From Phycicoccus sp. CSK15P-2 (GTDB lineage: Bacteria; Actinomycetota; Actinomycetes; Actinomycetales; Dermatophilaceae): 64,000 bases of DNA. The notes beneath the pieces are model-generated. The model had not been told where the DNA came from. It did not search any database and saw only the letters and a list, made by a program, of their open reading frames with translations. The position numbers were made by a program, and so were the translations under genes. Positions 1 to 64,000 of this stretch are shown in pieces. The stretch's first letter is position 1. The number at the start of each line of letters is the position of its first letter. The stretch lies in contig NZ_JAFDVE010000008.1 in NCBI RefSeq assembly GCF_016888005.1, forward strand, positions 1 to 64,000. The letters are read 5' to 3'.

Positions 1-34
1 GGGTCTGCAACGTGCCTTTTTTCGGGGGTCACCG

Positions 35-51
35 CGGGGGGGCCCCCCCCG
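35..51. other. G/C homopolymer tract at left edge
   Basis: A run of G followed directly by a run of C, close to the window edge. Together with two longer tracts at 3845-3930 and 59221-59359 it looks like unreliable consensus rather than biology. No gene is seen in 1-114. Confidence 0.5.
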
Positions 52-114
52 AAGTTCGGGGTGCGCCACCGGAGGTTCCGGCACCAGGCGAAAAAGGGGA
101 GGCGGGGGCAGGGG

Positions 115-945
115 TCAGGGACGGGGCCTGCCGAGCTTCCAGTAGCCGCAGTAGAAGACCATCCGGCGGTCGGTGCCGTGCCGCACGAGGGCGCTGCGGG
201 CGCCGGCGGCCAGCGCAGCCTCCCCGCAGGCCCAGCCGTAGGCCACCGGCGCCCCGCCGCGAGCCAGGTGCCGGTCGAGCGCAGGGACGACGACACCACC
301 GGGGCGTGAGCCGTCGCGTACGTGCACGTGGGCGTGGCCGAGGTCGTAGGCGTCGAGCACGACCGGGTCGGCGACCTCGACGTGGACCTCGACACCACGC
401 TGCTCCGCCGCGGCCGCGCCACCGAGCGAGTCGAGCACCGCCGCGACGGACGGCACGGCGGTCTCGTCGGCCACGAGCACCTGCCGCCCCGGGACCTCCG
501 TCCCGCGGTAGAGCGCGCCGGCGGTCCGGACGCCGACCCGGTCCCCGGGCCGGGCGCGGACCGTCCAGGCCGAGCCCGGGCCGGAGTCCCCGTGGGTGAC
601 GATGTCGACGTCGATCCTGGCGGCGGCCCGGTCGTGGGCGCGGATCGTGTACCACCGCAGGTCGGGGCGCACCGAGGCGTCCATCCGTGCCACGGCCGCA
701 CGGACGTCCGGGTCCACCGGGTCGGGCAGGACGAGAGGGCGCCCCGGTCGAGGCATGACGAGACCGACGTACTCGTCGGGACCGCGCGGGTGCAGCTCGG
801 CGAGCCCGGGGCCCTCGATGACGACCCGGCGCATCCCGCCGCCGAGGTCGTGGACGTCCGTGACCGTCGCCGGGAGGAGGACGGGATCGTCCTGCAGCGG
901 CGGTGAGACGTCGGGACGCCGTCGGACGCGGTCCAGGACACTCAT
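115..945 (-). CDS. Siderophore-interacting protein (FAD-dependent ferric-siderophore reductase family)
   Basis: 276-residue cytoplasmic flavoprotein of the SIP/ViuB family, which reduces imported ferric siderophores so that iron is released. Seen: an N-terminal FAD-binding barrel with the RWYTIR motif, a central NAD(P)H-binding half, and the C-terminal YCGYWKLG signature typical of SIPs. The start is the ATG at 945, which overlaps the stop of the upstream ATPase by ATGA and has AAGGAG five bases before it. It is the last gene of the five-gene iron-siderophore operon under the iron box at 5060-5078, so iron repression is expected. Family assignment is strong; the siderophore is unknown. Confidence 0.9.
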   Translation of the reverse strand: MSVLDRVRRRPDVSPPLQDDPVLLPATVTDVHDLGGGMRRVVIEGPGLAELHPRGPDEYVGLVMPRPGRPLVLPDPVDPDVRAAVARMDASVRPDLRWYTIRAHDRAAARIDVDIVTHGDSGPGSAWTVRARPGDRVGVRTAGALYRGTEVPGRQVLVADETAVPSVAAVLDSLGGAAAAEQRGVEVHVEVADPVVLDAYDLGHAHVHVRDGSRPGGVVVPALDRHLARGGAPVAYGWACGEAALAAGARSALVRHGTDRRMVFYCGYWKLGRPRP

Positions 946-1781
946 GTCGATCTCCTTCGGGGGATGACCACCGGGGTGCCGGTGTCGGGGTCGGTGAGGA
1001 CGTGGGCGCTGACACCGAAGACCTGCTCGACGACCTCGGGGGTGACGACCTCGCCCGGCGGGCCCTCGGCGACGACGCGCCCACCGCGCATCGCGACGAG
1101 GTGGTCGGCGTAGCGCGCCGCCATCGCGAGGTCGTGGAGGACCATGACGACGGTCGTGCCGGCGTCGTCGCACAGCCCACGGACGAGGTCGAGGACGTCG
1201 AGCTGGTGGGCGAGGTCGAGGAACGAGGTGGGCTCGTCGAGGAGCAGCACCGGCGTCGCCTGGGCCAGGACCATCGCGAGCCACACCCGCTGACGCTGGC
1301 CGCCGGAGAGGCTGTCGACCGGGACTCCCGCCAGGTCGACGAGGTCGGTGCGCTCGAGCGCGGCGAGCACCGCCTCCTCGTCGGCCCGTGTCCAGCTGCG
1401 GAAGATGCCCTGGTGGGGGTACCGGCCGCGCTCGACGAGCTCGAGGACGCCCACGCCCTCCGGGACGACCGGCTGCTGGGGCAGCAGCCCCAGACGGCGC
1501 GCCACCTCGCGGGTCGGCAGCGCCCCGATCTCGTCGCCGTCGAGGAGGACGGTGCCTCCTCGGGGCCGCAGGAGACGACCGAGTCCGCGCAGCAGGGTCG
1601 ACTTGCCGCACCCGTTGGGACCGACGACGACGGTGGTCCGTCCGGTCGGGACCTCGAGGCTCACGCCGTCGACGACCACCCGGTCGTCGTAGCCCAGGCT
1701 GACCGTGTCGGCGACGAGCCGGGCGGGTGGACGGCCGGCGGCCGGCACATCGGCCCGGGCGGCGGGGGCGGTCGCGGTCAT
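942..1781 (-). CDS. Iron-siderophore ABC transporter ATP-binding protein (FepC/FecE-like)
   Basis: 279-residue ATPase energising siderophore import at the inner face of the membrane. Seen: Walker A GPNGCGKST (54-62), Q-loop LLPQQPV, signature LSGGQ (158-162), Walker B LLLDEP (179-184) and the switch His in MVLHDL, all intact. The ATG at 1781 overlaps the upstream permease stop by ATGA, which fixes the start. It lies third-to-last in the order binding protein, permease, permease, ATPase, reductase, so its partners are those two permeases. Specificity within siderophore importers cannot be read from the sequence. Confidence 0.93.
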   Translation of the reverse strand: MTATAPAARADVPAAGRPPARLVADTVSLGYDDRVVVDGVSLEVPTGRTTVVVGPNGCGKSTLLRGLGRLLRPRGGTVLLDGDEIGALPTREVARRLGLLPQQPVVPEGVGVLELVERGRYPHQGIFRSWTRADEEAVLAALERTDLVDLAGVPVDSLSGGQRQRVWLAMVLAQATPVLLLDEPTSFLDLAHQLDVLDLVRGLCDDAGTTVVMVLHDLAMAARYADHLVAMRGGRVVAEGPPGEVVTPEVVEQVFGVSAHVLTDPDTGTPVVIPRRRST

Positions 1782-2851
1782 CGTGACTCCTGGGTGGAGG
1801 AACGGGAACGGAGCATCCAGAGGATGACGGGGGCACCGAGGGCACCGGTGACGACGCCCACCGGGAGGGCCGTGCCGGGCACTGCGGTCGCCGCGGCGTA
1901 GTCCGCCGCCACGACGACGACCGCGCCGACGAGCGCCGCGACACCGACGGCCGGGCGGCCCGGCACGAGCCGGCGGGCTATCGGGCCGCTGAGGAACCCG
2001 ACGAAGGCGACCGGCCCGACCACCGCCGTGGCAGCCGCGACGAGGCCGACGACCGTCACGGTCACCCCCACGCGCAGGCGCAGGACGTGCACCCCGAGGG
2101 CTGCGGCGAGGTCGTCGCCCAGCCCGAGGACGGGGAGCCGGCCGGAGAGGACGAGGAGCACGGGCAGGAGGACGGCGTCGACGACGAGCATCCGGAGGAT
2201 CTCGGCCCAGGTGACCGAGTTGAGGCTGCCGCTCAGCCAGACGAGTGCGTCCTGGGCCTGGTAGATGCTGGCCCGCACGAGGAGCCATTGGATGACGGCG
2301 AGCAGGCCGGCGGCGAGGGCCACGCCCACGAGCACCATCCGTCCGGTCGCCGCGCCGTGTCCGCCGGCCTGGCCGAGCAGGAGCGCGGCGACGGCGACCG
2401 CGCCGGCCAGGGCCGCGAGGGTCACCGGCGTGCCCCGGAGACCACCGAGCACGAGGGCGGCGACGGCGGCCGCGCTGGCGCCGACGGTGACCCCGAGGAT
2501 GTCGGGGCTCGCGAGCGGGTTGCGGAGCATGACCTGGAACGCGCCGCCGGCGGCACCGAACGCGGCGCCCGCGAGCACCGCCATGACCGCCCGCGGAAGG
2601 GTGGACTCCATGAGGACGAAGGACGCGCCGGGGATGTCGGTGCCGCCGAGGATGCGCACCGCGTCGGGGAAGGAGATGCGGTAGTCCCCGAGCAGTGCTC
2701 GGACGAGCACGAGCCCCACGAGGAGGAGGACGAGGACTCCGACGACGAGCGCGCGGCGGCGGCGCGGACCACGGCGGGCCCGGCTCAGGGCCTCCTGCGC
2801 CGGGTGCACGTCGGTCCCGGCGGCGGTGGCTCCTGCGGTGGCGAGGCTCAT
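1778..2851 (-). CDS. Iron-siderophore ABC permease (FecCD family, second subunit)
   Basis: 357-residue polytopic membrane protein of the FecCD/BtuC permease family, with about nine to ten predicted hydrophobic segments. Typical motifs are RNPLASPDILGVTVGAS, a cytoplasmic loop that contacts the ATPase, and the GPVAFVGFLSGPIARRLV block near the C-terminus. The ATG at 2851 shares one base with the TGA of the preceding permease (TGATG), and the gene's own stop overlaps the ATPase start. A GTG three bases further upstream is possible. It forms the channel heterodimer with the preceding gene. Confidence 0.92.
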   Translation of the reverse strand: MSLATAGATAAGTDVHPAQEALSRARRGPRRRRALVVGVLVLLLVGLVLVRALLGDYRISFPDAVRILGGTDIPGASFVLMESTLPRAVMAVLAGAAFGAAGGAFQVMLRNPLASPDILGVTVGASAAAVAALVLGGLRGTPVTLAALAGAVAVAALLLGQAGGHGAATGRMVLVGVALAAGLLAVIQWLLVRASIYQAQDALVWLSGSLNSVTWAEILRMLVVDAVLLPVLLVLSGRLPVLGLGDDLAAALGVHVLRLRVGVTVTVVGLVAAATAVVGPVAFVGFLSGPIARRLVPGRPAVGVAALVGAVVVVAADYAAATAVPGTALPVGVVTGALGAPVILWMLRSRSSTQESR

Positions 2852-3975
2852 CACATCCCCTTCACCCGGCGCACGACGAGGACGAGGACGGGCGCGCCGA
2901 GGACCGCGCAGACGATCCCGGCCTGCACCTCGGACGGGGGCGCGACCACTCGTCCGACGATGTCGGCGAACACCACGAAGGCCGGCCCGACGACGGCCGA
3001 GACGACGAGGACCCGCCGGTGGTCCACCCCGAGGAGGGCACGGACCAGGTGGGGGACGACGAGACCCACGAAGGCGATGGGCCCGGCGAGGGCCGTGGCC
3101 GTGGCGGCGAGGAGCACGGCCCCACCGGCCGCGAGCCCGCGGTGCAGCACGACGCGCTGGCCGAGGCCGCGCGCGAGGTCGTCCCCGAGCGCGACGGCGT
3201 TCAGGGTCGGCCCGGCCGTCAGCGCCAGGACGGCTCCGAGGACGAGGAACGGTGCGACGTCGAGCACCTGCCCGGCGTCCCGCCCGGCGACCGAGCCGAC
3301 CTGCCAGAACCGGAAGCTGTCGAAGGAGCCTCGGTCGGTGACGAGGACCCCGCCGATGAGGCTCTGGGCGAGGGCCATGACGGCGGCCCCGGCGAGCGCC
3401 ATGGACACCGGCGCCTCGGACCGCGGTGCCATGAGCGTGAGGGACTGCACCAGGAGGGCGACGACGACGGTCCCCACGAGGGCCGCGACGACGTAGCCCG
3501 TCACGGACGTGAGGCCGAGGAAGCGGATCCCGAGGACGACCGCCAGCGCGGCGCCGGAGTTGAGCCCGAGGATGCCTGGCTCGGCGATCGGGTTGCGGGT
3601 CAGTCCCTGCAGGACGGCGCCGCTGAGCGCCACCGCACCACCGACCGCGAGACCGATGAGGGTCCGGTCGACGCGCGCCGCGACGACGGCGGCGGCACCC
3701 GGGTCGGCCGGCCCACCGGTGACCACGGCGAGGACGACGCCCGGGTCGAGCCGCTGGACCCCGACGAGGAGCGAGGTGAGGACGGCGAGCGCGACGAGGA
3801 GCGCGCCGCCTCCCAGTGCGGCGGCCAGGGGCACGCGTCCGGACCCGGGGCCCCCCCCCCGGGGGGGGGGGCGGGGGCGGGCGGGGGGGGGGGGCGGCGG
3901 GGGGGGGGGGGCCCGGGGCCGCCCCCGCGCCACGAGGGCTGCGGGCCGGGTCCGGACGGGTGCCGTGGCCGTCAC
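2851..3975 (-). CDS. Iron-siderophore ABC permease (FecCD family, first subunit)
   Basis: 374-residue FecCD-type permease partnering the next gene. Seen: VLQGLTRNPIAEPGILGLNSGA and GPIAFVGLVVPHLVRALLG, the conserved FecCD blocks, and about ten hydrophobic helices. Start GTG at 3975 overlaps the binding-protein stop by GTGA. Residues about 20-45 are odd: a polyproline run and Gly/Arg-rich stretch encoded by long pure G or C runs (3845-3930). This segment precedes the first helix, is not expected in the family, and probably reflects a poor consensus; the true N-terminus may differ in length. The rest is normal. Confidence 0.85.
   Translation of the reverse strand: MTATAPVRTRPAALVARGRPRAPPPPPPPPPARPRPPPRGGGPGSGRVPLAAALGGGALLVALAVLTSLLVGVQRLDPGVVLAVVTGGPADPGAAAVVAARVDRTLIGLAVGGAVALSGAVLQGLTRNPIAEPGILGLNSGAALAVVLGIRFLGLTSVTGYVVAALVGTVVVALLVQSLTLMAPRSEAPVSMALAGAAVMALAQSLIGGVLVTDRGSFDSFRFWQVGSVAGRDAGQVLDVAPFLVLGAVLALTAGPTLNAVALGDDLARGLGQRVVLHRGLAAGGAVLLAATATALAGPIAFVGLVVPHLVRALLGVDHRRVLVVSAVVGPAFVVFADIVGRVVAPPSEVQAGIVCAVLGAPVLVLVVRRVKGM
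3845..3930. other. G/C homopolymer block inside permease gene
   Basis: About 85 bases made almost only of long G runs and C runs. It falls in the 5' part of the FecCD permease gene and encodes a polyproline tract without breaking the frame. Its make-up differs from all neighbouring coding DNA; a sequencing or gap-filling artefact is the likeliest reading. Confidence 0.6.
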
Positions 3976-5030
3976 TCGGCGGGCGTCCCGTTCAGCGCGG
4001 ACACGAGCTTGGGCAGGAAGACGTCCACGGCGGTCGAGACCGACAGCGGGCTCGGCAGGGACATCGACAGTGCCGTCGCGTTGTCGGCGCTCGCGACGTA
4101 GTGGTCCTGCTTCAGCGCCGGGATCTGGCCGATGAGGTCGTTCTTCTTGAGCATCTCGGGCCCGGTCTTCTCGTCGGCGTAGAAGACGATGACGTCGGCC
4201 TCGAGCTCCGAGGCCTTCTCGGCGGAGAGGTTGACGGAGAAGGCCTCCGGGTCCTTGGCGCTGAGCTCCGCGACAGTCGGGGAGTCCTGGAAGCCGAACT
4301 CGCGCAGCATCTGCGGGCGCAGGTCCGAGGTCGTGTACAGCCCCACCGTGGAGAGGTCGGTGGGCGTGAACCACGCCCAGGCGGCGGTCTTGCCCTGGAT
4401 GTCCGGGTTGGCCTCGACGGCCGCCTGGATCTTGGCCTCGGTGTCGGCGACGAGGCCGGCGGCGTCCTCGGACCGTCCGACGGCCTTCCCGATCGTCGTC
4501 ACCTGCTCCTGCCAGGGCGTTCCCCAGGGGGCGACGGTGTAGGCGACGGTGGGCGCGATCTTGGTGAGCTTGGTGTAGTCCTCCTCGGAGATGCCGCTGC
4601 TCAGCCCGAGGATGAGGTCGGGGGCGGCTGCGGCGATGTCGTCGAAGGGGATGCCCGCGGAGTCGTCGTACCGGGCGACGTCGGCGGGGTCGCCACCGAT
4701 CGCGGCCAGCTGGGCGTCGAACCAGTCGGTGGACTTGCCCTCGTTGCCGCCCCACGTGATGGCGGGGGCGCCGACGGGCACGATGCCGAGCGCGGCAAGG
4801 GTGTCGGCGTCGGCCCATCCGACCGTCGCGACGCGGGTGGGGGCCTGCTCGACGGTCGTCGCGCCGTGCGCGTGGTCGACCGTGACGGGGAAGGAGTCCC
4901 GGGAGATCGAGGGCTCGACCGACGACGGGGTGTCGGTGCTCCCCCCGGTGGGACCTGTCGAGCAGGCGGTGGCGGCGAGGATGAGTGCGGCGAGAGGGGC
5001 GGCGGCGAGCAGCCGGCGGCGCGATGGCAC
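3972..5030 (-). CDS. Iron-siderophore ABC transporter substrate-binding lipoprotein
   Basis: 352-residue extracytoplasmic binding protein (FepB/FhuD class, two-lobed fold). Seen: a basic N-terminus, hydrophobic h-region and lipobox ending at Cys23 (LAATAC), a Ser/Thr-rich linker, then the TroA-like core with TRVATVGWADADTLAALG near the start of the first lobe. The start is GTG at 5030 with GGAG about seven bases upstream. First gene of the iron operon; the iron box at 5060-5078 sits directly upstream, so DtxR/IdeR repression by iron is expected. It delivers the ferric siderophore to the two permeases downstream. Confidence 0.93.
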   Translation of the reverse strand: MPSRRRLLAAAPLAALILAATACSTGPTGGSTDTPSSVEPSISRDSFPVTVDHAHGATTVEQAPTRVATVGWADADTLAALGIVPVGAPAITWGGNEGKSTDWFDAQLAAIGGDPADVARYDDSAGIPFDDIAAAAPDLILGLSSGISEEDYTKLTKIAPTVAYTVAPWGTPWQEQVTTIGKAVGRSEDAAGLVADTEAKIQAAVEANPDIQGKTAAWAWFTPTDLSTVGLYTTSDLRPQMLREFGFQDSPTVAELSAKDPEAFSVNLSAEKASELEADVIVFYADEKTGPEMLKKNDLIGQIPALKQDHYVASADNATALSMSLPSPLSVSTAVDVFLPKLVSALNGTPAE

Positions 5031-5059
5031 GATGGACTCCAGTCGATGAGGTCACTTAC

Positions 5060-5078
5060 TTAGGTGAGCCTCACCTTA
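5060..5078 (-). promoter_or_regulatory. DtxR/IdeR iron box of the siderophore operon
   Basis: TTAGGTGAGCCTCACCTTA, a near-perfect 19-bp inverted repeat matching the actinobacterial iron-box consensus (TTAGGTTAGSCTAACCTAA) at most positions. It lies 30 bases upstream of the binding-lipoprotein start, where a bound repressor would block transcription. Confidence 0.9.
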
Positions 5079-5119
5079 CTCACATGCCGGGCGCCGTCGT
5101 CAACCCGCTCCCATCGCGG

Positions 5120-6334
5120 TCACTCCGGTGCGGACCACGCCTGGCGCAGCGACAGCCGGCCGCCGGTCTGCAGCAGGCTCCGCCGGTAGAGCCGCTGGGC
5201 GACACCCACGATGGCGACCGCCGTCGCCATGAGGAGGACCAGCGCCACGACCGCCTCCCACCAGGCCGCCCCGCCCTCGAGCAGCCGGGTCGGCATGAGC
5301 ACCGCCGAGAACGGTGGGACGAACGACAGGACCGTCCGGGCGGTGCCCTCGACGAGCATCGCGGCGAAGAACACCGCGAGCACGAGCATGAGCAGCGGTG
5401 CCGTCGTGCTCTGGATGTCCTCGGTACGCGACGCCAGGGCCCCGGCCGCGGCCCACAGCGCCGCGAGTGCCGCGAAGCCGGCCACGAAGAAGACGAGGTA
5501 CCAGGCCACCGGGCCGGTCACGACGGTCACGAGCCCGGAGTACTCGGTCAGGGCGATCCCCACGAGCCCGATCCCGGCGTAGAGCACCATCTGGAGGATC
5601 GCGATCAGGCTGTTGCCGACGATCTTCCCGGCCAGCAGGTGCCGGACCGGGATGGACGTCGTGATGATCTCGACCACGCGGCTCTGCTTCTCCTCGACGA
5701 CGCTGTTGGCGATGACGTACCCGAACGACAGCGCCGCGATGTAGAAGAGGAACCCGAAGGCGAAGCCGACGAACTCGGCGAGCCGGCTCTGCCGGGCGTC
5801 CCCTCGCAAGAGGCTCGTCGAGACCTCCGAGCCGGCCTCGAGCTCGGCCGTGGTCGTGCCGAGCGCCTCCGCCTGGCGTTCCAGGACGGCCGTCCGCACG
5901 ACGTCCTGGGTGACCCGGGTCAGGCCGGCGTTCTCGCTGTCCTCGGTCGTCAGCACCCAGCCGTCCTCGCCCAGGTGCAGCCAGGCGTCCGCGTCACCCG
6001 CGAGGACGAGGGACCGCGCCGCGGCGTCGTCCGCGGCCGGCTCGACGTCGACGGCCACCGTGTCCTCGGGGGCCTCGGCCGCCACCCGGTCGGCCATCTC
6101 CCGGTCCCCCGGCGTGGCGGTGACGGTGTACTCCGAGGTGCGCGAGGCGTCGTAGACCTGCCAGCCGGTGAACCCGCAGATGAGCAGGATCGTGAAGAGC
6201 GTCCCGAAGAGGAACGCCTTGTCGGTGAGCCGCACGACGATCTCGCGGCGTGCGACGAGCAGCCACGGGGCCGTCGCGGCCTCGGGGGTCGTGGCGGGCG
6301 CGTCGGTCCGGACGGGCCGGGTCGTGGTCGTCAT
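5120..6334 (-). CDS. ABC-2 type transporter permease (NatB-like)
   Basis: 404-residue membrane protein with one N-terminal helix (LFGTLFTILLICGFTGW), a large extracytoplasmic domain of about 150 residues and a C-terminal block of five to six helices, the layout of NatB/YhaP-type ABC-2 exporters. The ATG at 6334 overlaps the stop of the upstream ATPase (ATGA). Together they form an exporter controlled, by position, by the two-component pair further upstream. NatB relatives move Na+ or antimicrobial compounds; the substrate here is not readable. Confidence 0.85.
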   Translation of the reverse strand: MTTTTRPVRTDAPATTPEAATAPWLLVARREIVVRLTDKAFLFGTLFTILLICGFTGWQVYDASRTSEYTVTATPGDREMADRVAAEAPEDTVAVDVEPAADDAAARSLVLAGDADAWLHLGEDGWVLTTEDSENAGLTRVTQDVVRTAVLERQAEALGTTTAELEAGSEVSTSLLRGDARQSRLAEFVGFAFGFLFYIAALSFGYVIANSVVEEKQSRVVEIITTSIPVRHLLAGKIVGNSLIAILQMVLYAGIGLVGIALTEYSGLVTVVTGPVAWYLVFFVAGFAALAALWAAAGALASRTEDIQSTTAPLLMLVLAVFFAAMLVEGTARTVLSFVPPFSAVLMPTRLLEGGAAWWEAVVALVLLMATAVAIVGVAQRLYRRSLLQTGGRLSLRQAWSAPE

Positions 6335-7215
6335 CGGGTGGCCACCTCTCGGTAGATGTCGGCGAGCGCCGGGCGGACGAGGGAGAACTCGTGGACGGCC
6401 CCGCGTGCGGTGGCGTCGCGGAGCACGACCTGCTCGGCGCCGTGCTCCACGACCTCGAGCAGCGCGCTACGGCCGTCGAGGTCGACGACGTGCACCCCCC
6501 GCACCTCACGCAACCACCCGGTGTCGTGCTCGCACGTCATCCGGTACCGCACCGGCCCCTGGGACCGCAGCTCGTCCGCCCCGCCGGCCGCGACGACCCG
6601 TCCGTCCGCGAGGATGACGAGCCGGTCGCACAGCTGCTCGACGAGGTCGAGCTGATGGCTGGAGAACAGGACGGGGACGCCGGTAGCGCACCGTTCGCGC
6701 AGCAGGTCGGCCATCGCGTCGACGGCCGTCGGGTCCAGACCCGAGAAGGGCTCGTCGAGGACGAGAGCCGTGGGGCCGTGCAGGAGCGCCGCGACCACCT
6801 GGACCCGTTGCTGGTTGCCGAGGCTCAGCTCCTCGACCCGCGAGCGGGCCCGGTCGGCCAGCCCGAAGCGCTCGAGGTGCTCCTCGGCGGTGCGCCCCGC
6901 CTCGCCCGCCGACATGCCCTTGAGCTGACCGAGGTACACGAGCTGGTCCAGCACCCGCTGCTTGGGGTACAGGCCGCGCTCCTCGGGCATGTACCCGAAG
7001 CGGCGCTGGTCCTGCGGGGTGACCGGGCGCCCGTGCCAGCGCACCTCGCCGGCGTCGATGCCCAGGACGCCCATGACCATCCGCATGGTCGTCGTCTTGC
7101 CCGCGCCGTTGCCCCCGACGAACCCGGTGAGAACGCCGCCGAGGACGTCGAACGACACCCCGTCGACGGCCGTGACGTCGCCGAAACGGCGGGTGAGCTC
7201 GCTGATCTCCAACAT
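6331..7215 (-). CDS. ABC transporter ATP-binding protein (NatA-like)
   Basis: 294-residue ATPase: Walker A GGNGAGKTT (34-42), signature LSLGNQQRV, Walker B ALVLDEP and switch His in FSSHQLD, followed by a C-terminal DUF4162-like extension of about 75 residues usual in drug or Na+ exporters. It pairs with the overlapping ABC-2 permease. The ATG at 7215 has TAGCGT seven bases upstream, so it can be expressed leaderless even though it follows the response regulator by only 53 bases; both read-through and its own promoter are possible. Confidence 0.9.
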   Translation of the reverse strand: MLEISELTRRFGDVTAVDGVSFDVLGGVLTGFVGGNGAGKTTTMRMVMGVLGIDAGEVRWHGRPVTPQDQRRFGYMPEERGLYPKQRVLDQLVYLGQLKGMSAGEAGRTAEEHLERFGLADRARSRVEELSLGNQQRVQVVAALLHGPTALVLDEPFSGLDPTAVDAMADLLRERCATGVPVLFSSHQLDLVEQLCDRLVILADGRVVAAGGADELRSQGPVRYRMTCEHDTGWLREVRGVHVVDLDGRSALLEVVEHGAEQVVLRDATARGAVHEFSLVRPALADIYREVATR

Positions 7216-7222
7216 GCTCCCG

Positions 7223-7228
7223 ACGCTA
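7223..7228 (-). promoter_or_regulatory. -10 element (leaderless) of the ABC exporter
   Basis: TAGCGT read on the minus strand, exactly seven bases before the ATG at 7215, so transcription would begin at or next to the start codon. Confidence 0.5.
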
Positions 7229-7268
7229 GGGCCCGTCGGTACCCTGCGGGATCCACCCGCAGGTGGGT

Positions 7269-7973
7269 TCAGCCCTCCGCCGCGGTGATGAGGCCGGCCT
7301 CGTGGGCGAGGACGACGGCCTGCACCCGGTCGCGGACCTGGAGCTTGGCGAGGCAGTTCGACACGTGCGTCTTGACGGTCGCCTCGCCGAGGAAGAGCCG
7401 GGCGGCGATCTCCCCGTTGCTCAGCCCGCGCCCGACGAGGACGAGGACCTCGCGCTCGCGCTCGGTGAGCCGGTCCAGCCCGGGGGGCGGCGTGCGGGAC
7501 GGCGCGCCGCGCCCGGACGCCATCCGCTCGATGACCCGGCGGGTCACCTCGGGGGCGAGGATGCCCGAGCCGTTGCCGACGACGCGCACGGCGTCGACGA
7601 GCTGCTCGGGCTCGGCGTTCTTCAGGAGGAAGCCGCTGGCGCCGGCGTCGAGGGCGTCGAAGAGGTAGTCGTCACGGTCGAAGGTCGTGAGGATGACGAC
7701 GCGTCCGAGGTCCTCCGCGACGAGCCGGCGGGTGGCCTCGATGCCGTCGAGCACCGGCATCTGGACGTCCATGAGGACGACGTCCGGACGGGTGCTGCGG
7801 GCGACGACGACCGCCTCCGCACCGTTCGCGGCCTCGCCCACGACCTCGACGTCCTCCTCGACCGACAGCATCATCGCGAAGCCGGAGCGGACCATCGCAT
7901 GGTCGTCGACGAGCAGGACCCGCAGGCGGGCGGGCGTCCCGGCCTGCGCGGGCGCGTCCGGGCCGGCGCTCAC
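7269..7973 (-). CDS. NarL/LuxR-family response regulator
   Basis: 234-residue two-component regulator. Receiver domain: acidic pair D23-D24, phospho-acceptor D69 (VVLMDVQMP), Thr96-Thr97 and Lys118 (GFLLKN). A linker leads to a C-terminal LuxR helix-turn-helix ([22 protein letters not shown]). The start is GTG at 7973, chosen because it overlaps the kinase stop by GTGA; a 29-residue Arg-rich extension from an upstream ATG is unlikely. It should be phosphorylated by the kinase just upstream and probably controls the ABC exporter genes that follow. Confidence 0.92.
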
Positions 7974-9385
7974 CTGGCGCTCCGCAGCGCGTTGCCGCGC
8001 ACGCGGCCGGTTCCGGGCCGGTCGGACGCATCGTCCGCCACCACGCTCTCGGAACCCCACGGGAAGCGCACCCGGACCCGGTACCCACCCGTCGTACGCG
8101 GCCCGATCTCGACGACGCCACGATGGGAGGCGGCACGCTCGCGGATGCCGAGCTGGCCCAGGCCGCTCGACGGCGCCCCGGACCGGGGGCGGCCGTCGTC
8201 GACGACCTCGACCTCGACGAACCCGGGAGAGCCCTCCTCGACCCGGACGACGACGGACACCGTGGCCGCGGTCGAGTGCTTCTCGACGTTGGTCAGGGCC
8301 TCCTGGACGATGCGGTGCACGGAGTGCGCGAGAGGGCCGGCCACGCGGTCGGCCGCCCCGGGAACGGACTCGACGAGGTCGAAGCCCACCCGGCGCCCGG
8401 GGGTGCGGGCCGCCTCGACGAGCACCGGCAGCTGGCCGAGCCCGGGCTGGGGCGTGCGGTCGTGCGGCAGGGCGTCCGCGGGCTCGACCTCCCGCAGCGT
8501 GCCGAGCAGTCCGCGCATCGAGGAGACCGCCTCACGCGAGGAGCCCTCGATGCCGGCGAGCGCACGACCGGCCGCCTCCGGGTCGCGGGACATCACCCGC
8601 CGGGCCGCGGCCGCCTGGATGCCGATGACCGAGACGTGGTGGGCGACGACGTCGTGCAGCTCGCGGGCGATGCGCAGCCGTTCCTCGGTGACGGCACGGG
8701 TGCGCAGCTCGTCGGCCTGCCCCGCGATGGTGCCCGCCTGGTCGACGAGCAGGGCCCGGTCACGAGCGCCGCGCCACTGCATCCGCCCCATGACGACGGC
8801 GGCCCCGAAGTAGACCACGTTGATGAGGACCGTGAGGAGGACGGCCGCGGGGACCGGAGGCAGCAGGCCGTACCGTTCGGCGGCGTGGTGCTCGTCGTCG
8901 AGGAAGTTCTGGATGGCGCTTCCCACGGCGAACTGGAGGGCGATCCAGGTGAACATGACGACGAGGATCATCCCGACGACGGCGATCATGAGCCGGCGGT
9001 CCCGAGCCCAGGCCACCCCGCTCATGATCGCGACGAAGTAGACCACCTGCAGGGTCGCCTGCGCCATGACCATGGGCATCGTCACCCCGACGACGACCAT
9101 GTGCAGCGACGCCGCCACGGCGACGACCAGGGGCCACCGGCGCCGTCCGACGAGCAGCACGGAGCCGGTGACGACGGCGAGCCACTGGACCCACCAGGGC
9201 TGCGTGACGTCCTCGAGGGCACCGGCGCTCCGGACGAGCTCGAGGGCGTCCAGCCCGAAGGCGGCGACGAGCCCCGCCGTCACGACGTCGCGGCGGCCGA
9301 CCTCGGGACGGGGCCGCTGCCACGGGTCGTCGGTGCCGAACCACCGCCCGACGCGGCCCGCGACCTCGCCCGGTGACACAGCCAT
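7970..9385 (-). CDS. Sensor histidine kinase (HisKA_3, NarL-type partner)
   Basis: 471-residue membrane kinase. The N-terminal half holds about six hydrophobic helices with little extracytoplasmic sequence, suggesting intramembrane sensing. The dimerisation/phospho-acceptor box is [15 protein letters not shown] with His244, followed by a HATPase domain (NVEKHS N-box, then VDDGRP and [10 protein letters not shown]). Gene order kinase, regulator, ATPase, permease with GTGA coupling to the regulator points to a stimulus-induced exporter module such as those answering cell-envelope stress; that role is inferred from context. Confidence 0.92.
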
Positions 9386-9391
9386 GCGGTC

Positions 9392-9397
9392 AGCCTA
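9392..9397 (-). promoter_or_regulatory. -10 element (leaderless) of the histidine kinase
   Basis: TAGGCT on the minus strand, six bases before the ATG at 9385. Confidence 0.5.
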
Positions 9398-9503
9398 GGG
9401 TCGGCCCGGACGCGGCGTCCTCCCCCCGACGGCTGAGCCGGGCTCCACCGTGCCGAGGAGGCCGGGCGGTCCCGGGCGTGCTCGCGGCGGCTCGGGAGCC
9501 GGG

Positions 9504-10772
9504 TCAGCGCACGGGGGTGAGGACGTCGAGGCCGACGTACGGGCGCAGCGCCTCGGGCACGACGACCGAGCCGTCCGCCTGCTGGTGGTTCTCGAGGATG
9601 GCGACGAGCCATCGGGTCGTGGCCAGCGTGCCGTTGAGCGTGGCGGCGACCTCGTTGCCGGTCTCGCCCTTGAAGCGGGTGTTCAGCCGGCGGGCCTGGA
9701 AGGTCGTGCAGTTCGACGTCGAGGTCAGCTCGCGGTACCGGCCCTGGGTGGGCACCCAGCCCTCGCAGTCGTACTTGCGCGCGGCCGGGCCGCCGAGGTC
9801 TCCGGCCGCGGTGTCGATGACCCGGAAGGGCACCTCGACGGCCGCGAGCATCTCCTTCTCGAGGCGCAGCAGGTTCTCGTGCTCGGCCTGGGCGTCCTCG
9901 GGGCGGCAGTAGACGAACATCTCGATCTTGTTGAACTGGTGCACCCGGATGATGCCGCGGGTGTCCTTGCCGTACGACCCGGCCTCGCGGCGGTAGCACG
10001 TGGACTGCCCGGCGTACCGGACCGGGCCGCCGCCGAGGTCGACGACCTCGCCCGCGTGGTAGCCGGCCAGGGCGACCTCGGAGGTGCCGGTGAGGTAGAG
10101 GTCGTCGGCCTCGAGCCGGTAGACCTCGTCGGCGTGGTGGTCGAGGAAACCCGCGCCCGCCATGACCTCCGGTGTGACGAGGGTCGGCGTGACGAGGGGG
10201 ACGAACCCGAGGCCGACGGCCTTCTGCATCGCCATCGTCAGCAGGCCCATCTCGAGGCGCGCACCGGCACCCTTGAGGAAGTAGAACCGGGAGCCGGACA
10301 CCTTCGCGCCGCGCTCCATGTCGATGGCGTCGAGTGCCTCGGCGAGCGCGAGGTGGTCCTTCGGCTCGAAGCCCTCGCCGGCGAAGTCTCGCGGCGTGCC
10401 GACCTCCTCGAGCACGACGTAGTCGTCCTCCCCACCGGCCGGGACCTCGGGCTCGACGACGTTGCCGAGGGTGCGCATCAGCGCGTCGAGCTCGGTCTGC
10501 GCGGCGTCGGCGTCGGCCTGGAGGCGCTTGACCTCGGCCGAGAGCTCCTTGGTGCGGGCGAGCAGCGCCTGCTTGTCGTCGCCCTGGGCCCGTGCCACCT
10601 GCTTGCCCATCGACTTCTGCTCGGCCCGCAGCCGCTCGAACGCGGTGAGGGAGGAGCGGCGGCGCTCGTCGGCGGCCAGCACGGCGTCGACGACGCCGGC
10701 GTCCTCACCCCGGGCGCGCTGGCTGGCACGCACCGTGTCGGGGTCCTCCCGGAGCAGCCTGATGTCGATCAC
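9504..10772 (-). CDS. serS: Seryl-tRNA synthetase
   Basis: 422 residues, the normal bacterial length. It charges tRNA-Ser (and tRNA-Sec where present) in the cytoplasm. Seen: an N-terminal coiled-coil arm of about 110 residues (heptad-like, rich in Arg, Lys, Glu), class II motif 2 ([16 protein letters not shown]) and motif 3 region ([16 protein letters not shown]). The start is GTG at 10772: [11 protein letters not shown] is the conserved N-terminus, and TAGAGT lies exactly seven bases upstream, fitting leaderless initiation. Confidence 0.97.
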
Positions 10773-10779
10773 CCGGCGC

Positions 10780-10785
10780 ACTCTA
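10780..10785 (-). promoter_or_regulatory. -10 element (leaderless) of serS
   Basis: TAGAGT on the minus strand, seven bases before the GTG start at 10772; supports that start. Confidence 0.55.
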
Positions 10786-10866
10786 CCGACGCCGCGGGGG
10801 CCCGCCCGAGCGGATTCGGCCGCACCTCGGCACCGCACGGCACCTCGGCGGAGGACCGGTCAGGAG

Positions 10867-10875
10867 TTGTCCACA
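10867..10875 (+). other. Single DnaA-box-like site
   Basis: TTGTCCACA, the actinobacterial DnaA-box consensus, in the serS/DUF4328 divergent intergenic region. Single copy, so its use is uncertain. Confidence 0.4.
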
Positions 10876-10929
10876 GATGTGCCGGACCCCGTGGTGCGGA
10901 CGGGCGGGCCCGCGACAGACTTCCCGACC

Positions 10930-11763
10930 ATGAGCACTGGGGACACGACGACGAGCACACCGGCCGGCTGGTACACCGACCCCTCCGACGGCACCCGCTC
11001 CCGGCAGTGGGACGGAACGGCCTGGACCGACCTGGTCCGGCCCGGACGGACCGCCTCGGGGCGCCCGGCCCTCACCGACGGGTTCTTCCGGCTCGGCACG
11101 ACCGTCCAGGTGCTTCTCGTCGTCACCGGGGTCGCGTCCGGCCTGACCGGCATCGTCTCCGTGTGGGCGTACCAGCTGCTCAGCGGCTGGGCCGACGACC
11201 CCTCCCGGGTGGACGAGGATCTCGCCGGCCGGCTCGACGTGCTCGTCGCACTCCTGTCGCTGGCCCGGTACGGCCTGTTCGCCGCAACCGGCATCGCGTT
11301 CGTCACCTGGCAGTACCGGGCCTACTGCTCGGACCGGGTCGACCCGAGGATGCTGCGCCGGGGCTCCGGGTGGGCGGTCGCCGGGTGGGTCGTCCCGGTC
11401 GTCTCCTTCTGGTTCCCGCGCCGGTCGATGCTCGACCTGTGGCGCGGCAGCAGGGCGACGCGCGGCCTCCCGCCGGACGACCTGCCGTACACCCGGTTCG
11501 ACACGTGGTGGGGGACGTGGCTGACCATGACCGTCCTCGGGTACCTGTCGGACCGTGTCGCCCAGCGCCCCGAGACCCTCGGAACCGTGAGCACCGTGCG
11601 TGCCCTGGCCGTGTCCGAGGCCCTCTCGGCCGCGGCCGGAATCGCCGCTGTGGTCGCCGCGGCCCTGGCCGTCGGGGTCGTCCGGGGCATCACCGAGACC
11701 CTCCGCCGGCCCGTCACGTCGTCCCCGCTGCCCGCCCTGGACACCACGGGGCAGCACGGGTAG
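10930..11763 (+). CDS. DUF2510-DUF4328 membrane protein
   Basis: 277 residues. The N-terminus carries a DUF2510 motif (PAGWYTDPSDGTRSRQWDG, about 10-30), a short Trp-rich actinobacterial module. Four hydrophobic segments follow with the DUF4328 pattern (TWQYRAYCSDR; GSGWAVAGWVVPVVSFWFPRR). DUF4328 proteins are uncharacterised membrane proteins of actinobacteria. Diverges from serS across 157 bases. Start ATG at 10930; no convincing Shine-Dalgarno. Function unknown. Confidence 0.85.
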   Translation: MSTGDTTTSTPAGWYTDPSDGTRSRQWDGTAWTDLVRPGRTASGRPALTDGFFRLGTTVQVLLVVTGVASGLTGIVSVWAYQLLSGWADDPSRVDEDLAGRLDVLVALLSLARYGLFAATGIAFVTWQYRAYCSDRVDPRMLRRGSGWAVAGWVVPVVSFWFPRRSMLDLWRGSRATRGLPPDDLPYTRFDTWWGTWLTMTVLGYLSDRVAQRPETLGTVSTVRALAVSEALSAAAGIAAVVAAALAVGVVRGITETLRRPVTSSPLPALDTTGQHG

Positions 11764-11778
11764 GTCCGGCGTGAGCGG

Positions 11779-12414
11779 TCAGTCGGGCCGACCGGTGACG
11801 AGCAGGCCCGTGCCGAGCCCGACCATCATCAGCCCGCCGGTCCCGCCGACCCGCTCGAGACGGCGTGGCGAGGAGGCGAACCACTCCCGGAAGCGCGAGG
11901 CCGCAAGGGCCACCGAGCCGTCCATCACGAGGGCGACGGCGACGAAGACGGCACCGAGCGCCACGAGCTGGGACCACACCGGGCGGGCGGGGTCGACGAA
12001 CTGCGGGAGCAGCGCCATGAAGAAGACGAGCGACTTCGGGTTCGTCACCCCGACGACGTAGCCCTCGCGCAGGGCGCGCCGCACCCGGGTCGCCGGCAGC
12101 CCCTCGGCGAGCGCGGCGGCCAGGCCGCGCCGGTCCCGCAGCGCCTGGACACCGAGCCACACGAGGTAGAGGGCGCCGGCGACCTTGAGGACGGTGTACG
12201 CCGTCGCGCTCGACGCGACGACCGGGCCGAGGCCTGCCGCGATCGCGACGATCTGGGTGAGGATGCCGCCGGCGTTGCCGGCGACGGTGAGCAGCGCCGC
12301 GCGGCGTCCGGCCGCGAGCGCCCGGCCCACGGTGAAGAGGACCGACGGTCCGGGGATCGCGACGATGACGACGGACGCGAGGAGGAAGCCGAGCAGTGCG
12401 GCGGTGGTGGGCAC
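11779..12414 (-). CDS. LysE/RhtB-family amino-acid exporter
   Basis: 211 residues with about six hydrophobic helices and the LysE-family N-terminal signature (VAIPGPSVLFTVGRAL) plus GVTNPKSLVFFMALLPQFVD. The family exports amino acids such as lysine, homoserine or threonine. The start is GTG at 12414; an ATG 28 codons upstream would add an Arg-rich non-hydrophobic extension and is rejected. It converges with the DUF4328 gene with 15 bases between stops. Confidence 0.9.
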   Translation of the reverse strand: MPTTAALLGFLLASVVIVAIPGPSVLFTVGRALAAGRRAALLTVAGNAGGILTQIVAIAAGLGPVVASSATAYTVLKVAGALYLVWLGVQALRDRRGLAAALAEGLPATRVRRALREGYVVGVTNPKSLVFFMALLPQFVDPARPVWSQLVALGAVFVAVALVMDGSVALAASRFREWFASSPRRLERVGGTGGLMMVGLGTGLLVTGRPD

Positions 12415-12435
12415 GCCGTCAGTGTGCGCCCGCGC

Positions 12436-12451
12436 GGTGCGTGCGCGCACC
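12436..12451. promoter_or_regulatory. Short palindrome in LysE/GH92 divergent region
   Basis: GGTGCG-TGCG-CGCACC inverted repeat in the 230-base divergent promoter region (12415-12644). Could be a regulator site; nothing else in the gap is recognisable. Confidence 0.25.
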
Positions 12452-12644
12452 ACCGTTCCGCGGAGTGACGCCGCCGGGCCGGCGCGCGGATGACCCACTC
12501 CTGGTCAGGAGTTCGCCGTCCCGACCGCGGGAGTTCACCCACGGGAGCCCCTGTGCCGCAAGGGTGTCTGCGGCCCGCTCGATGTCCCCTGCCGCGGGCC
12601 ACTCCCCGGCCGTCCGCGGCCCCTCCCGTCCAGAGAGAGACTCC

Positions 12645-15600
12645 ATGTCATCGGTCCTGCCCTCCCGGCGCGCGCTGACCGCGCTGCTGGCGACGAGCCT
12701 CACCGCCGCCCTGCTCGGCATCGCTCCGGTCACCCCGGCCGACGCCGCCTCCCGCCTCTCCCCGTTCGACGCCGTCGACCAGTTCATCGGCACCGAGCTC
12801 GACACGTCGGAGAACAAGAGCAACGACGCGTACGGCAACACCTTCCCCGGCGCGGCGCTGCCGTTCGGGATGGTGCAGCCCAGCCCGACGACGTACAAGA
12901 CGGACGAGCCGAACGGCCTGGTGCGGGAGAAGGGCGGCTACGAGTACACCGCCGACCAGATCCGCGGGTTCGGGCTGACCAGGTACTCCGGCTCGGGCTG
13001 CCACCTGCGCTTCGGCGGCTACGACATCCCGACCATCCCGTACAGCGGCGAGCTCGTGGACGGCACCCTGCCGGTGAGCCCCGACACCGACGTCCGGCGC
13101 TACTTCCTGGACTTCGACCACGACGACGAGGTCGCCGAGCCGGGCTACTACGCGGTGCGGACCGTCGACGGGACGAAGACCGAGCTGACCGCGACGACAC
13201 GCAGCGCGGTCAGCCGCTTCGACTTCGAGGACAACGCGACGCTGATCGTCGACGCCTCCGGGCCGAACAACCGGACGTTCGGGACGCACGTCGACATCGA
13301 CCCCCGGACCCGCACGGTGAGCGGGTGGACGCACGTCGCCGACATGTGCGACAACGGCAACTCCTACCGCCTCCACTTCTCGACCACCTACGACAAGCCG
13401 TTCACGTCCTACGGCACGTGGAACGGCGGGACGATGACCCGCGGGAGCCGCAGCGTCGAGAAGGTCGCCGAGGACACCTCCGTCGACTACCGGCACGACA
13501 CCGGCGCCTGGCTGACCTTCGCCGACGGCGCCCGGGTCACCGCCCGTACCGGCGTGAGCTTCGTCAGCGTCCGGAACGCCGCCGTCAACCGGGTGGTCGA
13601 GTCGCAGCTGCGCAGCTTCGACGGTGTCCGCTGGGCCGCCCGCAAGCACTGGGAGCAGGCGCTCGGCACGGTCGACGCCACGGGCGGGTCGGCCGAGGAC
13701 CGCACCGAGCTGTACACGGCCGTCTACCACTCTCTGCTGCACCCGAACATCCGCGACGACGTCAACCGCGAGTACCTGGGCTACGACGGGAAGGTGCACC
13801 AGGCCGCCTGGGGCCGGCACTTCTACATGAACTTCGCCGGCTCGGGCTGGGACATGTACCGCAGCCAGGCGCAGCTCATCGCCCTGCTGTACCCGGAGGT
13901 CGCCGCCGACGTGCTCCAGTCGATGGTCCTGCTGCACGAGCAGACCGGTGGATGGCAGCCCGGGGCGGCGCGGATGCAGGGCGACAACCTGCCCGTGATC
14001 ATCGCGACGCTCGACGACATGGGTATTCGGGACTACGACCGGAAGGCCGCGCTGAAGGGCATGGTCGAGGCCCAGCAGCTGCCGGCGACGAAGAGCGACC
14101 GCTCGGACGCCCTCCAGTACTTCTCCACCGGCTTCGTCGAGAACCGCAAGGGCGACTTCGCGACGAGCCGCGTCCTCGAGTACGCCACCGACGACTTCGC
14201 CATCGCGCAGCTGGCCGGGTCCCTCGGGGAGGACGCGACGCACGACCGGTTCATGGAGCGCGCGCAGAGCTGGCTGCAGGTCTTCGACCCGACGACCCGG
14301 CACATCCGCCCGCGCTCGCGTAACGGCTTCGACCGGGGGTTCGACCTGCGGGGCCGGGACGGCACCGGCGGCGGGCAGTTCAACCAGTCGACGGGATACC
14401 AGTACGGCTGGAACGTTCCGCAGAACATGGCCGAGCTCATCGAGCGCCGCGGGGGCGCCGAGGCCGCCGAGGACCAGCTCGACACCCTGATGGAGGAGCT
14501 CGACGCCGGGGCCTACACGAAGACCGGCAACTACCTCTCCAACGAGCCGGCCTTCATGACCCCGTGGGTCTACCACTGGCTCGGGGCGCCGGAGAAGACC
14601 GCGGACATCCTGGCCCGGGCCGACGTCGAGCTCTTCGACACGACACCGGCCGGGCTGCCCGGCAACGACGACCAGGGGGCGCTGAGCGCCTGGTACGTCT
14701 TCTCCCGGATCGGGATGTTCCCCGCCGTGTACGGCACCGGCGACATGCTGCTCACCGCCCCGGCGTTCGAGCAGGTCGAGATCGACCCGGTGGGCTCGCG
14801 CCGGACGATCCGGGTCAGCGCGCCGAAGGTGTCGGACGAGCGCCGGTACGCCACCGGCCTCCGGGTGAACGGGCGGAGGCAGTCGGCGTCCTGGGTGGAT
14901 GCCGACTTCGTCCGCCGTGGCGGCCGGCTGGACTTCACCGTCTCCGGCACGCCCGGTCGCTGGGGCACCGGCGCCCAGGACCTCCCCCCCTCGTACGGCG
15001 AGGGCGTGGACGCCCGCAACAACGTGGGCACCACGCCGGACGGCGTACCGATGATGGGCTCGCTCGACATGAGCGACTGGTCGCTGTCCCGCGAGTCGCT
15101 CGCCGCAGCGGGCGCCGGCCCCGGCGACACCCTCGAGTTCCAGGCCGGGCTCACCTTCACCTGGCCCGACGTCGACCCCGGCCGACCCGACAACTGGGTC
15201 CCGCACGGCCAGCGCCTCGACGTCGAGGACCAGAAGGCTGCGAGCCTGTCCTTCCTCGGGCTCGCGACGAACGGGCCGTCCACCGGTGACGCGGTGGTCG
15301 AGTACACCGACGGCACGACCCAGCGCGTCCCGGTCTCCCTCGCCGACTGGGGTGCGGACGGCCGGGCGCAGGCCAACACCGCCCTCGTCGAGGTGAAGGG
15401 ACGGAACAACGCGAACGGCAGCTCGGGCGGCGGCACCTTCCGGGTCTTCGCCACGCGCCCCGCAGCGCTGGACGCGACGAGGACGGTGGACGCCGTCGTC
15501 CTGCCCCAGGCCTCCTACGACGGGGTCATGCACGTCGTCGACCTCGCGCTCTCCGCCGAGGAGTGGGAGGACCCGGACGCCCCGAAGGGGACGCCGGAGC

Positions 15601-17585
15601 GGGTCGTGCTGACCCTCCCCGAGGACGCCTCGACGGGCCAGTACGTCACGTGGCGCACCCGCAGCGTGCGGACGCCGGACGGCGTCGTCGAGGTCCGGTC
15701 CGCGGGCGGTGGGGCGGTCCGCGTCGTCGACGCCGAGGAGCAGACCGAGCGCACCGTCGGGGGCTACCCCGCACGGAGCCACTCGGCACTGATCGACGGA
15801 CTGACGCCCGGGACGACCTACGAGTACCGGGTGGGCTCGGCCGCCGCGTGGTCCGACTGGCACTCGTTCACCACGGCCACGGCCGGTGAGGACCCCTTCA
15901 CGTTCCTGTACTTCGGCGACGCCCAGGAGGGCATCGACGACTCGTGGCGGGAGACCGTCCGGCGCGCCCGCGAGGCCGAGCCGGACGCCGACCTGTCGCT
16001 CTTCGCCGGAGACCTCATCAACACCGCGACGGCCGAGAAGGAGTGGAACGACTGGTTCGACGTCCTCACCGACGTCGGGGCCGCCACCGAGCACAACGCG
16101 GTCGCCGCGATGGGCAACCACGAGATCGGCGGCGACCCGCTCGCCCCGGTGTACCGGGACAGCTTCGAGTACGCCGCCAACGGCCCCGAGGCCTCGGACG
16201 CCGGCGAGTACGAGGCGACCTTCGGGGCGCACCTGGCCGGTGTGATGAAGGACAGCGTGTACTTCACCGACCACCAAGGCGTCCGGTTCGTCACGATGAA
16301 CGCCAACCGCGACGACATCTGCACGATCGCGAAGCCGGCCGGGATGACCGACTACGACTGCGGCACCGCCCGGACCGCGTGGATGACGATGCAGGCGTCG
16401 TGGCTGGACCGCGTGCTCGCCGACAACCCGAACCGGTGGGCGGTCATGCTGACCCACCAGCCGATCTTCTCGACCGGCGTCACCGGTGGCGGGCTGCGCG
16501 ACGAGGACGACTGGCGGCGGCACATCGGGCCGGTGCTCGAGCGGCGCAACATCGACCTCGTGCTCCAGGGCCACGACCACACCTACGGCCGCGGCCACAT
16601 GAACCGCAACGAGACGGCGACACCGGGCCTGACCACGGGGCCGGTCTACGTCAACGCCGACGGCGGCTCGAAGATGTACCAGCTGTCACCGGAGGACGAC
16701 AACGTCTGGACCCGCAACAACGCCGAGGCGGTGCGCCGGGCCCAGGACACCTCCACGTACCAGGCGATCCACGTCGACGGCGACACGTTGCGGTACGAGT
16801 CGGTCGTCACCTACGTCCGCCCCGGCGGCGAGGCCTACACCGAGGTCGGTGACGTCCTCGACTCGTTCACGGTCACGAAGTACGACGACGGGGCGAAGTG
16901 GGTCGCCGAGGCCGGCGTCGAGGTCCCCGGCGACGAGGTCGCCTCGCAGGTGCGTCCGCAGCCCACCCTGGGGCTGGCCGACACCTTCGACCCCGCGACG
17001 TTCGCCCCCGTGGCGCGCGACGACGACTTCTCGGCCGACCCGCTGGGCGGCTACGAGGTCGTCGCCGGCGGCGGGGAGGCCCTGCCCGAGGTCGGGGTGG
17101 ACACCGGCAAGGGCGTGCTGACGGCCACGGCGTCGACGCGGTCCTGGGCGAACCTCCGCCTGCCCGAGGAGGCCGGGGACCGGTGGGCGCTCGTCGTCGA
17201 GCCGACGTCCTTCGCCGGGACCGGTGCGGCCGAGGACAGCCTGTTCCTCGGCTCGGGTCTGGACGGGTCGCACCAGGTGCTGCACTGGTACAACCACACC
17301 CGCGGCGAGGCCGGGTTCGACTTCGCGAACGGCTCCGGCAAGACGGTGGGCCGCGGCAACCAGCGGCTCACCTGGCAGGCGGGTGACCGGCTCGCCCTCG
17401 TCGCCGAGTACGGCGAGGTCAGCTCGTGGGTCGAGCACGACGGCACGTGGCGCCGGGTGAACCTCGCGCTGCTCGCCTACGGGGTCGACGAGGCGGACCT
17501 CGCCTCCTGGCACCCCACCGTCGGGCTGCGGCTCGACCCGGGGTCGATCACCCTCGACCGGGTCACGCTGCTGGCGGGCGAGTAG
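12645..17585 (+). CDS. Secreted GH92 alpha-mannosidase fused to a purple-acid-phosphatase-like domain
   Basis: 1,646 residues. Signal peptide 1-35 (cleavage near ADA-AS). Residues about 40-770 are glycoside hydrolase family 92, Ca2+-dependent exo-mannosidases (SGWDMYRSQAQLIALLYP, GLPGNDDQGALSAWYVFS at 670-687). The usual catalytic-acid motif E-G-N-x-W-Q-Y is here Q-S-T-G-Y-Q-Y, with Gln581 in place of Glu. After a beta-rich spacer come an Fn3-like N-domain of purple acid phosphatases (about 985-1080) and a metallophosphoesterase domain with GD (D1092), GDLIN, GNHE (1157-1160), TH and GHDH (1309-1312), all metal ligands present; a C-terminal jelly-roll-like domain ends it. Likely acts outside the cell on phosphorylated mannans. 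ATG at 12645 opens the signal peptide; the Shine-Dalgarno is weak. Confidence 0.9.
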   Translation: MSSVLPSRRALTALLATSLTAALLGIAPVTPADAASRLSPFDAVDQFIGTELDTSENKSNDAYGNTFPGAALPFGMVQPSPTTYKTDEPNGLVREKGGYEYTADQIRGFGLTRYSGSGCHLRFGGYDIPTIPYSGELVDGTLPVSPDTDVRRYFLDFDHDDEVAEPGYYAVRTVDGTKTELTATTRSAVSRFDFEDNATLIVDASGPNNRTFGTHVDIDPRTRTVSGWTHVADMCDNGNSYRLHFSTTYDKPFTSYGTWNGGTMTRGSRSVEKVAEDTSVDYRHDTGAWLTFADGARVTARTGVSFVSVRNAAVNRVVESQLRSFDGVRWAARKHWEQALGTVDATGGSAEDRTELYTAVYHSLLHPNIRDDVNREYLGYDGKVHQAAWGRHFYMNFAGSGWDMYRSQAQLIALLYPEVAADVLQSMVLLHEQTGGWQPGAARMQGDNLPVIIATLDDMGIRDYDRKAALKGMVEAQQLPATKSDRSDALQYFSTGFVENRKGDFATSRVLEYATDDFAIAQLAGSLGEDATHDRFMERAQSWLQVFDPTTRHIRPRSRNGFDRGFDLRGRDGTGGGQFNQSTGYQYGWNVPQNMAELIERRGGAEAAEDQLDTLMEELDAGAYTKTGNYLSNEPAFMTPWVYHWLGAPEKTADILARADVELFDTTPAGLPGNDDQGALSAWYVFSRIGMFPAVYGTGDMLLTAPAFEQVEIDPVGSRRTIRVSAPKVSDERRYATGLRVNGRRQSASWVDADFVRRGGRLDFTVSGTPGRWGTGAQDLPPSYGEGVDARNNVGTTPDGVPMMGSLDMSDWSLSRESLAAAGAGPGDTLEFQAGLTFTWPDVDPGRPDNWVPHGQRLDVEDQKAASLSFLGLATNGPSTGDAVVEYTDGTTQRVPVSLADWGADGRAQANTALVEVKGRNNANGSSGGGTFRVFATRPAALDATRTVDAVVLPQASYDGVMHVVDLALSAEEWEDPDAPKGTPERVVLTLPEDASTGQYVTWRTRSVRTPDGVVEVRSAGGGAVRVVDAEEQTERTVGGYPARSHSALIDGLTPGTTYEYRVGSAAAWSDWHSFTTATAGEDPFTFLYFGDAQEGIDDSWRETVRRAREAEPDADLSLFAGDLINTATAEKEWNDWFDVLTDVGAATEHNAVAAMGNHEIGGDPLAPVYRDSFEYAANGPEASDAGEYEATFGAHLAGVMKDSVYFTDHQGVRFVTMNANRDDICTIAKPAGMTDYDCGTARTAWMTMQASWLDRVLADNPNRWAVMLTHQPIFSTGVTGGGLRDEDDWRRHIGPVLERRNIDLVLQGHDHTYGRGHMNRNETATPGLTTGPVYVNADGGSKMYQLSPEDDNVWTRNNAEAVRRAQDTSTYQAIHVDGDTLRYESVVTYVRPGGEAYTEVGDVLDSFTVTKYDDGAKWVAEAGVEVPGDEVASQVRPQPTLGLADTFDPATFAPVARDDDFSADPLGGYEVVAGGGEALPEVGVDTGKGVLTATASTRSWANLRLPEEAGDRWALVVEPTSFAGTGAAEDSLFLGSGLDGSHQVLHWYNHTRGEAGFDFANGSGKTVGRGNQRLTWQAGDRLALVAEYGEVSSWVEHDGTWRRVNLALLAYGVDEADLASWHPTVGLRLDPGSITLDRVTLLAGE

Positions 17586-17599
17586 GACCCGCCCGGCAC

Positions 17600-17633
17600 C
17601 CGGCCCGGCCCCGCGACCGCGGGGTCGGGCCGG
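17600..17633 (+). terminator. Strong GC hairpin after the GH92 gene
   Basis: 15-bp stem (one G-U pair) with a 4-base loop, starting 15 bases after the stop. No U tract, as is common for actinobacterial terminators; can serve both convergent genes. Confidence 0.6.
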
Positions 17634-17698
17634 TCCGCGTGTGGGCGGTCGGGGACGGCCCCGTGCGAGGGGGTCGGCCGCGCGCGCCGGCCACGGGC

Positions 17699-19003
17699 TC
17701 ACGCGGCGGACGGGACCCCGCGGCGGGTGTCGAGCCAGCGCATCGCCGGCGTCGCGAGCACGCCGTGCACGAGCACCGAGAGCGCGATCGTGAAGCCGAC
17801 CGTGGACCACATCCACCGCTCCTCGGTGAACGACGCCGTGCCGGCGGCGAACGCGAGGTAGTAGATGGAACCGATCCCCCGGACCCCGAAGAACCCCACG
17901 ACGAGGCGCTCCCGGTGGTCGAGCCCGGCCGTGCCCCGCCGGGTGCGGTGGCCGAGGTAGGCGACGTAGCCCGCGACCGGGCGGATGACCGCGACGAGCG
18001 CGACCCCGACGACGACCCCGCGCCAGTCGAGGTTCGCGAACAGGCCGTTGGTGAACGCGAAGCCGAGCCCGAGCAGCAGGATGAGGGTGAGCAGGACCTC
18101 GAGCCGCTCGACGACCTCGTGCATGTGTCGGTGGTACTCGTGGTGCCGCTCGACGGACCGCAGCGTCACGGCGCAGGTGAAGACGGCGAGGAACCCGTAG
18201 CCGTGCACCGCCTCGGCCAGCCCGTAGGCGAGCAGGAGGGCCGCGAGCGAGAGCAGCGGCTGCCCGGTCTCGGCGAGCCGCAGGCGGCGCGCCGGGGCCC
18301 GGAACGCCAGCCGGGCCAGCAGCCAGCCGAGCGCGGCGCCGACCACCACCCCGAGGACGACCTTCCCGACGAGCTCCCAGCCGAGCCAGCGCCACACCCC
18401 GCCGATCGGGGCCCCGGCCGCGAGGAAGACCGCCGCCCAGACGAAGGGGAACGCGAGACCGTCGTTGAGCCCGGCCTCGCTCGTCAGCGCGAAGCGCACC
18501 TCGTCGTCCTCGTCGATGTCGTCCCCGCCGGTGGCGTCCTCGAGGGTCGGGCCCTGGACCTGGACGTCGGAGGCGAGCACCGGGTCGGTCGGGGCGAGCA
18601 CGGCCCCGAGCAGCACCGCGGCCGGCAGCGCCACGCCGAGCGGTCCCCACGCGAGCAGGGCCACCCCGGCGATGGTGAGCGGCATCGTCACCCCGAGCAG
18701 CCGCCAGGTCGGCGACCACGACCCCCACGAGGCACGCAGCCGGGGCCGCAGCGGCCGGTCCAGCGCGAGGCCGACCCCCATGAGCGCGACGAGGACGGCG
18801 ACCTCGGCCAGGTGCTCGATCCACGGCCGCAGCGCGACCGGGTCGATCGTCACGTTCTCCGTCGCCGGAAGCAGCCCGACGAGCATCCCCCCGACGACGA
18901 GCACGATCGGCGCCGACAGCGCCCAGCGGTGGAGCACCTGGGGCAGGGCGGCGGCGAGCAGCAGGGCCGCCCCGAGAAGGACGTAGACGAGCGTCGGGCT
19001 CAC
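17699..19003 (-). CDS. Cation/proton antiporter (CPA1/NhaP-like)
   Basis: 434 residues, about 12 hydrophobic helices. Diagnostic segments: AVLAPTDPVLASDVQ and ALTSEAGLNDGLAFPF, the CPA-type ion-binding helices with the conserved Asp pair, and FFGVRGIGSIYYLAFA near the C-terminus. Exchanges Na+ or K+ for H+ across the cytoplasmic membrane. The start is GTG at 19003, overlapping the DinB-like gene by GTGA, so the two are translated together. No C-terminal TrkA domain is present. Confidence 0.9.
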   Translation of the reverse strand: MSPTLVYVLLGAALLLAAALPQVLHRWALSAPIVLVVGGMLVGLLPATENVTIDPVALRPWIEHLAEVAVLVALMGVGLALDRPLRPRLRASWGSWSPTWRLLGVTMPLTIAGVALLAWGPLGVALPAAVLLGAVLAPTDPVLASDVQVQGPTLEDATGGDDIDEDDEVRFALTSEAGLNDGLAFPFVWAAVFLAAGAPIGGVWRWLGWELVGKVVLGVVVGAALGWLLARLAFRAPARRLRLAETGQPLLSLAALLLAYGLAEAVHGYGFLAVFTCAVTLRSVERHHEYHRHMHEVVERLEVLLTLILLLGLGFAFTNGLFANLDWRGVVVGVALVAVIRPVAGYVAYLGHRTRRGTAGLDHRERLVVGFFGVRGIGSIYYLAFAAGTASFTEERWMWSTVGFTIALSVLVHGVLATPAMRWLDTRRGVPSAA

Positions 19004-19545
19004 TGCCGGGCGACTCCGACGTCCCAGAGGTGGTGGGCGAGGTCGTGCATCCCGTACTGGCCCAACGTGCGCACGGTGAACCGCGAGCCGTCGGACCGCC
19101 GGCCGGTGCGCTCCCACTGGTCGCCGACCACCCCGACGAGCACCTGGGCCCAGCGGGCCGCGGCGTCGGCGAGCTCGCTGCCCACCACGGCCGGGTCCTG
19201 CTCGCCGTAGCGAGCCTCGACGGCGGTCCGGTCCTGGTCCCAGTTGTCGAAGGCGGGGTCGTCCTCGGCCAGCATGAGCCGGAGCCGCTGCTCGAACAGC
19301 CGGCACACGTCCCGGACGTGGCAGGCGTACTCGAGCGGCGACCACGTCGCGGGCTCGGGCCGGACGCCTGCGTCCGGACGCTCCAGCACCTCCGGCCACG
19401 CGTCGGTGAGCGACAGCACCTCGCCGGCCAGTGCCTCGGCCCGGATCACGGCGCACGCGAAGCCGCACTCGGGACACGGACGCTCCAGCGTCCACGTCCA
19501 GTCCTTCGTGTCCGGGACGACGGGGTCGGGCGCGGCGTCGGTCAT
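19000..19545 (-). CDS. DinB/YfiT-superfamily protein
   Basis: 181 residues. A four-helix-bundle DinB-type protein: metal-binding histidines are visible in EYACHVRDV and in GMHDLAHHLWDVG, spaced as in DinB/mycothiol-dependent families. An N-terminal CPECGFAC motif may add a small metal site. The superfamily includes thiol-dependent S-transferases; the reaction here is unknown. First gene of a pair with the antiporter. TAGGCT lies six bases before the ATG, fitting leaderless expression. Confidence 0.8.
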   Translation of the reverse strand: MTDAAPDPVVPDTKDWTWTLERPCPECGFACAVIRAEALAGEVLSLTDAWPEVLERPDAGVRPEPATWSPLEYACHVRDVCRLFEQRLRLMLAEDDPAFDNWDQDRTAVEARYGEQDPAVVGSELADAAARWAQVLVGVVGDQWERTGRRSDGSRFTVRTLGQYGMHDLAHHLWDVGVARQ

Positions 19546-19551
19546 GGTCCG

Positions 19552-19557
19552 AGCCTA
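19552..19557 (-). promoter_or_regulatory. -10 element (leaderless) of DinB-antiporter operon
   Basis: TAGGCT on the minus strand, six bases before the ATG at 19545. Confidence 0.5.
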
Positions 19558-19589
19558 CGGCGGACGAACGGCCTTCACCTGGCCTCCTG

Positions 19590-19595
19590 TACCTT
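19590..19595 (+). promoter_or_regulatory. -10 element (leaderless) of the diacylglycerol kinase gene
   Basis: TACCTT seven bases before the GTG at 19603; supports that start. It is back to back with the DinB promoter in a 57-base divergent region. Confidence 0.5.
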
Positions 19596-19602
19596 CTCGA
19601 CT

Positions 19603-20727
19603 GTGTCAGGCGAGACGTGGACGTGGATCGGGGTCGGCATCGCCGTCGCGCTCGGGGCCCTCGGGCTGTTCCTGCTGGCCTCCTCCCAGGAGGAGGGACG
19701 GCACGCCCGGCCCGGCCGGCCACGCCGTGACGTGTTCCGCCGACACGGTGAGGAGGCGCCGGCCCGCAAGCGTGTGGCGGTCGTCGTCAACCCCGTGAAG
19801 TTCGAGGACCTCGACGCCGTCCGCGAGACCCTCGCGAAGGTCTGCGACGAGCACGGCTGGGACGAGCCCCTCGTCCTCGAGACGACCGAGCACGACGTCG
19901 GCTTCGGCCAGACGCGCGAGGCCCTCGAGCAGGGGGTCGACCTCGTCTGCGCGCTCGGCGGTGACGGCACGGTCCGGGCGGTGGGTGAGGAGCTCGTGGG
20001 CTCCGGCACCCCCTTCGGCCTCCTGCCCGGCGGCACCGGCAACCTCCTCGCCCGCAACCTCGAGCTGCCCGTCGACGACATCGGCAAGGCCCTCGCCGTG
20101 GCCCTCACCGGGCGCAACCGGCACATGGACGCCGCGTGGATGACCCTCGACCCCGAGGACCTCGACCTCGAGGACGGCGCCGGCGAGAACTCGACGTCCG
20201 GGGAGCGGCGGCACGCGTTCTTCGTCATGGCCGGGGTGGGTCTCGACGCCGCGATCATGGACAGCACGAGCGAGCAGCTGAAGAAGCGCATCGGCTGGAC
20301 CGCCTACGTCCCGGCCGGGCTGAAGAACATGTTCGCCGACCGGTTCACCGCGACCCTGACCGTCGACGACGGCACCCCCGAGAAGAAGCGCTCGCGGATG
20401 GTCGTCATCGGCAACTGCGGGCGGATCACCGGAGGCATCGACCTCATGCCGGAGGCCGAGCCGGACGACGGCACGCTCGACGTCATCGTCCTCGGGCCGC
20501 GCGGGCCCGGGGCCTGGGCGTCCGTCGTGGCGCGGGTCGTGACGAAGCACAACGGCACCGACAAGGCCCTGGAGCGATACCGCTGCCAGTCGGTCGGCGT
20601 CGAGGTCGACGAGCGTCAGCGCGTGCAGGTCGACGGCGACATCATCGGCGAGGCGAGCCGGCTGCGGGTCGAGATCGAGCCGCGCTCGCTCATCGTCCGC
20701 ACCGCGAGCGGCCGCGCGGCGGGCTGA
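19603..20727 (+). CDS. Diacylglycerol/lipid kinase (DAGK catalytic family)
   Basis: 374 residues. One N-terminal membrane anchor (about 7-27, WTWIGVGIAVALGALGLFLL) precedes a cytoplasmic DAGK catalytic domain: VVVNPVK, nucleotide-binding GGDGT (119-123), GLLPGGTGNLLARNL and the C-terminal VQVDGDIIGE. Such enzymes phosphorylate diacylglycerol or related lipids and recycle headgroup by-products. An acidic, Ser-containing insert (DPEDLDLEDGAGENSTSG) sits near the middle. Start GTG 19603 is supported by the leaderless promoter. Exact lipid substrate unknown. Confidence 0.9.
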   Translation: MSGETWTWIGVGIAVALGALGLFLLASSQEEGRHARPGRPRRDVFRRHGEEAPARKRVAVVVNPVKFEDLDAVRETLAKVCDEHGWDEPLVLETTEHDVGFGQTREALEQGVDLVCALGGDGTVRAVGEELVGSGTPFGLLPGGTGNLLARNLELPVDDIGKALAVALTGRNRHMDAAWMTLDPEDLDLEDGAGENSTSGERRHAFFVMAGVGLDAAIMDSTSEQLKKRIGWTAYVPAGLKNMFADRFTATLTVDDGTPEKKRSRMVVIGNCGRITGGIDLMPEAEPDDGTLDVIVLGPRGPGAWASVVARVVTKHNGTDKALERYRCQSVGVEVDERQRVQVDGDIIGEASRLRVEIEPRSLIVRTASGRAAG

Positions 20728-20764
20728 GGCGGGGCGGGAGCGCACCGCGCCCGACCGTCCCGGA

Positions 20765-20780
20765 GCCGGCGGTGGCCGGC
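20765..20780. terminator. Weak hairpin between convergent genes
   Basis: GCCGGC-GGTG-GCCGGC, 6-bp stem, flanked by complementary GACCG/CGGTC. Possible bidirectional terminator between the lipid kinase and zwf-like genes. Confidence 0.3.
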
Positions 20781-20785
20781 GTCGG

Positions 20786-22216
20786 TCAGGGCTTCTTCTC
20801 GCGCCACTTCCGCTCGAACGGCAGGCGCCAGGTGAACGGCGCGATGAGCTGGTGGATCTGGTTCGGCCCGTACGTGCCCTGCGCGTACGGATGCACCGGC
20901 GGCGGGTTGTCGATGAACGGCTGGCTGATCTCCCACAGCCGCTCGATGCCGGTGGCGGACGTGAAGAGCGTGCGGTCGCCGCGGGCGGCGTCGTAGATGA
21001 GCCGCTCGTAGGCCTCGAGGACCGAGCCGGCCCAGTCGGTCTCGTGCATCGCGAACTGCATCGAGAGCTTGTCGAGCCGGAAGCCGGGCCCGGGCCGCTT
21101 GCCGTAGAACGACAGCGACATCCGGGACTTGTCGGCGAGGTCGAAGGTCAGGTGGTCCGGACCCTGGTCGCCGACGCCGGACCCCTTGGGGAACATCGAC
21201 TGCGGCGGCTCCTTGAAGGCGATCGAGATGATCCGGGCACCCTCGGCCATCCGCTTGCCGGTCCGCAGGTAGAAGGGCACGCCGGCCCAGCGCCAGTTGT
21301 CGACGAAGCACTTGAGGGCGACGAACGTCTCGGTCTCGGAGTCCTCCGCGACGCCCGGCTCGTCGTGGTAGCCGGTGTACTGCCCGCGCACGACGTCCGG
21401 GGGCTGGATCGGCTGCATCGAGCGGAACACCTTGTTCTTCTCACGGCTGATCGCGTACGGCTCGAGCGCGGTGGGGGGCTCCATCGCCGTGAAGGCGAGG
21501 ATCTGGAACAGGTGCGTCACGACCATGTCGCGGTACGCGCCGGTCGTCTCGTAGAAGTCGGCCCGCTGGGCGAGGCCGAGCGTCTCGGGGACGTCGATCT
21601 GGACGTGCGAGATGTTGTTCCGGTGCCAGATCGGCTCGAAGAGCCCGTTGGCGAACCGGAAGGCGAGGATGTTCTGGGCCGGCTCCTTGCCGAGGAAGTG
21701 GTCGATCCGGAAGATCTGCTCCTCGTCGAAGACCTCGTGCAGCTCGGCGTTCAGCGCCACCGCGGAGGCGTGGTCGTGGCCGAAGGGCTTCTCCATGACG
21801 ACCCGGGAACGTTCTGCGAGCCCGGCGTCCCCGATGGTGCGGACGGCCGCGAGCGCCGCCTTGGGCGGCACCGCGAGGTAGTGCAGCCGCAGCTCGACGT
21901 CCCCCGGCAGCTGCTCCTCGGCACGCTGCACGGCCTCGCCGAGCTTCTCGGGTCCGGCGGACAGGGGGACGTAGTCGAGCCGCTGGGCGAACTCGCGCCA
22001 GTCGGTGTCGCCGATGTCACGGGTGCTGAACTCGCGCACGGCACTCATCGCGAGGTCGCGGAAGTCGTCCGCCGACATGTCGTCGAGCGAGGTGCCGACG
22101 ACCCGGAGGTCGTCGAGGAGCCGGGACTGGAAGAGGTGCAGCAGCCCGGGGATCAGCTTGCGCTTCGCGAGGTCGCCGGTGGCGCCGAACAGGGTCACGG
22201 TCGTGGGCGCGGTCAT
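20786..22216 (-). CDS. zwf: Glucose-6-phosphate dehydrogenase
   Basis: 476 residues, typical length. First enzyme of the oxidative pentose-phosphate pathway, making NADPH and 6-phosphogluconolactone. Seen: N-terminal Rossmann motif GATGDL (11-16), EKPFG (142-146) and the substrate-binding/catalytic RIDHFLGKE (170-178). It stands alone, without opcA, pgl or gnd beside it, so it may be a second copy. The ATG at 22216 has a weak CAGGGT six bases upstream. Confidence 0.95.
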   Translation of the reverse strand: MTAPTTVTLFGATGDLAKRKLIPGLLHLFQSRLLDDLRVVGTSLDDMSADDFRDLAMSAVREFSTRDIGDTDWREFAQRLDYVPLSAGPEKLGEAVQRAEEQLPGDVELRLHYLAVPPKAALAAVRTIGDAGLAERSRVVMEKPFGHDHASAVALNAELHEVFDEEQIFRIDHFLGKEPAQNILAFRFANGLFEPIWHRNNISHVQIDVPETLGLAQRADFYETTGAYRDMVVTHLFQILAFTAMEPPTALEPYAISREKNKVFRSMQPIQPPDVVRGQYTGYHDEPGVAEDSETETFVALKCFVDNWRWAGVPFYLRTGKRMAEGARIISIAFKEPPQSMFPKGSGVGDQGPDHLTFDLADKSRMSLSFYGKRPGPGFRLDKLSMQFAMHETDWAGSVLEAYERLIYDAARGDRTLFTSATGIERLWEISQPFIDNPPPVHPYAQGTYGPNQIHQLIAPFTWRLPFERKWREKKP

Positions 22217-22284
22217 GGGACCACCCTGGCGCGCCCGGACCGGATCCCGCTACCCCCTGCCCGGCCGAGGCCGCCGGCCGCGGC

Positions 22285-23559
22285 TCAGGCGCCGAAGAGC
22301 TGGGTGCCCCAGTCCTCCACGTCGCCGAGGCCGGGCGGGCAGGCGAACACCGCCGAGCCGGTGTGCTCGACGTACTCGTTCATCAGGTCGGAGCGGGCCA
22401 GCGCCTGCTGCATCGGGACGAACTGGGTGTGGGCGTCCCGCATGAACGCGATGAAGAACAGCCCGGCGTCCAGGTGTCCCTGGCCGTCCGTGCCGTCCGT
22501 GAAGTTGTAGCCCCGGCGCAGGATGCGTACTCCGCCGAGCGTCGACTCGTGGGCGAGCCGGACGTGCGACTGCACCGGGATGAGCGGTTCGCCGTCGGCG
22601 CCGGTGTCGTCGAGGGGCAGGTCGGCGAACTCGTCGGTCCGGCCGATGGGCGCCCCGATCTTCTTGTCCCGCCCGAAGATCTGCTCCTGCTCCTGCAGCG
22701 GCGTGCGATCCCAGATCTCGATGTGCATCCGGATCCGGCGCGCCACGAGGTAGGAGCCGCCGGCCATCCAGCCCGCCTCCCCGGGGACGTCGTCGGGGGC
22801 GACCCAGACGTGGTCGTCGAGAGCCGCGGTGTCCTCGGCCTTGATGTTGGCCGTGCCGTCCTTGAACCCGAAGAGGTTGCGCGGGGTCTGCTGGGCCGTG
22901 GACGTCGAGGACGTCCGGCCGAAGCCGAGCTGGCTCCACCGGACGGCGACGACGCCGAAGCCCATCCGGACGAGGTTGCGCACGGCGTGCACCGCGACCT
23001 GTGGGTCGTCCGAGCAGGCCTGGATGCACAGGTCGCCGCCGGAGCGCGCGGGGTCGAGGTCGTCACCGGGGAAGGCGGGGAGGTCGTGCAGGGCCTCCGG
23101 CCTGCGGCCCGCCAGCCCGAACCGGCCGTCGAAGAGGGACGGGCCGTAGCCGACGGTGACGGTGAGGTGTCCCGCGGGCAGGTCGAGCGCCTCACCGGTG
23201 TCCTCGGGGGCGCGGTACGGCCCGCCGCCTACCGTTCCGCCCGGCGCGGCCTCGGCGCCGAAGCTCATCCGCTCGGCCGCGCGGGTCCACGCGGTGAGGA
23301 GCTCGCGCAGCTCGTCGGCGTCGTCGGTGACGACGTCGAGGGCGACGAAGTGCAGCCGGTCCTGGGCCGGCGTGACGATGCCCGCCTGGTGCGCGCCGCG
23401 GAACGGCACGGTCATCGCGTCGGCGGCCGGCGCGGACGCCGCCGCGGCGGACCCCGGGCGGGACGCCCAGGACAGGCCCGCCGCGGCACCGGCGACGGCC
23501 GTCCCCGCGCCCACCGCGAGCACGGTGCGGCGGGTCGAGCCGGGCGGCGGGTCGGTCAT
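22285..23559 (-). CDS. efeB: Tat-exported Dyp-type haem peroxidase EfeB
   Basis: 424 residues. Twin-arginine signal (STRRTVLAVGAGTAVAG, cleavage about 40). The Dyp-type catalytic motif GxxDG is seen as GFKDGTANIK. EfeB is the extracytoplasmic haem peroxidase of the EfeUOB ferrous iron importer and is thought to oxidise Fe2+ or strip iron from haem. Last gene of efeUOB; its ATG at 23559 overlaps the efeO stop by ATGA. Expected to be iron-repressed through the boxes at 25623-25661. Confidence 0.94.
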   Translation of the reverse strand: MTDPPPGSTRRTVLAVGAGTAVAGAAAGLSWASRPGSAAAASAPAADAMTVPFRGAHQAGIVTPAQDRLHFVALDVVTDDADELRELLTAWTRAAERMSFGAEAAPGGTVGGGPYRAPEDTGEALDLPAGHLTVTVGYGPSLFDGRFGLAGRRPEALHDLPAFPGDDLDPARSGGDLCIQACSDDPQVAVHAVRNLVRMGFGVVAVRWSQLGFGRTSSTSTAQQTPRNLFGFKDGTANIKAEDTAALDDHVWVAPDDVPGEAGWMAGGSYLVARRIRMHIEIWDRTPLQEQEQIFGRDKKIGAPIGRTDEFADLPLDDTGADGEPLIPVQSHVRLAHESTLGGVRILRRGYNFTDGTDGQGHLDAGLFFIAFMRDAHTQFVPMQQALARSDLMNEYVEHTGSAVFACPPGLGDVEDWGTQLFGA

Positions 23560-24695
23560 CCGGCGACCACGCCCGCGACGGTGGAGACGGGCTCGGCGAA
23601 GGCGTCGAGGGCCTCGCTCAGCTTCTTGACCTCGGCGTCCGTGAGCGCGGTGTAGAGGACGAAACCGTCACCCTCCCGGTGCGTCTCGAGGAGCGAGCCG
23701 AGCGCCTCACCGCGCTCGTCGATCGTCGCGACGAGCTCGGGGTCCTGCTCCTGGAGGTAGGGCCGCAGCGCCTGGATCGCGGCCTTGGAGCCCTCGAAGT
23801 TGGCCTCGAAGTCCCAGAGGTCGGTGTGGCTGTAACGCTCCTCCTCACCGGTGATCTTGCCCGTGGCGATCTCGTCGAGGAGCGCCTTGGAGCCGTTGGC
23901 CAGCTGGAGCGGGTTGAGCTCGACGCTCTTGGCCTTGCCGACGAGCTCGGTGACATCGGTGAGCAGCTGGTCGGCGACCGCGGACGAGTCGTCCTGCAGG
24001 CCGTCCTCCCAGAGGTCCTTCTCGAGGCGGTGGTATCCGGTGAACTCCATCCCCTCGTCGATGACGTCCTCGCGGCCGTCGATCTTCGGGTCGAGGTCGC
24101 CGAAGGACTCGGCGACGGGCTCGATGCGCTCCCAGTACGAGCGGGCGACGGGGTAGAGCGCCTTGGCCTCCTCGACCTTGCCGTCCTTGACGAGCCCGAC
24201 GAACTCGGTGGTGCGGTCGAGGAACGCGTCGGACTGGCTGGCGACGTAGCGCTGGTACTCGGTGACCGCGTTCTGCAGGTTCTCGTCGTCGGTCTTCGGC
24301 GCGGCGGACTCGCCGGTCACGGTGAAGGTGGATCGGATGCCGTCCCCGACCATCCCCGGCTTGCAGGCGGTCTCGTACTCACCCGGCTCGGCGAGCTCGA
24401 CGAGGAAGCTGCGGGTGAGACCCGGGCCGATGTTCTCGACCTCGCCCATGATCCGGTCGCCCTCGGCGTAGACGTAGAACTCGTTGACCTTCGAGCCCTG
24501 GTTCGTCACGGAGAACTCGACGGTGCCCGCCGGGGCCTCGCTGCGCTCGACGTCGCAGGCGGAGTCGGACGCGGCGACCGTGATGGGTCCCTCCCCGGAG
24601 GCCGACCCGTCGTCGGCCGGCTGCGAGCACGCCGTGAGGGCGAGCGCGAGCGGGAGGGCGGCGAGAGCGGTGCCGGCGCGCGGCGGTCGGGGCAT
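23556..24695 (-). CDS. efeO: EfeO iron-binding lipoprotein (cupredoxin plus M75 peptidase-like domain)
   Basis: 379 residues. Lipobox ending at Cys23 (LALTAC). The cupredoxin-like domain (about 35-130) is followed by the EfeM/EfeO imelysin-like domain with SYWERIEPVAESFGDLDPKID and the metal-binding HRLEKDLWE motif. It binds iron outside the membrane and passes it to EfeU. AGGAG lies eight bases before the ATG. It has both domains of a full EfeO, unlike the short EfeM form. Confidence 0.95.
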   Translation of the reverse strand: MPRPPRAGTALAALPLALALTACSQPADDGSASGEGPITVAASDSACDVERSEAPAGTVEFSVTNQGSKVNEFYVYAEGDRIMGEVENIGPGLTRSFLVELAEPGEYETACKPGMVGDGIRSTFTVTGESAAPKTDDENLQNAVTEYQRYVASQSDAFLDRTTEFVGLVKDGKVEEAKALYPVARSYWERIEPVAESFGDLDPKIDGREDVIDEGMEFTGYHRLEKDLWEDGLQDDSSAVADQLLTDVTELVGKAKSVELNPLQLANGSKALLDEIATGKITGEEERYSHTDLWDFEANFEGSKAAIQALRPYLQEQDPELVATIDERGEALGSLLETHREGDGFVLYTALTDAEVKKLSEALDAFAEPVSTVAGVVAG

Positions 24696-24746
24696 GACGG
24701 AACTCCTGGGGTCGTGCGGTGGTGGTGGTCGGGTGTGGTGCGACGG

Positions 24747-25607
24747 TCAGGCCGCGGCGGTCTCCCGCGACGGTGCGGGCCGCTCCGGCGCGGCGGCGGT
24801 GGTGCCGCGCGTGGGGCGGAGGAAGAGGAAGAGGACGGTGCCGACGTACGCCACCCAGGCGATGGCCTGGAGGACGGTGGTCTGCGGGGTGAAGTTGAAG
24901 ATGCCCTTGAGCAGGGCGCCGTACCAGGAGCCGGCGTCGACGGTGCCCGAGACGTCGAACGCCAGGGTGTTCAGACCGGGGAGGACGGCCGCCTCCTGGA
25001 GGTCGTGGATGCCGTAGGCGAGGATGCCACCCGCGACGACGACGAGCGGGATGCCGGTGTACCGGAAGAACTTCGTGAGGTTGATCCTCAGCGCGCCCCG
25101 GTACATGAGCCAGCCGAGGAGGACGGCCCCGCCGAGGCCGAGGGCCCAGCCGAGCAGCGGCACGTTGTTGCCCGCTCCGGCGGCCTGTGCGGTGGCGTAG
25201 AAGAAGATCGCGGTCTCGAGGCCCTCACGACCGACGCCGAGGAAGCCGACGAGGGCGACCGCGAGGGGGCCGAGGTCGAGGGCGCGGTCGAGGCGGCCCT
25301 TGAGCTCGCCGCTGATCGTGCGCGCGGCGGACTTCATCCAGAAGACCATCGCGGTGACGAACCCGACGGCGACGATGCTCGCCGTGCCACCCACGGTCTC
25401 CTGTGCCTCGAACGACAGGCTGCGGGTGCCGAACGTGAGCACGGCGCCGAGCACGACGGAGAGCGCGACCGCCGTGGCGACACCGGCCCAGACGTACCGC
25501 ACGCCCCACGTGCGCTGCGTCTTGACGAGGAAGGCCAGGAGGATGACGACGACGAGCGCCGCCTCGAGACCTTCGCGCAGCCCGATGAGGGCGTTGCTCA
25601 CGAACAT
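24747..25607 (-). CDS. efeU: Iron permease EfeU (FTR1/OFeT family)
   Basis: 286 residues, seven predicted helices. Two REGLE iron-binding motifs: REGLE at 11-15 and REGLE at 127-131, both complete, as required for the Ftr1-type channel. It imports iron supplied by EfeO. First gene of the operon; AGGAG lies seven bases before the ATG. Two iron-box-like sites start only about 16 bases upstream, so a bound repressor would cover the transcription start. Confidence 0.95.
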   Translation of the reverse strand: MFVSNALIGLREGLEAALVVVILLAFLVKTQRTWGVRYVWAGVATAVALSVVLGAVLTFGTRSLSFEAQETVGGTASIVAVGFVTAMVFWMKSAARTISGELKGRLDRALDLGPLAVALVGFLGVGREGLETAIFFYATAQAAGAGNNVPLLGWALGLGGAVLLGWLMYRGALRINLTKFFRYTGIPLVVVAGGILAYGIHDLQEAAVLPGLNTLAFDVSGTVDAGSWYGALLKGIFNFTPQTTVLQAIAWVAYVGTVLFLFLRPTRGTTAAAPERPAPSRETAAA

Positions 25608-25622
25608 CCGGGGCTCCTGGAA

Positions 25623-25641
25623 TTAGGCAGACCTTACCCAA
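25623..25641 (-). promoter_or_regulatory. Iron-box-like site 1 of efeUOB
   Basis: TTAGGCAGACCTTACCCAA (plus strand) matches 13 of 19 positions of the DtxR/IdeR consensus, with both half-site cores TTAGG and CC-AA kept. Confidence 0.6.
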
Positions 25642-25642
25642 C

Positions 25643-25661
25643 TGAGGTAACCCTAAACTCG
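25643..25661 (-). promoter_or_regulatory. Iron-box-like site 2 of efeUOB
   Basis: TGAGGTAACCCTAAACTCG also matches about 13 of 19 consensus positions and lies one base from site 1, suggesting two dimers bound side by side. Confidence 0.45.
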
Positions 25662-25681
25662 TCCCGCGAGTCAAGTCGGTG

Positions 25682-26431
25682 TCACGGGTGGCGACGCCGC
25701 CGGGACCGGGGCGTCGCGAGCGCGATCTCGGCCTCCGTCGGGACGCGTTCCACGCGCGCCTCCGGCGGCAGGAGCCCGACGATCGCCGCCATGATCCGCT
25801 GGGTGTCGGCCACCGGCGAGGCGCCGTCGAGCCGGAGCGGCGGGCCGACCCGCACCCGGACGGTGGGCGGACGGGACAGCCGGTGCATCCGGGGCAGCCG
25901 GCTGCTGCGCGGCCAGACCTGCTCGCTGCCCCAGATGCCGAAGGGGACGACGGGTGCGCCCGTGGCGGCGGCCAGGCGGGCGGCGCCGGTCCGTCCCTTG
26001 AGGAGGGGGTCGAAGAACCGCTCGCCGCGCGGGATCGTTCCCTGCGGCAGCAGGCAGACGATCTCGCCGCGCTCGAGCGCACGGGTCGCGGCGTCGAGGG
26101 ACTCGACACTGCCGGAGGCACGGTCGACGGGGATGCCGCCGAGGGCGTGCGCGGCCCGGCCGATGACGGGGAGGTCGAAGAGCTCTCGCTTCGCGAGGAT
26201 GCGGCCGGTGCGCGAGGTGTGCCGCATCATCTGGATCATCGTGGGGATGTCGAAGTAGCTGCGGTGGTTGCCGGCGAGGACGGCCGGGCCGGTCGCGGGG
26301 ATGTGCTCGGCACCGGTGACCTCGAAGCGGGCGTAGGGCCACACGGCCGGCGGGCAGAGGGCGAAGAGGGCCCGTTGCGGGCGCAGGACCACCGGCCGCC
26401 CCGAGGCGGGGTGGGGGTCTGCGGCGGTCAC
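25682..26431 (-). CDS. 1-acyl-glycerol-3-phosphate acyltransferase family (PlsC-like)
   Basis: 249 residues. Catalytic H(X)4D motif NHRSYFD (H56, D61), second block PQGTIPRGERFF in the place of FPEGTRS, and PVVPFGIWG. Adds acyl chains to lysophosphatidate or related lipids at the cytoplasmic face of the membrane. The start at 26431 is GTG. It faces away from the patatin-like gene. A second PlsC-type gene lies at 28013, so lipid acylation genes flank a predicted lipase. Confidence 0.88.
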   Translation of the reverse strand: MTAADPHPASGRPVVLRPQRALFALCPPAVWPYARFEVTGAEHIPATGPAVLAGNHRSYFDIPTMIQMMRHTSRTGRILAKRELFDLPVIGRAAHALGGIPVDRASGSVESLDAATRALERGEIVCLLPQGTIPRGERFFDPLLKGRTGAARLAAATGAPVVPFGIWGSEQVWPRSSRLPRMHRLSRPPTVRVRVGPPLRLDGASPVADTQRIMAAIVGLLPPEARVERVPTEAEIALATPRSRRRRHP

Positions 26432-26480
26432 AGCACGACTCCGTGCATGAGCGCAGGGTAGCGGGCGGCATCATGGGGGC

Positions 26481-27308
26481 ATGGCCGACGCGAGCGGGAG
26501 GACGGCGTTCGTCCTCGGCGGTGGCGGGGTGCTCGGCGCCACCCAGGTGGGGATGGCGCGGGCGCTCGCCGAGGCGGGCATCCGTCCGGACCTCGTCGTG
26601 GGGACGAGCATCGGGGCGCTCAACGGGGCGTTCGTGGCGGCCGACCCCGGCGTCGGCGGGGCGGCCCGGCTGGCGAAGGTGTGGGATGCGGTGGTGCGGG
26701 ACCGGGTGTTCGTCGAGAACCCGGTGCGGCAGGTGGCGCGGGCGGCGCGGTCCCGCACCCACCTGCTGGGGAACGGACCGCTGCGGCACGTGCTCGAGGA
26801 GTACCTGCCCGTCGACCGGTTCGAGGACCTGGCGGTGCCGTTCCAGTGCGTCGCGGCGCGGATCGAGGACTCGGGGGCGTGCTGGTTCGACTCCGGGGGT
26901 CTCGTCGCACCGGTCGTGGCGTCCTGCTCGGTGCCGGGGCTGTTCCCTCCCGTGGAGATCGGGGGCGCGCACTTCCTCGACGGCGGGCTCGTCCATTCGA
27001 TCCCGGTTGGGCGGGCGGTCGAGCTCGGGGCGACCCGGGTGTTCGTCCTCCAGGTGGGTCGGGTGGAGCAGCCGCTCCGGCCGCCGCGTCTGCCGTGGGA
27101 GGTGGGGATGGTGGCCTTCGAGATCGCCCGGCGGCACCGTTTCGTCCACGAGATGGCGGCGATGCCGGCGGAGGTGGAGACCCACGTGCTGCCGAGCGGG
27201 TCGTCGTCGAGCCCCAACGTCCCCGTGCGGCAGATGACCCGCGCCCGCCTGCGTCGCCGCGCCGAGCAGGCCCACGAAGCGAGCACGGAGTACCTCGCCG
27301 GCCTCTGA
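26481..27308 (+). CDS. Patatin-like phospholipase
   Basis: 275 residues. Ser-Asp dyad hydrolase: oxyanion loop GGGGVLGA (13-20), nucleophile elbow GTSIG with Ser43, and catalytic DGG with Asp167 (HFLDGGLVHS). No signal peptide, so cytoplasmic or peripheral on the membrane. Probably an acyl-lipid hydrolase. Its location between two acyltransferase genes suggests phospholipid remodelling; the substrate is not known. Confidence 0.9.
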   Translation: MADASGRTAFVLGGGGVLGATQVGMARALAEAGIRPDLVVGTSIGALNGAFVAADPGVGGAARLAKVWDAVVRDRVFVENPVRQVARAARSRTHLLGNGPLRHVLEEYLPVDRFEDLAVPFQCVAARIEDSGACWFDSGGLVAPVVASCSVPGLFPPVEIGGAHFLDGGLVHSIPVGRAVELGATRVFVLQVGRVEQPLRPPRLPWEVGMVAFEIARRHRFVHEMAAMPAEVETHVLPSGSSSSPNVPVRQMTRARLRRRAEQAHEASTEYLAGL

Positions 27309-27385
27309 GCGGCAGCGGGTGGGGTGTGCGCGGACGGCGCGGACCGCCACCGGCCGGACCCGGGCGGAGACACCCTCGGTCCACG

Positions 27386-27733
27386 GACGTCCACGTGCTC
27401 CCGTATCCGAACCACCCCCCGACTCGACTCCAACCGTCCTGACACCCCGAGCTCTCCCGACCCTCCCCGTTTCCCGACGTCCACGTGCTCCCGCACCCGA
27501 ACCACCCCCCGACTGCCTCACCTCCCGGAGCACATGTACGTCTGCTCCGGAAGGCCGACGATGCACACGCCACACGCCACCGGGACCAGGACGGAACCGG
27601 CCCTCGTCTCGGAGCACATGTACGTCTGCTCCGGATGGTGGGTGGTCGGGGGGGTTACAGGGTTCTTCGCGCGGCCGGGTGCGCCCGGGTCGGGCGACCG
27701 GACGTGGCCCGAATACGGGAGCATCTGGACGTC
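27386..27733. repeat. Inverted and direct repeat family
   Basis: Five related copies of a GACGTNCANNTGCTCC core. Two direct 39-bp copies lie at 27386-27424 and 27476-27514 (two differences). Two copies of CGGAGCACATGTACGTC continuing to TGCTCCG lie at 27525-27550 and 27610-27635 in the other orientation, each a 7-8 bp hairpin with a 10-base loop. A fifth, inverted, is at 27708-27733. They sit in a 704-base stretch (27309-28012) where I see no convincing gene. Confidence 0.75.
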
Positions 27734-27790
27734 ACCCCACCGACCCCATCTCGGGACAGCCCGGGGTCCGTGAACGCCTGGTCAGCCCTT

Positions 27791-27872
27791 GCACCCGGCA
27801 CCCGGCACCCGGCCACGGCCCACAGACCTCGGCACCCGGACCCCGGACCCCGGACCCCGGACCCCGGACCCC
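27791..27872. repeat. Short tandem repeats (CACCCGG and GGACCCC heptamers)
   Basis: Three CACCCGG units at 27791-27812 and five GGACCCC units at 27837-27872, in the same non-coding stretch. Confidence 0.8.
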
Positions 27873-28000
27873 GAGGCCGTGCCGAGAGCGCAGACCCACC
27901 CCGGCAGCCACACCCCGAGGCGCTCACCATGACACGCTCACCACGACACGCCCACCGCGCGAAGCTCGGCGACCACCACCCTCCGCCACCACACCGTCCC

Positions 28001-28006
28001 TAGGCT
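28001..28006 (+). promoter_or_regulatory. -10 element (leaderless) of acyltransferase gene
   Basis: TAGGCT six bases before the ATG at 28013. Confidence 0.5.
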
Positions 28007-28012
28007 TCCCGC

Positions 28013-29041
28013 ATGGGCGCGACGAGCATCCCCCCGCCACCACCGGCGGTGCGCCGGGTGTTGCACCTCGCCTGGCCACTCGTCGGCGTGGCCGTCACCG
28101 GCCTGCTCGTCCCGGTCGTCGTCGCCGGCGCGTTCCACGCGCTCGTCGACCGCCGCGCCCGGGTCTTCCGGGTCGCCTGCCTCGCCGTCATCCTCGTGTG
28201 GCTCGACATCCGCATCCTCGTCCAGTGCTGGGTCATCTCCGCCGGCCACCCGGACGAACGGTCCGAGGAGTGGCGCGCCGCCCACGAGGACCTCCTCGAG
28301 GCTGCCTTCGACTCCCTCATGTACTACGCCCGCCGCTGGCTCGGCCTCGAGATCCGCCTCACCGACCGGATGCACTTCGGCAGCCGGGACGAGCCGCTCC
28401 TCGCCCTCGCCCGGCACGCCGGCCCGTTCGACTCGCTCGCCGTCGCCTGGCTCATGGCCCGAACCGCGGACCGCGTGCCCCGCATCGTGCTCGCCGAGGC
28501 GCTGCGCTGGGACCCCGCGCTCGACACCATCCTCACCCGGCTCGACTCCTACTTCGTCCCGGCCCGTGGCGGCAGCGACCGGCTCGAAGGCGTCCGCGCG
28601 ATGGCGGCGACGATGGACCGCGACGACGTCCTCGTCCTCTTCCCCGAGGGAGAGAACTGGACGCCCTCGCGACGCACCCGGCTCATCGACCGCCTCCGGG
28701 CCAGTGGCGACGTCCGGCGCGCCGACCGGGCCGAACGCCTCCTCCACGTCCTGCCCCCCAAGACCCGCGGCGCGTGGGCGGCCCGCAGCGCGAGCCCCCG
28801 CGCGGACGTCATGGTGGTCGCCCACGTCGGCTTCGGCGAGCTCTCCTCGGCCCGGATGGTCTGGGACGCGATGCCGTTCTTCGACCGGCCGATGCTCGTC
28901 CGCACCTGGACCTACCGCGCCGCGGACGTGCCCGACGAGCCCGTCGCGTTCGCCGCGTGGCTCGACGAGCGGTGGAGCGAGGTGGACTCCTGGGTCACCG
29001 CCCGGCTCGAGTCCGGAGCGGAGCGTCCGGACGAGGCCTAG
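28013..29041 (+). CDS. PlsC-type lysophospholipid acyltransferase family, membrane-anchored
   Basis: 342 residues. Two N-terminal hydrophobic helices (about 18-40 and 52-72), then an acyltransferase-like domain with HAGPFD (H135, D140) and FPEGEN (210-215). It is longer and more divergent than ordinary PlsC, with an Arg-rich insert (WTPSRRTRLIDRL) after the second motif. Likely transfers an acyl chain to a lipid or lipid-linked acceptor. Its stop overlaps the convergent pheA stop by four bases. Specific substrate unknown. Confidence 0.8.
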   Translation: MGATSIPPPPPAVRRVLHLAWPLVGVAVTGLLVPVVVAGAFHALVDRRARVFRVACLAVILVWLDIRILVQCWVISAGHPDERSEEWRAAHEDLLEAAFDSLMYYARRWLGLEIRLTDRMHFGSRDEPLLALARHAGPFDSLAVAWLMARTADRVPRIVLAEALRWDPALDTILTRLDSYFVPARGGSDRLEGVRAMAATMDRDDVLVLFPEGENWTPSRRTRLIDRLRASGDVRRADRAERLLHVLPPKTRGAWAARSASPRADVMVVAHVGFGELSSARMVWDAMPFFDRPMLVRTWTYRAADVPDEPVAFAAWLDERWSEVDSWVTARLESGAERPDEA

Positions 29042-29967
29042 CCCGACCCGTCGCGGATGGACCCGAGCCAGTCCCGCGCCGCCGCGAAGTCGGCGTCGGC
29101 CGCCCGGGGGGCGATCGTCGCGGCCCGACCGTCCGCGCGTGGGTAGGAGCCCAGGAAGCGCACCTCGGCGCAGATCCGCTTGAGCCCCATGAGCGCCTCG
29201 CCGAGCCGCTCGTCCCGCACGTGACCCTCGACGTCGACGGAGAAGCAGTACGAGCCCATCGACGCCTTCGTGGGCCGCGACTCCAACCGGGTCATGTTGA
29301 TGCCCCGCGCCGCGAACTGCTCGAGCAGCGCGAGGAGACCACCAGCGTGGTCCTCACGCTGGAAGAGGACGACGGTCGTCTTGTCCGCGCCGGTCGGCAC
29401 GGGCATCCACCCCGGACGGGACACGAGGACGAACCGCGTGACCGCCGCCTGCATGTCGCCGATGCCCTCGGCGAGCACCTCGAGCCCGTGCAGACGCGCG
29501 GCCGCCGGGGCGCACACGGCGGCGTCGAAGGGCTGGTCACCGTCCGCGAGGTCGGACGCGGCGGCCGCGGTGGACAGCGTGGGCACGTACGCCGCGTCCG
29601 GGAGCCGCCGCCCCATCCACCCGCGGACCTGGGCCCACGCGTGCGAGTGCGTCCCCACGGCCCGGACGTCCTCCAGCGCGGTGCCCGGAGGGGCGGCGAG
29701 GACGAAGGTGATGGGGACGATGACCTCACCGGTGACGAGGAGCGGGTCACCGCTGGCCAGGGCGTCGAGCGTGGCCGACACCCCGCCCTCGACGGAGTTC
29801 TCGATGGGCACCATCGCGCCGTCGACGTCACCGCAGCGCACCGCCGCGAGCGCGGCGTCGACCGAGCCGAACGCCACCCGCCGGGCCCGCTCGGCCGGAC
29901 GCCACTGGTCGAGGGCCATCGACGTGAAGGTGCCGTCGGGGCCCAGATAGCCGATCCGGGTGCTCAT
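29038..29967 (-). CDS. pheA: Prephenate dehydratase
   Basis: 309 residues. Makes phenylpyruvate in phenylalanine synthesis. Seen: GYLGPDGTFT at the N-terminus, PIENS (54-58), catalytic TRF (177-179), then an ACT regulatory domain with LESRPTK (from 228) that binds Phe for feedback inhibition. Monofunctional, with no chorismate mutase domain. The ATG at 29967 overlaps the stop of a 13-codon upstream ORF (29964-30005) by ATGA, so its translation is probably coupled to that ORF. Confidence 0.95.
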   Translation of the reverse strand: MSTRIGYLGPDGTFTSMALDQWRPAERARRVAFGSVDAALAAVRCGDVDGAMVPIENSVEGGVSATLDALASGDPLLVTGEVIVPITFVLAAPPGTALEDVRAVGTHSHAWAQVRGWMGRRLPDAAYVPTLSTAAAASDLADGDQPFDAAVCAPAAARLHGLEVLAEGIGDMQAAVTRFVLVSRPGWMPVPTGADKTTVVLFQREDHAGGLLALLEQFAARGINMTRLESRPTKASMGSYCFSVDVEGHVRDERLGEALMGLKRICAEVRFLGSYPRADGRAATIAPRAADADFAAARDWLGSIRDGSG

Positions 29968-30005
29968 CGGGAGTCCTGTCCGGTGCGGTCCGCCGCGAGG
30001 TCCAT
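29964..30005 (-). CDS. Leaderless 13-residue upstream ORF coupled to pheA
   Basis: Encodes MDLAADRTGQDSR. Its ATG has TAGCCT exactly seven bases upstream, and its TGA overlaps the pheA ATG (ATGA). It has no Phe codons, so classical Phe attenuation is not indicated; a re-initiation leader is more likely. Alternatively pheA starts are misread and the ORF is chance. Confidence 0.5.
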   Translation of the reverse strand: MDLAADRTGQDSR

Positions 30006-30010
30006 GCGGT

Positions 30011-31273
30011 TCAGGCTAGGCGGGCGGGCTCGGCGGCGGAGGTGTGTCCCATCTCCGGCGCGGCGGCCTCCGGCTCGGCCCGGACGACCCACCAGAGCAG
30101 CCACAGCGCGGCCAGCCCGCCGAACACGTCGGCGTTCTGCAGGACCCGCCCCGGCCACTCCGGCCAGTCGGTGGCGAGCCAGTCGATGCCCCACCACGGC
30201 AGCCGCATGAGGAAGAACGCCGTCACGCCGAGCCCGGCCCACAGGCGGCGCCGGTCCCGCCAGGGCTCGGCACCGAGCAGCGCGAGTGCGACGACGACCA
30301 CCCAGTGGAAGTGGTGCACCCAGGCCACCGGGGACAGCAGGCAGGCCAGCAGCCCCACGACGGCGACCTCGCCCATCGGGTCGGCGCGCCGGTACATCCG
30401 CCGCGCGAGGCCGAACCCTGCGACGGCGACGACCGCGACGAGAACGAGCCAGAGCACGGTGCCACCGAGGCCGTCGAGGCCCATCCGCAGAAGGAAGCCG
30501 CGCATCGACTGGTTCGCCGTCCCCGCGTTCGGGCCGAGCCGGTCGCTGTCCTGCAAGGCGCCGAGCCAGAACGCCCACGAGGCCGACGGCAGCGCCACCG
30601 CCGCCAGAACGGTGACAGCCGCGGCCGTGCCGACCGCCGTCGCGGCCTCGCGCCAGCAACGGGTGACGAGGAAGTGCACGACGAAGACACCGGGCGTGAG
30701 CTTGACGGCCATCGCCAGGCCGATGAGCACGCCCTGCGGGACCCGGCGCAGCAACCGCGGCCGCGGCCGGACGAGGTCGAGGACGACAGCGAGCACGAGG
30801 AAGGCGTTGACCTGGCCGAAGCGGATGCCGTCGCTGACCGGGTGCAGCCAGATCATCGGCGCGGCCACCGTCGCGAGCGCCACCGGTGTCCAGGTCCCGG
30901 CCCGTTGCAGCATCGGCCGCGCGGCCAGCCACACGACGAGGGTCGTCGCGGCCACCTGGCCGGCCGTCCACAGCCATCCGACGACCCCGAAGGGCAGCAG
31001 CGCGAGCGGCACGGCGAGGAACGCCGCGAAGGGCGGGTAGGTGAACGGCAGCAGCTGCGGCGGCTCGGTGAGCGTGCCGTACACCGGCCGCCCGGTGAGC
31101 AGCGAGACCCCGGCCGACCGGTAGACGTCGACGTCGACCTGCCACTGGTCGAGCGGCCAGAAGACGAGGTAGCGCAGCGCGGCCGGCGTCGCCGCCAGGG
31201 CGACGAGCACGACGAGCAGCCCCCAGCGCCAGCGCGGCACCGGTGGGGCGTCGGTCACGCTCCGGGGATCCAC
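30011..31273 (-). CDS. GT87/DUF2029-type membrane glycosyltransferase
   Basis: 420 residues, about ten hydrophobic helices. The GT-C pattern is seen: an acidic first loop (DQWQVDVDVYRSAG), then PFTYPPFAAFLAVPLALLP and VKLTPGVFVVHFLVTR, which are usual in DUF2029 alpha-mannosyltransferases using polyprenyl-phosphate mannose. A C-terminal HHFHW segment follows. Start GTG at 31273 is chosen, with GTG 31258 as an alternative. The pheA upstream promoter lies in its last codons. Probably builds a lipoglycan or mannan outside the membrane; the sugar is inferred from the family. Confidence 0.82.
   Translation of the reverse strand: MDPRSVTDAPPVPRWRWGLLVVLVALAATPAALRYLVFWPLDQWQVDVDVYRSAGVSLLTGRPVYGTLTEPPQLLPFTYPPFAAFLAVPLALLPFGVVGWLWTAGQVAATTLVVWLAARPMLQRAGTWTPVALATVAAPMIWLHPVSDGIRFGQVNAFLVLAVVLDLVRPRPRLLRRVPQGVLIGLAMAVKLTPGVFVVHFLVTRCWREAATAVGTAAAVTVLAAVALPSASWAFWLGALQDSDRLGPNAGTANQSMRGFLLRMGLDGLGGTVLWLVLVAVVAVAGFGLARRMYRRADPMGEVAVVGLLACLLSPVAWVHHFHWVVVVALALLGAEPWRDRRRLWAGLGVTAFFLMRLPWWGIDWLATDWPEWPGRVLQNADVFGGLAALWLLWWVVRAEPEAAAPEMGHTSAAEPARLA
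30013..30018 (-). promoter_or_regulatory. -10 element of the pheA upstream ORF
   Basis: TAGCCT on the minus strand, seven bases before the ATG at 30005, lying inside the end of the GT87-type gene. Confidence 0.45.
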
Positions 31274-31296
31274 CCATCCATTGTGACGTCGTTGCG

Positions 31297-31302
31297 TACC
31301 CT
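31297..31302 (+). promoter_or_regulatory. -10 element (leaderless) of the membrane protein gene
   Basis: TACCCT seven bases before the GTG at 31310; this decides between the GTG codons at 31283 and 31310. Confidence 0.5.
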
Positions 31303-31309
31303 GTCCGGC

Positions 31310-33484
31310 GTGACCCGCAGAGCCCTCGCCCTGGCGCTGGCCCTCGTGGCAGTGCTCGCCGGTCTCGGGGTCACCGCCGCCTCCTCGGGCGCCACCCCCC
31401 GGGCCGCGGCGGAACCGGCCGGAGCGGTCGTCCTCATCGGCACCGGTGGCATCAGCTGGTCCGACATCGACGAGGAGAGCACGCCCAACCTCTGGCTCCT
31501 CCTGCGGGACGGCTCGTCCGCCGCGCTGGCCGCCCGGTCCGTCTACTCCAACACCTGCCCCGTCGACGGCTGGCTCGGGCTGTCCGCAGGCACTCGCGCG
31601 GCCGCCCCGCGCGAGGGCGACACCGACGACGCGGCCGACCGCGCGTGCACCGGCCCGCCGAGCGTCGTCTCCGGCCAAGTCGCCGAGTGGGGCGAGTACG
31701 AGCGGGCCGCCCGCGCCACGAGCTTCGACGCCCCCCTCGGGCTGCTCGCCGAGCAGGCCGAGGACGCCGGGGTGTGCGTCCGGTCCGTGGGGCGGTACGC
31801 CGCGGCCGGTGGTGCACTGCCGGACGGCTCGATCGCGCGCTGGAGCGACTTCGACCCCGACTCGCTCCTCGTCGACCTCAACGCCTGCCCCGTGACACTC
31901 GTCGACGTCGGCGTCGTCCGCGACTCGGAGGACCTGCCCGAGGGCGAGTTCGCCGAGCAGACACGCGCCGAGCAGGTGCGCACCATCGACAGCCGGATCG
32001 GTGCGGTGGTCGAGGCGGGCCCGAACGGAGCCGACTTCGTCGTCGCGAGCCTGGCCGACGCCGGCCGCTCCGAGCGGCTGCGGCTCGTCGTCGCCCGCGG
32101 TCCGCACTTCGGCCCCGGCACGCTCGTGTCGCGGTCGACGCGTCAGGTCGGGCTCGCCCAGTCGCCCGACCTCACGGCGACCGTGCTGCAGGGGGTCGGT
32201 CTGGACGTCCCCGACTCGGTCGCGGGCGCCGCCCTCACGAGCAACCCCGCCCCGGACAACTCGGAGCGGCGCGCGGCCTCGCGCCTGCAGACGCTGCGCG
32301 ACTTCGACGAGTCGAGCCACGACGTCCACGACCTCGTCGAGCCGTTCTTCCAGGTCTTCGCGTACGGCCAGCTCGTCGTCTACCTCCTCGTGCTCCTCGT
32401 GTGGAAGGGTCGGATCGGCTCGGAACGGACCCGCACCGCCGTGCTGTCCCGGGTACGCACGCTCTCGGTCGCGGCGGCCGCCGTCCCCGTGTCGACCTTC
32501 CTCGCCAACCTCGCGCCCTGGTGGCGTTTCCCCGTCGAGATGGTCGCCCTCGTCGCCGTCGTGGGGGCGTTCGTCGCCGTCATCGCGACCGCGGCGCTCA
32601 AGGGGCCGTGGCGGTACTGGGCGCTCGGCCCGATGGCGTTCGTCGCGGCTGTCACGATGGCGGTCCTCGTCGTCGACATCGTCACCGGCTCACGGCTCCA
32701 GCTGTCCTCGCTCATGGGCCTGCAGCCCGTCGTCGCCGGCCGCTTCTACGGGATCGGCAACCCCACGTTCGCGCTCTTCGCCACGGCCTCGATCCTCCTC
32801 GCGACCGCGGTGTCGTCGGCGCTGGTCCTCGGCGGCCGGCGGAAGGCGGCGGCGATCGCGGTCACCGTCATCGGGCTCGTCGCGCTCGCCATCGACGCCG
32901 CCCCCGTCTGGGGCGCCGACGGAGGAGGCCCGCCGGCGCTCGTCCCGGGGATCGTCTCGCTGCTCCTCGCCGTCCTCGGGATGCAGATGACCTTCCGCCG
33001 CGCCCTGGCCGTGGCCCTCGGCGTCGTCCTGCTGTTCTTCGCGGTCGCGGGTCTGGACTGGCTGCGCGACCCGGCCGACCGCACGCACCTCGGACGGTTC
33101 ATCCAGGCGATGATCGACGGCACGGCCACGGACATCGTCCTGCGCAAGGGCGAGCAGAACCTCGAGCTCATCCGGGAGACGGCCCCGCTCAGCTACCTCG
33201 TGCCGGTCGCCATCCTCGTCCTCGCGGTCGTCCTCGCGCGGCCGACCTCCTGGGGGTCGCGCGCGCTGCGACGCTCGGCCGAGCAGGGGCCGACGCTGCG
33301 AGCGGGTCTCGTGGCGCTGCTCCTCACGCTGACGATCGGGTTCGCGGTCAACGACTCGGGCATCGCCATCCCCGCGGTGGGCGCGGCCCTGGCCGTCCCG
33401 CTCATCGTGTCGGTGACGGCGGCGACCCTGCTCGACGAGGCACGAGAGGTCTCCCCGACCCGCGCCGGGCGACGCCGGCGCTGA
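31310..33484 (+). CDS. Membrane protein with degenerate alkaline-phosphatase-like ectodomain
   Basis: 724 residues. Signal-like N-terminus (ALALALALVAVLAGLGVTAA), then about 330 extracytoplasmic residues beginning VVLIGTGGISWSDI, which resembles the first strand of alkaline-phosphatase/sulfatase folds but lacks clear metal ligands. About nine to ten helices follow, with YGIGNPTFALFATASILL in the middle, and a short basic tail. Sits between two GT-C glycosyltransferase genes, suggesting a role in building or moving a cell-surface polymer. It overlaps the convergent gene by 83 bases. Function unknown. Confidence 0.75.
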   Translation: MTRRALALALALVAVLAGLGVTAASSGATPRAAAEPAGAVVLIGTGGISWSDIDEESTPNLWLLLRDGSSAALAARSVYSNTCPVDGWLGLSAGTRAAAPREGDTDDAADRACTGPPSVVSGQVAEWGEYERAARATSFDAPLGLLAEQAEDAGVCVRSVGRYAAAGGALPDGSIARWSDFDPDSLLVDLNACPVTLVDVGVVRDSEDLPEGEFAEQTRAEQVRTIDSRIGAVVEAGPNGADFVVASLADAGRSERLRLVVARGPHFGPGTLVSRSTRQVGLAQSPDLTATVLQGVGLDVPDSVAGAALTSNPAPDNSERRAASRLQTLRDFDESSHDVHDLVEPFFQVFAYGQLVVYLLVLLVWKGRIGSERTRTAVLSRVRTLSVAAAAVPVSTFLANLAPWWRFPVEMVALVAVVGAFVAVIATAALKGPWRYWALGPMAFVAAVTMAVLVVDIVTGSRLQLSSLMGLQPVVAGRFYGIGNPTFALFATASILLATAVSSALVLGGRRKAAAIAVTVIGLVALAIDAAPVWGADGGGPPALVPGIVSLLLAVLGMQMTFRRALAVALGVVLLFFAVAGLDWLRDPADRTHLGRFIQAMIDGTATDIVLRKGEQNLELIRETAPLSYLVPVAILVLAVVLARPTSWGSRALRRSAEQGPTLRAGLVALLLTLTIGFAVNDSGIAIPAVGAALAVPLIVSVTAATLLDEAREVSPTRAGRRRR

Positions 33485-34916
33485 GCACCAGGGCCAGCAC
33501 CCACACCGCGAGGACGAGCCACGGCGCCGCCGAGCGACGGAACCCGAGGGTCAGCTCCTCGACGGCGGGTGTCATCCCGAGCACCCGGCCCGGGACGTAG
33601 GCGAGGGCTGCGACGGTGGTCCGTGCCAGGGCGACGAGGTCGGCCCCGCCCGCGAGCGCCGCGGGGAGCGCCGCCCACACGAGGATGTCGTACCAGGGCA
33701 GCGAGTAGGAGGCGGCGAGCACGTAGGCGAGCTCCAGCGCGGCGAGGGCCGGGAGGGTGACGAGGGCGAGGGAGGCCTCGGCCGTCGTGTCGGTCGGGTC
33801 CGACGGGGCAGCAGCGTCCGACGGGGCGGAGGGGTGCAGCAGCCGCCACAGGGCCACGAGGAGGACGACGGCGAGCAGCGCCGCACCGGCCGAGATGAGC
33901 GTGCGGGTCGAGAAGGGGCCGACCGTCCCGCCGAGTCCTTCGAGCAGTGGCCTCCACGGCGTCGCGAGCGACACCGCCTGGCGCGACCGGCCGAGCTGGT
34001 CGTAGACGTGCGTCCCGGCCCACAGATGGAGCGGGACCGCCGCCAGAGCCATCCCGACGACGACCGTGAGGAGGCGGTGGGCGGCCGTCCGCGGCCCGGC
34101 AAGCAGCCACCAGGCCGCGGCGAGAGCGAGCGCCGCGACCGCGTACGTCGCCTTCGCCGAGCCGGCGAGCCCGACGAGCGCCCCGGCCCCGAGCGCACCC
34201 GAGGCCTCGGGCAGGCGGACCGCCACGACGACCGCCGCGAGGACGAGTGCTGCGGCGACGACGTCCACGTGCGCCCCGAGGACGCCGACGCCGAGCACGA
34301 GCGGGTTGAGGGTCCACAGGACGTCGACCCGGGCGTGCCGCTCCACGGGGAGGACGGAGCGCAGTGCGGCGCGCACCGCGAGCCAGGACAGCACGACGAG
34401 CACCTGCCACATCCACACGCCCTCGCGGAGCGAGTCCCCGCCCACCCAGGCCGAGAGTGCGTGCAGCAGCGTGGCGAACGGGCCGTAGACGCTCGGCTCC
34501 TCCGTCCACGGCGCCTCGACGCGGCTCGTCACGGGGTCGGCACCACCGGCCCAGGCAGCGGGCGCCTCGACCCAGGGGTCCCCGCCCGTGACGAGGATGC
34601 GTCCGTAGGCGAGGTAGCTGATGTGGTCGGCGGAGCCGAACGGTGCGGTGAGCAGGGCGAGCACGCCGACGGCGCCGGGGACCCGCCATCCGCGCAACGC
34701 GGGGGCCGGCCCGCGCAGGCCGAGGTACACGGCCGCGGCCCCGGCGAGGTAGGCGGCCCACAGGACGGCCGTGACGACGCCGGGGCCGAGGTCGACCGGG
34801 ACGAGCGGCCCGGGCGCCCAGCCGCGCGGGAGGAGGTCGGGCTGGGCCGCGTTGGGGCGGCTCGCGCCGACGAGGAGCAGCAGCCCCAGCGAGACGACGA
34901 GCAGGGCCCGGCGCAC
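33402..34916 (-). CDS. GT-C family glycosyltransferase (MptB-like)
   Basis: 504 residues, about 12 hydrophobic helices. The first loop FGSADHISYLAYGRILVTGG is the acidic motif region of polyprenol-phosphate-mannose-dependent mannosyltransferases such as MptA/MptB, followed by DPWVEAPAAW. It probably extends a mannan core outside the membrane. The start GTG at 34916 is the first good codon before the hydrophobic N-terminus. It follows the GT2 gene by 32 bases in an operon with DUF5926. Assignment to MptB proper is not certain. Confidence 0.78.
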   Translation of the reverse strand: MRRALLVVSLGLLLLVGASRPNAAQPDLLPRGWAPGPLVPVDLGPGVVTAVLWAAYLAGAAAVYLGLRGPAPALRGWRVPGAVGVLALLTAPFGSADHISYLAYGRILVTGGDPWVEAPAAWAGGADPVTSRVEAPWTEEPSVYGPFATLLHALSAWVGGDSLREGVWMWQVLVVLSWLAVRAALRSVLPVERHARVDVLWTLNPLVLGVGVLGAHVDVVAAALVLAAVVVAVRLPEASGALGAGALVGLAGSAKATYAVAALALAAAWWLLAGPRTAAHRLLTVVVGMALAAVPLHLWAGTHVYDQLGRSRQAVSLATPWRPLLEGLGGTVGPFSTRTLISAGAALLAVVLLVALWRLLHPSAPSDAAAPSDPTDTTAEASLALVTLPALAALELAYVLAASYSLPWYDILVWAALPAALAGGADLVALARTTVAALAYVPGRVLGMTPAVEELTLGFRRSAAPWLVLAVWVLALVLSAGVARRGSGRPLVPRRAGSPPSPTR

Positions 34917-34948
34917 GCCGTCGGTGCGCCCGGGCGGACGCGGTGCGC

Positions 34949-35668
34949 TCAGGCCCGGTGCCACGGGCGCCACCCGCGCCGGACGAGGGCCAGCCACACG
35001 TCGCGGTACTGCGCGGCGCGGTGCAGCTGCCCGCGCCAGTCCGCGCCGCTGACCCGGTGCTGCAGCTCGCACGGCACCTCGAGGACGGTCAGCCCGGCCC
35101 GCAGGACGTCGACCGTGAGGGCCGTCTCGACCCCCCAGCCGCGGGCGAGCGGCGCCGCGGCGGTGGCGGCCTGCGGGGACAGGCATCGCATGCCCGACAG
35201 GGGCTGGACGGGCCGGAAGCCGGTGAGCCGCTCGATGCCGTCGCGGGCCAGCCGGACGACGAGGCCCCGCCCGCCACCGGCCGTGATCTGGGCCGGGAGC
35301 GTGGCGATCGTCATCGCGGCCTCTCCGGCCAGGACGGCGTCGGCGAGGACTCCGAGGTTCGCGGCGGTGTCCTGCAGGTCGCCGTCGACGAAGAGCAGCG
35401 CCGCGGGCTCCTCGCCGGCGTCCCCCTCGAGTGCGCGCAGGTGGGCGATGCCGGTCTCCAGGGCGGCGGCCTTGCCCCGGTTGCGCTCGTGCCGCACGAC
35501 GTCCGCCCCGGCTTCCCGCGCGACCCGGGAGGTGTCGTCGGTGCTGCCGTCGTCGACGACCACGACCCGCCCGACACCGGTGAGGGCCGCCACGGCCTGC
35601 ACGGTCGCGGCGATCCGGTCGGCCTCGTCCTTGCACGGGACGACGGCCGCGACCCGGGCGGGGGCCAT
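34949..35668 (-). CDS. Family 2 glycosyltransferase
   Basis: 239 residues. GT-A fold: nucleotide-binding VVVVDDGSTDDT near 38-49, then FVDGDLQD supplying the DxD-type metal site, and a C-terminal QYRDVWLALVRRGW tail. No membrane helix. It resembles polyprenyl-phosphate sugar synthases and glucosyl-3-phosphoglycerate synthases; next to a GT-C gene, supply of a lipid-linked sugar is plausible. The ATG at 35668 shares one base with the DUF5926 stop (TGATG). Confidence 0.82.
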   Translation of the reverse strand: MAPARVAAVVPCKDEADRIAATVQAVAALTGVGRVVVVDDGSTDDTSRVAREAGADVVRHERNRGKAAALETGIAHLRALEGDAGEEPAALLFVDGDLQDTAANLGVLADAVLAGEAAMTIATLPAQITAGGGRGLVVRLARDGIERLTGFRPVQPLSGMRCLSPQAATAAAPLARGWGVETALTVDVLRAGLTVLEVPCELQHRVSGADWRGQLHRAAQYRDVWLALVRRGWRPWHRA

Positions 35669-36555
35669 CAGCGGAGCGTGACCTGACGGCTGAGGAGACC
35701 GGACCGGGCGCGGCGCTCCTCCGGGGTGAGGGCGGAGTCGGTGAGGGCGGCCCGGTAGCGCTCGACCCAGGCGGCGACGGCGTCCTCGTGGTCGGCGGCC
35801 TCGAGCGCGGGGTCGAGGTCCCAGACGGGGACGAGCAGCCCGCCGGCACGGAACGCGCCGAGCAGGCGGGTGTCGCCGCCGAGGGTGTCGTCGCCCGCCG
35901 CATGGAGCCGGGCGAGGGCGTCGGTGGCGGGGTCCTCGTCGTCGGGCAGCACGAGGCGGATGTGGGTGCGCTCACCGATCCGGACCCAGTACGCCGACGG
36001 CGCGGACGTCATCGCGACGGTGGGGACCAGGGTGGCGTTGGCCCGCTCGAGGGAGTCCTTGGCCTCTCCCTCGAGCTCCTGGTCCGCGACCCAGAAGTCG
36101 AAGCCCTCGTGGACGGTGACCTCGAAGGCGGAGTCGTCGGTCAGGAGGTCCTGCAGGCGGGGGCTGTCGGCGGTGACCTGCGGCACGGTGGTCACCGGGT
36201 GGCCCTCCTCGGCCGCGAGCGCCGCGAGGAGCTGGGCCGCGAGGTCACGGGAGGCGTCCCCGCTGGAGTTGCCGGCCTGGGTGCCGATGAGGACGGTGCC
36301 GTCGGCGCGGTGCAGCCCGGGCCAGGCGAGCGGCAGGACCGTGGCGACGGTGACCTCCTGCGGGGCGCCGTCCGGCACGTGCTCCAGCCGGACCGTGACG
36401 ACGGCGGTCGCCGCGGGGAGGATCTCGCGCATCGCGACCCAGTCGGTCTCGTTCGGCAGGCCCGCGAACGGACGCGGCTCGAACGGCGCCGGCTTCGGAC
36501 GTGCGGGACGGGAGGCGCGGTCGCTACCGCGCTGACGACGAGATGCCTTGCCCAT
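35668..36555 (-). CDS. DUF5926 family protein
   Basis: 295 residues. Starts with MGKASRRQRG, a basic head typical of this actinobacterial family, then a globular acidic protein without membrane segments or catalytic motifs I recognise. The ATG at 36555 is chosen because TAGGGT lies seven bases upstream (leaderless) and because the basic head matches family starts. Heads an operon with the GT2 and GT-C genes. Function unknown. Confidence 0.8.
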   Translation of the reverse strand: MGKASRRQRGSDRASRPARPKPAPFEPRPFAGLPNETDWVAMREILPAATAVVTVRLEHVPDGAPQEVTVATVLPLAWPGLHRADGTVLIGTQAGNSSGDASRDLAAQLLAALAAEEGHPVTTVPQVTADSPRLQDLLTDDSAFEVTVHEGFDFWVADQELEGEAKDSLERANATLVPTVAMTSAPSAYWVRIGERTHIRLVLPDDEDPATDALARLHAAGDDTLGGDTRLLGAFRAGGLLVPVWDLDPALEAADHEDAVAAWVERYRAALTDSALTPEERRARSGLLSRQVTLR

Positions 36556-36562
36556 GCGCGCC

Positions 36563-36568
36563 ACCCTA
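36563..36568 (-). promoter_or_regulatory. -10 element (leaderless) of DUF5926 operon
   Basis: TAGGGT on the minus strand, seven bases before the ATG at 36555. Confidence 0.5.
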
Positions 36569-36676
36569 GTGGGACCGCAGGAGGGCACGAGACCCCGGTT
36601 CGTCGACGAAACCCCGCATCGGAACCCGGGTCCGAGGCACATCTCGGGGTGGCCCCGAGGGGTACGCAGGGGTGGG

Positions 36677-37168
36677 TCAGGTGGCCCGGCGGCGGCTGGG
36701 ACCGCCGAGCGTGGCCCACACGACGTTGCCCGTGCGGTCCTCGGTGACGCCCCACTCGTGGGCGAGGGAGCGGACGATCCGCAGCCCGCGGCCCGAGGAG
36801 AGCCACACGGTGCGCGGTGCCGGCTTCGGGACGGTGGCCCCGCCGCCGTCGGTGACCTCGACCTCGACGACGTCGCCCCGGATCTTCCAGCGCACCCGGA
36901 CGCTGCCGTCGGAGAGCGGTCTGGCGTGCCGGACGGCGTTGGTCAGGAGCTCTGAGGCGACGATCTCGGCCTCTCCCACGAGGTCCTCGGGCAGGTCCCG
37001 GGTCTCGAGGTCGGCCACGATCTCGCGGCGCACCTGGCTCACCGAGGCCGGCGTGTGCCCGACCCGGACGGTGCAGATGATGCTGTCCGCGCCCGGACCC
37101 GAGGTCTCGACGACCTCCAGGCCGGGGTCGACGACGCTCGGCGCAGGGGCGGCATCGTGCGTGGTCAC
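36677..37168 (-). CDS. RsbW/SpoIIAB-like ATP-binding protein (anti-sigma kinase family)
   Basis: 163 residues, a lone HATPase_c_2 domain: N-box ELLTNAVRH, G1 box VEVTDGGG and SSGRGLRIVRSLAHEWGV. Actinobacterial genomes hold many such single-domain ATPases; they act as anti-sigma kinases or partner switches. No sigma factor or antagonist is adjacent on this strand. The start is GTG at 37168 or TTG at 37177, directly after the phosphodiesterase stop, so the two are co-transcribed. Confidence 0.85.
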   Translation of the reverse strand: MTTHDAAPAPSVVDPGLEVVETSGPGADSIICTVRVGHTPASVSQVRREIVADLETRDLPEDLVGEAEIVASELLTNAVRHARPLSDGSVRVRWKIRGDVVEVEVTDGGGATVPKPAPRTVWLSSGRGLRIVRSLAHEWGVTEDRTGNVVWATLGGPSRRRAT

Positions 37169-37178
37169 GACGTCCAAG

Positions 37179-38000
37179 TTACCCGCTCGACGCCACGCGT
37201 GTGACCACCTCGCGAGGACGGTTGGTGATGATCACGTCGACGTCCAGCTCGACGCACAGGTCGACGTCGTCGAGGTCGTCGACCGTCCACACGTACACCT
37301 CGTGCCCGTTGCGGTGGTAGCGCTCGACGATCCCCGGCTTGCGGCGCACGGTCGCGACGGGAAGCCCGACCGCCCGCACCCCCGTCGAGAGCGACCCGTC
37401 CAGGGCCGCGGCCGGGATGATCGCCTCGACGAGCTGGACCAGGGCCACCTTCGGCGAGATCCTGTGGACCCGCTGCAGGGCACGGCCCGAGAACGACATG
37501 ACCCGCACGTGCGGCCGTCCGGGCTCGTCCCCGCCGTCGAGGTCGAAGGCCCGGAGCACCTGGACGAGCGTCTTCTCGACGTCGTCGCCGTGCCGGGTGG
37601 GGTGCTTGGTCTCGACGAGGGTCAGGACCTCGTCCCCCTGCTCGACGAGGTCGTCGAGCAGACGCCGCAGGGTGAGCAGGCGGCCGCGTTCCGGGTCGGC
37701 GTCCGGCCCCTCCGCCGCGTCCTCGTCGGTGCGCCAGGACGCCCAGTCGAGCTCCTCGAGGCGGGCGAGCTCGAGGGCCGAGACCCGTCCCGAGCCGTCC
37801 GAGGTGCGGTCGACCCGGCGGTCGTGGACGCAGACGAGGTGGTGGTCGGCCGTGAGCCGGACGTCGCACTCGACGCCGTCCGCACCGTGCCCGAGCGCGA
37901 GCCGGTAGGCGGGGAGGGTGTGCTCCGCCTCCTCGGCGCTCGCGCCCCGGTGCGCGATGACGAGGGGCCGGCGGGCGGACGCGTACTGCTCGTCGGTCAC
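37179..38000 (-). CDS. Glycerophosphodiester phosphodiesterase
   Basis: 273 residues, GDPD TIM barrel. Seen: AHRGASAEEAEHTLPAY (catalytic His), EVD-type metal site as ECDVRLTADHHLVCVHD, then VETKHP and a C-terminal VWTVDD...ITNRP. Hydrolyses glycerophosphodiesters to glycerol-3-phosphate and an alcohol. No signal peptide, so cytoplasmic. GTG at 38000 has GAGGAT seven bases upstream and is preferred to an ATG 15 codons before it. Confidence 0.93.
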   Translation of the reverse strand: MTDEQYASARRPLVIAHRGASAEEAEHTLPAYRLALGHGADGVECDVRLTADHHLVCVHDRRVDRTSDGSGRVSALELARLEELDWASWRTDEDAAEGPDADPERGRLLTLRRLLDDLVEQGDEVLTLVETKHPTRHGDDVEKTLVQVLRAFDLDGGDEPGRPHVRVMSFSGRALQRVHRISPKVALVQLVEAIIPAAALDGSLSTGVRAVGLPVATVRRKPGIVERYHRNGHEVYVWTVDDLDDVDLCVELDVDVIITNRPREVVTRVASSG

Positions 38001-38177
38001 CCGCCCGATCCTCCCCGAGAGGCGTCGCACCGGCGAGACGGACACGCGCCGCAGGGGCCGATCGGACCCGCAGGGGTCGGCGGTCCGGCCACGGGGGAGC
38101 AGGACGACCGGTCGACCCGCCCGTGCGGCACCCGAAGCCCCCGACGTCCGGCGGACAACTCACATCCGTGGGGGCCG

Positions 38178-38183
38178 TAGCGT
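38178..38183 (+). promoter_or_regulatory. -10-like element of the sigma factor gene
   Basis: TAGCGT nine bases before the GTG at 38193; would give a leader of about two bases. Confidence 0.35.
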
Positions 38184-38192
38184 TCCACCATC

Positions 38193-38684
38193 GTGAGCCT
38201 GCCGCCCTTCCAGCACCTCGTCGACGCGCACTGGCGCGACGTCGCCCGTCTCGCGCACGGCCTCGTCGGACCAGTGCACGCCGACGACGTGGCCCAGCAG
38301 GCGTGGACGCAGGCGCTCGCGGCCTACCCGCGGGTGCGCTCGGCGCGCAACCTGCGGTCGTGGCTGCTGACCATCACCCACCGCTGCGCGATGGACCACC
38401 ACCGGGCGGGCCGCCGGAGCACGGCGCACGACGACCCCGCGTCGCTCGCCGAGGCGCCGGTCGCCGCACCCCCGCCGGAGCCACCGGACGCCGGGCTCTG
38501 GGCGCGGGTCGCCTCGCTGCCCGACCGGCAGCGCGACGCCGTCGTCCTGCGCTTCGTCGGCGACCTCGACCACCGGGCGGTCGCGGCGGCGCTCGGGACC
38601 ACGCCCGGGATGAGCCGTCGCCTCGTGAGCGACGCGCTCGCCACACTCCGCCTCGACCTCACCGACCCGGAGGACCTCCGATGA
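38193..38684 (+). CDS. ECF-like RNA polymerase sigma factor
   Basis: 163 residues. Region 2 (FQHLVDAHWRDVARLAHGL...ADDVAQQAWTQAL) and region 4 (LPDRQRDAVVLRFVGDLDHRAVAAALGTT...) are present, joined by a short Pro-rich linker, as in small group 4 sigma factors. No anti-sigma gene is adjacent. Its TGA overlaps the ogt ATG (ATGA), so the two proteins are made together, hinting at control of an alkylation-damage response; that link is inference. Confidence 0.85.
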   Translation: MSLPPFQHLVDAHWRDVARLAHGLVGPVHADDVAQQAWTQALAAYPRVRSARNLRSWLLTITHRCAMDHHRAGRRSTAHDDPASLAEAPVAAPPPEPPDAGLWARVASLPDRQRDAVVLRFVGDLDHRAVAAALGTTPGMSRRLVSDALATLRLDLTDPEDLR

Positions 38685-39301
38685 CCGACCCCTTCGCCAC
38701 CTTCGACCCGCCGCTCGCCGGGCCGCCCGTCCTCGCCCCGACCGACGTCTCCTACGTCCTCGAGGACACCGCCGTCGGCCGGATGCTCGTCGCGGTGCGC
38801 GACGGCGGCCGGGTGCTCGCCACCGCTTACGCGCCGGACGACGCCGCCGAGGAGCACTGGCTCGCCCGGGTGGCCGCCCGGGTGAGCCCGCGGGTGCTGC
38901 GGCATCCGGCCCCGACGGACGCCCCTCGGCGCGCACTGGCCGCCTTCCTCGACGGGAGGGCGACACGGGTCGACGTCGAGCCGGACCTCGCACTCGCCTC
39001 GGACTTCCAGCGGGAGGTCCTCACCGGCCTCATGTCGGTCGGGTACGGCGAGCGCACGACGTACGCCACGCTCGCCGAGCGGGTCGGGCACCCGCGGGCG
39101 GCTCGTGCGGTCGGCACCGCCCTCGGGGGGAACCCCCTGTGCGTGACGCTGCCCTGTCACCGGGTCCTCCCCGCGGCGGGCGGCGTCGGTGGCTACGCGG
39201 GCGGCCCCGCGGCCAAGGAGCACCTCCTCGCCCTCGAGGCCCGTGGCGGGAGGACATCCGGTGGTCCCGGGCCGAGAACGAGGTCGGACCGGATTTCCTG
39301 A
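38681..39301 (+). CDS. ogt: Methylated-DNA-protein cysteine S-methyltransferase
   Basis: 206 residues. Suicide repair of O6-alkylguanine: acceptor Cys159 in PCHRV, preceded by the helix-turn-helix and Arg finger region (YGERTTYATLAERVGHPRAARAVGTAL) and followed by GGVGGYAGG. The N-terminal alpha/beta domain is complete. The ATG at 38681 overlaps the sigma-factor stop. It lacks the Ada regulatory domain, so the coupled sigma factor may be the regulatory partner. Confidence 0.94.
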   Translation: MTDPFATFDPPLAGPPVLAPTDVSYVLEDTAVGRMLVAVRDGGRVLATAYAPDDAAEEHWLARVAARVSPRVLRHPAPTDAPRRALAAFLDGRATRVDVEPDLALASDFQREVLTGLMSVGYGERTTYATLAERVGHPRAARAVGTALGGNPLCVTLPCHRVLPAAGGVGGYAGGPAAKEHLLALEARGGRTSGGPGPRTRSDRIS

Positions 39302-39315
39302 GAGATCTTCGGGAT

Positions 39316-39351
39316 GATCACTCAGCAATTCCCCAAGACTCCGCCGTAGGG
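39316..39351 (+). promoter_or_regulatory. Shared upstream element of RCC1 gene 1
   Basis: The core TCAGCAATTCCCCAAGACT is nearly the same as upstream of the second RCC1 gene (41517-41551) and recognisable upstream of the third (43285-43311). Conserved in paralogous promoters, so a promoter or operator is likely. Confidence 0.55.
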
Positions 39352-39398
39352 ACTGTCGACGCTGAGACGTCAGCTGTCCCTGCCAGAGGAGCTCAAGG

Positions 39399-41285
39399 AT
39401 GAAGACGAGGATGAAGCCCCTGACGCCCAGCACTACATCGTGGCGTCCCCGACGAATGCTGTGGGCCGCGATGGTCACCACAGCCTTGGTGCTCAGCGGA
39501 GCAGGTGGTGCCGTGGTGGCCTCCGCCGACCCGGTCGGGGTACCACCCTCCGGTGCCGGTGGAGAGGTGCTCGCCTGGGGCGAGAACAGCGCAAGGCAGG
39601 GCAACGTGCCGGACTCGCTGAAGGACAAGACCGTCACCGCGGTCGCCGGCGGCTTCTCCCACTCCCTGGCCCTGACCTCCGAGGGCAAGATCACCGCCTG
39701 GGGCAGCAACGAGTACCACCAGACCGACCTGCCCACCTCGCTGAACGGCAAGACCGTCACCGCCATCGCCGCCGGCAGCATCCACTCACTCGCGCTCACC
39801 TCCGACGGCAAAGTCACCGCCTGGGGCGACAACGAGTACCACCAGAGCAGCGTGCCGACCTCGCTGAACGGCAAGACCATCACCGCCATCGCCGCCGGCG
39901 GTGGACACTCGCTCGCCCTGACCTCCGACGGCAAGGTCACCGCCTGGGGCCGCGACAACCGCGATCAGTCCAGCGTCCCGGCCACCCTGGCCGGCAAGAC
40001 CGTCACCGCCATCGCCGCCGGCGCGCAGCACTCCCTGGCCCTGACCTCCGACGGCACCGTCACCGGATGGGGCTACGACGTCTACAAGCAGTCCAGCCCC
40101 CCGGCCACCCTGGCCGGCAAGACCGTCACCGCCATCGCCGCCGGAGGGCTGCACTCCCTGGCCCTGACCTCCGACGGCACCGTCACCGGATGGGGCTACG
40201 ACGTCTACAAGCAGTCCAGCCCCCCGGCCACCCTGGCTGGCGAGACAGTCACCGCCATCGCCGCCGGTTACTACCACTCGATGGCCACGACCGCCGACGG
40301 CACCGTCACCGCGTGGGGCAACAACGGCAACCGGCAGACCACACGCCCGGCCTCACTGACCGGGCGGCACGCGACCGCCGTCGCTGCCGGCTTCTACCAC
40401 TCGATGGCCATCGTGACCGTCCCCCGGATCGCCGCGTGGGGATGGAACAGCAACCACCAGACCGACATGCCCGCCTCGCTCACCGGAAAGGTCGTCACCG
40501 CCATCGCCGCCGGCGGGCTGCACTCCCTGGCCCTGACCTCCGACGGCACCGTCACCGCGTGGGGTGACAACGACTACAAGCAGAGCGACGTGCCGGACTC
40601 GCTGGACGGCAAGACCGTCACCGCCATCGCTGCCGGCTCAGGTCACTCTCTGGCCCTGACCTCCGACGGCACCGTCACCGCGTGGGGTAACAACTGGCGC
40701 CACATCAGCGATGTGCCCGAGTCCCTGGACGGCAAGACCGTCACCGCCATCGCCGCCGACGGGAACCACTCGCTCGCGCTCACCTCCGACGGGAAAGTCA
40801 CCGCCTGGGGCGACAACCAGTACCGCCAGTGCGACGCGCCGGACTCGCTGGACGGCAAGACCGTCACCGCCATCGCCGCCGGCGGTGGACACTCGCTCGC
40901 GCTCACCTCCGATGGAACAATCACAGCCTGGGGTCACAACAACGGTGGCCAGTCCGTCGTCCCGGCATCGTTGGACGGCAAGACCGTCACCGCCATCGCC
41001 GGCGGCCGGTGGCGGTCGCTGGCGGTGACCTCGGACGGGAAGGTCACCACCTGGGGCAGCGACCAGCTCCACCCCATCGATGTACCCGCGTCCCTGGACG
41101 GCAAGATCGTCACCGCCATCGCCGCGCACAACGAACACGCACTCGCGCTGACCACCGACGGCACCATCACCGCCTGGGGCAGCAACCGAGAAGGGCAGAC
41201 CGACGTGCCCATGTCCCTCGAAGGCAAGACGGTCACCGCCATCGCCGCCGGGGGTGGGCACGCGATGGCGATCTACGAACGGTGA
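39399..41285 (+). CDS. Secreted RCC1-repeat protein, 14 blades (two propellers)
   Basis: 628 residues. Signal peptide about 1-43 (RRMLWAAMVTTALVLSGAGGAVVASA). The rest is 14 repeats of about 41 residues with consensus TVTAWGDNxxxQSxVPxSL and GKTVTAIAAGGxHSLALTSD. A break after repeat 7 (HSMAIVTVPRIAAWG, without the usual DG) divides it into two sets of seven, so two seven-bladed RCC1 propellers are expected. Repeats 5 and 6 are a recent duplication at DNA level. GAGGAG precedes the ATG. No enzyme domain; probably binds a partner outside the cell. It is followed by a hairpin terminator. Confidence 0.9.
   Translation: MKTRMKPLTPSTTSWRPRRMLWAAMVTTALVLSGAGGAVVASADPVGVPPSGAGGEVLAWGENSARQGNVPDSLKDKTVTAVAGGFSHSLALTSEGKITAWGSNEYHQTDLPTSLNGKTVTAIAAGSIHSLALTSDGKVTAWGDNEYHQSSVPTSLNGKTITAIAAGGGHSLALTSDGKVTAWGRDNRDQSSVPATLAGKTVTAIAAGAQHSLALTSDGTVTGWGYDVYKQSSPPATLAGKTVTAIAAGGLHSLALTSDGTVTGWGYDVYKQSSPPATLAGETVTAIAAGYYHSMATTADGTVTAWGNNGNRQTTRPASLTGRHATAVAAGFYHSMAIVTVPRIAAWGWNSNHQTDMPASLTGKVVTAIAAGGLHSLALTSDGTVTAWGDNDYKQSDVPDSLDGKTVTAIAAGSGHSLALTSDGTVTAWGNNWRHISDVPESLDGKTVTAIAADGNHSLALTSDGKVTAWGDNQYRQCDAPDSLDGKTVTAIAAGGGHSLALTSDGTITAWGHNNGGQSVVPASLDGKTVTAIAGGRWRSLAVTSDGKVTTWGSDQLHPIDVPASLDGKIVTAIAAHNEHALALTTDGTITAWGSNREGQTDVPMSLEGKTVTAIAAGGGHAMAIYER
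40056..40301 (+). repeat. Recent 123-bp tandem duplication (RCC1 blades 5 and 6)
   Basis: Units begin at 40056 and 40179 and are almost the same over their first 70 or so bases (GWGYDVYKQSSPPATLAG in both), diverging at their ends. Confidence 0.8.
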
Positions 41286-41335
41286 CCGACCACCCGAGCA
41301 GACACCCCACCCCGCGCACCGCCTGACCCACCAGG

Positions 41336-41374
41336 GCCTGACCCGGTAGCCCACGCAGAGCTACCGGGTCAGGC
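41336..41374 (+). terminator. Hairpin terminator after RCC1 gene 1
   Basis: Perfect 15-bp stem GCCTGACCCGGTAGC with its complement, 9-base loop, 51 bases after the stop codon, followed by TCTGCCTGT. Confidence 0.75.
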
Positions 41375-41516
41375 TCTGCCTGTATCCCGGTTCCTGTGAA
41401 GCGGTCGACCCCCACGAACGACCCTCCGGCGCGCCACCCACTACACCGAGCGGGCGTCCCCGGCGCTCTCTGATGGTCTCGAACCGGCCACAGTTCTGAG
41501 GAGTGTGTGTGGAAGG

Positions 41517-41551
41517 GATCCTCAGTATTTCCCCAAGACTTCAGTGCAGGG
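41517..41551 (+). promoter_or_regulatory. Shared upstream element of RCC1 gene 2
   Basis: CTCAGTATTTCCCCAAGACT then TCAGTGCAGGGA; aligns base for base with 39316-39351 apart from a few changes. It lies 48 bases before the GTG at 41599. Confidence 0.55.
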
Positions 41552-41598
41552 AATTGCCGATGATGGCGGGCGATGTTCTGAAGGAGAGGAGTGTGGGG

Positions 41599-43167
41599 GT
41601 GACCACCACCGTGGAGTTGTCAGGTCATGACGCCGTGTCGCGGCGTGCGGGAGGAACGGCGCGGCCCGCCGTGGTCATGGGGGCCGGTGCACCGACGGTG
41701 ACCAGCGCCGCCGCGCTCACCGAGCCGGTGTTCGAGCGCGTGCCCGCGCCGCGGGCGGGTGGCGAGGTGGCCTCCTGGGGCGCCGAGTCCCTGGGCGAGT
41801 CGGTCGTTCCGGCCTCGCTGACGGACGCGACGATCACCGCGGTCGCGGGCGGGAGGTCGCACTCCGTCGCGCTGACCGCCGACGGCGAGGTCGTTGCCTG
41901 GGGGGACGACAGCGAGGGACAGACCGATGTCCCGGCCGCCCTCGCGGGGGAGACGGTCACGGCCGTCGCCGCCGGCTGTGTCCACTCGCTGGCCCTGACC
42001 GCCGACGGCGAGGTCGTCGCCTGGGGCGGCGACAACCGGGGGCAGTCGAGCGTCCCCGCCTCGCTGCGGGGCCGGACGGTGACCGCGGTCGCCGCCGGCG
42101 GATGGCACTCGCTGGCCCTGACCGCCGACGGCGAGGTCGTCGCCTGGGGGGACGAGAGCAAGGGGCGGACCGAGGTGCCGCAGTCGCTGCACGGCAAGAC
42201 CGTCGTCGCGATCGCCGCCGGAGGCCTGCACTCGCTCGCCCTGACCTCGAACGGCACGGTCATCGGATGGGGCTACGACGCGCACGGGCAGTCGACGACG
42301 CCGTCGTCGCTGTGGGGGCAGCACGTCACGGCCATCGCGGCCGGGGGGCTGCACTCGCTGGCCCTGGGCGCCGACGGCACCGTCACCGCGTGGGGCTGCG
42401 GCACCTACGGACAGGTCGACGTGCCGGCGGCGTTGGCGGGGAAGAAGGTCACCGCCATCGCCGCCGGCTACTACCACTCGGTGGCCTCGACCTCCGACGG
42501 CACCGTCAGGGCGTGGGGGAACAACAGCGACGGACAGACCCGGGCTCCCGCGTCGGTGAGAGGGCGGCGCGTGACCGCGGTCGCCGCCGGCTTCTACCAC
42601 TCCCTGGTCGTCCTGGCCCGGCCGACGGTCGCCACGTGGGGCTGGAGCCCCTGCCAGGACACGGAGCTCCCGACGTCGGTGGCGGGCAAGGCGGTCACCG
42701 CGGTCGCAGGAGGCCGGTCCCACTGCATGATGCTGACCTCCGACGGCCGGGTCACGGTCCGCAGCGACGACCCCGCCTACGACGTGCCGGCGTCGTTGTC
42801 CGGCAAGCGGGTGACCGCCATCGCCGCGGGCTGGTCCCACGCCCTGGCGCTGACCGACGACGGCGAGGTCGCCGCCTGGGGGTACGGCGACAACGGGCAG
42901 ATCGACGTCCCGGCCGCGCTGACGGGGAAGAAGGTCACGGCCATCGCCGGTGGGTACTTCCACTCGCTCGCGCTGACGGCCGACGGCGAGGTGACCGTCT
43001 GGGGCGACGACCTCTACGCACAGACGGAGGTCCCGTCCTCGCTGGCCGGCCGGACGGTCACGGCCATCGCCGCCGGTGAGCTCCACTCCCTGGCGTTCAC
43101 CGCGGACGGCACGGTCATGGTCTGGGGCAGCAACGACTACGAACAGGCGGATGCGCCGCTGTCGTAG
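41599..43167 (+). CDS. RCC1-repeat protein, about 12 blades
   Basis: 522 residues. Paralogue of its neighbours. After about 55 residues without a clear hydrophobic core come about 12 RCC1 repeats (EVVAWGDDSEGQTDVP and AVAAGGWHSLALTADGE types). The inter-propeller break falls after repeat 7 as in gene 1, repeat 9 lacks WG (RVTVRSDDPAYDVP), and the last repeat is cut short, so the second propeller is incomplete. Start GTG at 41599 is chosen because GAGAGGAG-N-GTG is shared with gene 3. Export is uncertain, because the signal peptide region aligned with gene 1 has lost its hydrophobicity. Confidence 0.82.
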   Translation: MTTTVELSGHDAVSRRAGGTARPAVVMGAGAPTVTSAAALTEPVFERVPAPRAGGEVASWGAESLGESVVPASLTDATITAVAGGRSHSVALTADGEVVAWGDDSEGQTDVPAALAGETVTAVAAGCVHSLALTADGEVVAWGGDNRGQSSVPASLRGRTVTAVAAGGWHSLALTADGEVVAWGDESKGRTEVPQSLHGKTVVAIAAGGLHSLALTSNGTVIGWGYDAHGQSTTPSSLWGQHVTAIAAGGLHSLALGADGTVTAWGCGTYGQVDVPAALAGKKVTAIAAGYYHSVASTSDGTVRAWGNNSDGQTRAPASVRGRRVTAVAAGFYHSLVVLARPTVATWGWSPCQDTELPTSVAGKAVTAVAGGRSHCMMLTSDGRVTVRSDDPAYDVPASLSGKRVTAIAAGWSHALALTDDGEVAAWGYGDNGQIDVPAALTGKKVTAIAGGYFHSLALTADGEVTVWGDDLYAQTEVPSSLAGRTVTAIAAGELHSLAFTADGTVMVWGSNDYEQADAPLS

Positions 43168-43284
43168 GGGTGGTGCAGCGTCGCCGGAGGGGTCCGCTCA
43201 CCCACGGGTCGACGACGCCGGAGACCGGGGACACCCCGGTGAGCGACCTGCGCCGTTCATCGAGGACCGTGCGCGGAGGGCGCC

Positions 43285-43311
43285 CTCAGCAGCTCCCGGG
43301 ACTCCGGGCAG
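43285..43311 (+). promoter_or_regulatory. Degenerate shared element upstream of RCC1 gene 3
   Basis: CTCAGCAGCTCCCGGGACTC matches the cores upstream of genes 1 and 2 with several changes; 46 bases before the GTG. Confidence 0.4.
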
Positions 43312-43357
43312 CCATGTGCGGGGATGGCGCCCGACATCGACCGAGAGGAGTGTTGAG

Positions 43358-44446
43358 GTGAGTACGACGATGGACCTGACGGGTTCCGATGCCGTGTCCT
43401 GGCGTCGCCTGCGAGGAACGGTCCGGCCTGCGGTGGCCGCGGCGGCCGGTGTGCTGAGGAGAGGCGCGGCTGGTTCCTCGCCCTCTCTGGCGACCCCGCT
43501 GGGGGCGCCTCCGTCGGGCGTCGGTGGCGAGGTCGTGGCGTGGGGGTCCGACGCCGACGGGCAGTCGAGCGTGCCGGCGTCGCTCGAGGGCCGGACGGTC
43601 GTCGCCGTCGCCGGTGGGAGCTCCCACTCCGTGGCGCTGACCGCCGACGGCGCGGTGACCGCCTGGGGTGATGCCAGCGAGGGACAGACCCACGTGCCGA
43701 GGTCGCTGGCGGGCCGGAAGGTCACCGCCATCGCAGCCGGCAGCGTCCACTCGCTGGCGCTCGCCTCCGACGGCAGGGTCGCGGCCTGGGGCCATGACAG
43801 CCGGGGGCAGTCGAGCGTGCCGGAGTCCCTGGAGGGCCGGACGGTCGTCGCGGTCGCGGCGGGCGGATGGCACTCCGTTGCGCTGACCGCGGACGGCACG
43901 GTCACCGCGTGGGGCGACAACAGCGAAGGGCAGTGCGACCTCCCCGCCTCGCTGCGAGGGCGGACGGTCACCGCGATCGCCGCCGGTGGGCTGCACTCGC
44001 TCGCGCTGACCTCCGACGGCACGGTCGTCGGATGGGGGTACGACGTCTGCTGGCAAGCCAGCACCCCGGCCTCCCTGTGGGGCCGGCCGGTCGCGACCGT
44101 CGCGGGCGGCGGCCTCCATTCGCTCGCGCTGACCGCGGACGGCAGGGTCACGGCCTGGGGCTACGGAGACCACCGTCAGGTCGACGTGCCGACGTCACTC
44201 GTCGGCCGGACCGTCACGGCGGTCGCCGCCGGCTACTACCACTCCCTCGTGTCGACCTCCGACGGCTCGGTCATGGCCTGGGGCAACGGCACCGACGGAC
44301 AGACGCGGGCTCCCGCGTCGGTGAGAGGGCGGCGCGTGACCGCGGTCGCTGCCGGCTTCCACCACTCGCTGGCCATCGTGACGCCCCCGACCGCCGCCGG
44401 GCCGCGGCGCAGCGGACCGGGGGAGAGAAGCGCGGCGGCGTCGTAG
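43358..44446 (+). CDS. RCC1-repeat protein, 7 blades (one propeller)
   Basis: 362 residues: an N-terminal segment of about 60 residues (VSTTMDLTGSDAVSW, homologous to gene 2) and exactly seven RCC1 repeats, ending where genes 1 and 2 have their inter-propeller break (HSLAIVT), then a short Pro/Gly/Arg tail. This is one complete propeller and looks like a truncated form of the two-propeller design. RBS GAGAGGAG lies seven to eight bases before the GTG. The residual signal-peptide region is weakly hydrophobic. Ends beside a large bidirectional terminator. Confidence 0.82.
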   Translation: MSTTMDLTGSDAVSWRRLRGTVRPAVAAAAGVLRRGAAGSSPSLATPLGAPPSGVGGEVVAWGSDADGQSSVPASLEGRTVVAVAGGSSHSVALTADGAVTAWGDASEGQTHVPRSLAGRKVTAIAAGSVHSLALASDGRVAAWGHDSRGQSSVPESLEGRTVVAVAAGGWHSVALTADGTVTAWGDNSEGQCDLPASLRGRTVTAIAAGGLHSLALTSDGTVVGWGYDVCWQASTPASLWGRPVATVAGGGLHSLALTADGRVTAWGYGDHRQVDVPTSLVGRTVTAVAAGYYHSLVSTSDGSVMAWGNGTDGQTRAPASVRGRRVTAVAAGFHHSLAIVTPPTAAGPRRSGPGERSAAAS

Positions 44447-44472
44447 CACCCGACGTCGCCGCGAGGGGGGAA

Positions 44473-44545
44473 CCCGACCCGGTGGCCCCGGGCGCCTGAG
44501 CTGACACTCTCGCCTCAGCTCAGGCGCCCGGGTCACCGGGTCGGG
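44473..44545. terminator. Large bidirectional hairpin between convergent genes
   Basis: Arms 44473-44504 and 44515-44545 pair over about 31 bp with one bulge/mismatch; loop of ten bases. The right arm includes the stop codon of the convergent hydrolase-regulator gene. Confidence 0.85.
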
Positions 44546-45836
44546 CCTCGCGCGGTCGGTCCTCGACGTCTCCCTCGTCGAGGAAGGCATGGAGCTCGGT
44601 GACGAACGCCGACCAGGCCGGCTCGTCGGGCATGAGCAGGTGGTTACGACCGTCGAACAGGACGAGCCTGCTGTTCGGGACGAGATCGGCGAGCTCCGTC
44701 GCTTGGGAGAACGGGACTCGTCGGTCGTCCCGGGAGTGCATGACGAGGGTGGGGCAGGTGATCCGGGAGGCCAGCTCGGTGACGTCGAGGCGGCTCATCT
44801 CCGTCATGAACCGGGTCCTGTTCTCCGCGCTGGTCGTCTGCCGGGTGTACTCCGCGAACTCGTCCCACCGGGAGGGGGAGCTGTCGGCATAGTGCTGCGA
44901 CGCCCAGAACCACAGGTAGCTCCGGTCCCCCTCCTGCCATCCGGAGAGGGCGAGGTTCAGGTCCAGGGCCGCCTGGTCGCGTTCGGTGTCGTCACGTGCT
45001 CTGGCGGCGGGGCCCCGGATGAAGCCGGCGTGCACGGCCAGCCGGCTGACCCGCTCGGGTCTGAGCGCGGCGTAGGCCACGGCCAGGGGGGCGCCCACGG
45101 AGACGCCGAGCAGCGGGAAGCGGTCGAGCCCGGCGGCGTCGACCACCGCGTCGAGGTCCGCCATCCACTCCTCGAGGGTGAAGCCGGAGCTCTGCTCGGA
45201 GAGACCGCAGCCGCGCTCGTCGTAGCGGATCAGCTGTCGGCCTCGAGCCAGGCCGTCGAACCAGTGCCGGAACAGGGGCGACTCGCGTTCGAGGTCGAGC
45301 CGGCTCAACCAGTTGGCGGTCTTGACCAGTGGCGGTCCGCTACCCACGGCGGCCCAGGCGATGCGCGCACCGTCGGTCGTCCGGCAGAACCGGATGACGT
45401 CGCGCACCCCGGCGTCCGTGCCGGTCCCCCGCGTGCCGTGGGTGATGGCGGGTGCCGTCGTCACGGGCTCGGCGGCCGGGACGGCCTCGGCCGTGAGCAG
45501 CGAGTCGAGGTCGGCGGTGACGACCGATGTCGGGGCGACGAACTGGTAGCCGAGGCCTCGGAGGGTGCGGACGAGGTGCTGGGTGCTCCCGGTGTCGCCG
45601 AGCGCGGCACGAACCGCGCTCAGGGCGGTCGGGAGGACGGAGCCGGTGACCGGCGCGTCGCCCCACACCTCGAGCAGCAGCTCGCGGCGCGGAACCACGC
45701 GGCCGCGGTGCTCCACCAGGTAGCAGAGCAGGTCGAAGGCGCGCGGCTCGAGGTGGACCGGCCGCTGGTCCGCGCAGAGCAGGCGGCGCGTCCGGCACAG
45801 GGTGAACCGCCCGAAGCGGTGGACGAGGGTACTCAC
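44520..45836 (-). CDS. Winged-helix transcription factor fused to alpha/beta hydrolase (copy 1)
   Basis: 438 residues. N-terminal OmpR/PhoB-type winged helix (about 5-102: LEPRAFDLLCYLVEHRGRVVPRRELL...LRGLGYQFVAP) without a receiver domain, a loose linker to about 145, then an alpha/beta hydrolase with oxyanion region GSGPPLVK, nucleophile GVSVG (Ser246), acid in HSRDDRRVP and catalytic His in GRNHLL. All triad residues are present, so it may bind or cleave a small ligand to control DNA binding. Start GTG at 45836 gives the same N-terminus as copy 2. It faces away from copy 2 and converges with the RCC1 genes. Confidence 0.85.
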   Translation of the reverse strand: MSTLVHRFGRFTLCRTRRLLCADQRPVHLEPRAFDLLCYLVEHRGRVVPRRELLLEVWGDAPVTGSVLPTALSAVRAALGDTGSTQHLVRTLRGLGYQFVAPTSVVTADLDSLLTAEAVPAAEPVTTAPAITHGTRGTGTDAGVRDVIRFCRTTDGARIAWAAVGSGPPLVKTANWLSRLDLERESPLFRHWFDGLARGRQLIRYDERGCGLSEQSSGFTLEEWMADLDAVVDAAGLDRFPLLGVSVGAPLAVAYAALRPERVSRLAVHAGFIRGPAARARDDTERDQAALDLNLALSGWQEGDRSYLWFWASQHYADSSPSRWDEFAEYTRQTTSAENRTRFMTEMSRLDVTELASRITCPTLVMHSRDDRRVPFSQATELADLVPNSRLVLFDGRNHLLMPDEPAWSAFVTELHAFLDEGDVEDRPREARPGDPGA

Positions 45837-46214
45837 GGCCGTGGCCTGTCGTCGTCCGTCGTGGTGCACTGCGGCGGAGCGGCGCCGGCCGCCCGCCGCC
45901 GGCGGGGGTCGCATGACGGGATGGGGGCTGTGGGACGGATGGCGCGTCCCTCCGTTCTGCCTAGGTGCCGTTCACGTGGTCCGGGAAACTCGTCTGCACC
46001 CCTGCCGCCCCGACGACGAGTACACGCGACCGGAACGTTCGGAGGAGACGATGCCATGGAACGGTGCCGTGCGGGCTGTTCATCGCATTCCGGACACTCC
46101 GTGTCACCGCCGTCCGGGTGCCGAAACCCCACGTCCACAGGGGTTTTTCCGATACGCTTCACACCGAGGCCTAGCACCGATGGCTGCCGCCGTGAGCTGG
46201 AAGGCGAGCTGTAC
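45837..46214. other. Divergent control region between the two hydrolase regulators
   Basis: 378 bases, noticeably less GC-biased than the rest. It contains GGAGGAG at 46041-46047 followed by ATG codons at 46051 and 46056, and a hairpin with T tail at 46124-46148. The ATG at 46056 is in frame with copy 2 and would add a Cys-rich 53-residue extension; the ATG at 46051 opens a separate 67-codon frame overlapping its start. Confidence 0.5.
46124..46148 (+). terminator. Terminator-like hairpin in the leader of copy 2
   Basis: AAACCCC, nine-base loop, GGGGTTT, then TT; ends 67 bases before the ATG at 46215. Could act as an attenuator, or terminate a leader transcript. Confidence 0.4.
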
Positions 46215-47429
46215 ATGGCCGGGGAGACATACCGGTTCGACGACTACGAGCTGATCTCCGCACGCTTCGAGCTGCGGCGGTCAGGACACTCGGTCCGTGT
46301 CGAGCCCCTCGCGCTCGACCTCCTGCACTACCTCCTCGCGCAGCGGGACCGCGTCGTGCCGAAGAACGAGCTGCTCGACTCGGTGTGGGGCAACCGCTTC
46401 GTCAGCGAGGCCGCGCTCACCACGGCCCTGCGCAGCGCACGTCTGGCCGTCGGCGACTCGGGCCGTGACCAGCGGCTCATCCGGACGGTCCACGGCCGGG
46501 GCTACCAGTTCGTGGCGCCCGTCACCGTCGTCGGCGGGAGGCCGGCCGGGCATGCTGCCACGCCGGCCGTGGCCGCTCGCACCGGTGGCGACGGTCAGAC
46601 GATCCGCTACTGCCACGCCGCCGACGGCACCCGGATCGCCTACGCCACGGTGGGGTCGGGGCCGCCGCTGCTCAAGGCCGCGAACTGGATGACCCACCTC
46701 GACCTCGAGTGGCGGACGCCGGTGTGGTCGCATTGGCTGGAGGGGCTGGCGCGCCGGCGCCGGCTCATCCGCTACGACGAGCGCGGGTGCGGCATGTCGG
46801 ACTGGGAGGTCCCCAGCTTCACCTTCGAGGACTGGGTCGACGACCTGGAGACCGTCGTCGACGCTGTGGGGCCGGAGCGGTTCCCCCTCCTCGGGGTCTC
46901 GCAGGGTGGAGCGGTGGCGATCGCGTACGCGGTCCGGCATCCCGAGCGGGTCAGCAAGCTCGTGCTCGCGGGCGCCTACGCCCGGGGACGGTCCGTCCGG
47001 GCGAACAGCGAGGCCCAGCGTGACGCCGCGGCTCTCGACCTCGAGCTCGCGCGGGTCGGCTGGAGCCGCGAGGATGCCAGCTATCTGCGGGTCTTCGCCT
47101 CGCAGTTCCTCCCGGACGGGACCGCCGAGGAGTGGGCGGACTTCATCGGCTTCCAGCGCAAGACGACGTCCCCGGTGAACGCGCTCCGCTTCCTGGACCA
47201 GTTCGCCCGGATCGACGTCTCGGACATCGCCCATCTCGTCCAGTGCCCGACGCTGATCCTGCATTCCCGCGACGACGTGCGTGTCCCGGCGTCGCAGGCC
47301 ACCGAGCTCGCCGCACTCATCCCCGACAGCACCCTCATCATGCTCTCGAGCGGCAACCACCTGCTGAGCGCCAAGGAACCGGCCTGGGACGAGTTCCTGA
47401 CCCACGTCGACGAGTTCCTGTCGGTGTGA
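46215..47429 (+). CDS. Winged-helix transcription factor fused to alpha/beta hydrolase (copy 2)
   Basis: 404 residues, close paralogue of copy 1. Winged helix 5-102 (PLALDLLHYLLAQRDRVVPKNELLDSVWGN...TVHGRGYQFVAP), linker, hydrolase from about 128 with GSGPPLLK, RYDERGCGMSD, nucleophile GVSQG (Ser229), Asp353 in HSRDD and His382 in SGNHLL. A complete catalytic triad on a DNA-binding protein suggests ligand sensing by a hydrolase fold. Start ATG 46215 aligns with copy 1; a longer form from 46056 is possible. Targets are unknown; the RCC1 genes and the divergent pair itself are the nearest candidates. Confidence 0.85.
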   Translation: MAGETYRFDDYELISARFELRRSGHSVRVEPLALDLLHYLLAQRDRVVPKNELLDSVWGNRFVSEAALTTALRSARLAVGDSGRDQRLIRTVHGRGYQFVAPVTVVGGRPAGHAATPAVAARTGGDGQTIRYCHAADGTRIAYATVGSGPPLLKAANWMTHLDLEWRTPVWSHWLEGLARRRRLIRYDERGCGMSDWEVPSFTFEDWVDDLETVVDAVGPERFPLLGVSQGGAVAIAYAVRHPERVSKLVLAGAYARGRSVRANSEAQRDAAALDLELARVGWSREDASYLRVFASQFLPDGTAEEWADFIGFQRKTTSPVNALRFLDQFARIDVSDIAHLVQCPTLILHSRDDVRVPASQATELAALIPDSTLIMLSSGNHLLSAKEPAWDEFLTHVDEFLSV

Positions 47430-47499
47430 CCTCCGCTGGTTGGGCCTCCCGTCGAGAGGCACGCCCGCGACGGCCGACGCGCTCGGGACTCCGCGCCGG

Positions 47500-48015
47500 C
47501 TACCGAGAGGACGCGGCCTGTTCGACGATCTCGGTCAGGTGCGTGTGAACCGCAGACGCGTCGATCGTGGACACGTTGGGCGCTTCTTGGGCCACTCCGA
47601 TGACGACGAAGCCGACATCCGGGAACTGCGCCGCAGTTGCGTCGACGGTCTCCCGGGGCAGGTCTCCGGCGGCGTAGATCCGGGTGCAGTCGGCCTGGGC
47701 CAGACTGGCCAGGAACGTCGCGGCGTTCTCGACCGTCTGGTCGCCGGCCACCGCCAGGTAGCGCACCCTGGTACCGGTCGCCTCCGAGGCCTCCTGCATA
47801 CCGGCCCACACCGCGGCCGCCTCGGGGTCCGCGAGCCCGCGGTCGGCGGTGAGCAGGCACGCGGTGACGTCGAGGTACTCCCGAGCTCGCGGCTCGCGGT
47901 CTCGGGTCCCGAGCAGTAGCACGGCCGCGACGAAGCCGAGGGCGACCAGCACCCCGGCGGCCACGTACCAGCCCCGGCTTCCCAGCAGGAACATCGAGGT
48001 CCTCGATCGGGTCAT
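47500..48015 (-). CDS. Small membrane-anchored BMP/periplasmic-binding-like protein
   Basis: 171 residues. One N-terminal helix (YVAAGVLVALGFVAAVLLLG), then about 130 residues resembling the first lobe of BMP-family binding proteins: ACLLTADRGLADPEAAAVWAGM, ENAATFLASLAQADCTRIYA, FPDVGFVVIG. Full BMP lipoproteins have about 330 residues and a second lobe, which is missing here. Start ATG 48015. It lies downstream of the toxin-immunity pair on the same strand with a 89-base gap. May be a toxin-associated accessory or an unrelated sensor. Confidence 0.6.
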   Translation of the reverse strand: MTRSRTSMFLLGSRGWYVAAGVLVALGFVAAVLLLGTRDREPRAREYLDVTACLLTADRGLADPEAAAVWAGMQEASEATGTRVRYLAVAGDQTVENAATFLASLAQADCTRIYAAGDLPRETVDATAAQFPDVGFVVIGVAQEAPNVSTIDASAVHTHLTEIVEQAASSR

Positions 48016-48104
48016 GCGATCACCACGTAAGCCCGAACCGCACGGTCCGGCACGTGGCCGTCTTCGCATCCGACGCGGAGGGCGGTCCTGCTGATACCGG
48101 TCAT

Positions 48105-48716
48105 CTATGGGTCTCGAACGACTTCAGTGATCGGCGTTCCCTCCGGAAGGCCCCTCACCTGCCGTCTCAGTTGCCCCATGATCGTCCAGTACACGTCGAG
48201 GTCCGAGAGCTCCACGTTGGCGACGACGTCTTGCCCTCCCAAGAACAGGGGCCGCTTGTATCCCACACACTCCGCCACTGTCGGGACTGACCCACCCGAG
48301 TGCCGCCACTGATCGAAGAAGGTCCGGGCCAACGCCTCCTCGGTGTAGTCGACCAGCTCCTCGTCGTGGAACCGTGAGAAGGGAACCGGAATCTCGAGCG
48401 CTTCTCCGGTCCCCGGTTCGAACAGCATGACCTCAGGGTCGCCATCCGACCCACGCGCTGCGTCCGTCGCGAACTGTCGGCCGAGCCAGTCGTAGCCGAA
48501 GCACGTCAACCGCCCTGCGAACTCAGGAAATCCTGCACGCACCAGAGCGTCCGAGCTGCGCGCCGAAGCCCTCGTGTGGACGCGGTACAGGCCATCCCCG
48601 AAGGTTCTCCCGCCAGCCGCGTCCAACCATGCCCCCACGGTGCCGTCCACGGACTGAGTCACGAGGCTCGGCCCGTCGCTGACGGCGAACGTGGCAAGGA
48701 AACGCTCGAACATCAT
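48105..48716 (-). CDS. Immunity protein, Tdi1/DUF1851 (GAD-like) family
   Basis: 203 residues. The DUF1851 pattern is clear: GGRTFGDGLYRVH, CFGYDWLGRQFATD, FEPGTGEALEIPVPFSRFHD, VGYKRPLFLGGQDVVANVEL and LDVYWTIMGQL. This family includes Tdi1, which neutralises type VI DNase effectors, and is common behind polymorphic toxin genes. The ATG at 48716 overlaps the toxin's TGA by ATGA, giving tight co-translation so that protection is made with the toxin. An adjacent ATG at 48713 is possible. Cytoplasmic. Confidence 0.85.
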   Translation of the reverse strand: MMFERFLATFAVSDGPSLVTQSVDGTVGAWLDAAGGRTFGDGLYRVHTRASARSSDALVRAGFPEFAGRLTCFGYDWLGRQFATDAARGSDGDPEVMLFEPGTGEALEIPVPFSRFHDEELVDYTEEALARTFFDQWRHSGGSVPTVAECVGYKRPLFLGGQDVVANVELSDLDVYWTIMGQLRRQVRGLPEGTPITEVVRDP

Positions 48717-51700
48717 GGTCGTCTCGGACAGATCGACACGCGGCAAACGAGGGTCCCTGGGAGCAATTTGCGTTTGCGGGTTTGTCCGCTGATCTGAGCG
48801 CCCAAACTTCGGTTCACCGAACTGTCCAACGGCTTCATGTTCATGAGATCGTCCGCGCCACCCAACTGAAGATCGATGACGTGATCTACGTCCGACCCTG
48901 GCGGTATGCTATGTCCAGCAGCACGATACCGCTGAGAAGCCGTAGGGCCAGAACGTTTCTTGACCTGAGTGACCACCAGCCTGTCAGCGGCGTTCAGTGC
49001 GGCAACCTTCTCGTCCGCTGCCTGCTTCTGAGCATGAGACCAGCCCTCCTTGTACTTCAAGGTCAACGAGACCCCATCGGCTGGACGAGTTGCGGCTTCT
49101 TGGCCTGCTGCTTCGCCGCCGCAGTTGTGGACGAGAACCGGGGTGTCGTCCGCCAGCACGTAGTAGGTGTGCACGCCGGCGACGGTCAGGTCGTTCATGA
49201 GTTCCGGACCGGGCCGGACCTTCACACTACTCACCTGCTGGGTCCCGCGGCCGTCGGACCCGCGGAGGACGTCACCGGGCTCGAGATCCTCGGCGTCGGT
49301 CCACCGCCCGGTGGTGGCGTTCCAGAAGGGGTGGTGGGCGGTCGTGCGCACCTCCGTCCACTCCCCGGTAGCGGTGTCGGTGACCGTGACGTCGACCAGG
49401 TCGCGGTCGTCGTTGCGGTGCAGGACCCGTACCGGCTGAGCGCTGGTCTCGCCCGTCTCCGGGTCGGTGGCCAGGACCTCGTCGTCCAGCTTCACCTCGG
49501 AGATCTTCTGGGTGGTGCCGTCGGCCATCTGCACACGGGTGTCGGGGTCGAAGCTGTGCCGCACACAGGCCCGGGCCGTGTCGGCGACATCGTCGGAACG
49601 GCTACCTCCGGAACGCACGGCGTCGTCGACGTAGCCGTCCCCGGCGGCGACGGCCTCGTCGGCACGGCCCCCGACGCGGCTGGTGCCGCGCGCGGCGTCG
49701 TCGGCGTGCTCGGCCAGCTCGCGGGTGGCGCGGCCGGCACCTCGCGCCGCACGCCGCCCGGCCGTGACGACCTTGCCCGCGCGACCGGCGACGGCCTTGG
49801 CGACCGGTGCCGCAGCCTTGCTCACGGCCTTGGCCGCGGCGGCGCCCATCATCGGCAGGGCCGCGCCGAGCCCGCCGGCGAGCCCGCCCATGGCGGCGTC
49901 ATGGAGCAGCTCCAGGCCGGTGTGGCCCTCCATGGCGCCGGTGACCAGGCCGCCGAGGGCTCCGGCGGCCATCCCGCAGGCGGCCACGCCGACCCCTGTC
50001 CATCCGACCGCGAGCAGACAGGCGGCCTCCACGATCATGCCCACGATGGCACCGACGATCTCGGCCTTGTGCTCGACGATCCAGTCACGTGCGGTGTGTG
50101 CCCACTGCGAGACACGCTCGGCGGCGGCCAGCAGTCCCGTCCCGATCGCCGTGATCTTCTCGTAGGCCCGGGTCACCGACTGCCTGACCTCGTCGACTCG
50201 GTCCTTGGCGTAGTCCACGGCGCTCCGGCCGAGGTCCCGCACACGCCTGCCGGCATCTCGGAACCCCTCCCGGATCTTCTTGCCGGCGTTCTTGACCCTG
50301 TCCAGGAACTTGCCTCGGTGGCCGGAGGGGTCGGTGACGACCAGCGGGTTGCCGTCGCCGTACTGGTACCGGTTGGCCGCGATGGAGTCCGGGACCGGCG
50401 AGTTGGTGAGGCCGTCGCGGGTGCCGAACTGGGCGGTGCCCGGGTCGTACCAGCGGGCGTGCATGTTGACGCGACCGGTGGCCGGGTCGGTCCATTCCGA
50501 CTGGTAGCCCAGGCTGCCGAGCATGTCCTTCTCGCTGGTCACCTCTCCCAGCGGGCTGTAGCTGCGGCTGGCCGTCACCTCCGCACCGTTGGTGTCGAGC
50601 TGCGCCACCACGTCGTCGTGGAGGTCGGTCCACACCAGCCGGCTGGTGCTCCCGGTGGTCACCGCGGTCACGTCGCCGTCCGGATCGCGCAGGTAGCCGG
50701 TGCCGCCGTCGGTGGCCAGGTCGTTCTGCAGGCCGGAGTAGGCGAACCCGTCGCGCAGCACGCGGCCGAGCGCGTCGTACCCGTAGGACCGGGTGGCCCC
50801 GGCCGAGGCCTGGGTGACGACCTGGTCGAACGCGTCCGCGACGGTCGTGATGCTGGTGCCGGCGCCCGACTCCGAGGCCCGTGTGCCCCGCGCGGTGTAG
50901 GTGAAGCCACGCCCCTCGGTGTCGGAGACCAGCCGGTTGCGCTGGTCGTAGACGTAGTCGACGTCCCCCACTCCGGTCCGGTTGCCGGAGGCGTCGTAGC
51001 GGTAGCCGACGGTGGTGGCACCGTCGTCCCACGAGGTGAGCCGATTGGCCAGGTCGTAGGTGTAGGAGTCGGTGGTGGTGGCGCCGTCGAGGGTGACGAC
51101 CTTGGACGTCTCGTTGCCGGAGGCGTCCCAGCCGTAGGCGATCGAGGCGATGGTGTCCCCGTCGGCGTCGGCCAGCGTGTCGCTCGTGAGCCGGTGGAGG
51201 TCGTCGTAGCCGAAGACCCGCCGGTTGCCGGAGTCGCCGAAGGTCATCGACGCCACCTCCGACATCGCCGTGTAGGTGTACCCGATCGAGACCCCGGCCT
51301 CGGTGTTCTTGACCGACGCCAGCCGGGCCGCGTCGTCGTAGCCGTAGCTGGTGGTGCCGGCCACGTCGGTGCGCGAGGCCATCAGCCCGTCGGGGGTGTA
51401 GGTGAAGGACGCGTCACCGGACGGGCCGCTCAGCGAGACGGGCAGGCCCCGGTCGTCGTAGGCGACCGTGTTGGTGCCGCCCGGGGCCGAGAACTGGGTC
51501 AGCCGGCCAGCGGCGTCGTAGCCGAAGTCACGGTCGGCCGTCTCCGCCTCGGCGCCCGACCCGGCCTGCCGGGTCAGCCGGCCGGCCTCGTCGTAGGCGA
51601 AGGTGCGGGTGACCCCGCCCGGCACCCTCTGCGACACCGCCTGCCCGGCCGCGTCGTACACCGTGGTGAAGGTCCGGTCGGCAGGGTCCGGGTGGGCCTC

Positions 51701-54700
51701 GGTGGCGGGCTCGATCCGCGACTGCACCAGGTCCCACGGAGTGTAGGTGGTGGTGAACGCGTTGCCCCGTCCGTCGGTGAACCGGGTCGGGTTGCCGGCC
51801 AGGTCGTAGCCGAACGACGTGTCGATACTCGTGTCGGCGTCGACCGGCTGCGACTCGGTGGCCATCCGCCCGGCCGCGTCGTAGCCGAACCGGGTCGTGG
51901 CTCCCCGCGCGTCGGTGACTGCCACGGCGTTACCGGCGGCGTCGTAGCCCCAGGAGGTGGTAGCCAGTGCGGGACCGCCATCCTCCGAGTACGCCGCCGA
52001 GGAGGTCGGCCGGGAGAGCATGTCGAAGTCCGTGACGGTGTAGCCGCCGTCGGGGTCGACCTGCTTGACCGCCCGGCCCAGCACGTCGTAGACCACGCTG
52101 GTGGTCTCGCCGGCTCCGTCGACCATGCTGGTCACCTGGCCGAGCGCGTCGTAGCCGTAGGTGGCGCTCACCCCGGCCGGGGTGGTCACCATGGCCAGCC
52201 GCCCCGCGTCGTCGTAGGTGCCGGTGGTGGTGTAGACCTCCTCGGCCTGCCGGACCGCCTCGTCGACGCTGGTCAGGTTGCCGAGCAGGTCGTAGGCGAA
52301 CCCGGTGACCGCCTCGTTCGGGTCGGTCACCGACAGCACGTTGCCCAGCAGGTCGTAGCGCGTCGTCGTGGTGCCGCCGTCGGGCGCGACCTCGGTGACC
52401 GGCCGGCCCAGCTGGTCGTAGGCGAGCGTGGTCGTACGCCCGAGGGGGTCGGTGTGCGAGACGAGCTGACCCATCGGGTCGTACTCCAGCACCGTCCGGG
52501 CGTTGATCGGCGCCGATGTACCCGGTGGGGTGTAGCCGGGCAGACGGACGGCCTGCTGCCGGCCTGCCTGGTCGATCTCGTAGGTGGTGACGTGACCGTT
52601 CGGGTCGGACTCCTCGACGACGTCACCGAACGCGTTGTACCCGATCGTCGTCACCGCCCGGGCGGTCACCGCCGGTCCGTCACCGGGCTCCGCCTGCACC
52701 GGTGGCCCGACCGTCATGACCGGCCGGTCCGCCTCGTCGTGGGACACGTGCGTGGTGTTGCCCCGCGCGTCCACCACCGCCGTCGCCAGACCGCCGGTGT
52801 CGAGCACGCTGGAGGTGCGGGAGACGCCGGTCGCAGCGCCGGGAACGGTGCCATCGGCCACGCCGACGGCCCAGTCGTCGTCGTACGACACCTGCTGGTA
52901 CATCTGCAGGTCCGAGATCGCGCCGCGGAACATCCGCGACGCGGAGCCGCCGACCCGCACACCCCCTACGGCAACGCTGTGCGTCTCGGCACCGCCGAAG
53001 CTGCCGACCTTGACCCCGTCGAGGAAGATCGTCCACAACTTGGACTGTGGGCTCACTCCCACGGCCACGTGCTGCCAGGCACCGGCCCTCACCGAGCCCT
53101 GCCCGACGATCCTGGAGCTGACGGCGACCTCGCCGTCGGCCCCGTGGCCGGCAGTCTCTGCACGCCATCCCTTGGCTGCGGCGTCGAAGGACAGCCGGAA
53201 CGCCGGGTGCGTGTCCGACACGCCGGGGATCTCGAGCACGGTGGCGTCCGATCGGATCCTGTCGGCCCGCAGCCAGGCCGCCACCGTGTACCCGTTGGTG
53301 GTGTCCACCACCGGCCCCGCGGTGGTGATCTGTGACGTGTTGCGGTCGAACACCGCCACCGGGCCTCGCTGCGGGTCGTCCTTCCACCGCACGCCGGTGG
53401 CCGTACCGGGGGTGTTGCCGGCCGTGTCGGCGGCCGTGGATCCCTCGATCTCGTCCAGCCGCCACCGGGCCACCGGCGTCGTCGCCGGGTCGCCACCGAA
53501 GCGGGTCTCCGACACCGATCGCCCCAGCACGTCGTAGGCGTAGTCGATGGCCTCCAGCAGGTTGCCGGAAGAGTCCCGGGTGACCTGCGAGATCACCTGG
53601 TCGTCGGGTGCCAGTTTCAGGAAGGTGTTGCGGGCGATCCCGCTCGGGTCCTGCACGATGCGGATCTGCCGGCCCGCCGCGTCGTACCCGAACCTCGTGA
53701 CCGTCCTGCCGTTGGCGCTGCGCTGCTCCTTCAGGTTCCCGGCCGCGTCGTAGCTGTTGCGTTCCAGCACGAACGAGGTGTCGCCGTCCGAGCGGGTGAC
53801 GGTGGCGGTCCGGCCGTCGTCGGTGTACGTGTAGTCGACCGTGTAGCCCATCGCGTCGGTGCTCGACGCCATCCGGCCCGCCGGGTCGTAGGTGGCCGAC
53901 TCGACCACCAGGTCCTCCGGCTCCTGAGGGTCGTTCGGGTCCCCGGTGTAGTCCTCGATCGTGCGGGACAGCTGGTTGCCGTTCGCGTCCACGGCGTAGG
54001 TGCTGACCGTCCCGTCCGGGTCGGACTGCTTCACCAGATGTCCGTAGACGTCGTACTCGTACGACGTCCGGTCTCCGGTCGCGGCCGTCTCGGAGGCCCG
54101 GCGGCCGTGCTCGTCGTACGTCCATTCGGTCACCCGCTCCGGGTCGCCGCCGGTGAGGTCGCTGACGACCTGCCCGGCCAACAGGTCACCGTCGGGACCG
54201 TCGAACAGGTTCCTCATCTGCGGGGTGTGGACCGCACCGGTCACCCGGTTGGTCACCGCCGGGTCCGTCTGGGTCACCACGCGACCCACCGCGTCGTAGG
54301 TGTACGTCGTGGTCCGCCCCTCGGGGAACGTCGAGGTCGACACCGTCTCGGTGAGCTGGCGGCCCTGCGCGTCGTACTCGTAGGTGGTCTTCGCGCCCGC
54401 CGGGTCGACCACCGTCGCCAGGTCACCCGCGGCGGTGTAGGTCATGGTGCGCAACCCGCCGGAGGCGTCCACCACCTTCCACGGCAGGCCCCTCGGTGCC
54501 TGGCCACCGCCCGAGGCCGGCACACTGGTGCCGTCGGTATAGGTGATCGTCGTCGTCCGGCCCACGGGGTCGGTCGTCGTCAGCAGGTTCCCGGCCGCGT
54601 CGTAGGTGTACGACGTCAGGTACGTGTCGTCCTCCGGCCCCGCCGAGCCCGGCCCGCGCTCCGCGAGGAGCTTGCCGTTGCGCGGGTCGGCCCGGTCGTC

Positions 54701-57700
54701 GTCGTTCCAGTAGTAGTCGTAGTAGCTGCTGGAGCACTTCTTCTCGGCCTGGTCCTGGCAGGTCACCCGCTGGATGGTGTGGCCCCGCTCGTCCTGCACG
54801 GACCGGGTCACGATGCCGTTCGGGTCGATCTCGAGGCTGGTGAAGCCGCCGCTGTCCCGCCCGTACAGGGTGGTGTTGCCCAGCGCGTCGGTGTGCGCCG
54901 CCCGCTGCCCGGTCACGAGGTCGAACGTGTCGGTCACCCGGTGCCCGCCCGGGTCGGTCACCGAGACCACCTTCACGGGGTTGGAGACCGCCGTGATCCC
55001 ATCGACCTGCGCTGAGTGGTCGACCGCGGTCACACCCGGCGTCAACGCTTGCGCGGGAAGCGACCCTGCCGCCGTGTCGGCCAAGCGCCGACCCGAGACG
55101 TCACCGGCCGTGACTACCAGGGGCGCAGTCCTGCCCGCCGACTGGTAGTGAGCAGTCACATCGTCCGCGTTCAGCGCACGGTCGTAGAAGGCGGCCTCCG
55201 CCAACCGCCCGTGGTAGTACGAGGTCGAGTCAGGGGGGAGTCCCGACCAGCCATTGCCGGCGTCGCCGGCGCCGAGGTATCCGTAGTCGGCGTCCGCCCA
55301 CAACGGCAGCGCTCCGGTGGTGGACTGCACTTTCACCCCGTCCAGATACAGCGTCTGGGTGGTGCTGAGCAGTGGGGCCTCACGCGTGAGCACCGCGTGA
55401 TGCCACGTGTTGTCGTCCACCCGGTCCGGCGACACGAGCGACATCGCCCACTGTTGGCGCGCCGCGTTCGTACACGTCCGAATGGTCAGCTGAACGCCAT
55501 CGGCACCCGAGCCGGCGTCAAGGCACCGACCGGAGGCGACGTGGCGCCAGCGGCCGCCCGAAGCCATGGGCTCCCACTGTTCAGCCGCGACACCGCGACA
55601 GGCCTGTGCCTTCACCTTCGTCCCGTTGGCCGATCCGGAGCCCACGGGGATCAGACACGAGCCCCCCCGCTTCAACTGCGTTCCGCTGTGCTGCCAGCTC
55701 TGGAGCGTCGAGCCGTCACACATGGCCACCCGCACAGCACCGGAGTCTCCGGAGCTGGCCTGCATGCACTTGCCCGCGAACCCCGATGTCAGCGGCCCGG
55801 TCGGTGTTGCAGCCGCCGACAGTCCTCGCAGTCTGCCGTTGTCGTCGATCCACAGCATCGGCCACGCACCGGACGGGGAGTCTTTCAGCGGGGCACTCTG
55901 CGCCGACAGCAAGACCGATCCTGGCGCACCGGTCTTGAACCACAGCTCCTGCGTGCTGGCCCCGCCCGGTGCCACCGCGCCGCCGGGTAGGTCAACGGTC
56001 CACCCGGAGCTGGGATTCGTGAAAGGGGGGGTGAAGCTCACCGCGGTCCCATCGGCGAACGGCCCCCCGGCCCTCAGCGGGGCCCAGATCGTCGCTGCGT
56101 CGGCGCCGGTCTCGTTGAGCCCGAGGACGCCGCTCGTCTCGCGCAGTCGCCAGTAGTCGGTGGGCCTCGAGGCCCGGACCGCGTCCGCATAGATGTCGCT
56201 CGTCCCGGCCACCTGGGGTGCGCCCATCGTCCACGTGCCACCGTCGCTGTCGGTCATCGACGACAGCCGCCCGGTGACGGCGTCCATCGACAGCGACGCC
56301 ACGGTGCGGCCCGAGTCCTTGGCCACCTTGGACAGCTGCCAGCTCTGGTTCACCGCCGCGGCGTGCATCTCGGCCACGTCCGATGCGCTCAGCGCATGGT
56401 CGAAGAACGCCACGTCCGCGATCTGCCCGGCGAAGAAGGTCCGCTGTTGGGTGTCGTACGGCTGGTCCGGCCACTCGAGGCCCAGGAACCCTGCGCCGAT
56501 GTACTGGTACCGCGTGCCCCAGTAGTCCCAGCCGTCGGCCACCCCGCTGGTGCTCGCCTGCCGCTCCCCGTCGAGGTAGAGCACCTCACCGCCGTCCGTG
56601 TCGACCAGCGCCGCGTGATGCCACTCCCCGTCCGTCACCGATTCCGGTGTGGACATGGTGCTGCTATGGGACGCGGCGCGGATCTTCGTGTACAGCTTCC
56701 CGCTGGACCCGATGTACATCATCGGCATGATGGGATGCTCCGTCGTCGAGGCGGTGATCGGGTCGCTCTGGTACGAGAGCAGCACTCGCCCGGGCGTGGT
56801 CGTCTTGAACCACAGGCTCACCGTTCGCGAGCCATCGTTCGCTCCCCTGGCGGGCATCCGCACCCGCGAGGAGGAGCCGGTGAAGGACGTCGAGCCCGAC
56901 GTGGAGCCCGGCCATGGCGACGGCGTGGACCCCGCCGTCGTGTTCTCGTGGAAGGCCATGTCGCTGCCGCCGCTGCCCAGCACTGAGCTCGAAGCCACCG
57001 TGCTTCCGGTCGGCTCGTTCAGCCGCCAGAACACGCTCGGTGCCTGGTCGAGCGCCGCGTTCGCCCCCTGGTTGGCCGAGTTGTCCCACGTGTAGGTGGT
57101 GCAGGAGCCCGCCGGCGGGCACACCTTCGTGAGCCTGTCGTGCTCGGCGTAGGTGTACTCCCACGACTGGTCTGCACCGTCGATCTGTCCGCTCGGCGTG
57201 ACCCGGGTGACGTGCGGCTCGCCCGCGGCGCTGTCCCAGGTCAGGTCCAGCGACCGCCCCGAGGCGCTGGTCATGCGCGACACGCGCCCGGACCCGTCGT
57301 AGGTGAACGTCAAGGAGAGTCCGTTGCCGTCCTCCACCGAGGTGGGGCGAAACTCCCGGCCTCCGACCGGGCGGGCGAACACGAAGGTCTCCTGCGTGGT
57401 GCGCAGCCGGTATCCCGTGACCGACCCTCCGGACCTGACGGCCGTCAGCACGTCGGTCCGGCCCGCCGGCGCCTCGAACTTCCCGTCGGGATACGGGCCG
57501 AAGCCCCCCGCTGATCCGTCCGGGTAGGTCACCACGACGCTGCGCAGGTCACCGGCCTCGTCGACCCTCTCGGCCACCCGCGCGTCCAGCAGGCTCGACC
57601 AGCCGCGCCCGAAGGCGCCCGAGTGTCGCGTGTCGAGACTGTTGTACGACCGGCTGATCTCCAGCGCGGGTCCGACCCCGGCCACCTGCGCCTCGGTCGC

Positions 57701-59134
57701 CGAGGTCGTGTAGTTGCCGATGTCCGGGTTGTAGCCCTTCCCCGGGTTCTGAGCCAGCTTCGAGCCCAACGCCGGTTGCGGAGCCCGTGTGTAGAACGAG
57801 TACCTCGGAGACCGACCACTGTGCACCTGCGACTCGTCGTGCGCGTGTACCTTCCACGAGTACGTCGTGTTCCACCTCAGCGTCCCGGCTGGGACCCTCG
57901 TCGTGGCCGAGCCTTCCCCCTCCGGTTGGACGAAGTCCTTGCTGTGCACGACGACGCCATCCTCGTCATAGACGTCCACGGTGTAGTGGATATCGCCGGG
58001 CCCGTCGGGGTCGTGGCCTCTCACCGTGATGTCCGGCGTCAGCGTCTGCACCACATCTCCGTGGCGCGGCCGCCGCGTGTCCACTTGTGGCGGCAGACCG
58101 TCGGTCATGACGAGCACCAAGGTGGGCGCATACGCACCGTCGGCGTAGTCGGCCGACGTGTACAACGCTCGCTGGGCCGGGTCGCTCTCGTCCGCGGTCA
58201 CGGCCAGACCGAGGTTCCGACCAGAGGTCCATCCCTCGATCAGAGAGTTCGCGGAAGCGGGGATCCACCCACCGACCGACGGGTCGAGCGCAGTGTTCGT
58301 GCACGCCTCCTCGGCCGGGGGCTCCCACCTGTTCCCTGACGTGTCGATCCGCGGCCCCGGATACTCGGCGCCGGCGAGGTCTGCGGATGTCCATTCCTCC
58401 TCGACCTCGTGGACGTACATCGGCGCCGCGCTGCACTCCGGCCGGTACATCAGGTGCAAGCGCACGTGCGCGTCGAAGATCGTCGGCTTCTCGGGCGTCA
58501 CCGCCGAGTCGATGTCGAACTGGAGGAAGGTCCGGGACTTCACCCCGGCCTCGTCGATCCCCGTCGACAGGTAGTCACCGTTCTGCACCGACGCACCCGT
58601 CTCGGGGTCGCTGTCGACGAAGACGTCACCGTCGGTGAGGATGTTCTCGTCCGGTTGAGCCGTCACCGTCGGGTCCACCCGCACCGGGTAGACCCGCTCC
58701 GGGTCCGCCAGCCACTCCCGGTCGGCGGCCAGCTCGATCGCCGGCCCACCGTTCACGATCACCAACCGCATCGACACCGCCGAGGAGCGTGCCGGCAGCC
58801 GGGTCTTCTCGTCCACCGACGAGTCCTGCATGAACGGTGCCGGGATCGACGCGGACAGCTTGCCCTTCGCGTCGACCAGCTCGATCGTGCCGCCCTCGCC
58901 CTCGCGGGCCGCCAACCCGTCCAGGGCCAGCGGGAACACCCACTCCGACGCCGCCTTCTCGGACGCCAGCACCAACGTCTCCTTCACCCCGTCCGGCCGT
59001 GCCACCAGCTCGAGATCGGTCTCCGGCAGCACCCCCGGGTAGGTGGCCGTCGTGCCGTCCACCCTCGCCTCGACCGCCGCGGCGTCCGCGAGGCTCCACC
59101 CCACGGAACCACCCGACGGCAAGGACACCTCCAC
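48713..59134 (-). CDS. RHS/YD-repeat polymorphic toxin with HINT pretoxin domain and HNH-like nuclease
   Basis: 3,473 visible residues. Order: a DNRLRE-type domain (about 150-350), Fn3-like region, DUF6531 start of the RHS shell (GKGYNPDIGNYTT, about 460), many YD repeats (to about 2935) with three LamG-like domains (about 700-915, 990-1330, 1890-2095); the second has a ricin-B lectin inserted (about 1115-1230). The RHS core ends YQYGDGNPLVVTDPSG. Then a helical/hydrophobic linker, a HINT peptidase (Cys3190 to HNC, Cys3338) and a 135-residue toxin with SDVDHVIDLQLGG (His3418), HNH/endonuclease-VII style. Start GTG 59134 is only the first usable codon; the real N-terminus, presumably a signal peptide, is lost in the G/C block upstream. 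Confidence 0.88.
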   Translation of the reverse strand: MEVSLPSGGSVGWSLADAAAVEARVDGTTATYPGVLPETDLELVARPDGVKETLVLASEKAASEWVFPLALDGLAAREGEGGTIELVDAKGKLSASIPAPFMQDSSVDEKTRLPARSSAVSMRLVIVNGGPAIELAADREWLADPERVYPVRVDPTVTAQPDENILTDGDVFVDSDPETGASVQNGDYLSTGIDEAGVKSRTFLQFDIDSAVTPEKPTIFDAHVRLHLMYRPECSAAPMYVHEVEEEWTSADLAGAEYPGPRIDTSGNRWEPPAEEACTNTALDPSVGGWIPASANSLIEGWTSGRNLGLAVTADESDPAQRALYTSADYADGAYAPTLVLVMTDGLPPQVDTRRPRHGDVVQTLTPDITVRGHDPDGPGDIHYTVDVYDEDGVVVHSKDFVQPEGEGSATTRVPAGTLRWNTTYSWKVHAHDESQVHSGRSPRYSFYTRAPQPALGSKLAQNPGKGYNPDIGNYTTSATEAQVAGVGPALEISRSYNSLDTRHSGAFGRGWSSLLDARVAERVDEAGDLRSVVVTYPDGSAGGFGPYPDGKFEAPAGRTDVLTAVRSGGSVTGYRLRTTQETFVFARPVGGREFRPTSVEDGNGLSLTFTYDGSGRVSRMTSASGRSLDLTWDSAAGEPHVTRVTPSGQIDGADQSWEYTYAEHDRLTKVCPPAGSCTTYTWDNSANQGANAALDQAPSVFWRLNEPTGSTVASSSVLGSGGSDMAFHENTTAGSTPSPWPGSTSGSTSFTGSSSRVRMPARGANDGSRTVSLWFKTTTPGRVLLSYQSDPITASTTEHPIMPMMYIGSSGKLYTKIRAASHSSTMSTPESVTDGEWHHAALVDTDGGEVLYLDGERQASTSGVADGWDYWGTRYQYIGAGFLGLEWPDQPYDTQQRTFFAGQIADVAFFDHALSASDVAEMHAAAVNQSWQLSKVAKDSGRTVASLSMDAVTGRLSSMTDSDGGTWTMGAPQVAGTSDIYADAVRASRPTDYWRLRETSGVLGLNETGADAATIWAPLRAGGPFADGTAVSFTPPFTNPSSGWTVDLPGGAVAPGGASTQELWFKTGAPGSVLLSAQSAPLKDSPSGAWPMLWIDDNGRLRGLSAAATPTGPLTSGFAGKCMQASSGDSGAVRVAMCDGSTLQSWQHSGTQLKRGGSCLIPVGSGSANGTKVKAQACRGVAAEQWEPMASGGRWRHVASGRCLDAGSGADGVQLTIRTCTNAARQQWAMSLVSPDRVDDNTWHHAVLTREAPLLSTTQTLYLDGVKVQSTTGALPLWADADYGYLGAGDAGNGWSGLPPDSTSYYHGRLAEAAFYDRALNADDVTAHYQSAGRTAPLVVTAGDVSGRRLADTAAGSLPAQALTPGVTAVDHSAQVDGITAVSNPVKVVSVTDPGGHRVTDTFDLVTGQRAAHTDALGNTTLYGRDSGGFTSLEIDPNGIVTRSVQDERGHTIQRVTCQDQAEKKCSSSYYDYYWNDDDRADPRNGKLLAERGPGSAGPEDDTYLTSYTYDAAGNLLTTTDPVGRTTTITYTDGTSVPASGGGQAPRGLPWKVVDASGGLRTMTYTAAGDLATVVDPAGAKTTYEYDAQGRQLTETVSTSTFPEGRTTTYTYDAVGRVVTQTDPAVTNRVTGAVHTPQMRNLFDGPDGDLLAGQVVSDLTGGDPERVTEWTYDEHGRRASETAATGDRTSYEYDVYGHLVKQSDPDGTVSTYAVDANGNQLSRTIEDYTGDPNDPQEPEDLVVESATYDPAGRMASSTDAMGYTVDYTYTDDGRTATVTRSDGDTSFVLERNSYDAAGNLKEQRSANGRTVTRFGYDAAGRQIRIVQDPSGIARNTFLKLAPDDQVISQVTRDSSGNLLEAIDYAYDVLGRSVSETRFGGDPATTPVARWRLDEIEGSTAADTAGNTPGTATGVRWKDDPQRGPVAVFDRNTSQITTAGPVVDTTNGYTVAAWLRADRIRSDATVLEIPGVSDTHPAFRLSFDAAAKGWRAETAGHGADGEVAVSSRIVGQGSVRAGAWQHVAVGVSPQSKLWTIFLDGVKVGSFGGAETHSVAVGGVRVGGSASRMFRGAISDLQMYQQVSYDDDWAVGVADGTVPGAATGVSRTSSVLDTGGLATAVVDARGNTTHVSHDEADRPVMTVGPPVQAEPGDGPAVTARAVTTIGYNAFGDVVEESDPNGHVTTYEIDQAGRQQAVRLPGYTPPGTSAPINARTVLEYDPMGQLVSHTDPLGRTTTLAYDQLGRPVTEVAPDGGTTTTRYDLLGNVLSVTDPNEAVTGFAYDLLGNLTSVDEAVRQAEEVYTTTGTYDDAGRLAMVTTPAGVSATYGYDALGQVTSMVDGAGETTSVVYDVLGRAVKQVDPDGGYTVTDFDMLSRPTSSAAYSEDGGPALATTSWGYDAAGNAVAVTDARGATTRFGYDAAGRMATESQPVDADTSIDTSFGYDLAGNPTRFTDGRGNAFTTTYTPWDLVQSRIEPATEAHPDPADRTFTTVYDAAGQAVSQRVPGGVTRTFAYDEAGRLTRQAGSGAEAETADRDFGYDAAGRLTQFSAPGGTNTVAYDDRGLPVSLSGPSGDASFTYTPDGLMASRTDVAGTTSYGYDDAARLASVKNTEAGVSIGYTYTAMSEVASMTFGDSGNRRVFGYDDLHRLTSDTLADADGDTIASIAYGWDASGNETSKVVTLDGATTTDSYTYDLANRLTSWDDGATTVGYRYDASGNRTGVGDVDYVYDQRNRLVSDTEGRGFTYTARGTRASESGAGTSITTVADAFDQVVTQASAGATRSYGYDALGRVLRDGFAYSGLQNDLATDGGTGYLRDPDGDVTAVTTGSTSRLVWTDLHDDVVAQLDTNGAEVTASRSYSPLGEVTSEKDMLGSLGYQSEWTDPATGRVNMHARWYDPGTAQFGTRDGLTNSPVPDSIAANRYQYGDGNPLVVTDPSGHRGKFLDRVKNAGKKIREGFRDAGRRVRDLGRSAVDYAKDRVDEVRQSVTRAYEKITAIGTGLLAAAERVSQWAHTARDWIVEHKAEIVGAIVGMIVEAACLLAVGWTGVGVAACGMAAGALGGLVTGAMEGHTGLELLHDAAMGGLAGGLGAALPMMGAAAAKAVSKAAAPVAKAVAGRAGKVVTAGRRAARGAGRATRELAEHADDAARGTSRVGGRADEAVAAGDGYVDDAVRSGGSRSDDVADTARACVRHSFDPDTRVQMADGTTQKISEVKLDDEVLATDPETGETSAQPVRVLHRNDDRDLVDVTVTDTATGEWTEVRTTAHHPFWNATTGRWTDAEDLEPGDVLRGSDGRGTQQVSSVKVRPGPELMNDLTVAGVHTYYVLADDTPVLVHNCGGEAAGQEAATRPADGVSLTLKYKEGWSHAQKQAADEKVAALNAADRLVVTQVKKRSGPTASQRYRAAGHSIPPGSDVDHVIDLQLGGADDLMNMKPLDSSVNRSLGAQISGQTRKRKLLPGTLVCRVSICPRRP

Positions 59135-59220
59135 CAGAGCCTCGCCGTCCGATGTCGCCCGGGCTGCCCTTCCGTCGGTCGACGACTCGGCGTCCCCCGT
59201 GCCGGCAGGCGTCTCGTGGC

Positions 59221-59359
<139 letters not shown>

Positions 59360-59449
59360 TGACGATGTGCTGTGCGGATGCCTGGGCCGGTCCTCGTGAC
59401 CGCCCTCGACGGGCGTCGTCCCCCGCCGGTTCGTCCGTCCCCCGGACGG

Positions 59450-59502
59450 TTGTCCACAGGTTCTTCCACAGCTGGGGACGAATCACACGCATGTAATCCA
59501 CA
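59450..59502 (+). other. Cluster of three DnaA-box-like sites
   Basis: TTGTCCACA at 59450, TCTTCCACA at 59462 and TAATCCACA at 59494, all in one orientation, just after the rhomboid gene. Confidence 0.45.
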
Positions 59503-59537
59503 GGGAGCGGCCGGGCCACACGCGCACGTCGCCCTTG

Positions 59538-60431
59538 TCAGGCGAGGGCGTACTTCGCCACGGCCAGGGCGAGGAGCACGAGCCCGAGCCCGCCGAGCGC
59601 GGCCCAGTGGACGCGCCGGTCCGGCGGCTGCATCGGGCCCCGCGACCGGCCGAGGTAGGCGATGGCCGCGGCGGCCGCGGCTCCGGTGACCAGTCCCCCG
59701 AGGTGCGCCTGCCAGGCGATGTTCGGCACGACGAACCCGAGGACGGCGTTGGCACCGATGACGACGTACATCCCCGCGGCCGAGCGACCGAGCCGGCGCT
59801 GCAGGACGAGGAACGCCCCGAACAGCCCGAAGACCGCGCCGGACGCGCCGACCGCCCCTTGGTACCAGGAGCCACCGTCCCCGACCGCGAGCTGGGCCGG
59901 CGAGGGCGGGAACGCGAGGAGCAGGAGGACGACGGAGCCGCCGAAGGCGCTCAGCAGGTAGAGCGCGATGAACCGGGCACGGCCGAGCAGCGGCTCGAGG
60001 TACTGCCCCATGATCCACAGGGCGTACATGTTGAACAGGATGTGCAGCACGCTCCCGTGCGCGAAGCCCGAGGAGAGGAAGCGCCAGGGCTCGGTGTCCC
60101 CGTAGGCCGGCACCATGGCGATCCGTCCGCTGAGACCGGGGACCACCTGCTGGAGCACGTAGACGACCGCGCAGATGCCGATGACCCACGTCGTGACCAG
60201 CGGCCGGCCGTCGGTGGCGGCGCCCCCGAAGACCGTGCGCCCCTGGCGCATTGAGCGGGCGCCCTCCTTGACGCAGTCGACGCACTGGATGCCGACCGCC
60301 GCCGGCCGCTGGCACTCCGGGCAGGTGGGCCTGCCGCAGCGCTGGCAGCGCACGTAGGACTCACGGTCGGGGTGCCGCGGGCAGACGGGGACCTGCTCCT
60401 CGGCGGGCGGCAGGGACGACGGGTCGGTCAT
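59538..60431 (-). CDS. Rhomboid intramembrane serine protease with zinc-finger head
   Basis: 297 residues. A B-box-type zinc finger head (CPRHPDRESYVRCQRCG...CPEC...CVDC, about 17-53) is followed by about six to seven helices. Catalytic Ser197 in GASGAVFG and His243 in NIAWQAHLGG are both present, and the HGSVLHILFNMYALW loop is typical. Cleaves substrates within the membrane. The ATG at 60431 lies 31 bases after the cyclophilin stop, an arrangement usual in actinobacteria near the replication origin. Confidence 0.94.
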   Translation of the reverse strand: MTDPSSLPPAEEQVPVCPRHPDRESYVRCQRCGRPTCPECQRPAAVGIQCVDCVKEGARSMRQGRTVFGGAATDGRPLVTTWVIGICAVVYVLQQVVPGLSGRIAMVPAYGDTEPWRFLSSGFAHGSVLHILFNMYALWIMGQYLEPLLGRARFIALYLLSAFGGSVVLLLLAFPPSPAQLAVGDGGSWYQGAVGASGAVFGLFGAFLVLQRRLGRSAAGMYVVIGANAVLGFVVPNIAWQAHLGGLVTGAAAAAAIAYLGRSRGPMQPPDRRVHWAALGGLGLVLLALAVAKYALA

Positions 60432-60462
60432 GGCGAGGGCTGGCCCGGGATGCTGCGGGTGG

Positions 60463-60981
60463 TCAGTCGTCGATCTCGACGCGCTCGATGACGACGTCCT
60501 CGACGGGCTTGTCCTGCGCGCCCGTGCGGACGGCGGCGAGCGTGTCGACGACCTGGCGGCTGGCGGCGTCCGCGACCTCGCCGAAGATCGTGTGCTTGCC
60601 GTTGAGCCACGTGGTGGGCGCGACGGTGATGAAGAACTGGGAGCCGTTGGTGCCCTTGCCCATCCGCTTGCCGGCGTTGGCCATCGCGAGGAGGTAGGGC
60701 CGGTCGAACTGCTTGTCGGGGTGGATCTCGTCGTCGAAGGTGTAGCCCGGGCCGCCCATCCCACGGCCGAGCGGGCAGCCGCCCTGGATCATGAAGTCGG
60801 GGATGATCCGGTGGAAGACGAGGCCGTCGTAGAACGGCGTGGGGTTGGACCGGCCGGCGTCGTCGGTGTACTCCTTCTCGCCCTTGGCGAGACCGACGAA
60901 GTTCTCGACGGTCTTCGGGGCCTCGTTGGAGAAGAGCTCGACGACGATCGGGCCGTGGTTCGTGTGCAGCGTTGCCTTCAT
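60463..60981 (-). CDS. ppiA: Peptidyl-prolyl cis-trans isomerase (cyclophilin)
   Basis: 172 residues, cytoplasmic cyclophilin: FYDGLVFHRIIPDFMIQGG with the catalytic Arg, MANAGKRMGKGTNGSQFFI, and WLNGKHTIFGEV. Speeds proline isomerisation during folding. The ATG at 60981 has GAGGAT seven bases upstream, consistent with leaderless expression. Probably co-transcribed with the rhomboid gene. Confidence 0.96.
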   Translation of the reverse strand: MKATLHTNHGPIVVELFSNEAPKTVENFVGLAKGEKEYTDDAGRSNPTPFYDGLVFHRIIPDFMIQGGCPLGRGMGGPGYTFDDEIHPDKQFDRPYLLAMANAGKRMGKGTNGSQFFITVAPTTWLNGKHTIFGEVADAASRQVVDTLAAVRTGAQDKPVEDVVIERVEIDD

Positions 60982-60988
60982 GCCGTCG

Positions 60989-60994
60989 ATCCTC
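60989..60994 (-). promoter_or_regulatory. -10-like element of ppiA
   Basis: GAGGAT on the minus strand, seven bases before the ATG at 60981; the same hexamer and spacing occur before the glycerophosphodiesterase GTG. Confidence 0.35.
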
Positions 60995-61115
60995 TCACGC
61001 GGGCCCGGCGCCGCCCCGGGGGACGTCCGCGACCCGCCATCGAGGAGGACCTGATGTACCCCGAGCAGGCGAAACAGGGCAGGATGGGGGAAAGACGTCC
61101 AGCCAAGGAGGACAT

Positions 61116-62327
61116 GTGTTCCGCAAGAAGAGCAGGACCGACCAGGCCAGGGACGCCGTGAGCGACGCCGCGGCGTCGGTGGGTTCGGCCGCCGGGGACG
61201 CCGCCGACCGTGCGTCGCACCAGGCGAAGGACCTGCGCAAGAAGGGGAAGGCGGAGGCCAAGCACCTCCGGAAGACCACCAAGGCCGAGGCGAAGGAGCT
61301 CCGCAAGCGCACCGAGCAGGCGCAGCGGGACGCCGCCGACCAGTACGAGGCCGCCCGCGGGCGGGCTCACGAGTACGCCGGCAGCGCTCGCGACGCCGCC
61401 GACACCGCGCGGATCAAGGCTTCCGCCTACGCCGATGTGACGCGCGAGAAGGCGCACGAGGCCGCGGACACGCTCGGCCCGAAGGTCGAGCATGCCCGGG
61501 ACACGTTCGTCGAGGACGTCGTACCGAAGATCGCCGCCGCGGTCGCCACCATCCTGGCCGGCGCCGCGACCGCGAAGGAGCAGGCCCAGGAGGCCGCCGA
61601 GCGCGCGCCGGACGCCTACGCCGTCCTCAAGGGGGACGCCACCGCCAAGCCGTCGAAGAAGGGCGGCAAGGGCAAGTGGCTGCTCCTCGGGGCGGTCGCC
61701 GCCGGTGCGGCCGTCGTCGCGTACCGCAAGAGCACCGAACGTCCGGACCCGTGGGCCAGCGCGGGCACGTACACGCCGCCGCAGTCCGCGTCGGCGAAGC
61801 TCAGCTCCACCGTCGGCGCCGCGAAGGAGAGAGCGGGCGAGGCCAAGGACGCCGCGACCGCCAAGGCTGCCGAGCTCAAGGACGCGGCGGCCACGAAGGT
61901 CGAGGAGGCCAAGGGTGCCGCCGGCCTGGAGACCGACAAGGGGTCGGCCACGTGGAGCGACGCCGGTGCCGGCTCGTCCGACGTGCCGTCCACCACGGGG
62001 ACCTCCGAGGGCACCGACCTCTCGACGCCGAACCTCGACGCCGGGACGGGCGAGGCCGGCGAGGAGCCGCTGACGCTCGCGGAGCACGCCACGGAGGAGG
62101 CCGCCGAGACCCCCGCAGGTGCGGTCACGCTGCCGGAGAAGGCCGCTGCCCCGCAGGAGGACGGCACGGCCCCGGAGGGCTTCTCCGTCAAGGGCAACGC
62201 CGGCTCCGGGCTCTACCACGAGCCGGGCAGCCGCTGGTACGAGTCCACTGTCGCCGAGTTCTGGTTCAGGTCCGCCGAGGACGCCGAGTCCGCGGGCTAC
62301 AAGAAGGCCGGGTCCCCGAAGGGCTGA
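61116..62327 (+). CDS. Coiled-coil membrane protein with C-terminal sunset domain
   Basis: 403 residues. Residues about 1-200 are Ala/Lys/Glu/Arg-rich amphipathic helix (ASHQAKDLRKKGKAEAKHL repeats). One membrane segment follows (WLLLGAVAAGAAVVAYR, about 187-203), then a disordered Ala/Thr/Glu-rich region and a C-terminal sunset domain (GSGLYHEPGSRWYESTVAE, FWFRSAEDAESAGYKKAG). The sunset motif is typical of actinobacterial proteins encoded beside ppiA. GTG at 61116 is set by AAGGAG five bases upstream. Function unknown; may organise the cell envelope or nucleoid. Confidence 0.85.
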   Translation: MFRKKSRTDQARDAVSDAAASVGSAAGDAADRASHQAKDLRKKGKAEAKHLRKTTKAEAKELRKRTEQAQRDAADQYEAARGRAHEYAGSARDAADTARIKASAYADVTREKAHEAADTLGPKVEHARDTFVEDVVPKIAAAVATILAGAATAKEQAQEAAERAPDAYAVLKGDATAKPSKKGGKGKWLLLGAVAAGAAVVAYRKSTERPDPWASAGTYTPPQSASAKLSSTVGAAKERAGEAKDAATAKAAELKDAAATKVEEAKGAAGLETDKGSATWSDAGAGSSDVPSTTGTSEGTDLSTPNLDAGTGEAGEEPLTLAEHATEEAAETPAGAVTLPEKAAAPQEDGTAPEGFSVKGNAGSGLYHEPGSRWYESTVAEFWFRSAEDAESAGYKKAGSPKG

Positions 62328-62344
62328 CCTCCGCCATCCATGCC

Positions 62345-62379
62345 GACGCCGGCCGTCCCTCCGCGGGGTGGCCGGCGTC
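62345..62379. terminator. Bidirectional hairpin between convergent genes
   Basis: GACGCCGGCC, 15-base loop, GGCCGGCGTC; perfect 10-bp stem in the 64-base gap between the sunset and vWA genes. Confidence 0.65.
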
Positions 62380-62391
62380 GTGTGTGGGGGC

Positions 62392-63930
62392 CTAGGCGGT
62401 GACGCGGTCGACGAGGCCGACGAGCTCGGCGACGTCCCGGTCCCCGTCGAGGATCTCCGGGAGGACGGACGCCTCGCGGCGCAGCACCTCCGGGCCTGCC
62501 CAGCGGGACCAGGGGCCGCCGGTGAGGTGGTCGGTGAGCATCGCGACGACGAGGTCCTGCCGCAGCCGTGGCGACGCCTCGGCGAGGTCGCTCGGGCAGT
62601 CGCCGATGGTGAGCCACCGGAAACGCTCGACGGGGCGGCCGGAGTCGTCGAGGTACCGGACGGTGGCGGTGACGAAGGCGTCCCGTCCGCCGCCGTCGCG
62701 CAGCTCGACGTCGTAGAGGGCGGTCGTCGCGTGTCCCGCCAGCACCTCACCGCCGTCCACGGCGTCGTTGCGGAAGTCGCGGTCCGCGACGGCACGGTTC
62801 TCGTAGCCGATGAGGCGGTAGCCGGCCACCTGCTCGGGGTCGAACTCCACCTGCGCCTTGGCATCCCGGGCGGTGACGGCGAGGGTCGCGGTGAGGTCGT
62901 GGGCGAAGACGCGCTCGGCCTCGTCGGCGGTGTCGACGTAGACGTGCCATCCGTCGCCGTTGTCGGCCAGCTGCTCGAGGAGCTCGTCGTCGTAGTCGGC
63001 GATGCCGACGCCGACGGACACGAGGTTGATGCCGGCACGCGCCTCGGTGCTGATCCGCTCGAGGATGCCGCCGGACGTCGTCTCACCGACGTTGGCGACG
63101 CCGTCACTGACGAGGACGACACGGGTCATCCGTTCCTCGGAGGCCATGTCGGCGGCGAGGTCGTACCCGAGAGCGAGGCCGGCGGCCGCGTTCGTGGAGT
63201 CCATGGGGCGCAGGCTGTCGACGGCCTCGAAGATGCGGCCGGCATCGGCCACGCGGGTCGGCTCGAGCGCCAGCCGGGCCTCGGTGGAGTAGCAGACCAT
63301 GGCGACGCGGTCGTCGCGGTCGAGGGAGGAAACGAGTGCGCGCAGCGCGGTCTTCGTCGTCTCCATCTTGCCGGCCTCCCGCATCGAGCCGGAGCAGTCG
63401 ACGACGAGGGAGAGGTCGACCCCGCTCCGGTTCTCGTGGTCGGGGTCGGCGGCGCGGATGCCGACACGGACGATGCGGTGGCGCGGCTGGAACGGGAGGG
63501 TGGCGGCATCGATGTGCACGTCGAGGCCGTCGCTCGGCGCGTCGTAGTCCTGCTCGAAGTAGTTGACGAACTCCTCGGTGCGGACCTCGTCCGCCGGCGG
63601 CGTGTACCCGCGGGAGACGGCGTCGCGGAAGCGGGTGTAGGAACCGGTGTCGATGTCGAGGGCGAACGTGGACAGCGGGTCGGCGGCGGCGTCGGTCATC
63701 GACTCGTCGAGGGGACGCTCGCGGTCCCGGAGGTCACGCGGCGGGTTCTCGTCGAGCTGCGTCGAGGGCGGTTCGGCGCCGCGGTTCGGGCCCGGCTGGA
63801 TGGGGCCTGCCGCGCGGTCCCGCGCGGATGTCTCGTCGCTCGTCGAGCCACTCGCGCATCCGGTGGCGGCGAGCGCGATCACGAGCGCGGCGCCGGTCAG
63901 TGTGCTGGTCCTGCGGTGTGTGGTCCCCAT
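62392..63930 (-). CDS. Von Willebrand factor A domain lipoprotein (YfbK-like)
   Basis: 512 residues. Lipobox ending at Cys25 (LAATGC). An N-terminal vWF_A-associated domain (DTGSYTRFRDAVSRG...EEFVNYFEQDY, about 85-130) is followed by a vWA domain with MIDAS DCSGS (178-182), later TNAAAGL and VLVSDGVANVG, and a C-terminal DUF3520 region (VEFDPEQVAGYRLIGYENR). Binds a protein partner through a metal ion at the outer face of the membrane; the partner is unknown. GGAGGGG precedes the ATG. Confidence 0.9.
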   Translation of the reverse strand: MGTTHRRTSTLTGAALVIALAATGCASGSTSDETSARDRAAGPIQPGPNRGAEPPSTQLDENPPRDLRDRERPLDESMTDAAADPLSTFALDIDTGSYTRFRDAVSRGYTPPADEVRTEEFVNYFEQDYDAPSDGLDVHIDAATLPFQPRHRIVRVGIRAADPDHENRSGVDLSLVVDCSGSMREAGKMETTKTALRALVSSLDRDDRVAMVCYSTEARLALEPTRVADAGRIFEAVDSLRPMDSTNAAAGLALGYDLAADMASEERMTRVVLVSDGVANVGETTSGGILERISTEARAGINLVSVGVGIADYDDELLEQLADNGDGWHVYVDTADEAERVFAHDLTATLAVTARDAKAQVEFDPEQVAGYRLIGYENRAVADRDFRNDAVDGGEVLAGHATTALYDVELRDGGGRDAFVTATVRYLDDSGRPVERFRWLTIGDCPSDLAEASPRLRQDLVVAMLTDHLTGGPWSRWAGPEVLRREASVLPEILDGDRDVAELVGLVDRVTA

Positions 63931-64000
63931 GATGCCCCTCCGGGTCGACGTCGGTGTCTCGCTGTGACCGGACGCTAGGGCTCTCGGATCCGCTCCGGCG

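Follow-up and report, generated by a model that had tools for sequence, protein, structure and literature searches.

The 64,000-nucleotide stretch of Phycicoccus sp. CSK15P-2 DNA analysed here (the window) contains a gene that raises the question of what a GH92 glycosyl hydrolase may do when glutamine stands in place of its general-acid glutamate and the same polypeptide carries a metallophosphoesterase (MPE). The reading frame at 12645-17585 (+) translates into one chain of 1646 amino acids; it is open upstream as far as a GTG at 12396, and the likely start codon, judged by eye, is the ATG at 12645, right after which a signal-peptide-like stretch begins, so that the protein is probably secreted. 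All four Pfam domains lie within these same 1646 residues, as expected from the preliminary description of one chain combining GH92 with a phosphoesterase, and the scores of both GH92 domains exceed the Pfam cut-offs. Translation also places the motifs where that description had put them, i.e. QSTGYQY at 581-587, GNDDQG at 673-678, GDAQ from 1091 (with D1092), GNHE from 1157 and GHDH from 1309. The layout of the gene is as follows, with the basis of each assignment in brackets.

12645-17585 (+): whole fusion gene, GH92-MPE protein (translation, Pfam, full-length orthologs)
12645-12749 (+): signal peptide region, approximately residues 1-35 (hydrophobic stretch after RR, by eye)
12774-13559 (+): GH92 N-terminal domain, residues 44-305 (Pfam PF17678 Glyco_hydro_92N, 180 bits)
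13578-14945 (+): GH92 catalytic domain, residues 312-767 (Pfam PF07971 Glyco_hydro_92, 382 bits)
14997-15554 (+): middle domain, residues 785-970 (no Pfam match; present in 22/22 members of the clade defined below)
15594-15875 (+): N-terminal, fibronectin-like domain of purple acid phosphatases (PAPs), residues 984-1077 (Pfam PF16656 Pur_ac_phosph_N, 70 bits)
15855-16586 (+): metallophosphoesterase domain, residues 1071-1314 (Pfam PF00149 Metallophos, 56 bits)
16980-17582 (+): C-terminal domain, residues 1446-1646 (no Pfam match; present in the 11 type-1 fusions described below)

The curated NCBIfam model TIGR01180 is passed above its cut-off and names the chain merely a GH92 glycosyl hydrolase, a name that may mislead for an enzyme lacking the acid.

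The best match of the chain in the PDB is the GH92 alpha-mannosidase BT3130 (6f8z; 258 bits, residues 62-774), and this alignment pairs Gln581 with the Glu of FTEGNAWQY. By hand count that residue is Glu535, reported as the general acid of BT3130 (PMC5930347). The replacement at the catalytic acid that had been proposed for this chain is thus borne out, and it is shared by all members of a clade of 22 GH92 chains that carry the motif Q[SA]T[GA] (counts exclude a broken copy, L105/L125, and L021, which has an internal stop). The residues of the GH92 half on which the argument turns are these.

14385-14387 (+): Gln581, replacing the general-acid Glu (translation, alignments)
14661-14678 (+): GNDDQG, with the general base Asp676 (Asp676 in 22/22 clade members)
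12813-12833 (+): insertion N-K-S-N-D-A-Y, residues 57-63 (clade-specific, right before the conserved GNT loop)
12888-12890 (+): Thr82 (Thr in 22/22 clade members)

Gln581, Thr583, Gln586, Asp676, Asp403 and Gly118 are each invariant in the clade (22/22), within which the median pairwise identity is 0.56 (18 members first in hand). Constancy of the Gln at this level of divergence points to selection instead of recent descent, and a dead GH92 domain would be expected to drift rather than to keep it. In a 63-row GH92 tree, from which near-duplicate rows were omitted, the 17 clade rows form one branch (SH-aLRT 100). A scan of genome_contigs found full-length orthologs in Sediminivirga luteola (56% identity) and Nocardioides sp. 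SYSU D00065 (62% identity), both with the domain order, the Gln and the MPE residues of the window chain; such conservation of architecture at these identities, together with a Gln in 22/22 chains, places the combination of Gln and MPE beyond chance. The broken copy mentioned above (G609 C10 273338-275426) is a clade GH92 gene split over two frames, with internal stops.

A phosphate leaving group requires no protonation, and a mechanism that uses both halves of the chain can be formulated accordingly. In its first step the GH92 half would act as an inverting hydrolase on a sugar-1-phosphate diester and release alpha-mannose, or another manno-configured sugar, with Asp676 activating water and the phosphate departing without a proton, which is why Gln581 could replace Glu; in its second step the tethered MPE half would strip the newly exposed phosphate monoester. 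Mannosyl-phosphate glycans from fungi, actinobacteria or other sources might serve as substrate. We give about an even chance to this two-step action of a secreted protein on sugar phosphodiesters; the two activities, their order, the secretion and the substrate are what the domains, the constancy of the Gln, the kept residues and two most likely independent fusions would point to, all of them read from sequence. Precedent for the first step exists in CcMan5 of Cellulosimicrobium cellulans, a GH92 enzyme reported active on mannosyl phosphodiesters (PMC5930347). Introduction of Gln into an ordinary GH92 enzyme is reported to abolish activity in AnGH92A (E598Q; PMC12858847), and in BT3990 the exchange of the acid for Gln or Ala is described as lowering activity strongly whilst leaving some (PMC10167667), so that a chain with Gln may still be an ordinary mannosidase.

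The sugar-binding site bears on a reading in which the GH92 half is a pseudo-glycosidase whose sole task is to bind mannose glycans and thereby direct the phosphatase to them. Such a role would suit the loss of the acid, a match below cut-off (400.6 of 800 bits) to an NCBIfam model named 'lectin', and the -1 subsite of the type-1 fusions, where the loop containing Trp390 in BT3130 lacks, by eye, its second Trp in 8/10 rows; L095, L096 and unfused basal rows have it. The BT3130 counterpart of this Trp binds O4, and its apparent loss would make a sugar other than plain mannose possible. However, other -1 subsite residues are kept, namely Asp403 (Asp353 in BT3130) and Gly118 (Gly92; numbering mapped by hand), and since these two and the general base are each found in 22/22 chains, and the Gln is never replaced, we consider a purely binding role quite improbable.

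Two further positions fit an anionic substrate. Residue 58, in the clade-specific insertion, is basic in all 22 members (20 Lys, 2 Arg), and position 82, Thr throughout the clade, is also Thr in 16/16 chains of a second Gln clade, with Arg in both rows of the CcMan5 type, as against Asp in 29, Val in 7, Tyr in 7, Met in 2, Thr in 2 and a gap in one of 48 distinct Glu-type chains; the two Glu-type chains with Thr count against the two-step reading. Residue 499 is acidic in 22/22 clade members (20 Glu, 2 Asp) and Pro in 30/48 Glu-type chains, and its loop is expected on the active-site side, so that Glu499 could be an acid that has moved. On this basis the protein might be an ordinary alpha-mannosidase acting on plain alpha-mannosides with Glu499 or another carboxylate as its acid, the MPE being a secreted phosphatase of general use that is attached for convenience; that MPE matches without GH92 are frequent agrees with the latter part. 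Moved acids are uncommon, an acid near this place is nothing special given that BT3130 has Pro-Glu facing positions 499-500, and the proposal leaves the constancy of Gln581 unneeded, for which reasons we regard it as distinctly unlikely. Predicted structures of the GH92 domain and of the middle domain with the MPE, made from 3-row alignments, reached a mean pLDDT of 31 and 40 and were both discarded, and scans of viral_contigs gave no relatives with which to deepen these alignments.

CcMan5 (2xsg/4aq0) resembles the window chain in its GH92 fold, in a Gln at the acid position (LYQGTLWQYHW), in a Q-x-T motif and in lacking Asp82; unlike the window chain it has MDNDAG in place of GNDDQG as its base motif, and it sits on a separate long branch. 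The preliminary description had left it to alignment whether Gln581 falls within the uncapping clade to which CcMan5 belongs, and the trees speak against this: the CcMan5 type branches separately from the window chain in both the 36-row and the 63-row tree, with the place of long branches, including this one, flagged as unsure by the tree program. The candidate assignment of the chain to the CcMan5 branch was accordingly rejected. In the 63-row tree the Gln label needs three changes, of which two are forced by starred branches, and in none of 200 bootstrap trees (0%) of the 36-row set do all Gln rows form one group. Gain and loss of Gln are indistinguishable in these trees, and separate origins of Gln within GH92 are the simplest reading of them, not a proved one.

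Three Gln branches of GH92 are seen here, with probably at least two origins of Gln. The second Gln clade, marked by FAQG[ST], comprises 16 chains, 14 of which came from the search of the Nocardioides family, and lies closer to the window clade than the CcMan5 type does; these two clades may share one origin of Gln. Its Gln and its Thr82 suggest that it may be another unrecognised group of sugar-phosphodiester hydrolases. The loci concerned are L012, L040, L073-L083, L085, L086 and L145 (wider loci L060, L061 and L127-L129); none of seven scanned neighbours of these genes matches Metallophos, and one of the neighbours is SpoIIE-like, a member of a protein-phosphatase family and hardly relevant here.

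The genome of the window contains four GH92 genes, the fusion included. Two are of the Glu type (L007, with FHEGGSYQYQW, and L006, with FTETNGWNF), and the fourth, L008, is an ortholog of CcMan5 (1235 bits to 2xsg) with Gln in YQGTLWQYHW; the genome therefore has two different Gln-type GH92 proteins, and the known uncapping type lies outside the window. L008 is unlike the fusion in that it bears CBM_6 modules and no phosphoesterase. Its gene (G000 C36, approximately 61.9-64.3 kb) is some 20 kb from that of the Glu-type L007 (C36, approximately 39-41 kb), on a contig different from that of the window. The presence of a CcMan5 ortholog in this genome already, and the unfused state of that ortholog and of the second Gln clade, count against the two-step reading.

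The phosphoesterase half has the D, D, NH, H, HxH signature of PAP-like metallophosphoesterases. The preliminary description had called this an intact purple-acid-phosphatase-like domain, which holds as regards the Pfam domains and as regards D1092, D1123, N1158, H1159, H1271, H1310 and H1312, metal-ligand or catalytic residues found in 17/17 homologs of both MPE types considered below; it fails at the Fe-binding Tyr that PAPs have in GDxxY and that gives them their purple colour, where the window chain reads GDLIN and where N, D or E stands in 17/17 homologs. A PDB search with the MPE as a single sequence gave no match, and the best profile matches are plant purple acid phosphatases (1xzw, E 1.6e-13). 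With these enzymes (1xzw, 2qfp, 1kbp) the MPE shares six of the seven PAP metal ligands; it differs in lacking the Tyr and in its low overall similarity. The domain is thus PAP-like by Pfam, without the Tyr of a strict purple acid phosphatase, and its sequence is compatible with a phosphomonoesterase and with a diesterase alike.

Other fusions of these domains, for which the preliminary description had proposed a search, do exist: 13/22 clade members carry an MPE, 11 of them (including L165) of the type found in the window (type 1) and two, L123 and L168, of a far-diverged type that is preceded by an extra stretch (type 2). In a Pfam scan, Metallophos and Pur_ac_phosph_N together were found in 0/40 Glu-type and in 11/35 Gln-type GH92 chains, the latter all belonging to the clade by profile search (11/18 clade members of the scan), and MPE was found in 0/16 chains of the second Gln clade and in 0/1 CcMan5 orthologs. 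None of the scanned chains is truncated at its 3' end, a few are so at the 5' end, and there are several near-duplicates; for eight of the 48 distinct Glu-type chains the 3' end lies off the locus, and these were excluded. Since the chains were sampled with queries that contain the MPE, the sample is biased toward relatives of the fusion and no P value is attached to the association of MPE with Gln. Two of the 40 Glu-type chains also match the endo-mannanase family GH76, which is another glycan-related fusion.

A tree of the MPEs (8/11 type-1 rows and both type-2 rows, three type-1 rows being omitted) puts a 100/100 branch between the two types, groups either one with GH92-less relatives, and unites the fused MPEs in 0/200 bootstrap trees; an earlier tree, from which most type-2 relatives were absent, had united them in 42% of 200. 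The nearest unfused relatives found for the type-2 MPE lie in frames of approximately 820-1100 amino acids, 43-44% identical, with the match limited to the MPE half, and in the GH92 tree the unfused Gln chain L167 is the sister of the two type-2 chains (100/100). From this split, the GH92-less relatives on either side of it and the lack of any bootstrap tree uniting the fused domains, it is most likely that the fusion arose twice in the Gln clade, with different phosphoesterases, and such a repeat is what one would predict for two halves acting in sequence, which favours the two-step idea.

Fusion has also been reversed, it seems. The unfused chains L097-L100, from genomes of 7.8-9.4 Mb, stop right after the middle domain and nest among fused chains in the GH92 trees, which suggests that they have lost the MPE; no free-standing type-1 MPE was found within approximately 5-7 kb of their genes, a result that counts against the two-step reading. 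As nine of the 22 clade members are without an MPE, four of them apparently through such loss, a second step in the same chain would be dispensable. The fusion gene is rare and patchy across genomes. Full-chain matches were counted in at least 1/186 genomes of the window's family (itself), at least 2/294 of the family of the Nocardioides carrier (one being the carrier), at least 7/297 of the Sediminivirga order (one being the carrier) and at least 1/396 of the phylum (itself), all of them lower bounds given that at most two candidates were scored per genome. With a type-2 fusion as query, 150 genomes of its family yielded one further fusion of each type, and a tblastn search of plasmids hit 94 records without reaching 80% query coverage in any.

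Considering Gln as a recurring route by which GH92 becomes a sugar-phosphodiester hydrolase, and the Q[SA]T[GA] branch as one that twice gained an MPE and so came to uncap and dephosphorylate mannosyl-phosphate glycans outside the cell, we arrive at a more general proposal, which we hold tentatively and judge slightly less probable than not.

The preliminary description had the protein feeding on yeast phosphomannan or similar glycans, and for yeast phosphomannan the genomes lend little encouragement. No mannan cluster is seen among the ten scanned neighbours of the window gene, which comprise a periplasmic binding protein, two ABC transporter parts, a two-component pair, seryl-tRNA synthetase, a LysE-type transporter, an Na+/H+ exchanger, glucose-6-phosphate dehydrogenase and a Dyp-type peroxidase, and none of them is shared with 16 other loci. 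GH76 was not found in 8/11 fusion-carrier genomes tested, that of the window included (the carriers of L165 and L168 were left out), which makes yeast mannan doubtful as a food for most carriers.

The walls of actinobacteria include poly(glycosyl 1-phosphate) polymers, and the same two catalytic halves might instead take manno-configured caps off such bacterial glycosyl-phosphate polymers, or off other phosphoglycans, as a source of phosphate. The scarcity of GH76 suits this purpose, as do the finding of no GH92 besides the fusion in the genome of the Nocardioides carrier and the presence, beside the fusion in L115, of a gene with 5'-nucleotidase C and Metallophos matches that has a homolog in L116. 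A literature search on actinobacterial poly(glycosyl 1-phosphate) walls returned nothing to the point, and genes shared near L114, L121 and L122, one of which in L114 encodes a solute-binding protein of the SBP_bac_1 type, also fit uptake of sugar for carbon. We would call phosphate scavenging of this kind unlikely, whilst regarding a bacterial glycosyl-phosphate polymer as a serious alternative to yeast mannan.

Large surface-type proteins are encoded beside some of the fusions. The gene in L115 (1862-6907, +) has lamin-tail and SLH matches in addition to Metallophos and 5'-nucleotidase C, and its homolog in L116 occupies 2220-7268 (+). For the gene in L058 (2888-7384, +) lamin-tail domains were matched, together with an LPXTG-type anchor that stays below the Pfam cut-off, and phosphoesterase motifs can be made out by eye.

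Amongst known systems, BT3130 and related GH92 alpha-mannosidases share with the window chain the NDD base motif in addition to supplying its best PDB match, and differ in having Glu as acid and in consisting, as the 727-residue PDB chain, of GH92 alone. The mammalian uncovering enzyme NAGPA also uncaps a sugar-1-phosphate diester, leaving mannose 6-phosphate, but is an unrelated protein that removes GlcNAc and keeps the phosphate. For yeast mannan in Bacteroides thetaiotaomicron, the review PMC10154615 describes removal of the phosphate-attached mannose by a GH38 enzyme, followed by phosphatases; these are the same two steps, carried out by separate proteins and with GH38 instead of GH92.

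Uncapping by a Gln-type GH92 (CcMan5) and the division of the two steps over separate proteins are thus already known; new, as far as our searches of open-access literature can tell, are the Q[SA]T[GA] branch, its fusion to an MPE and the second such fusion, which involves another MPE. The claim that such a fusion had not been described agrees with our search of titles and abstract openings, which returned no GH92-phosphatase fusion in the open-access literature, most subscription papers lying outside it. Were the two-step reading correct, Gln at the acid position of GH92 would predict sugar-phosphodiester hydrolases among chains now named mannosidases, the GH92 half alone would offer a second uncapping scaffold besides CcMan5 for mannose-6-phosphate glycans, and the repeated fusion would be a case of convergent domain recruitment pointing to the product of a reaction. 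Elsewhere in the window, an open frame of 3473 amino acids at 48713-59134 (-) has a coding-like GC content by codon position.
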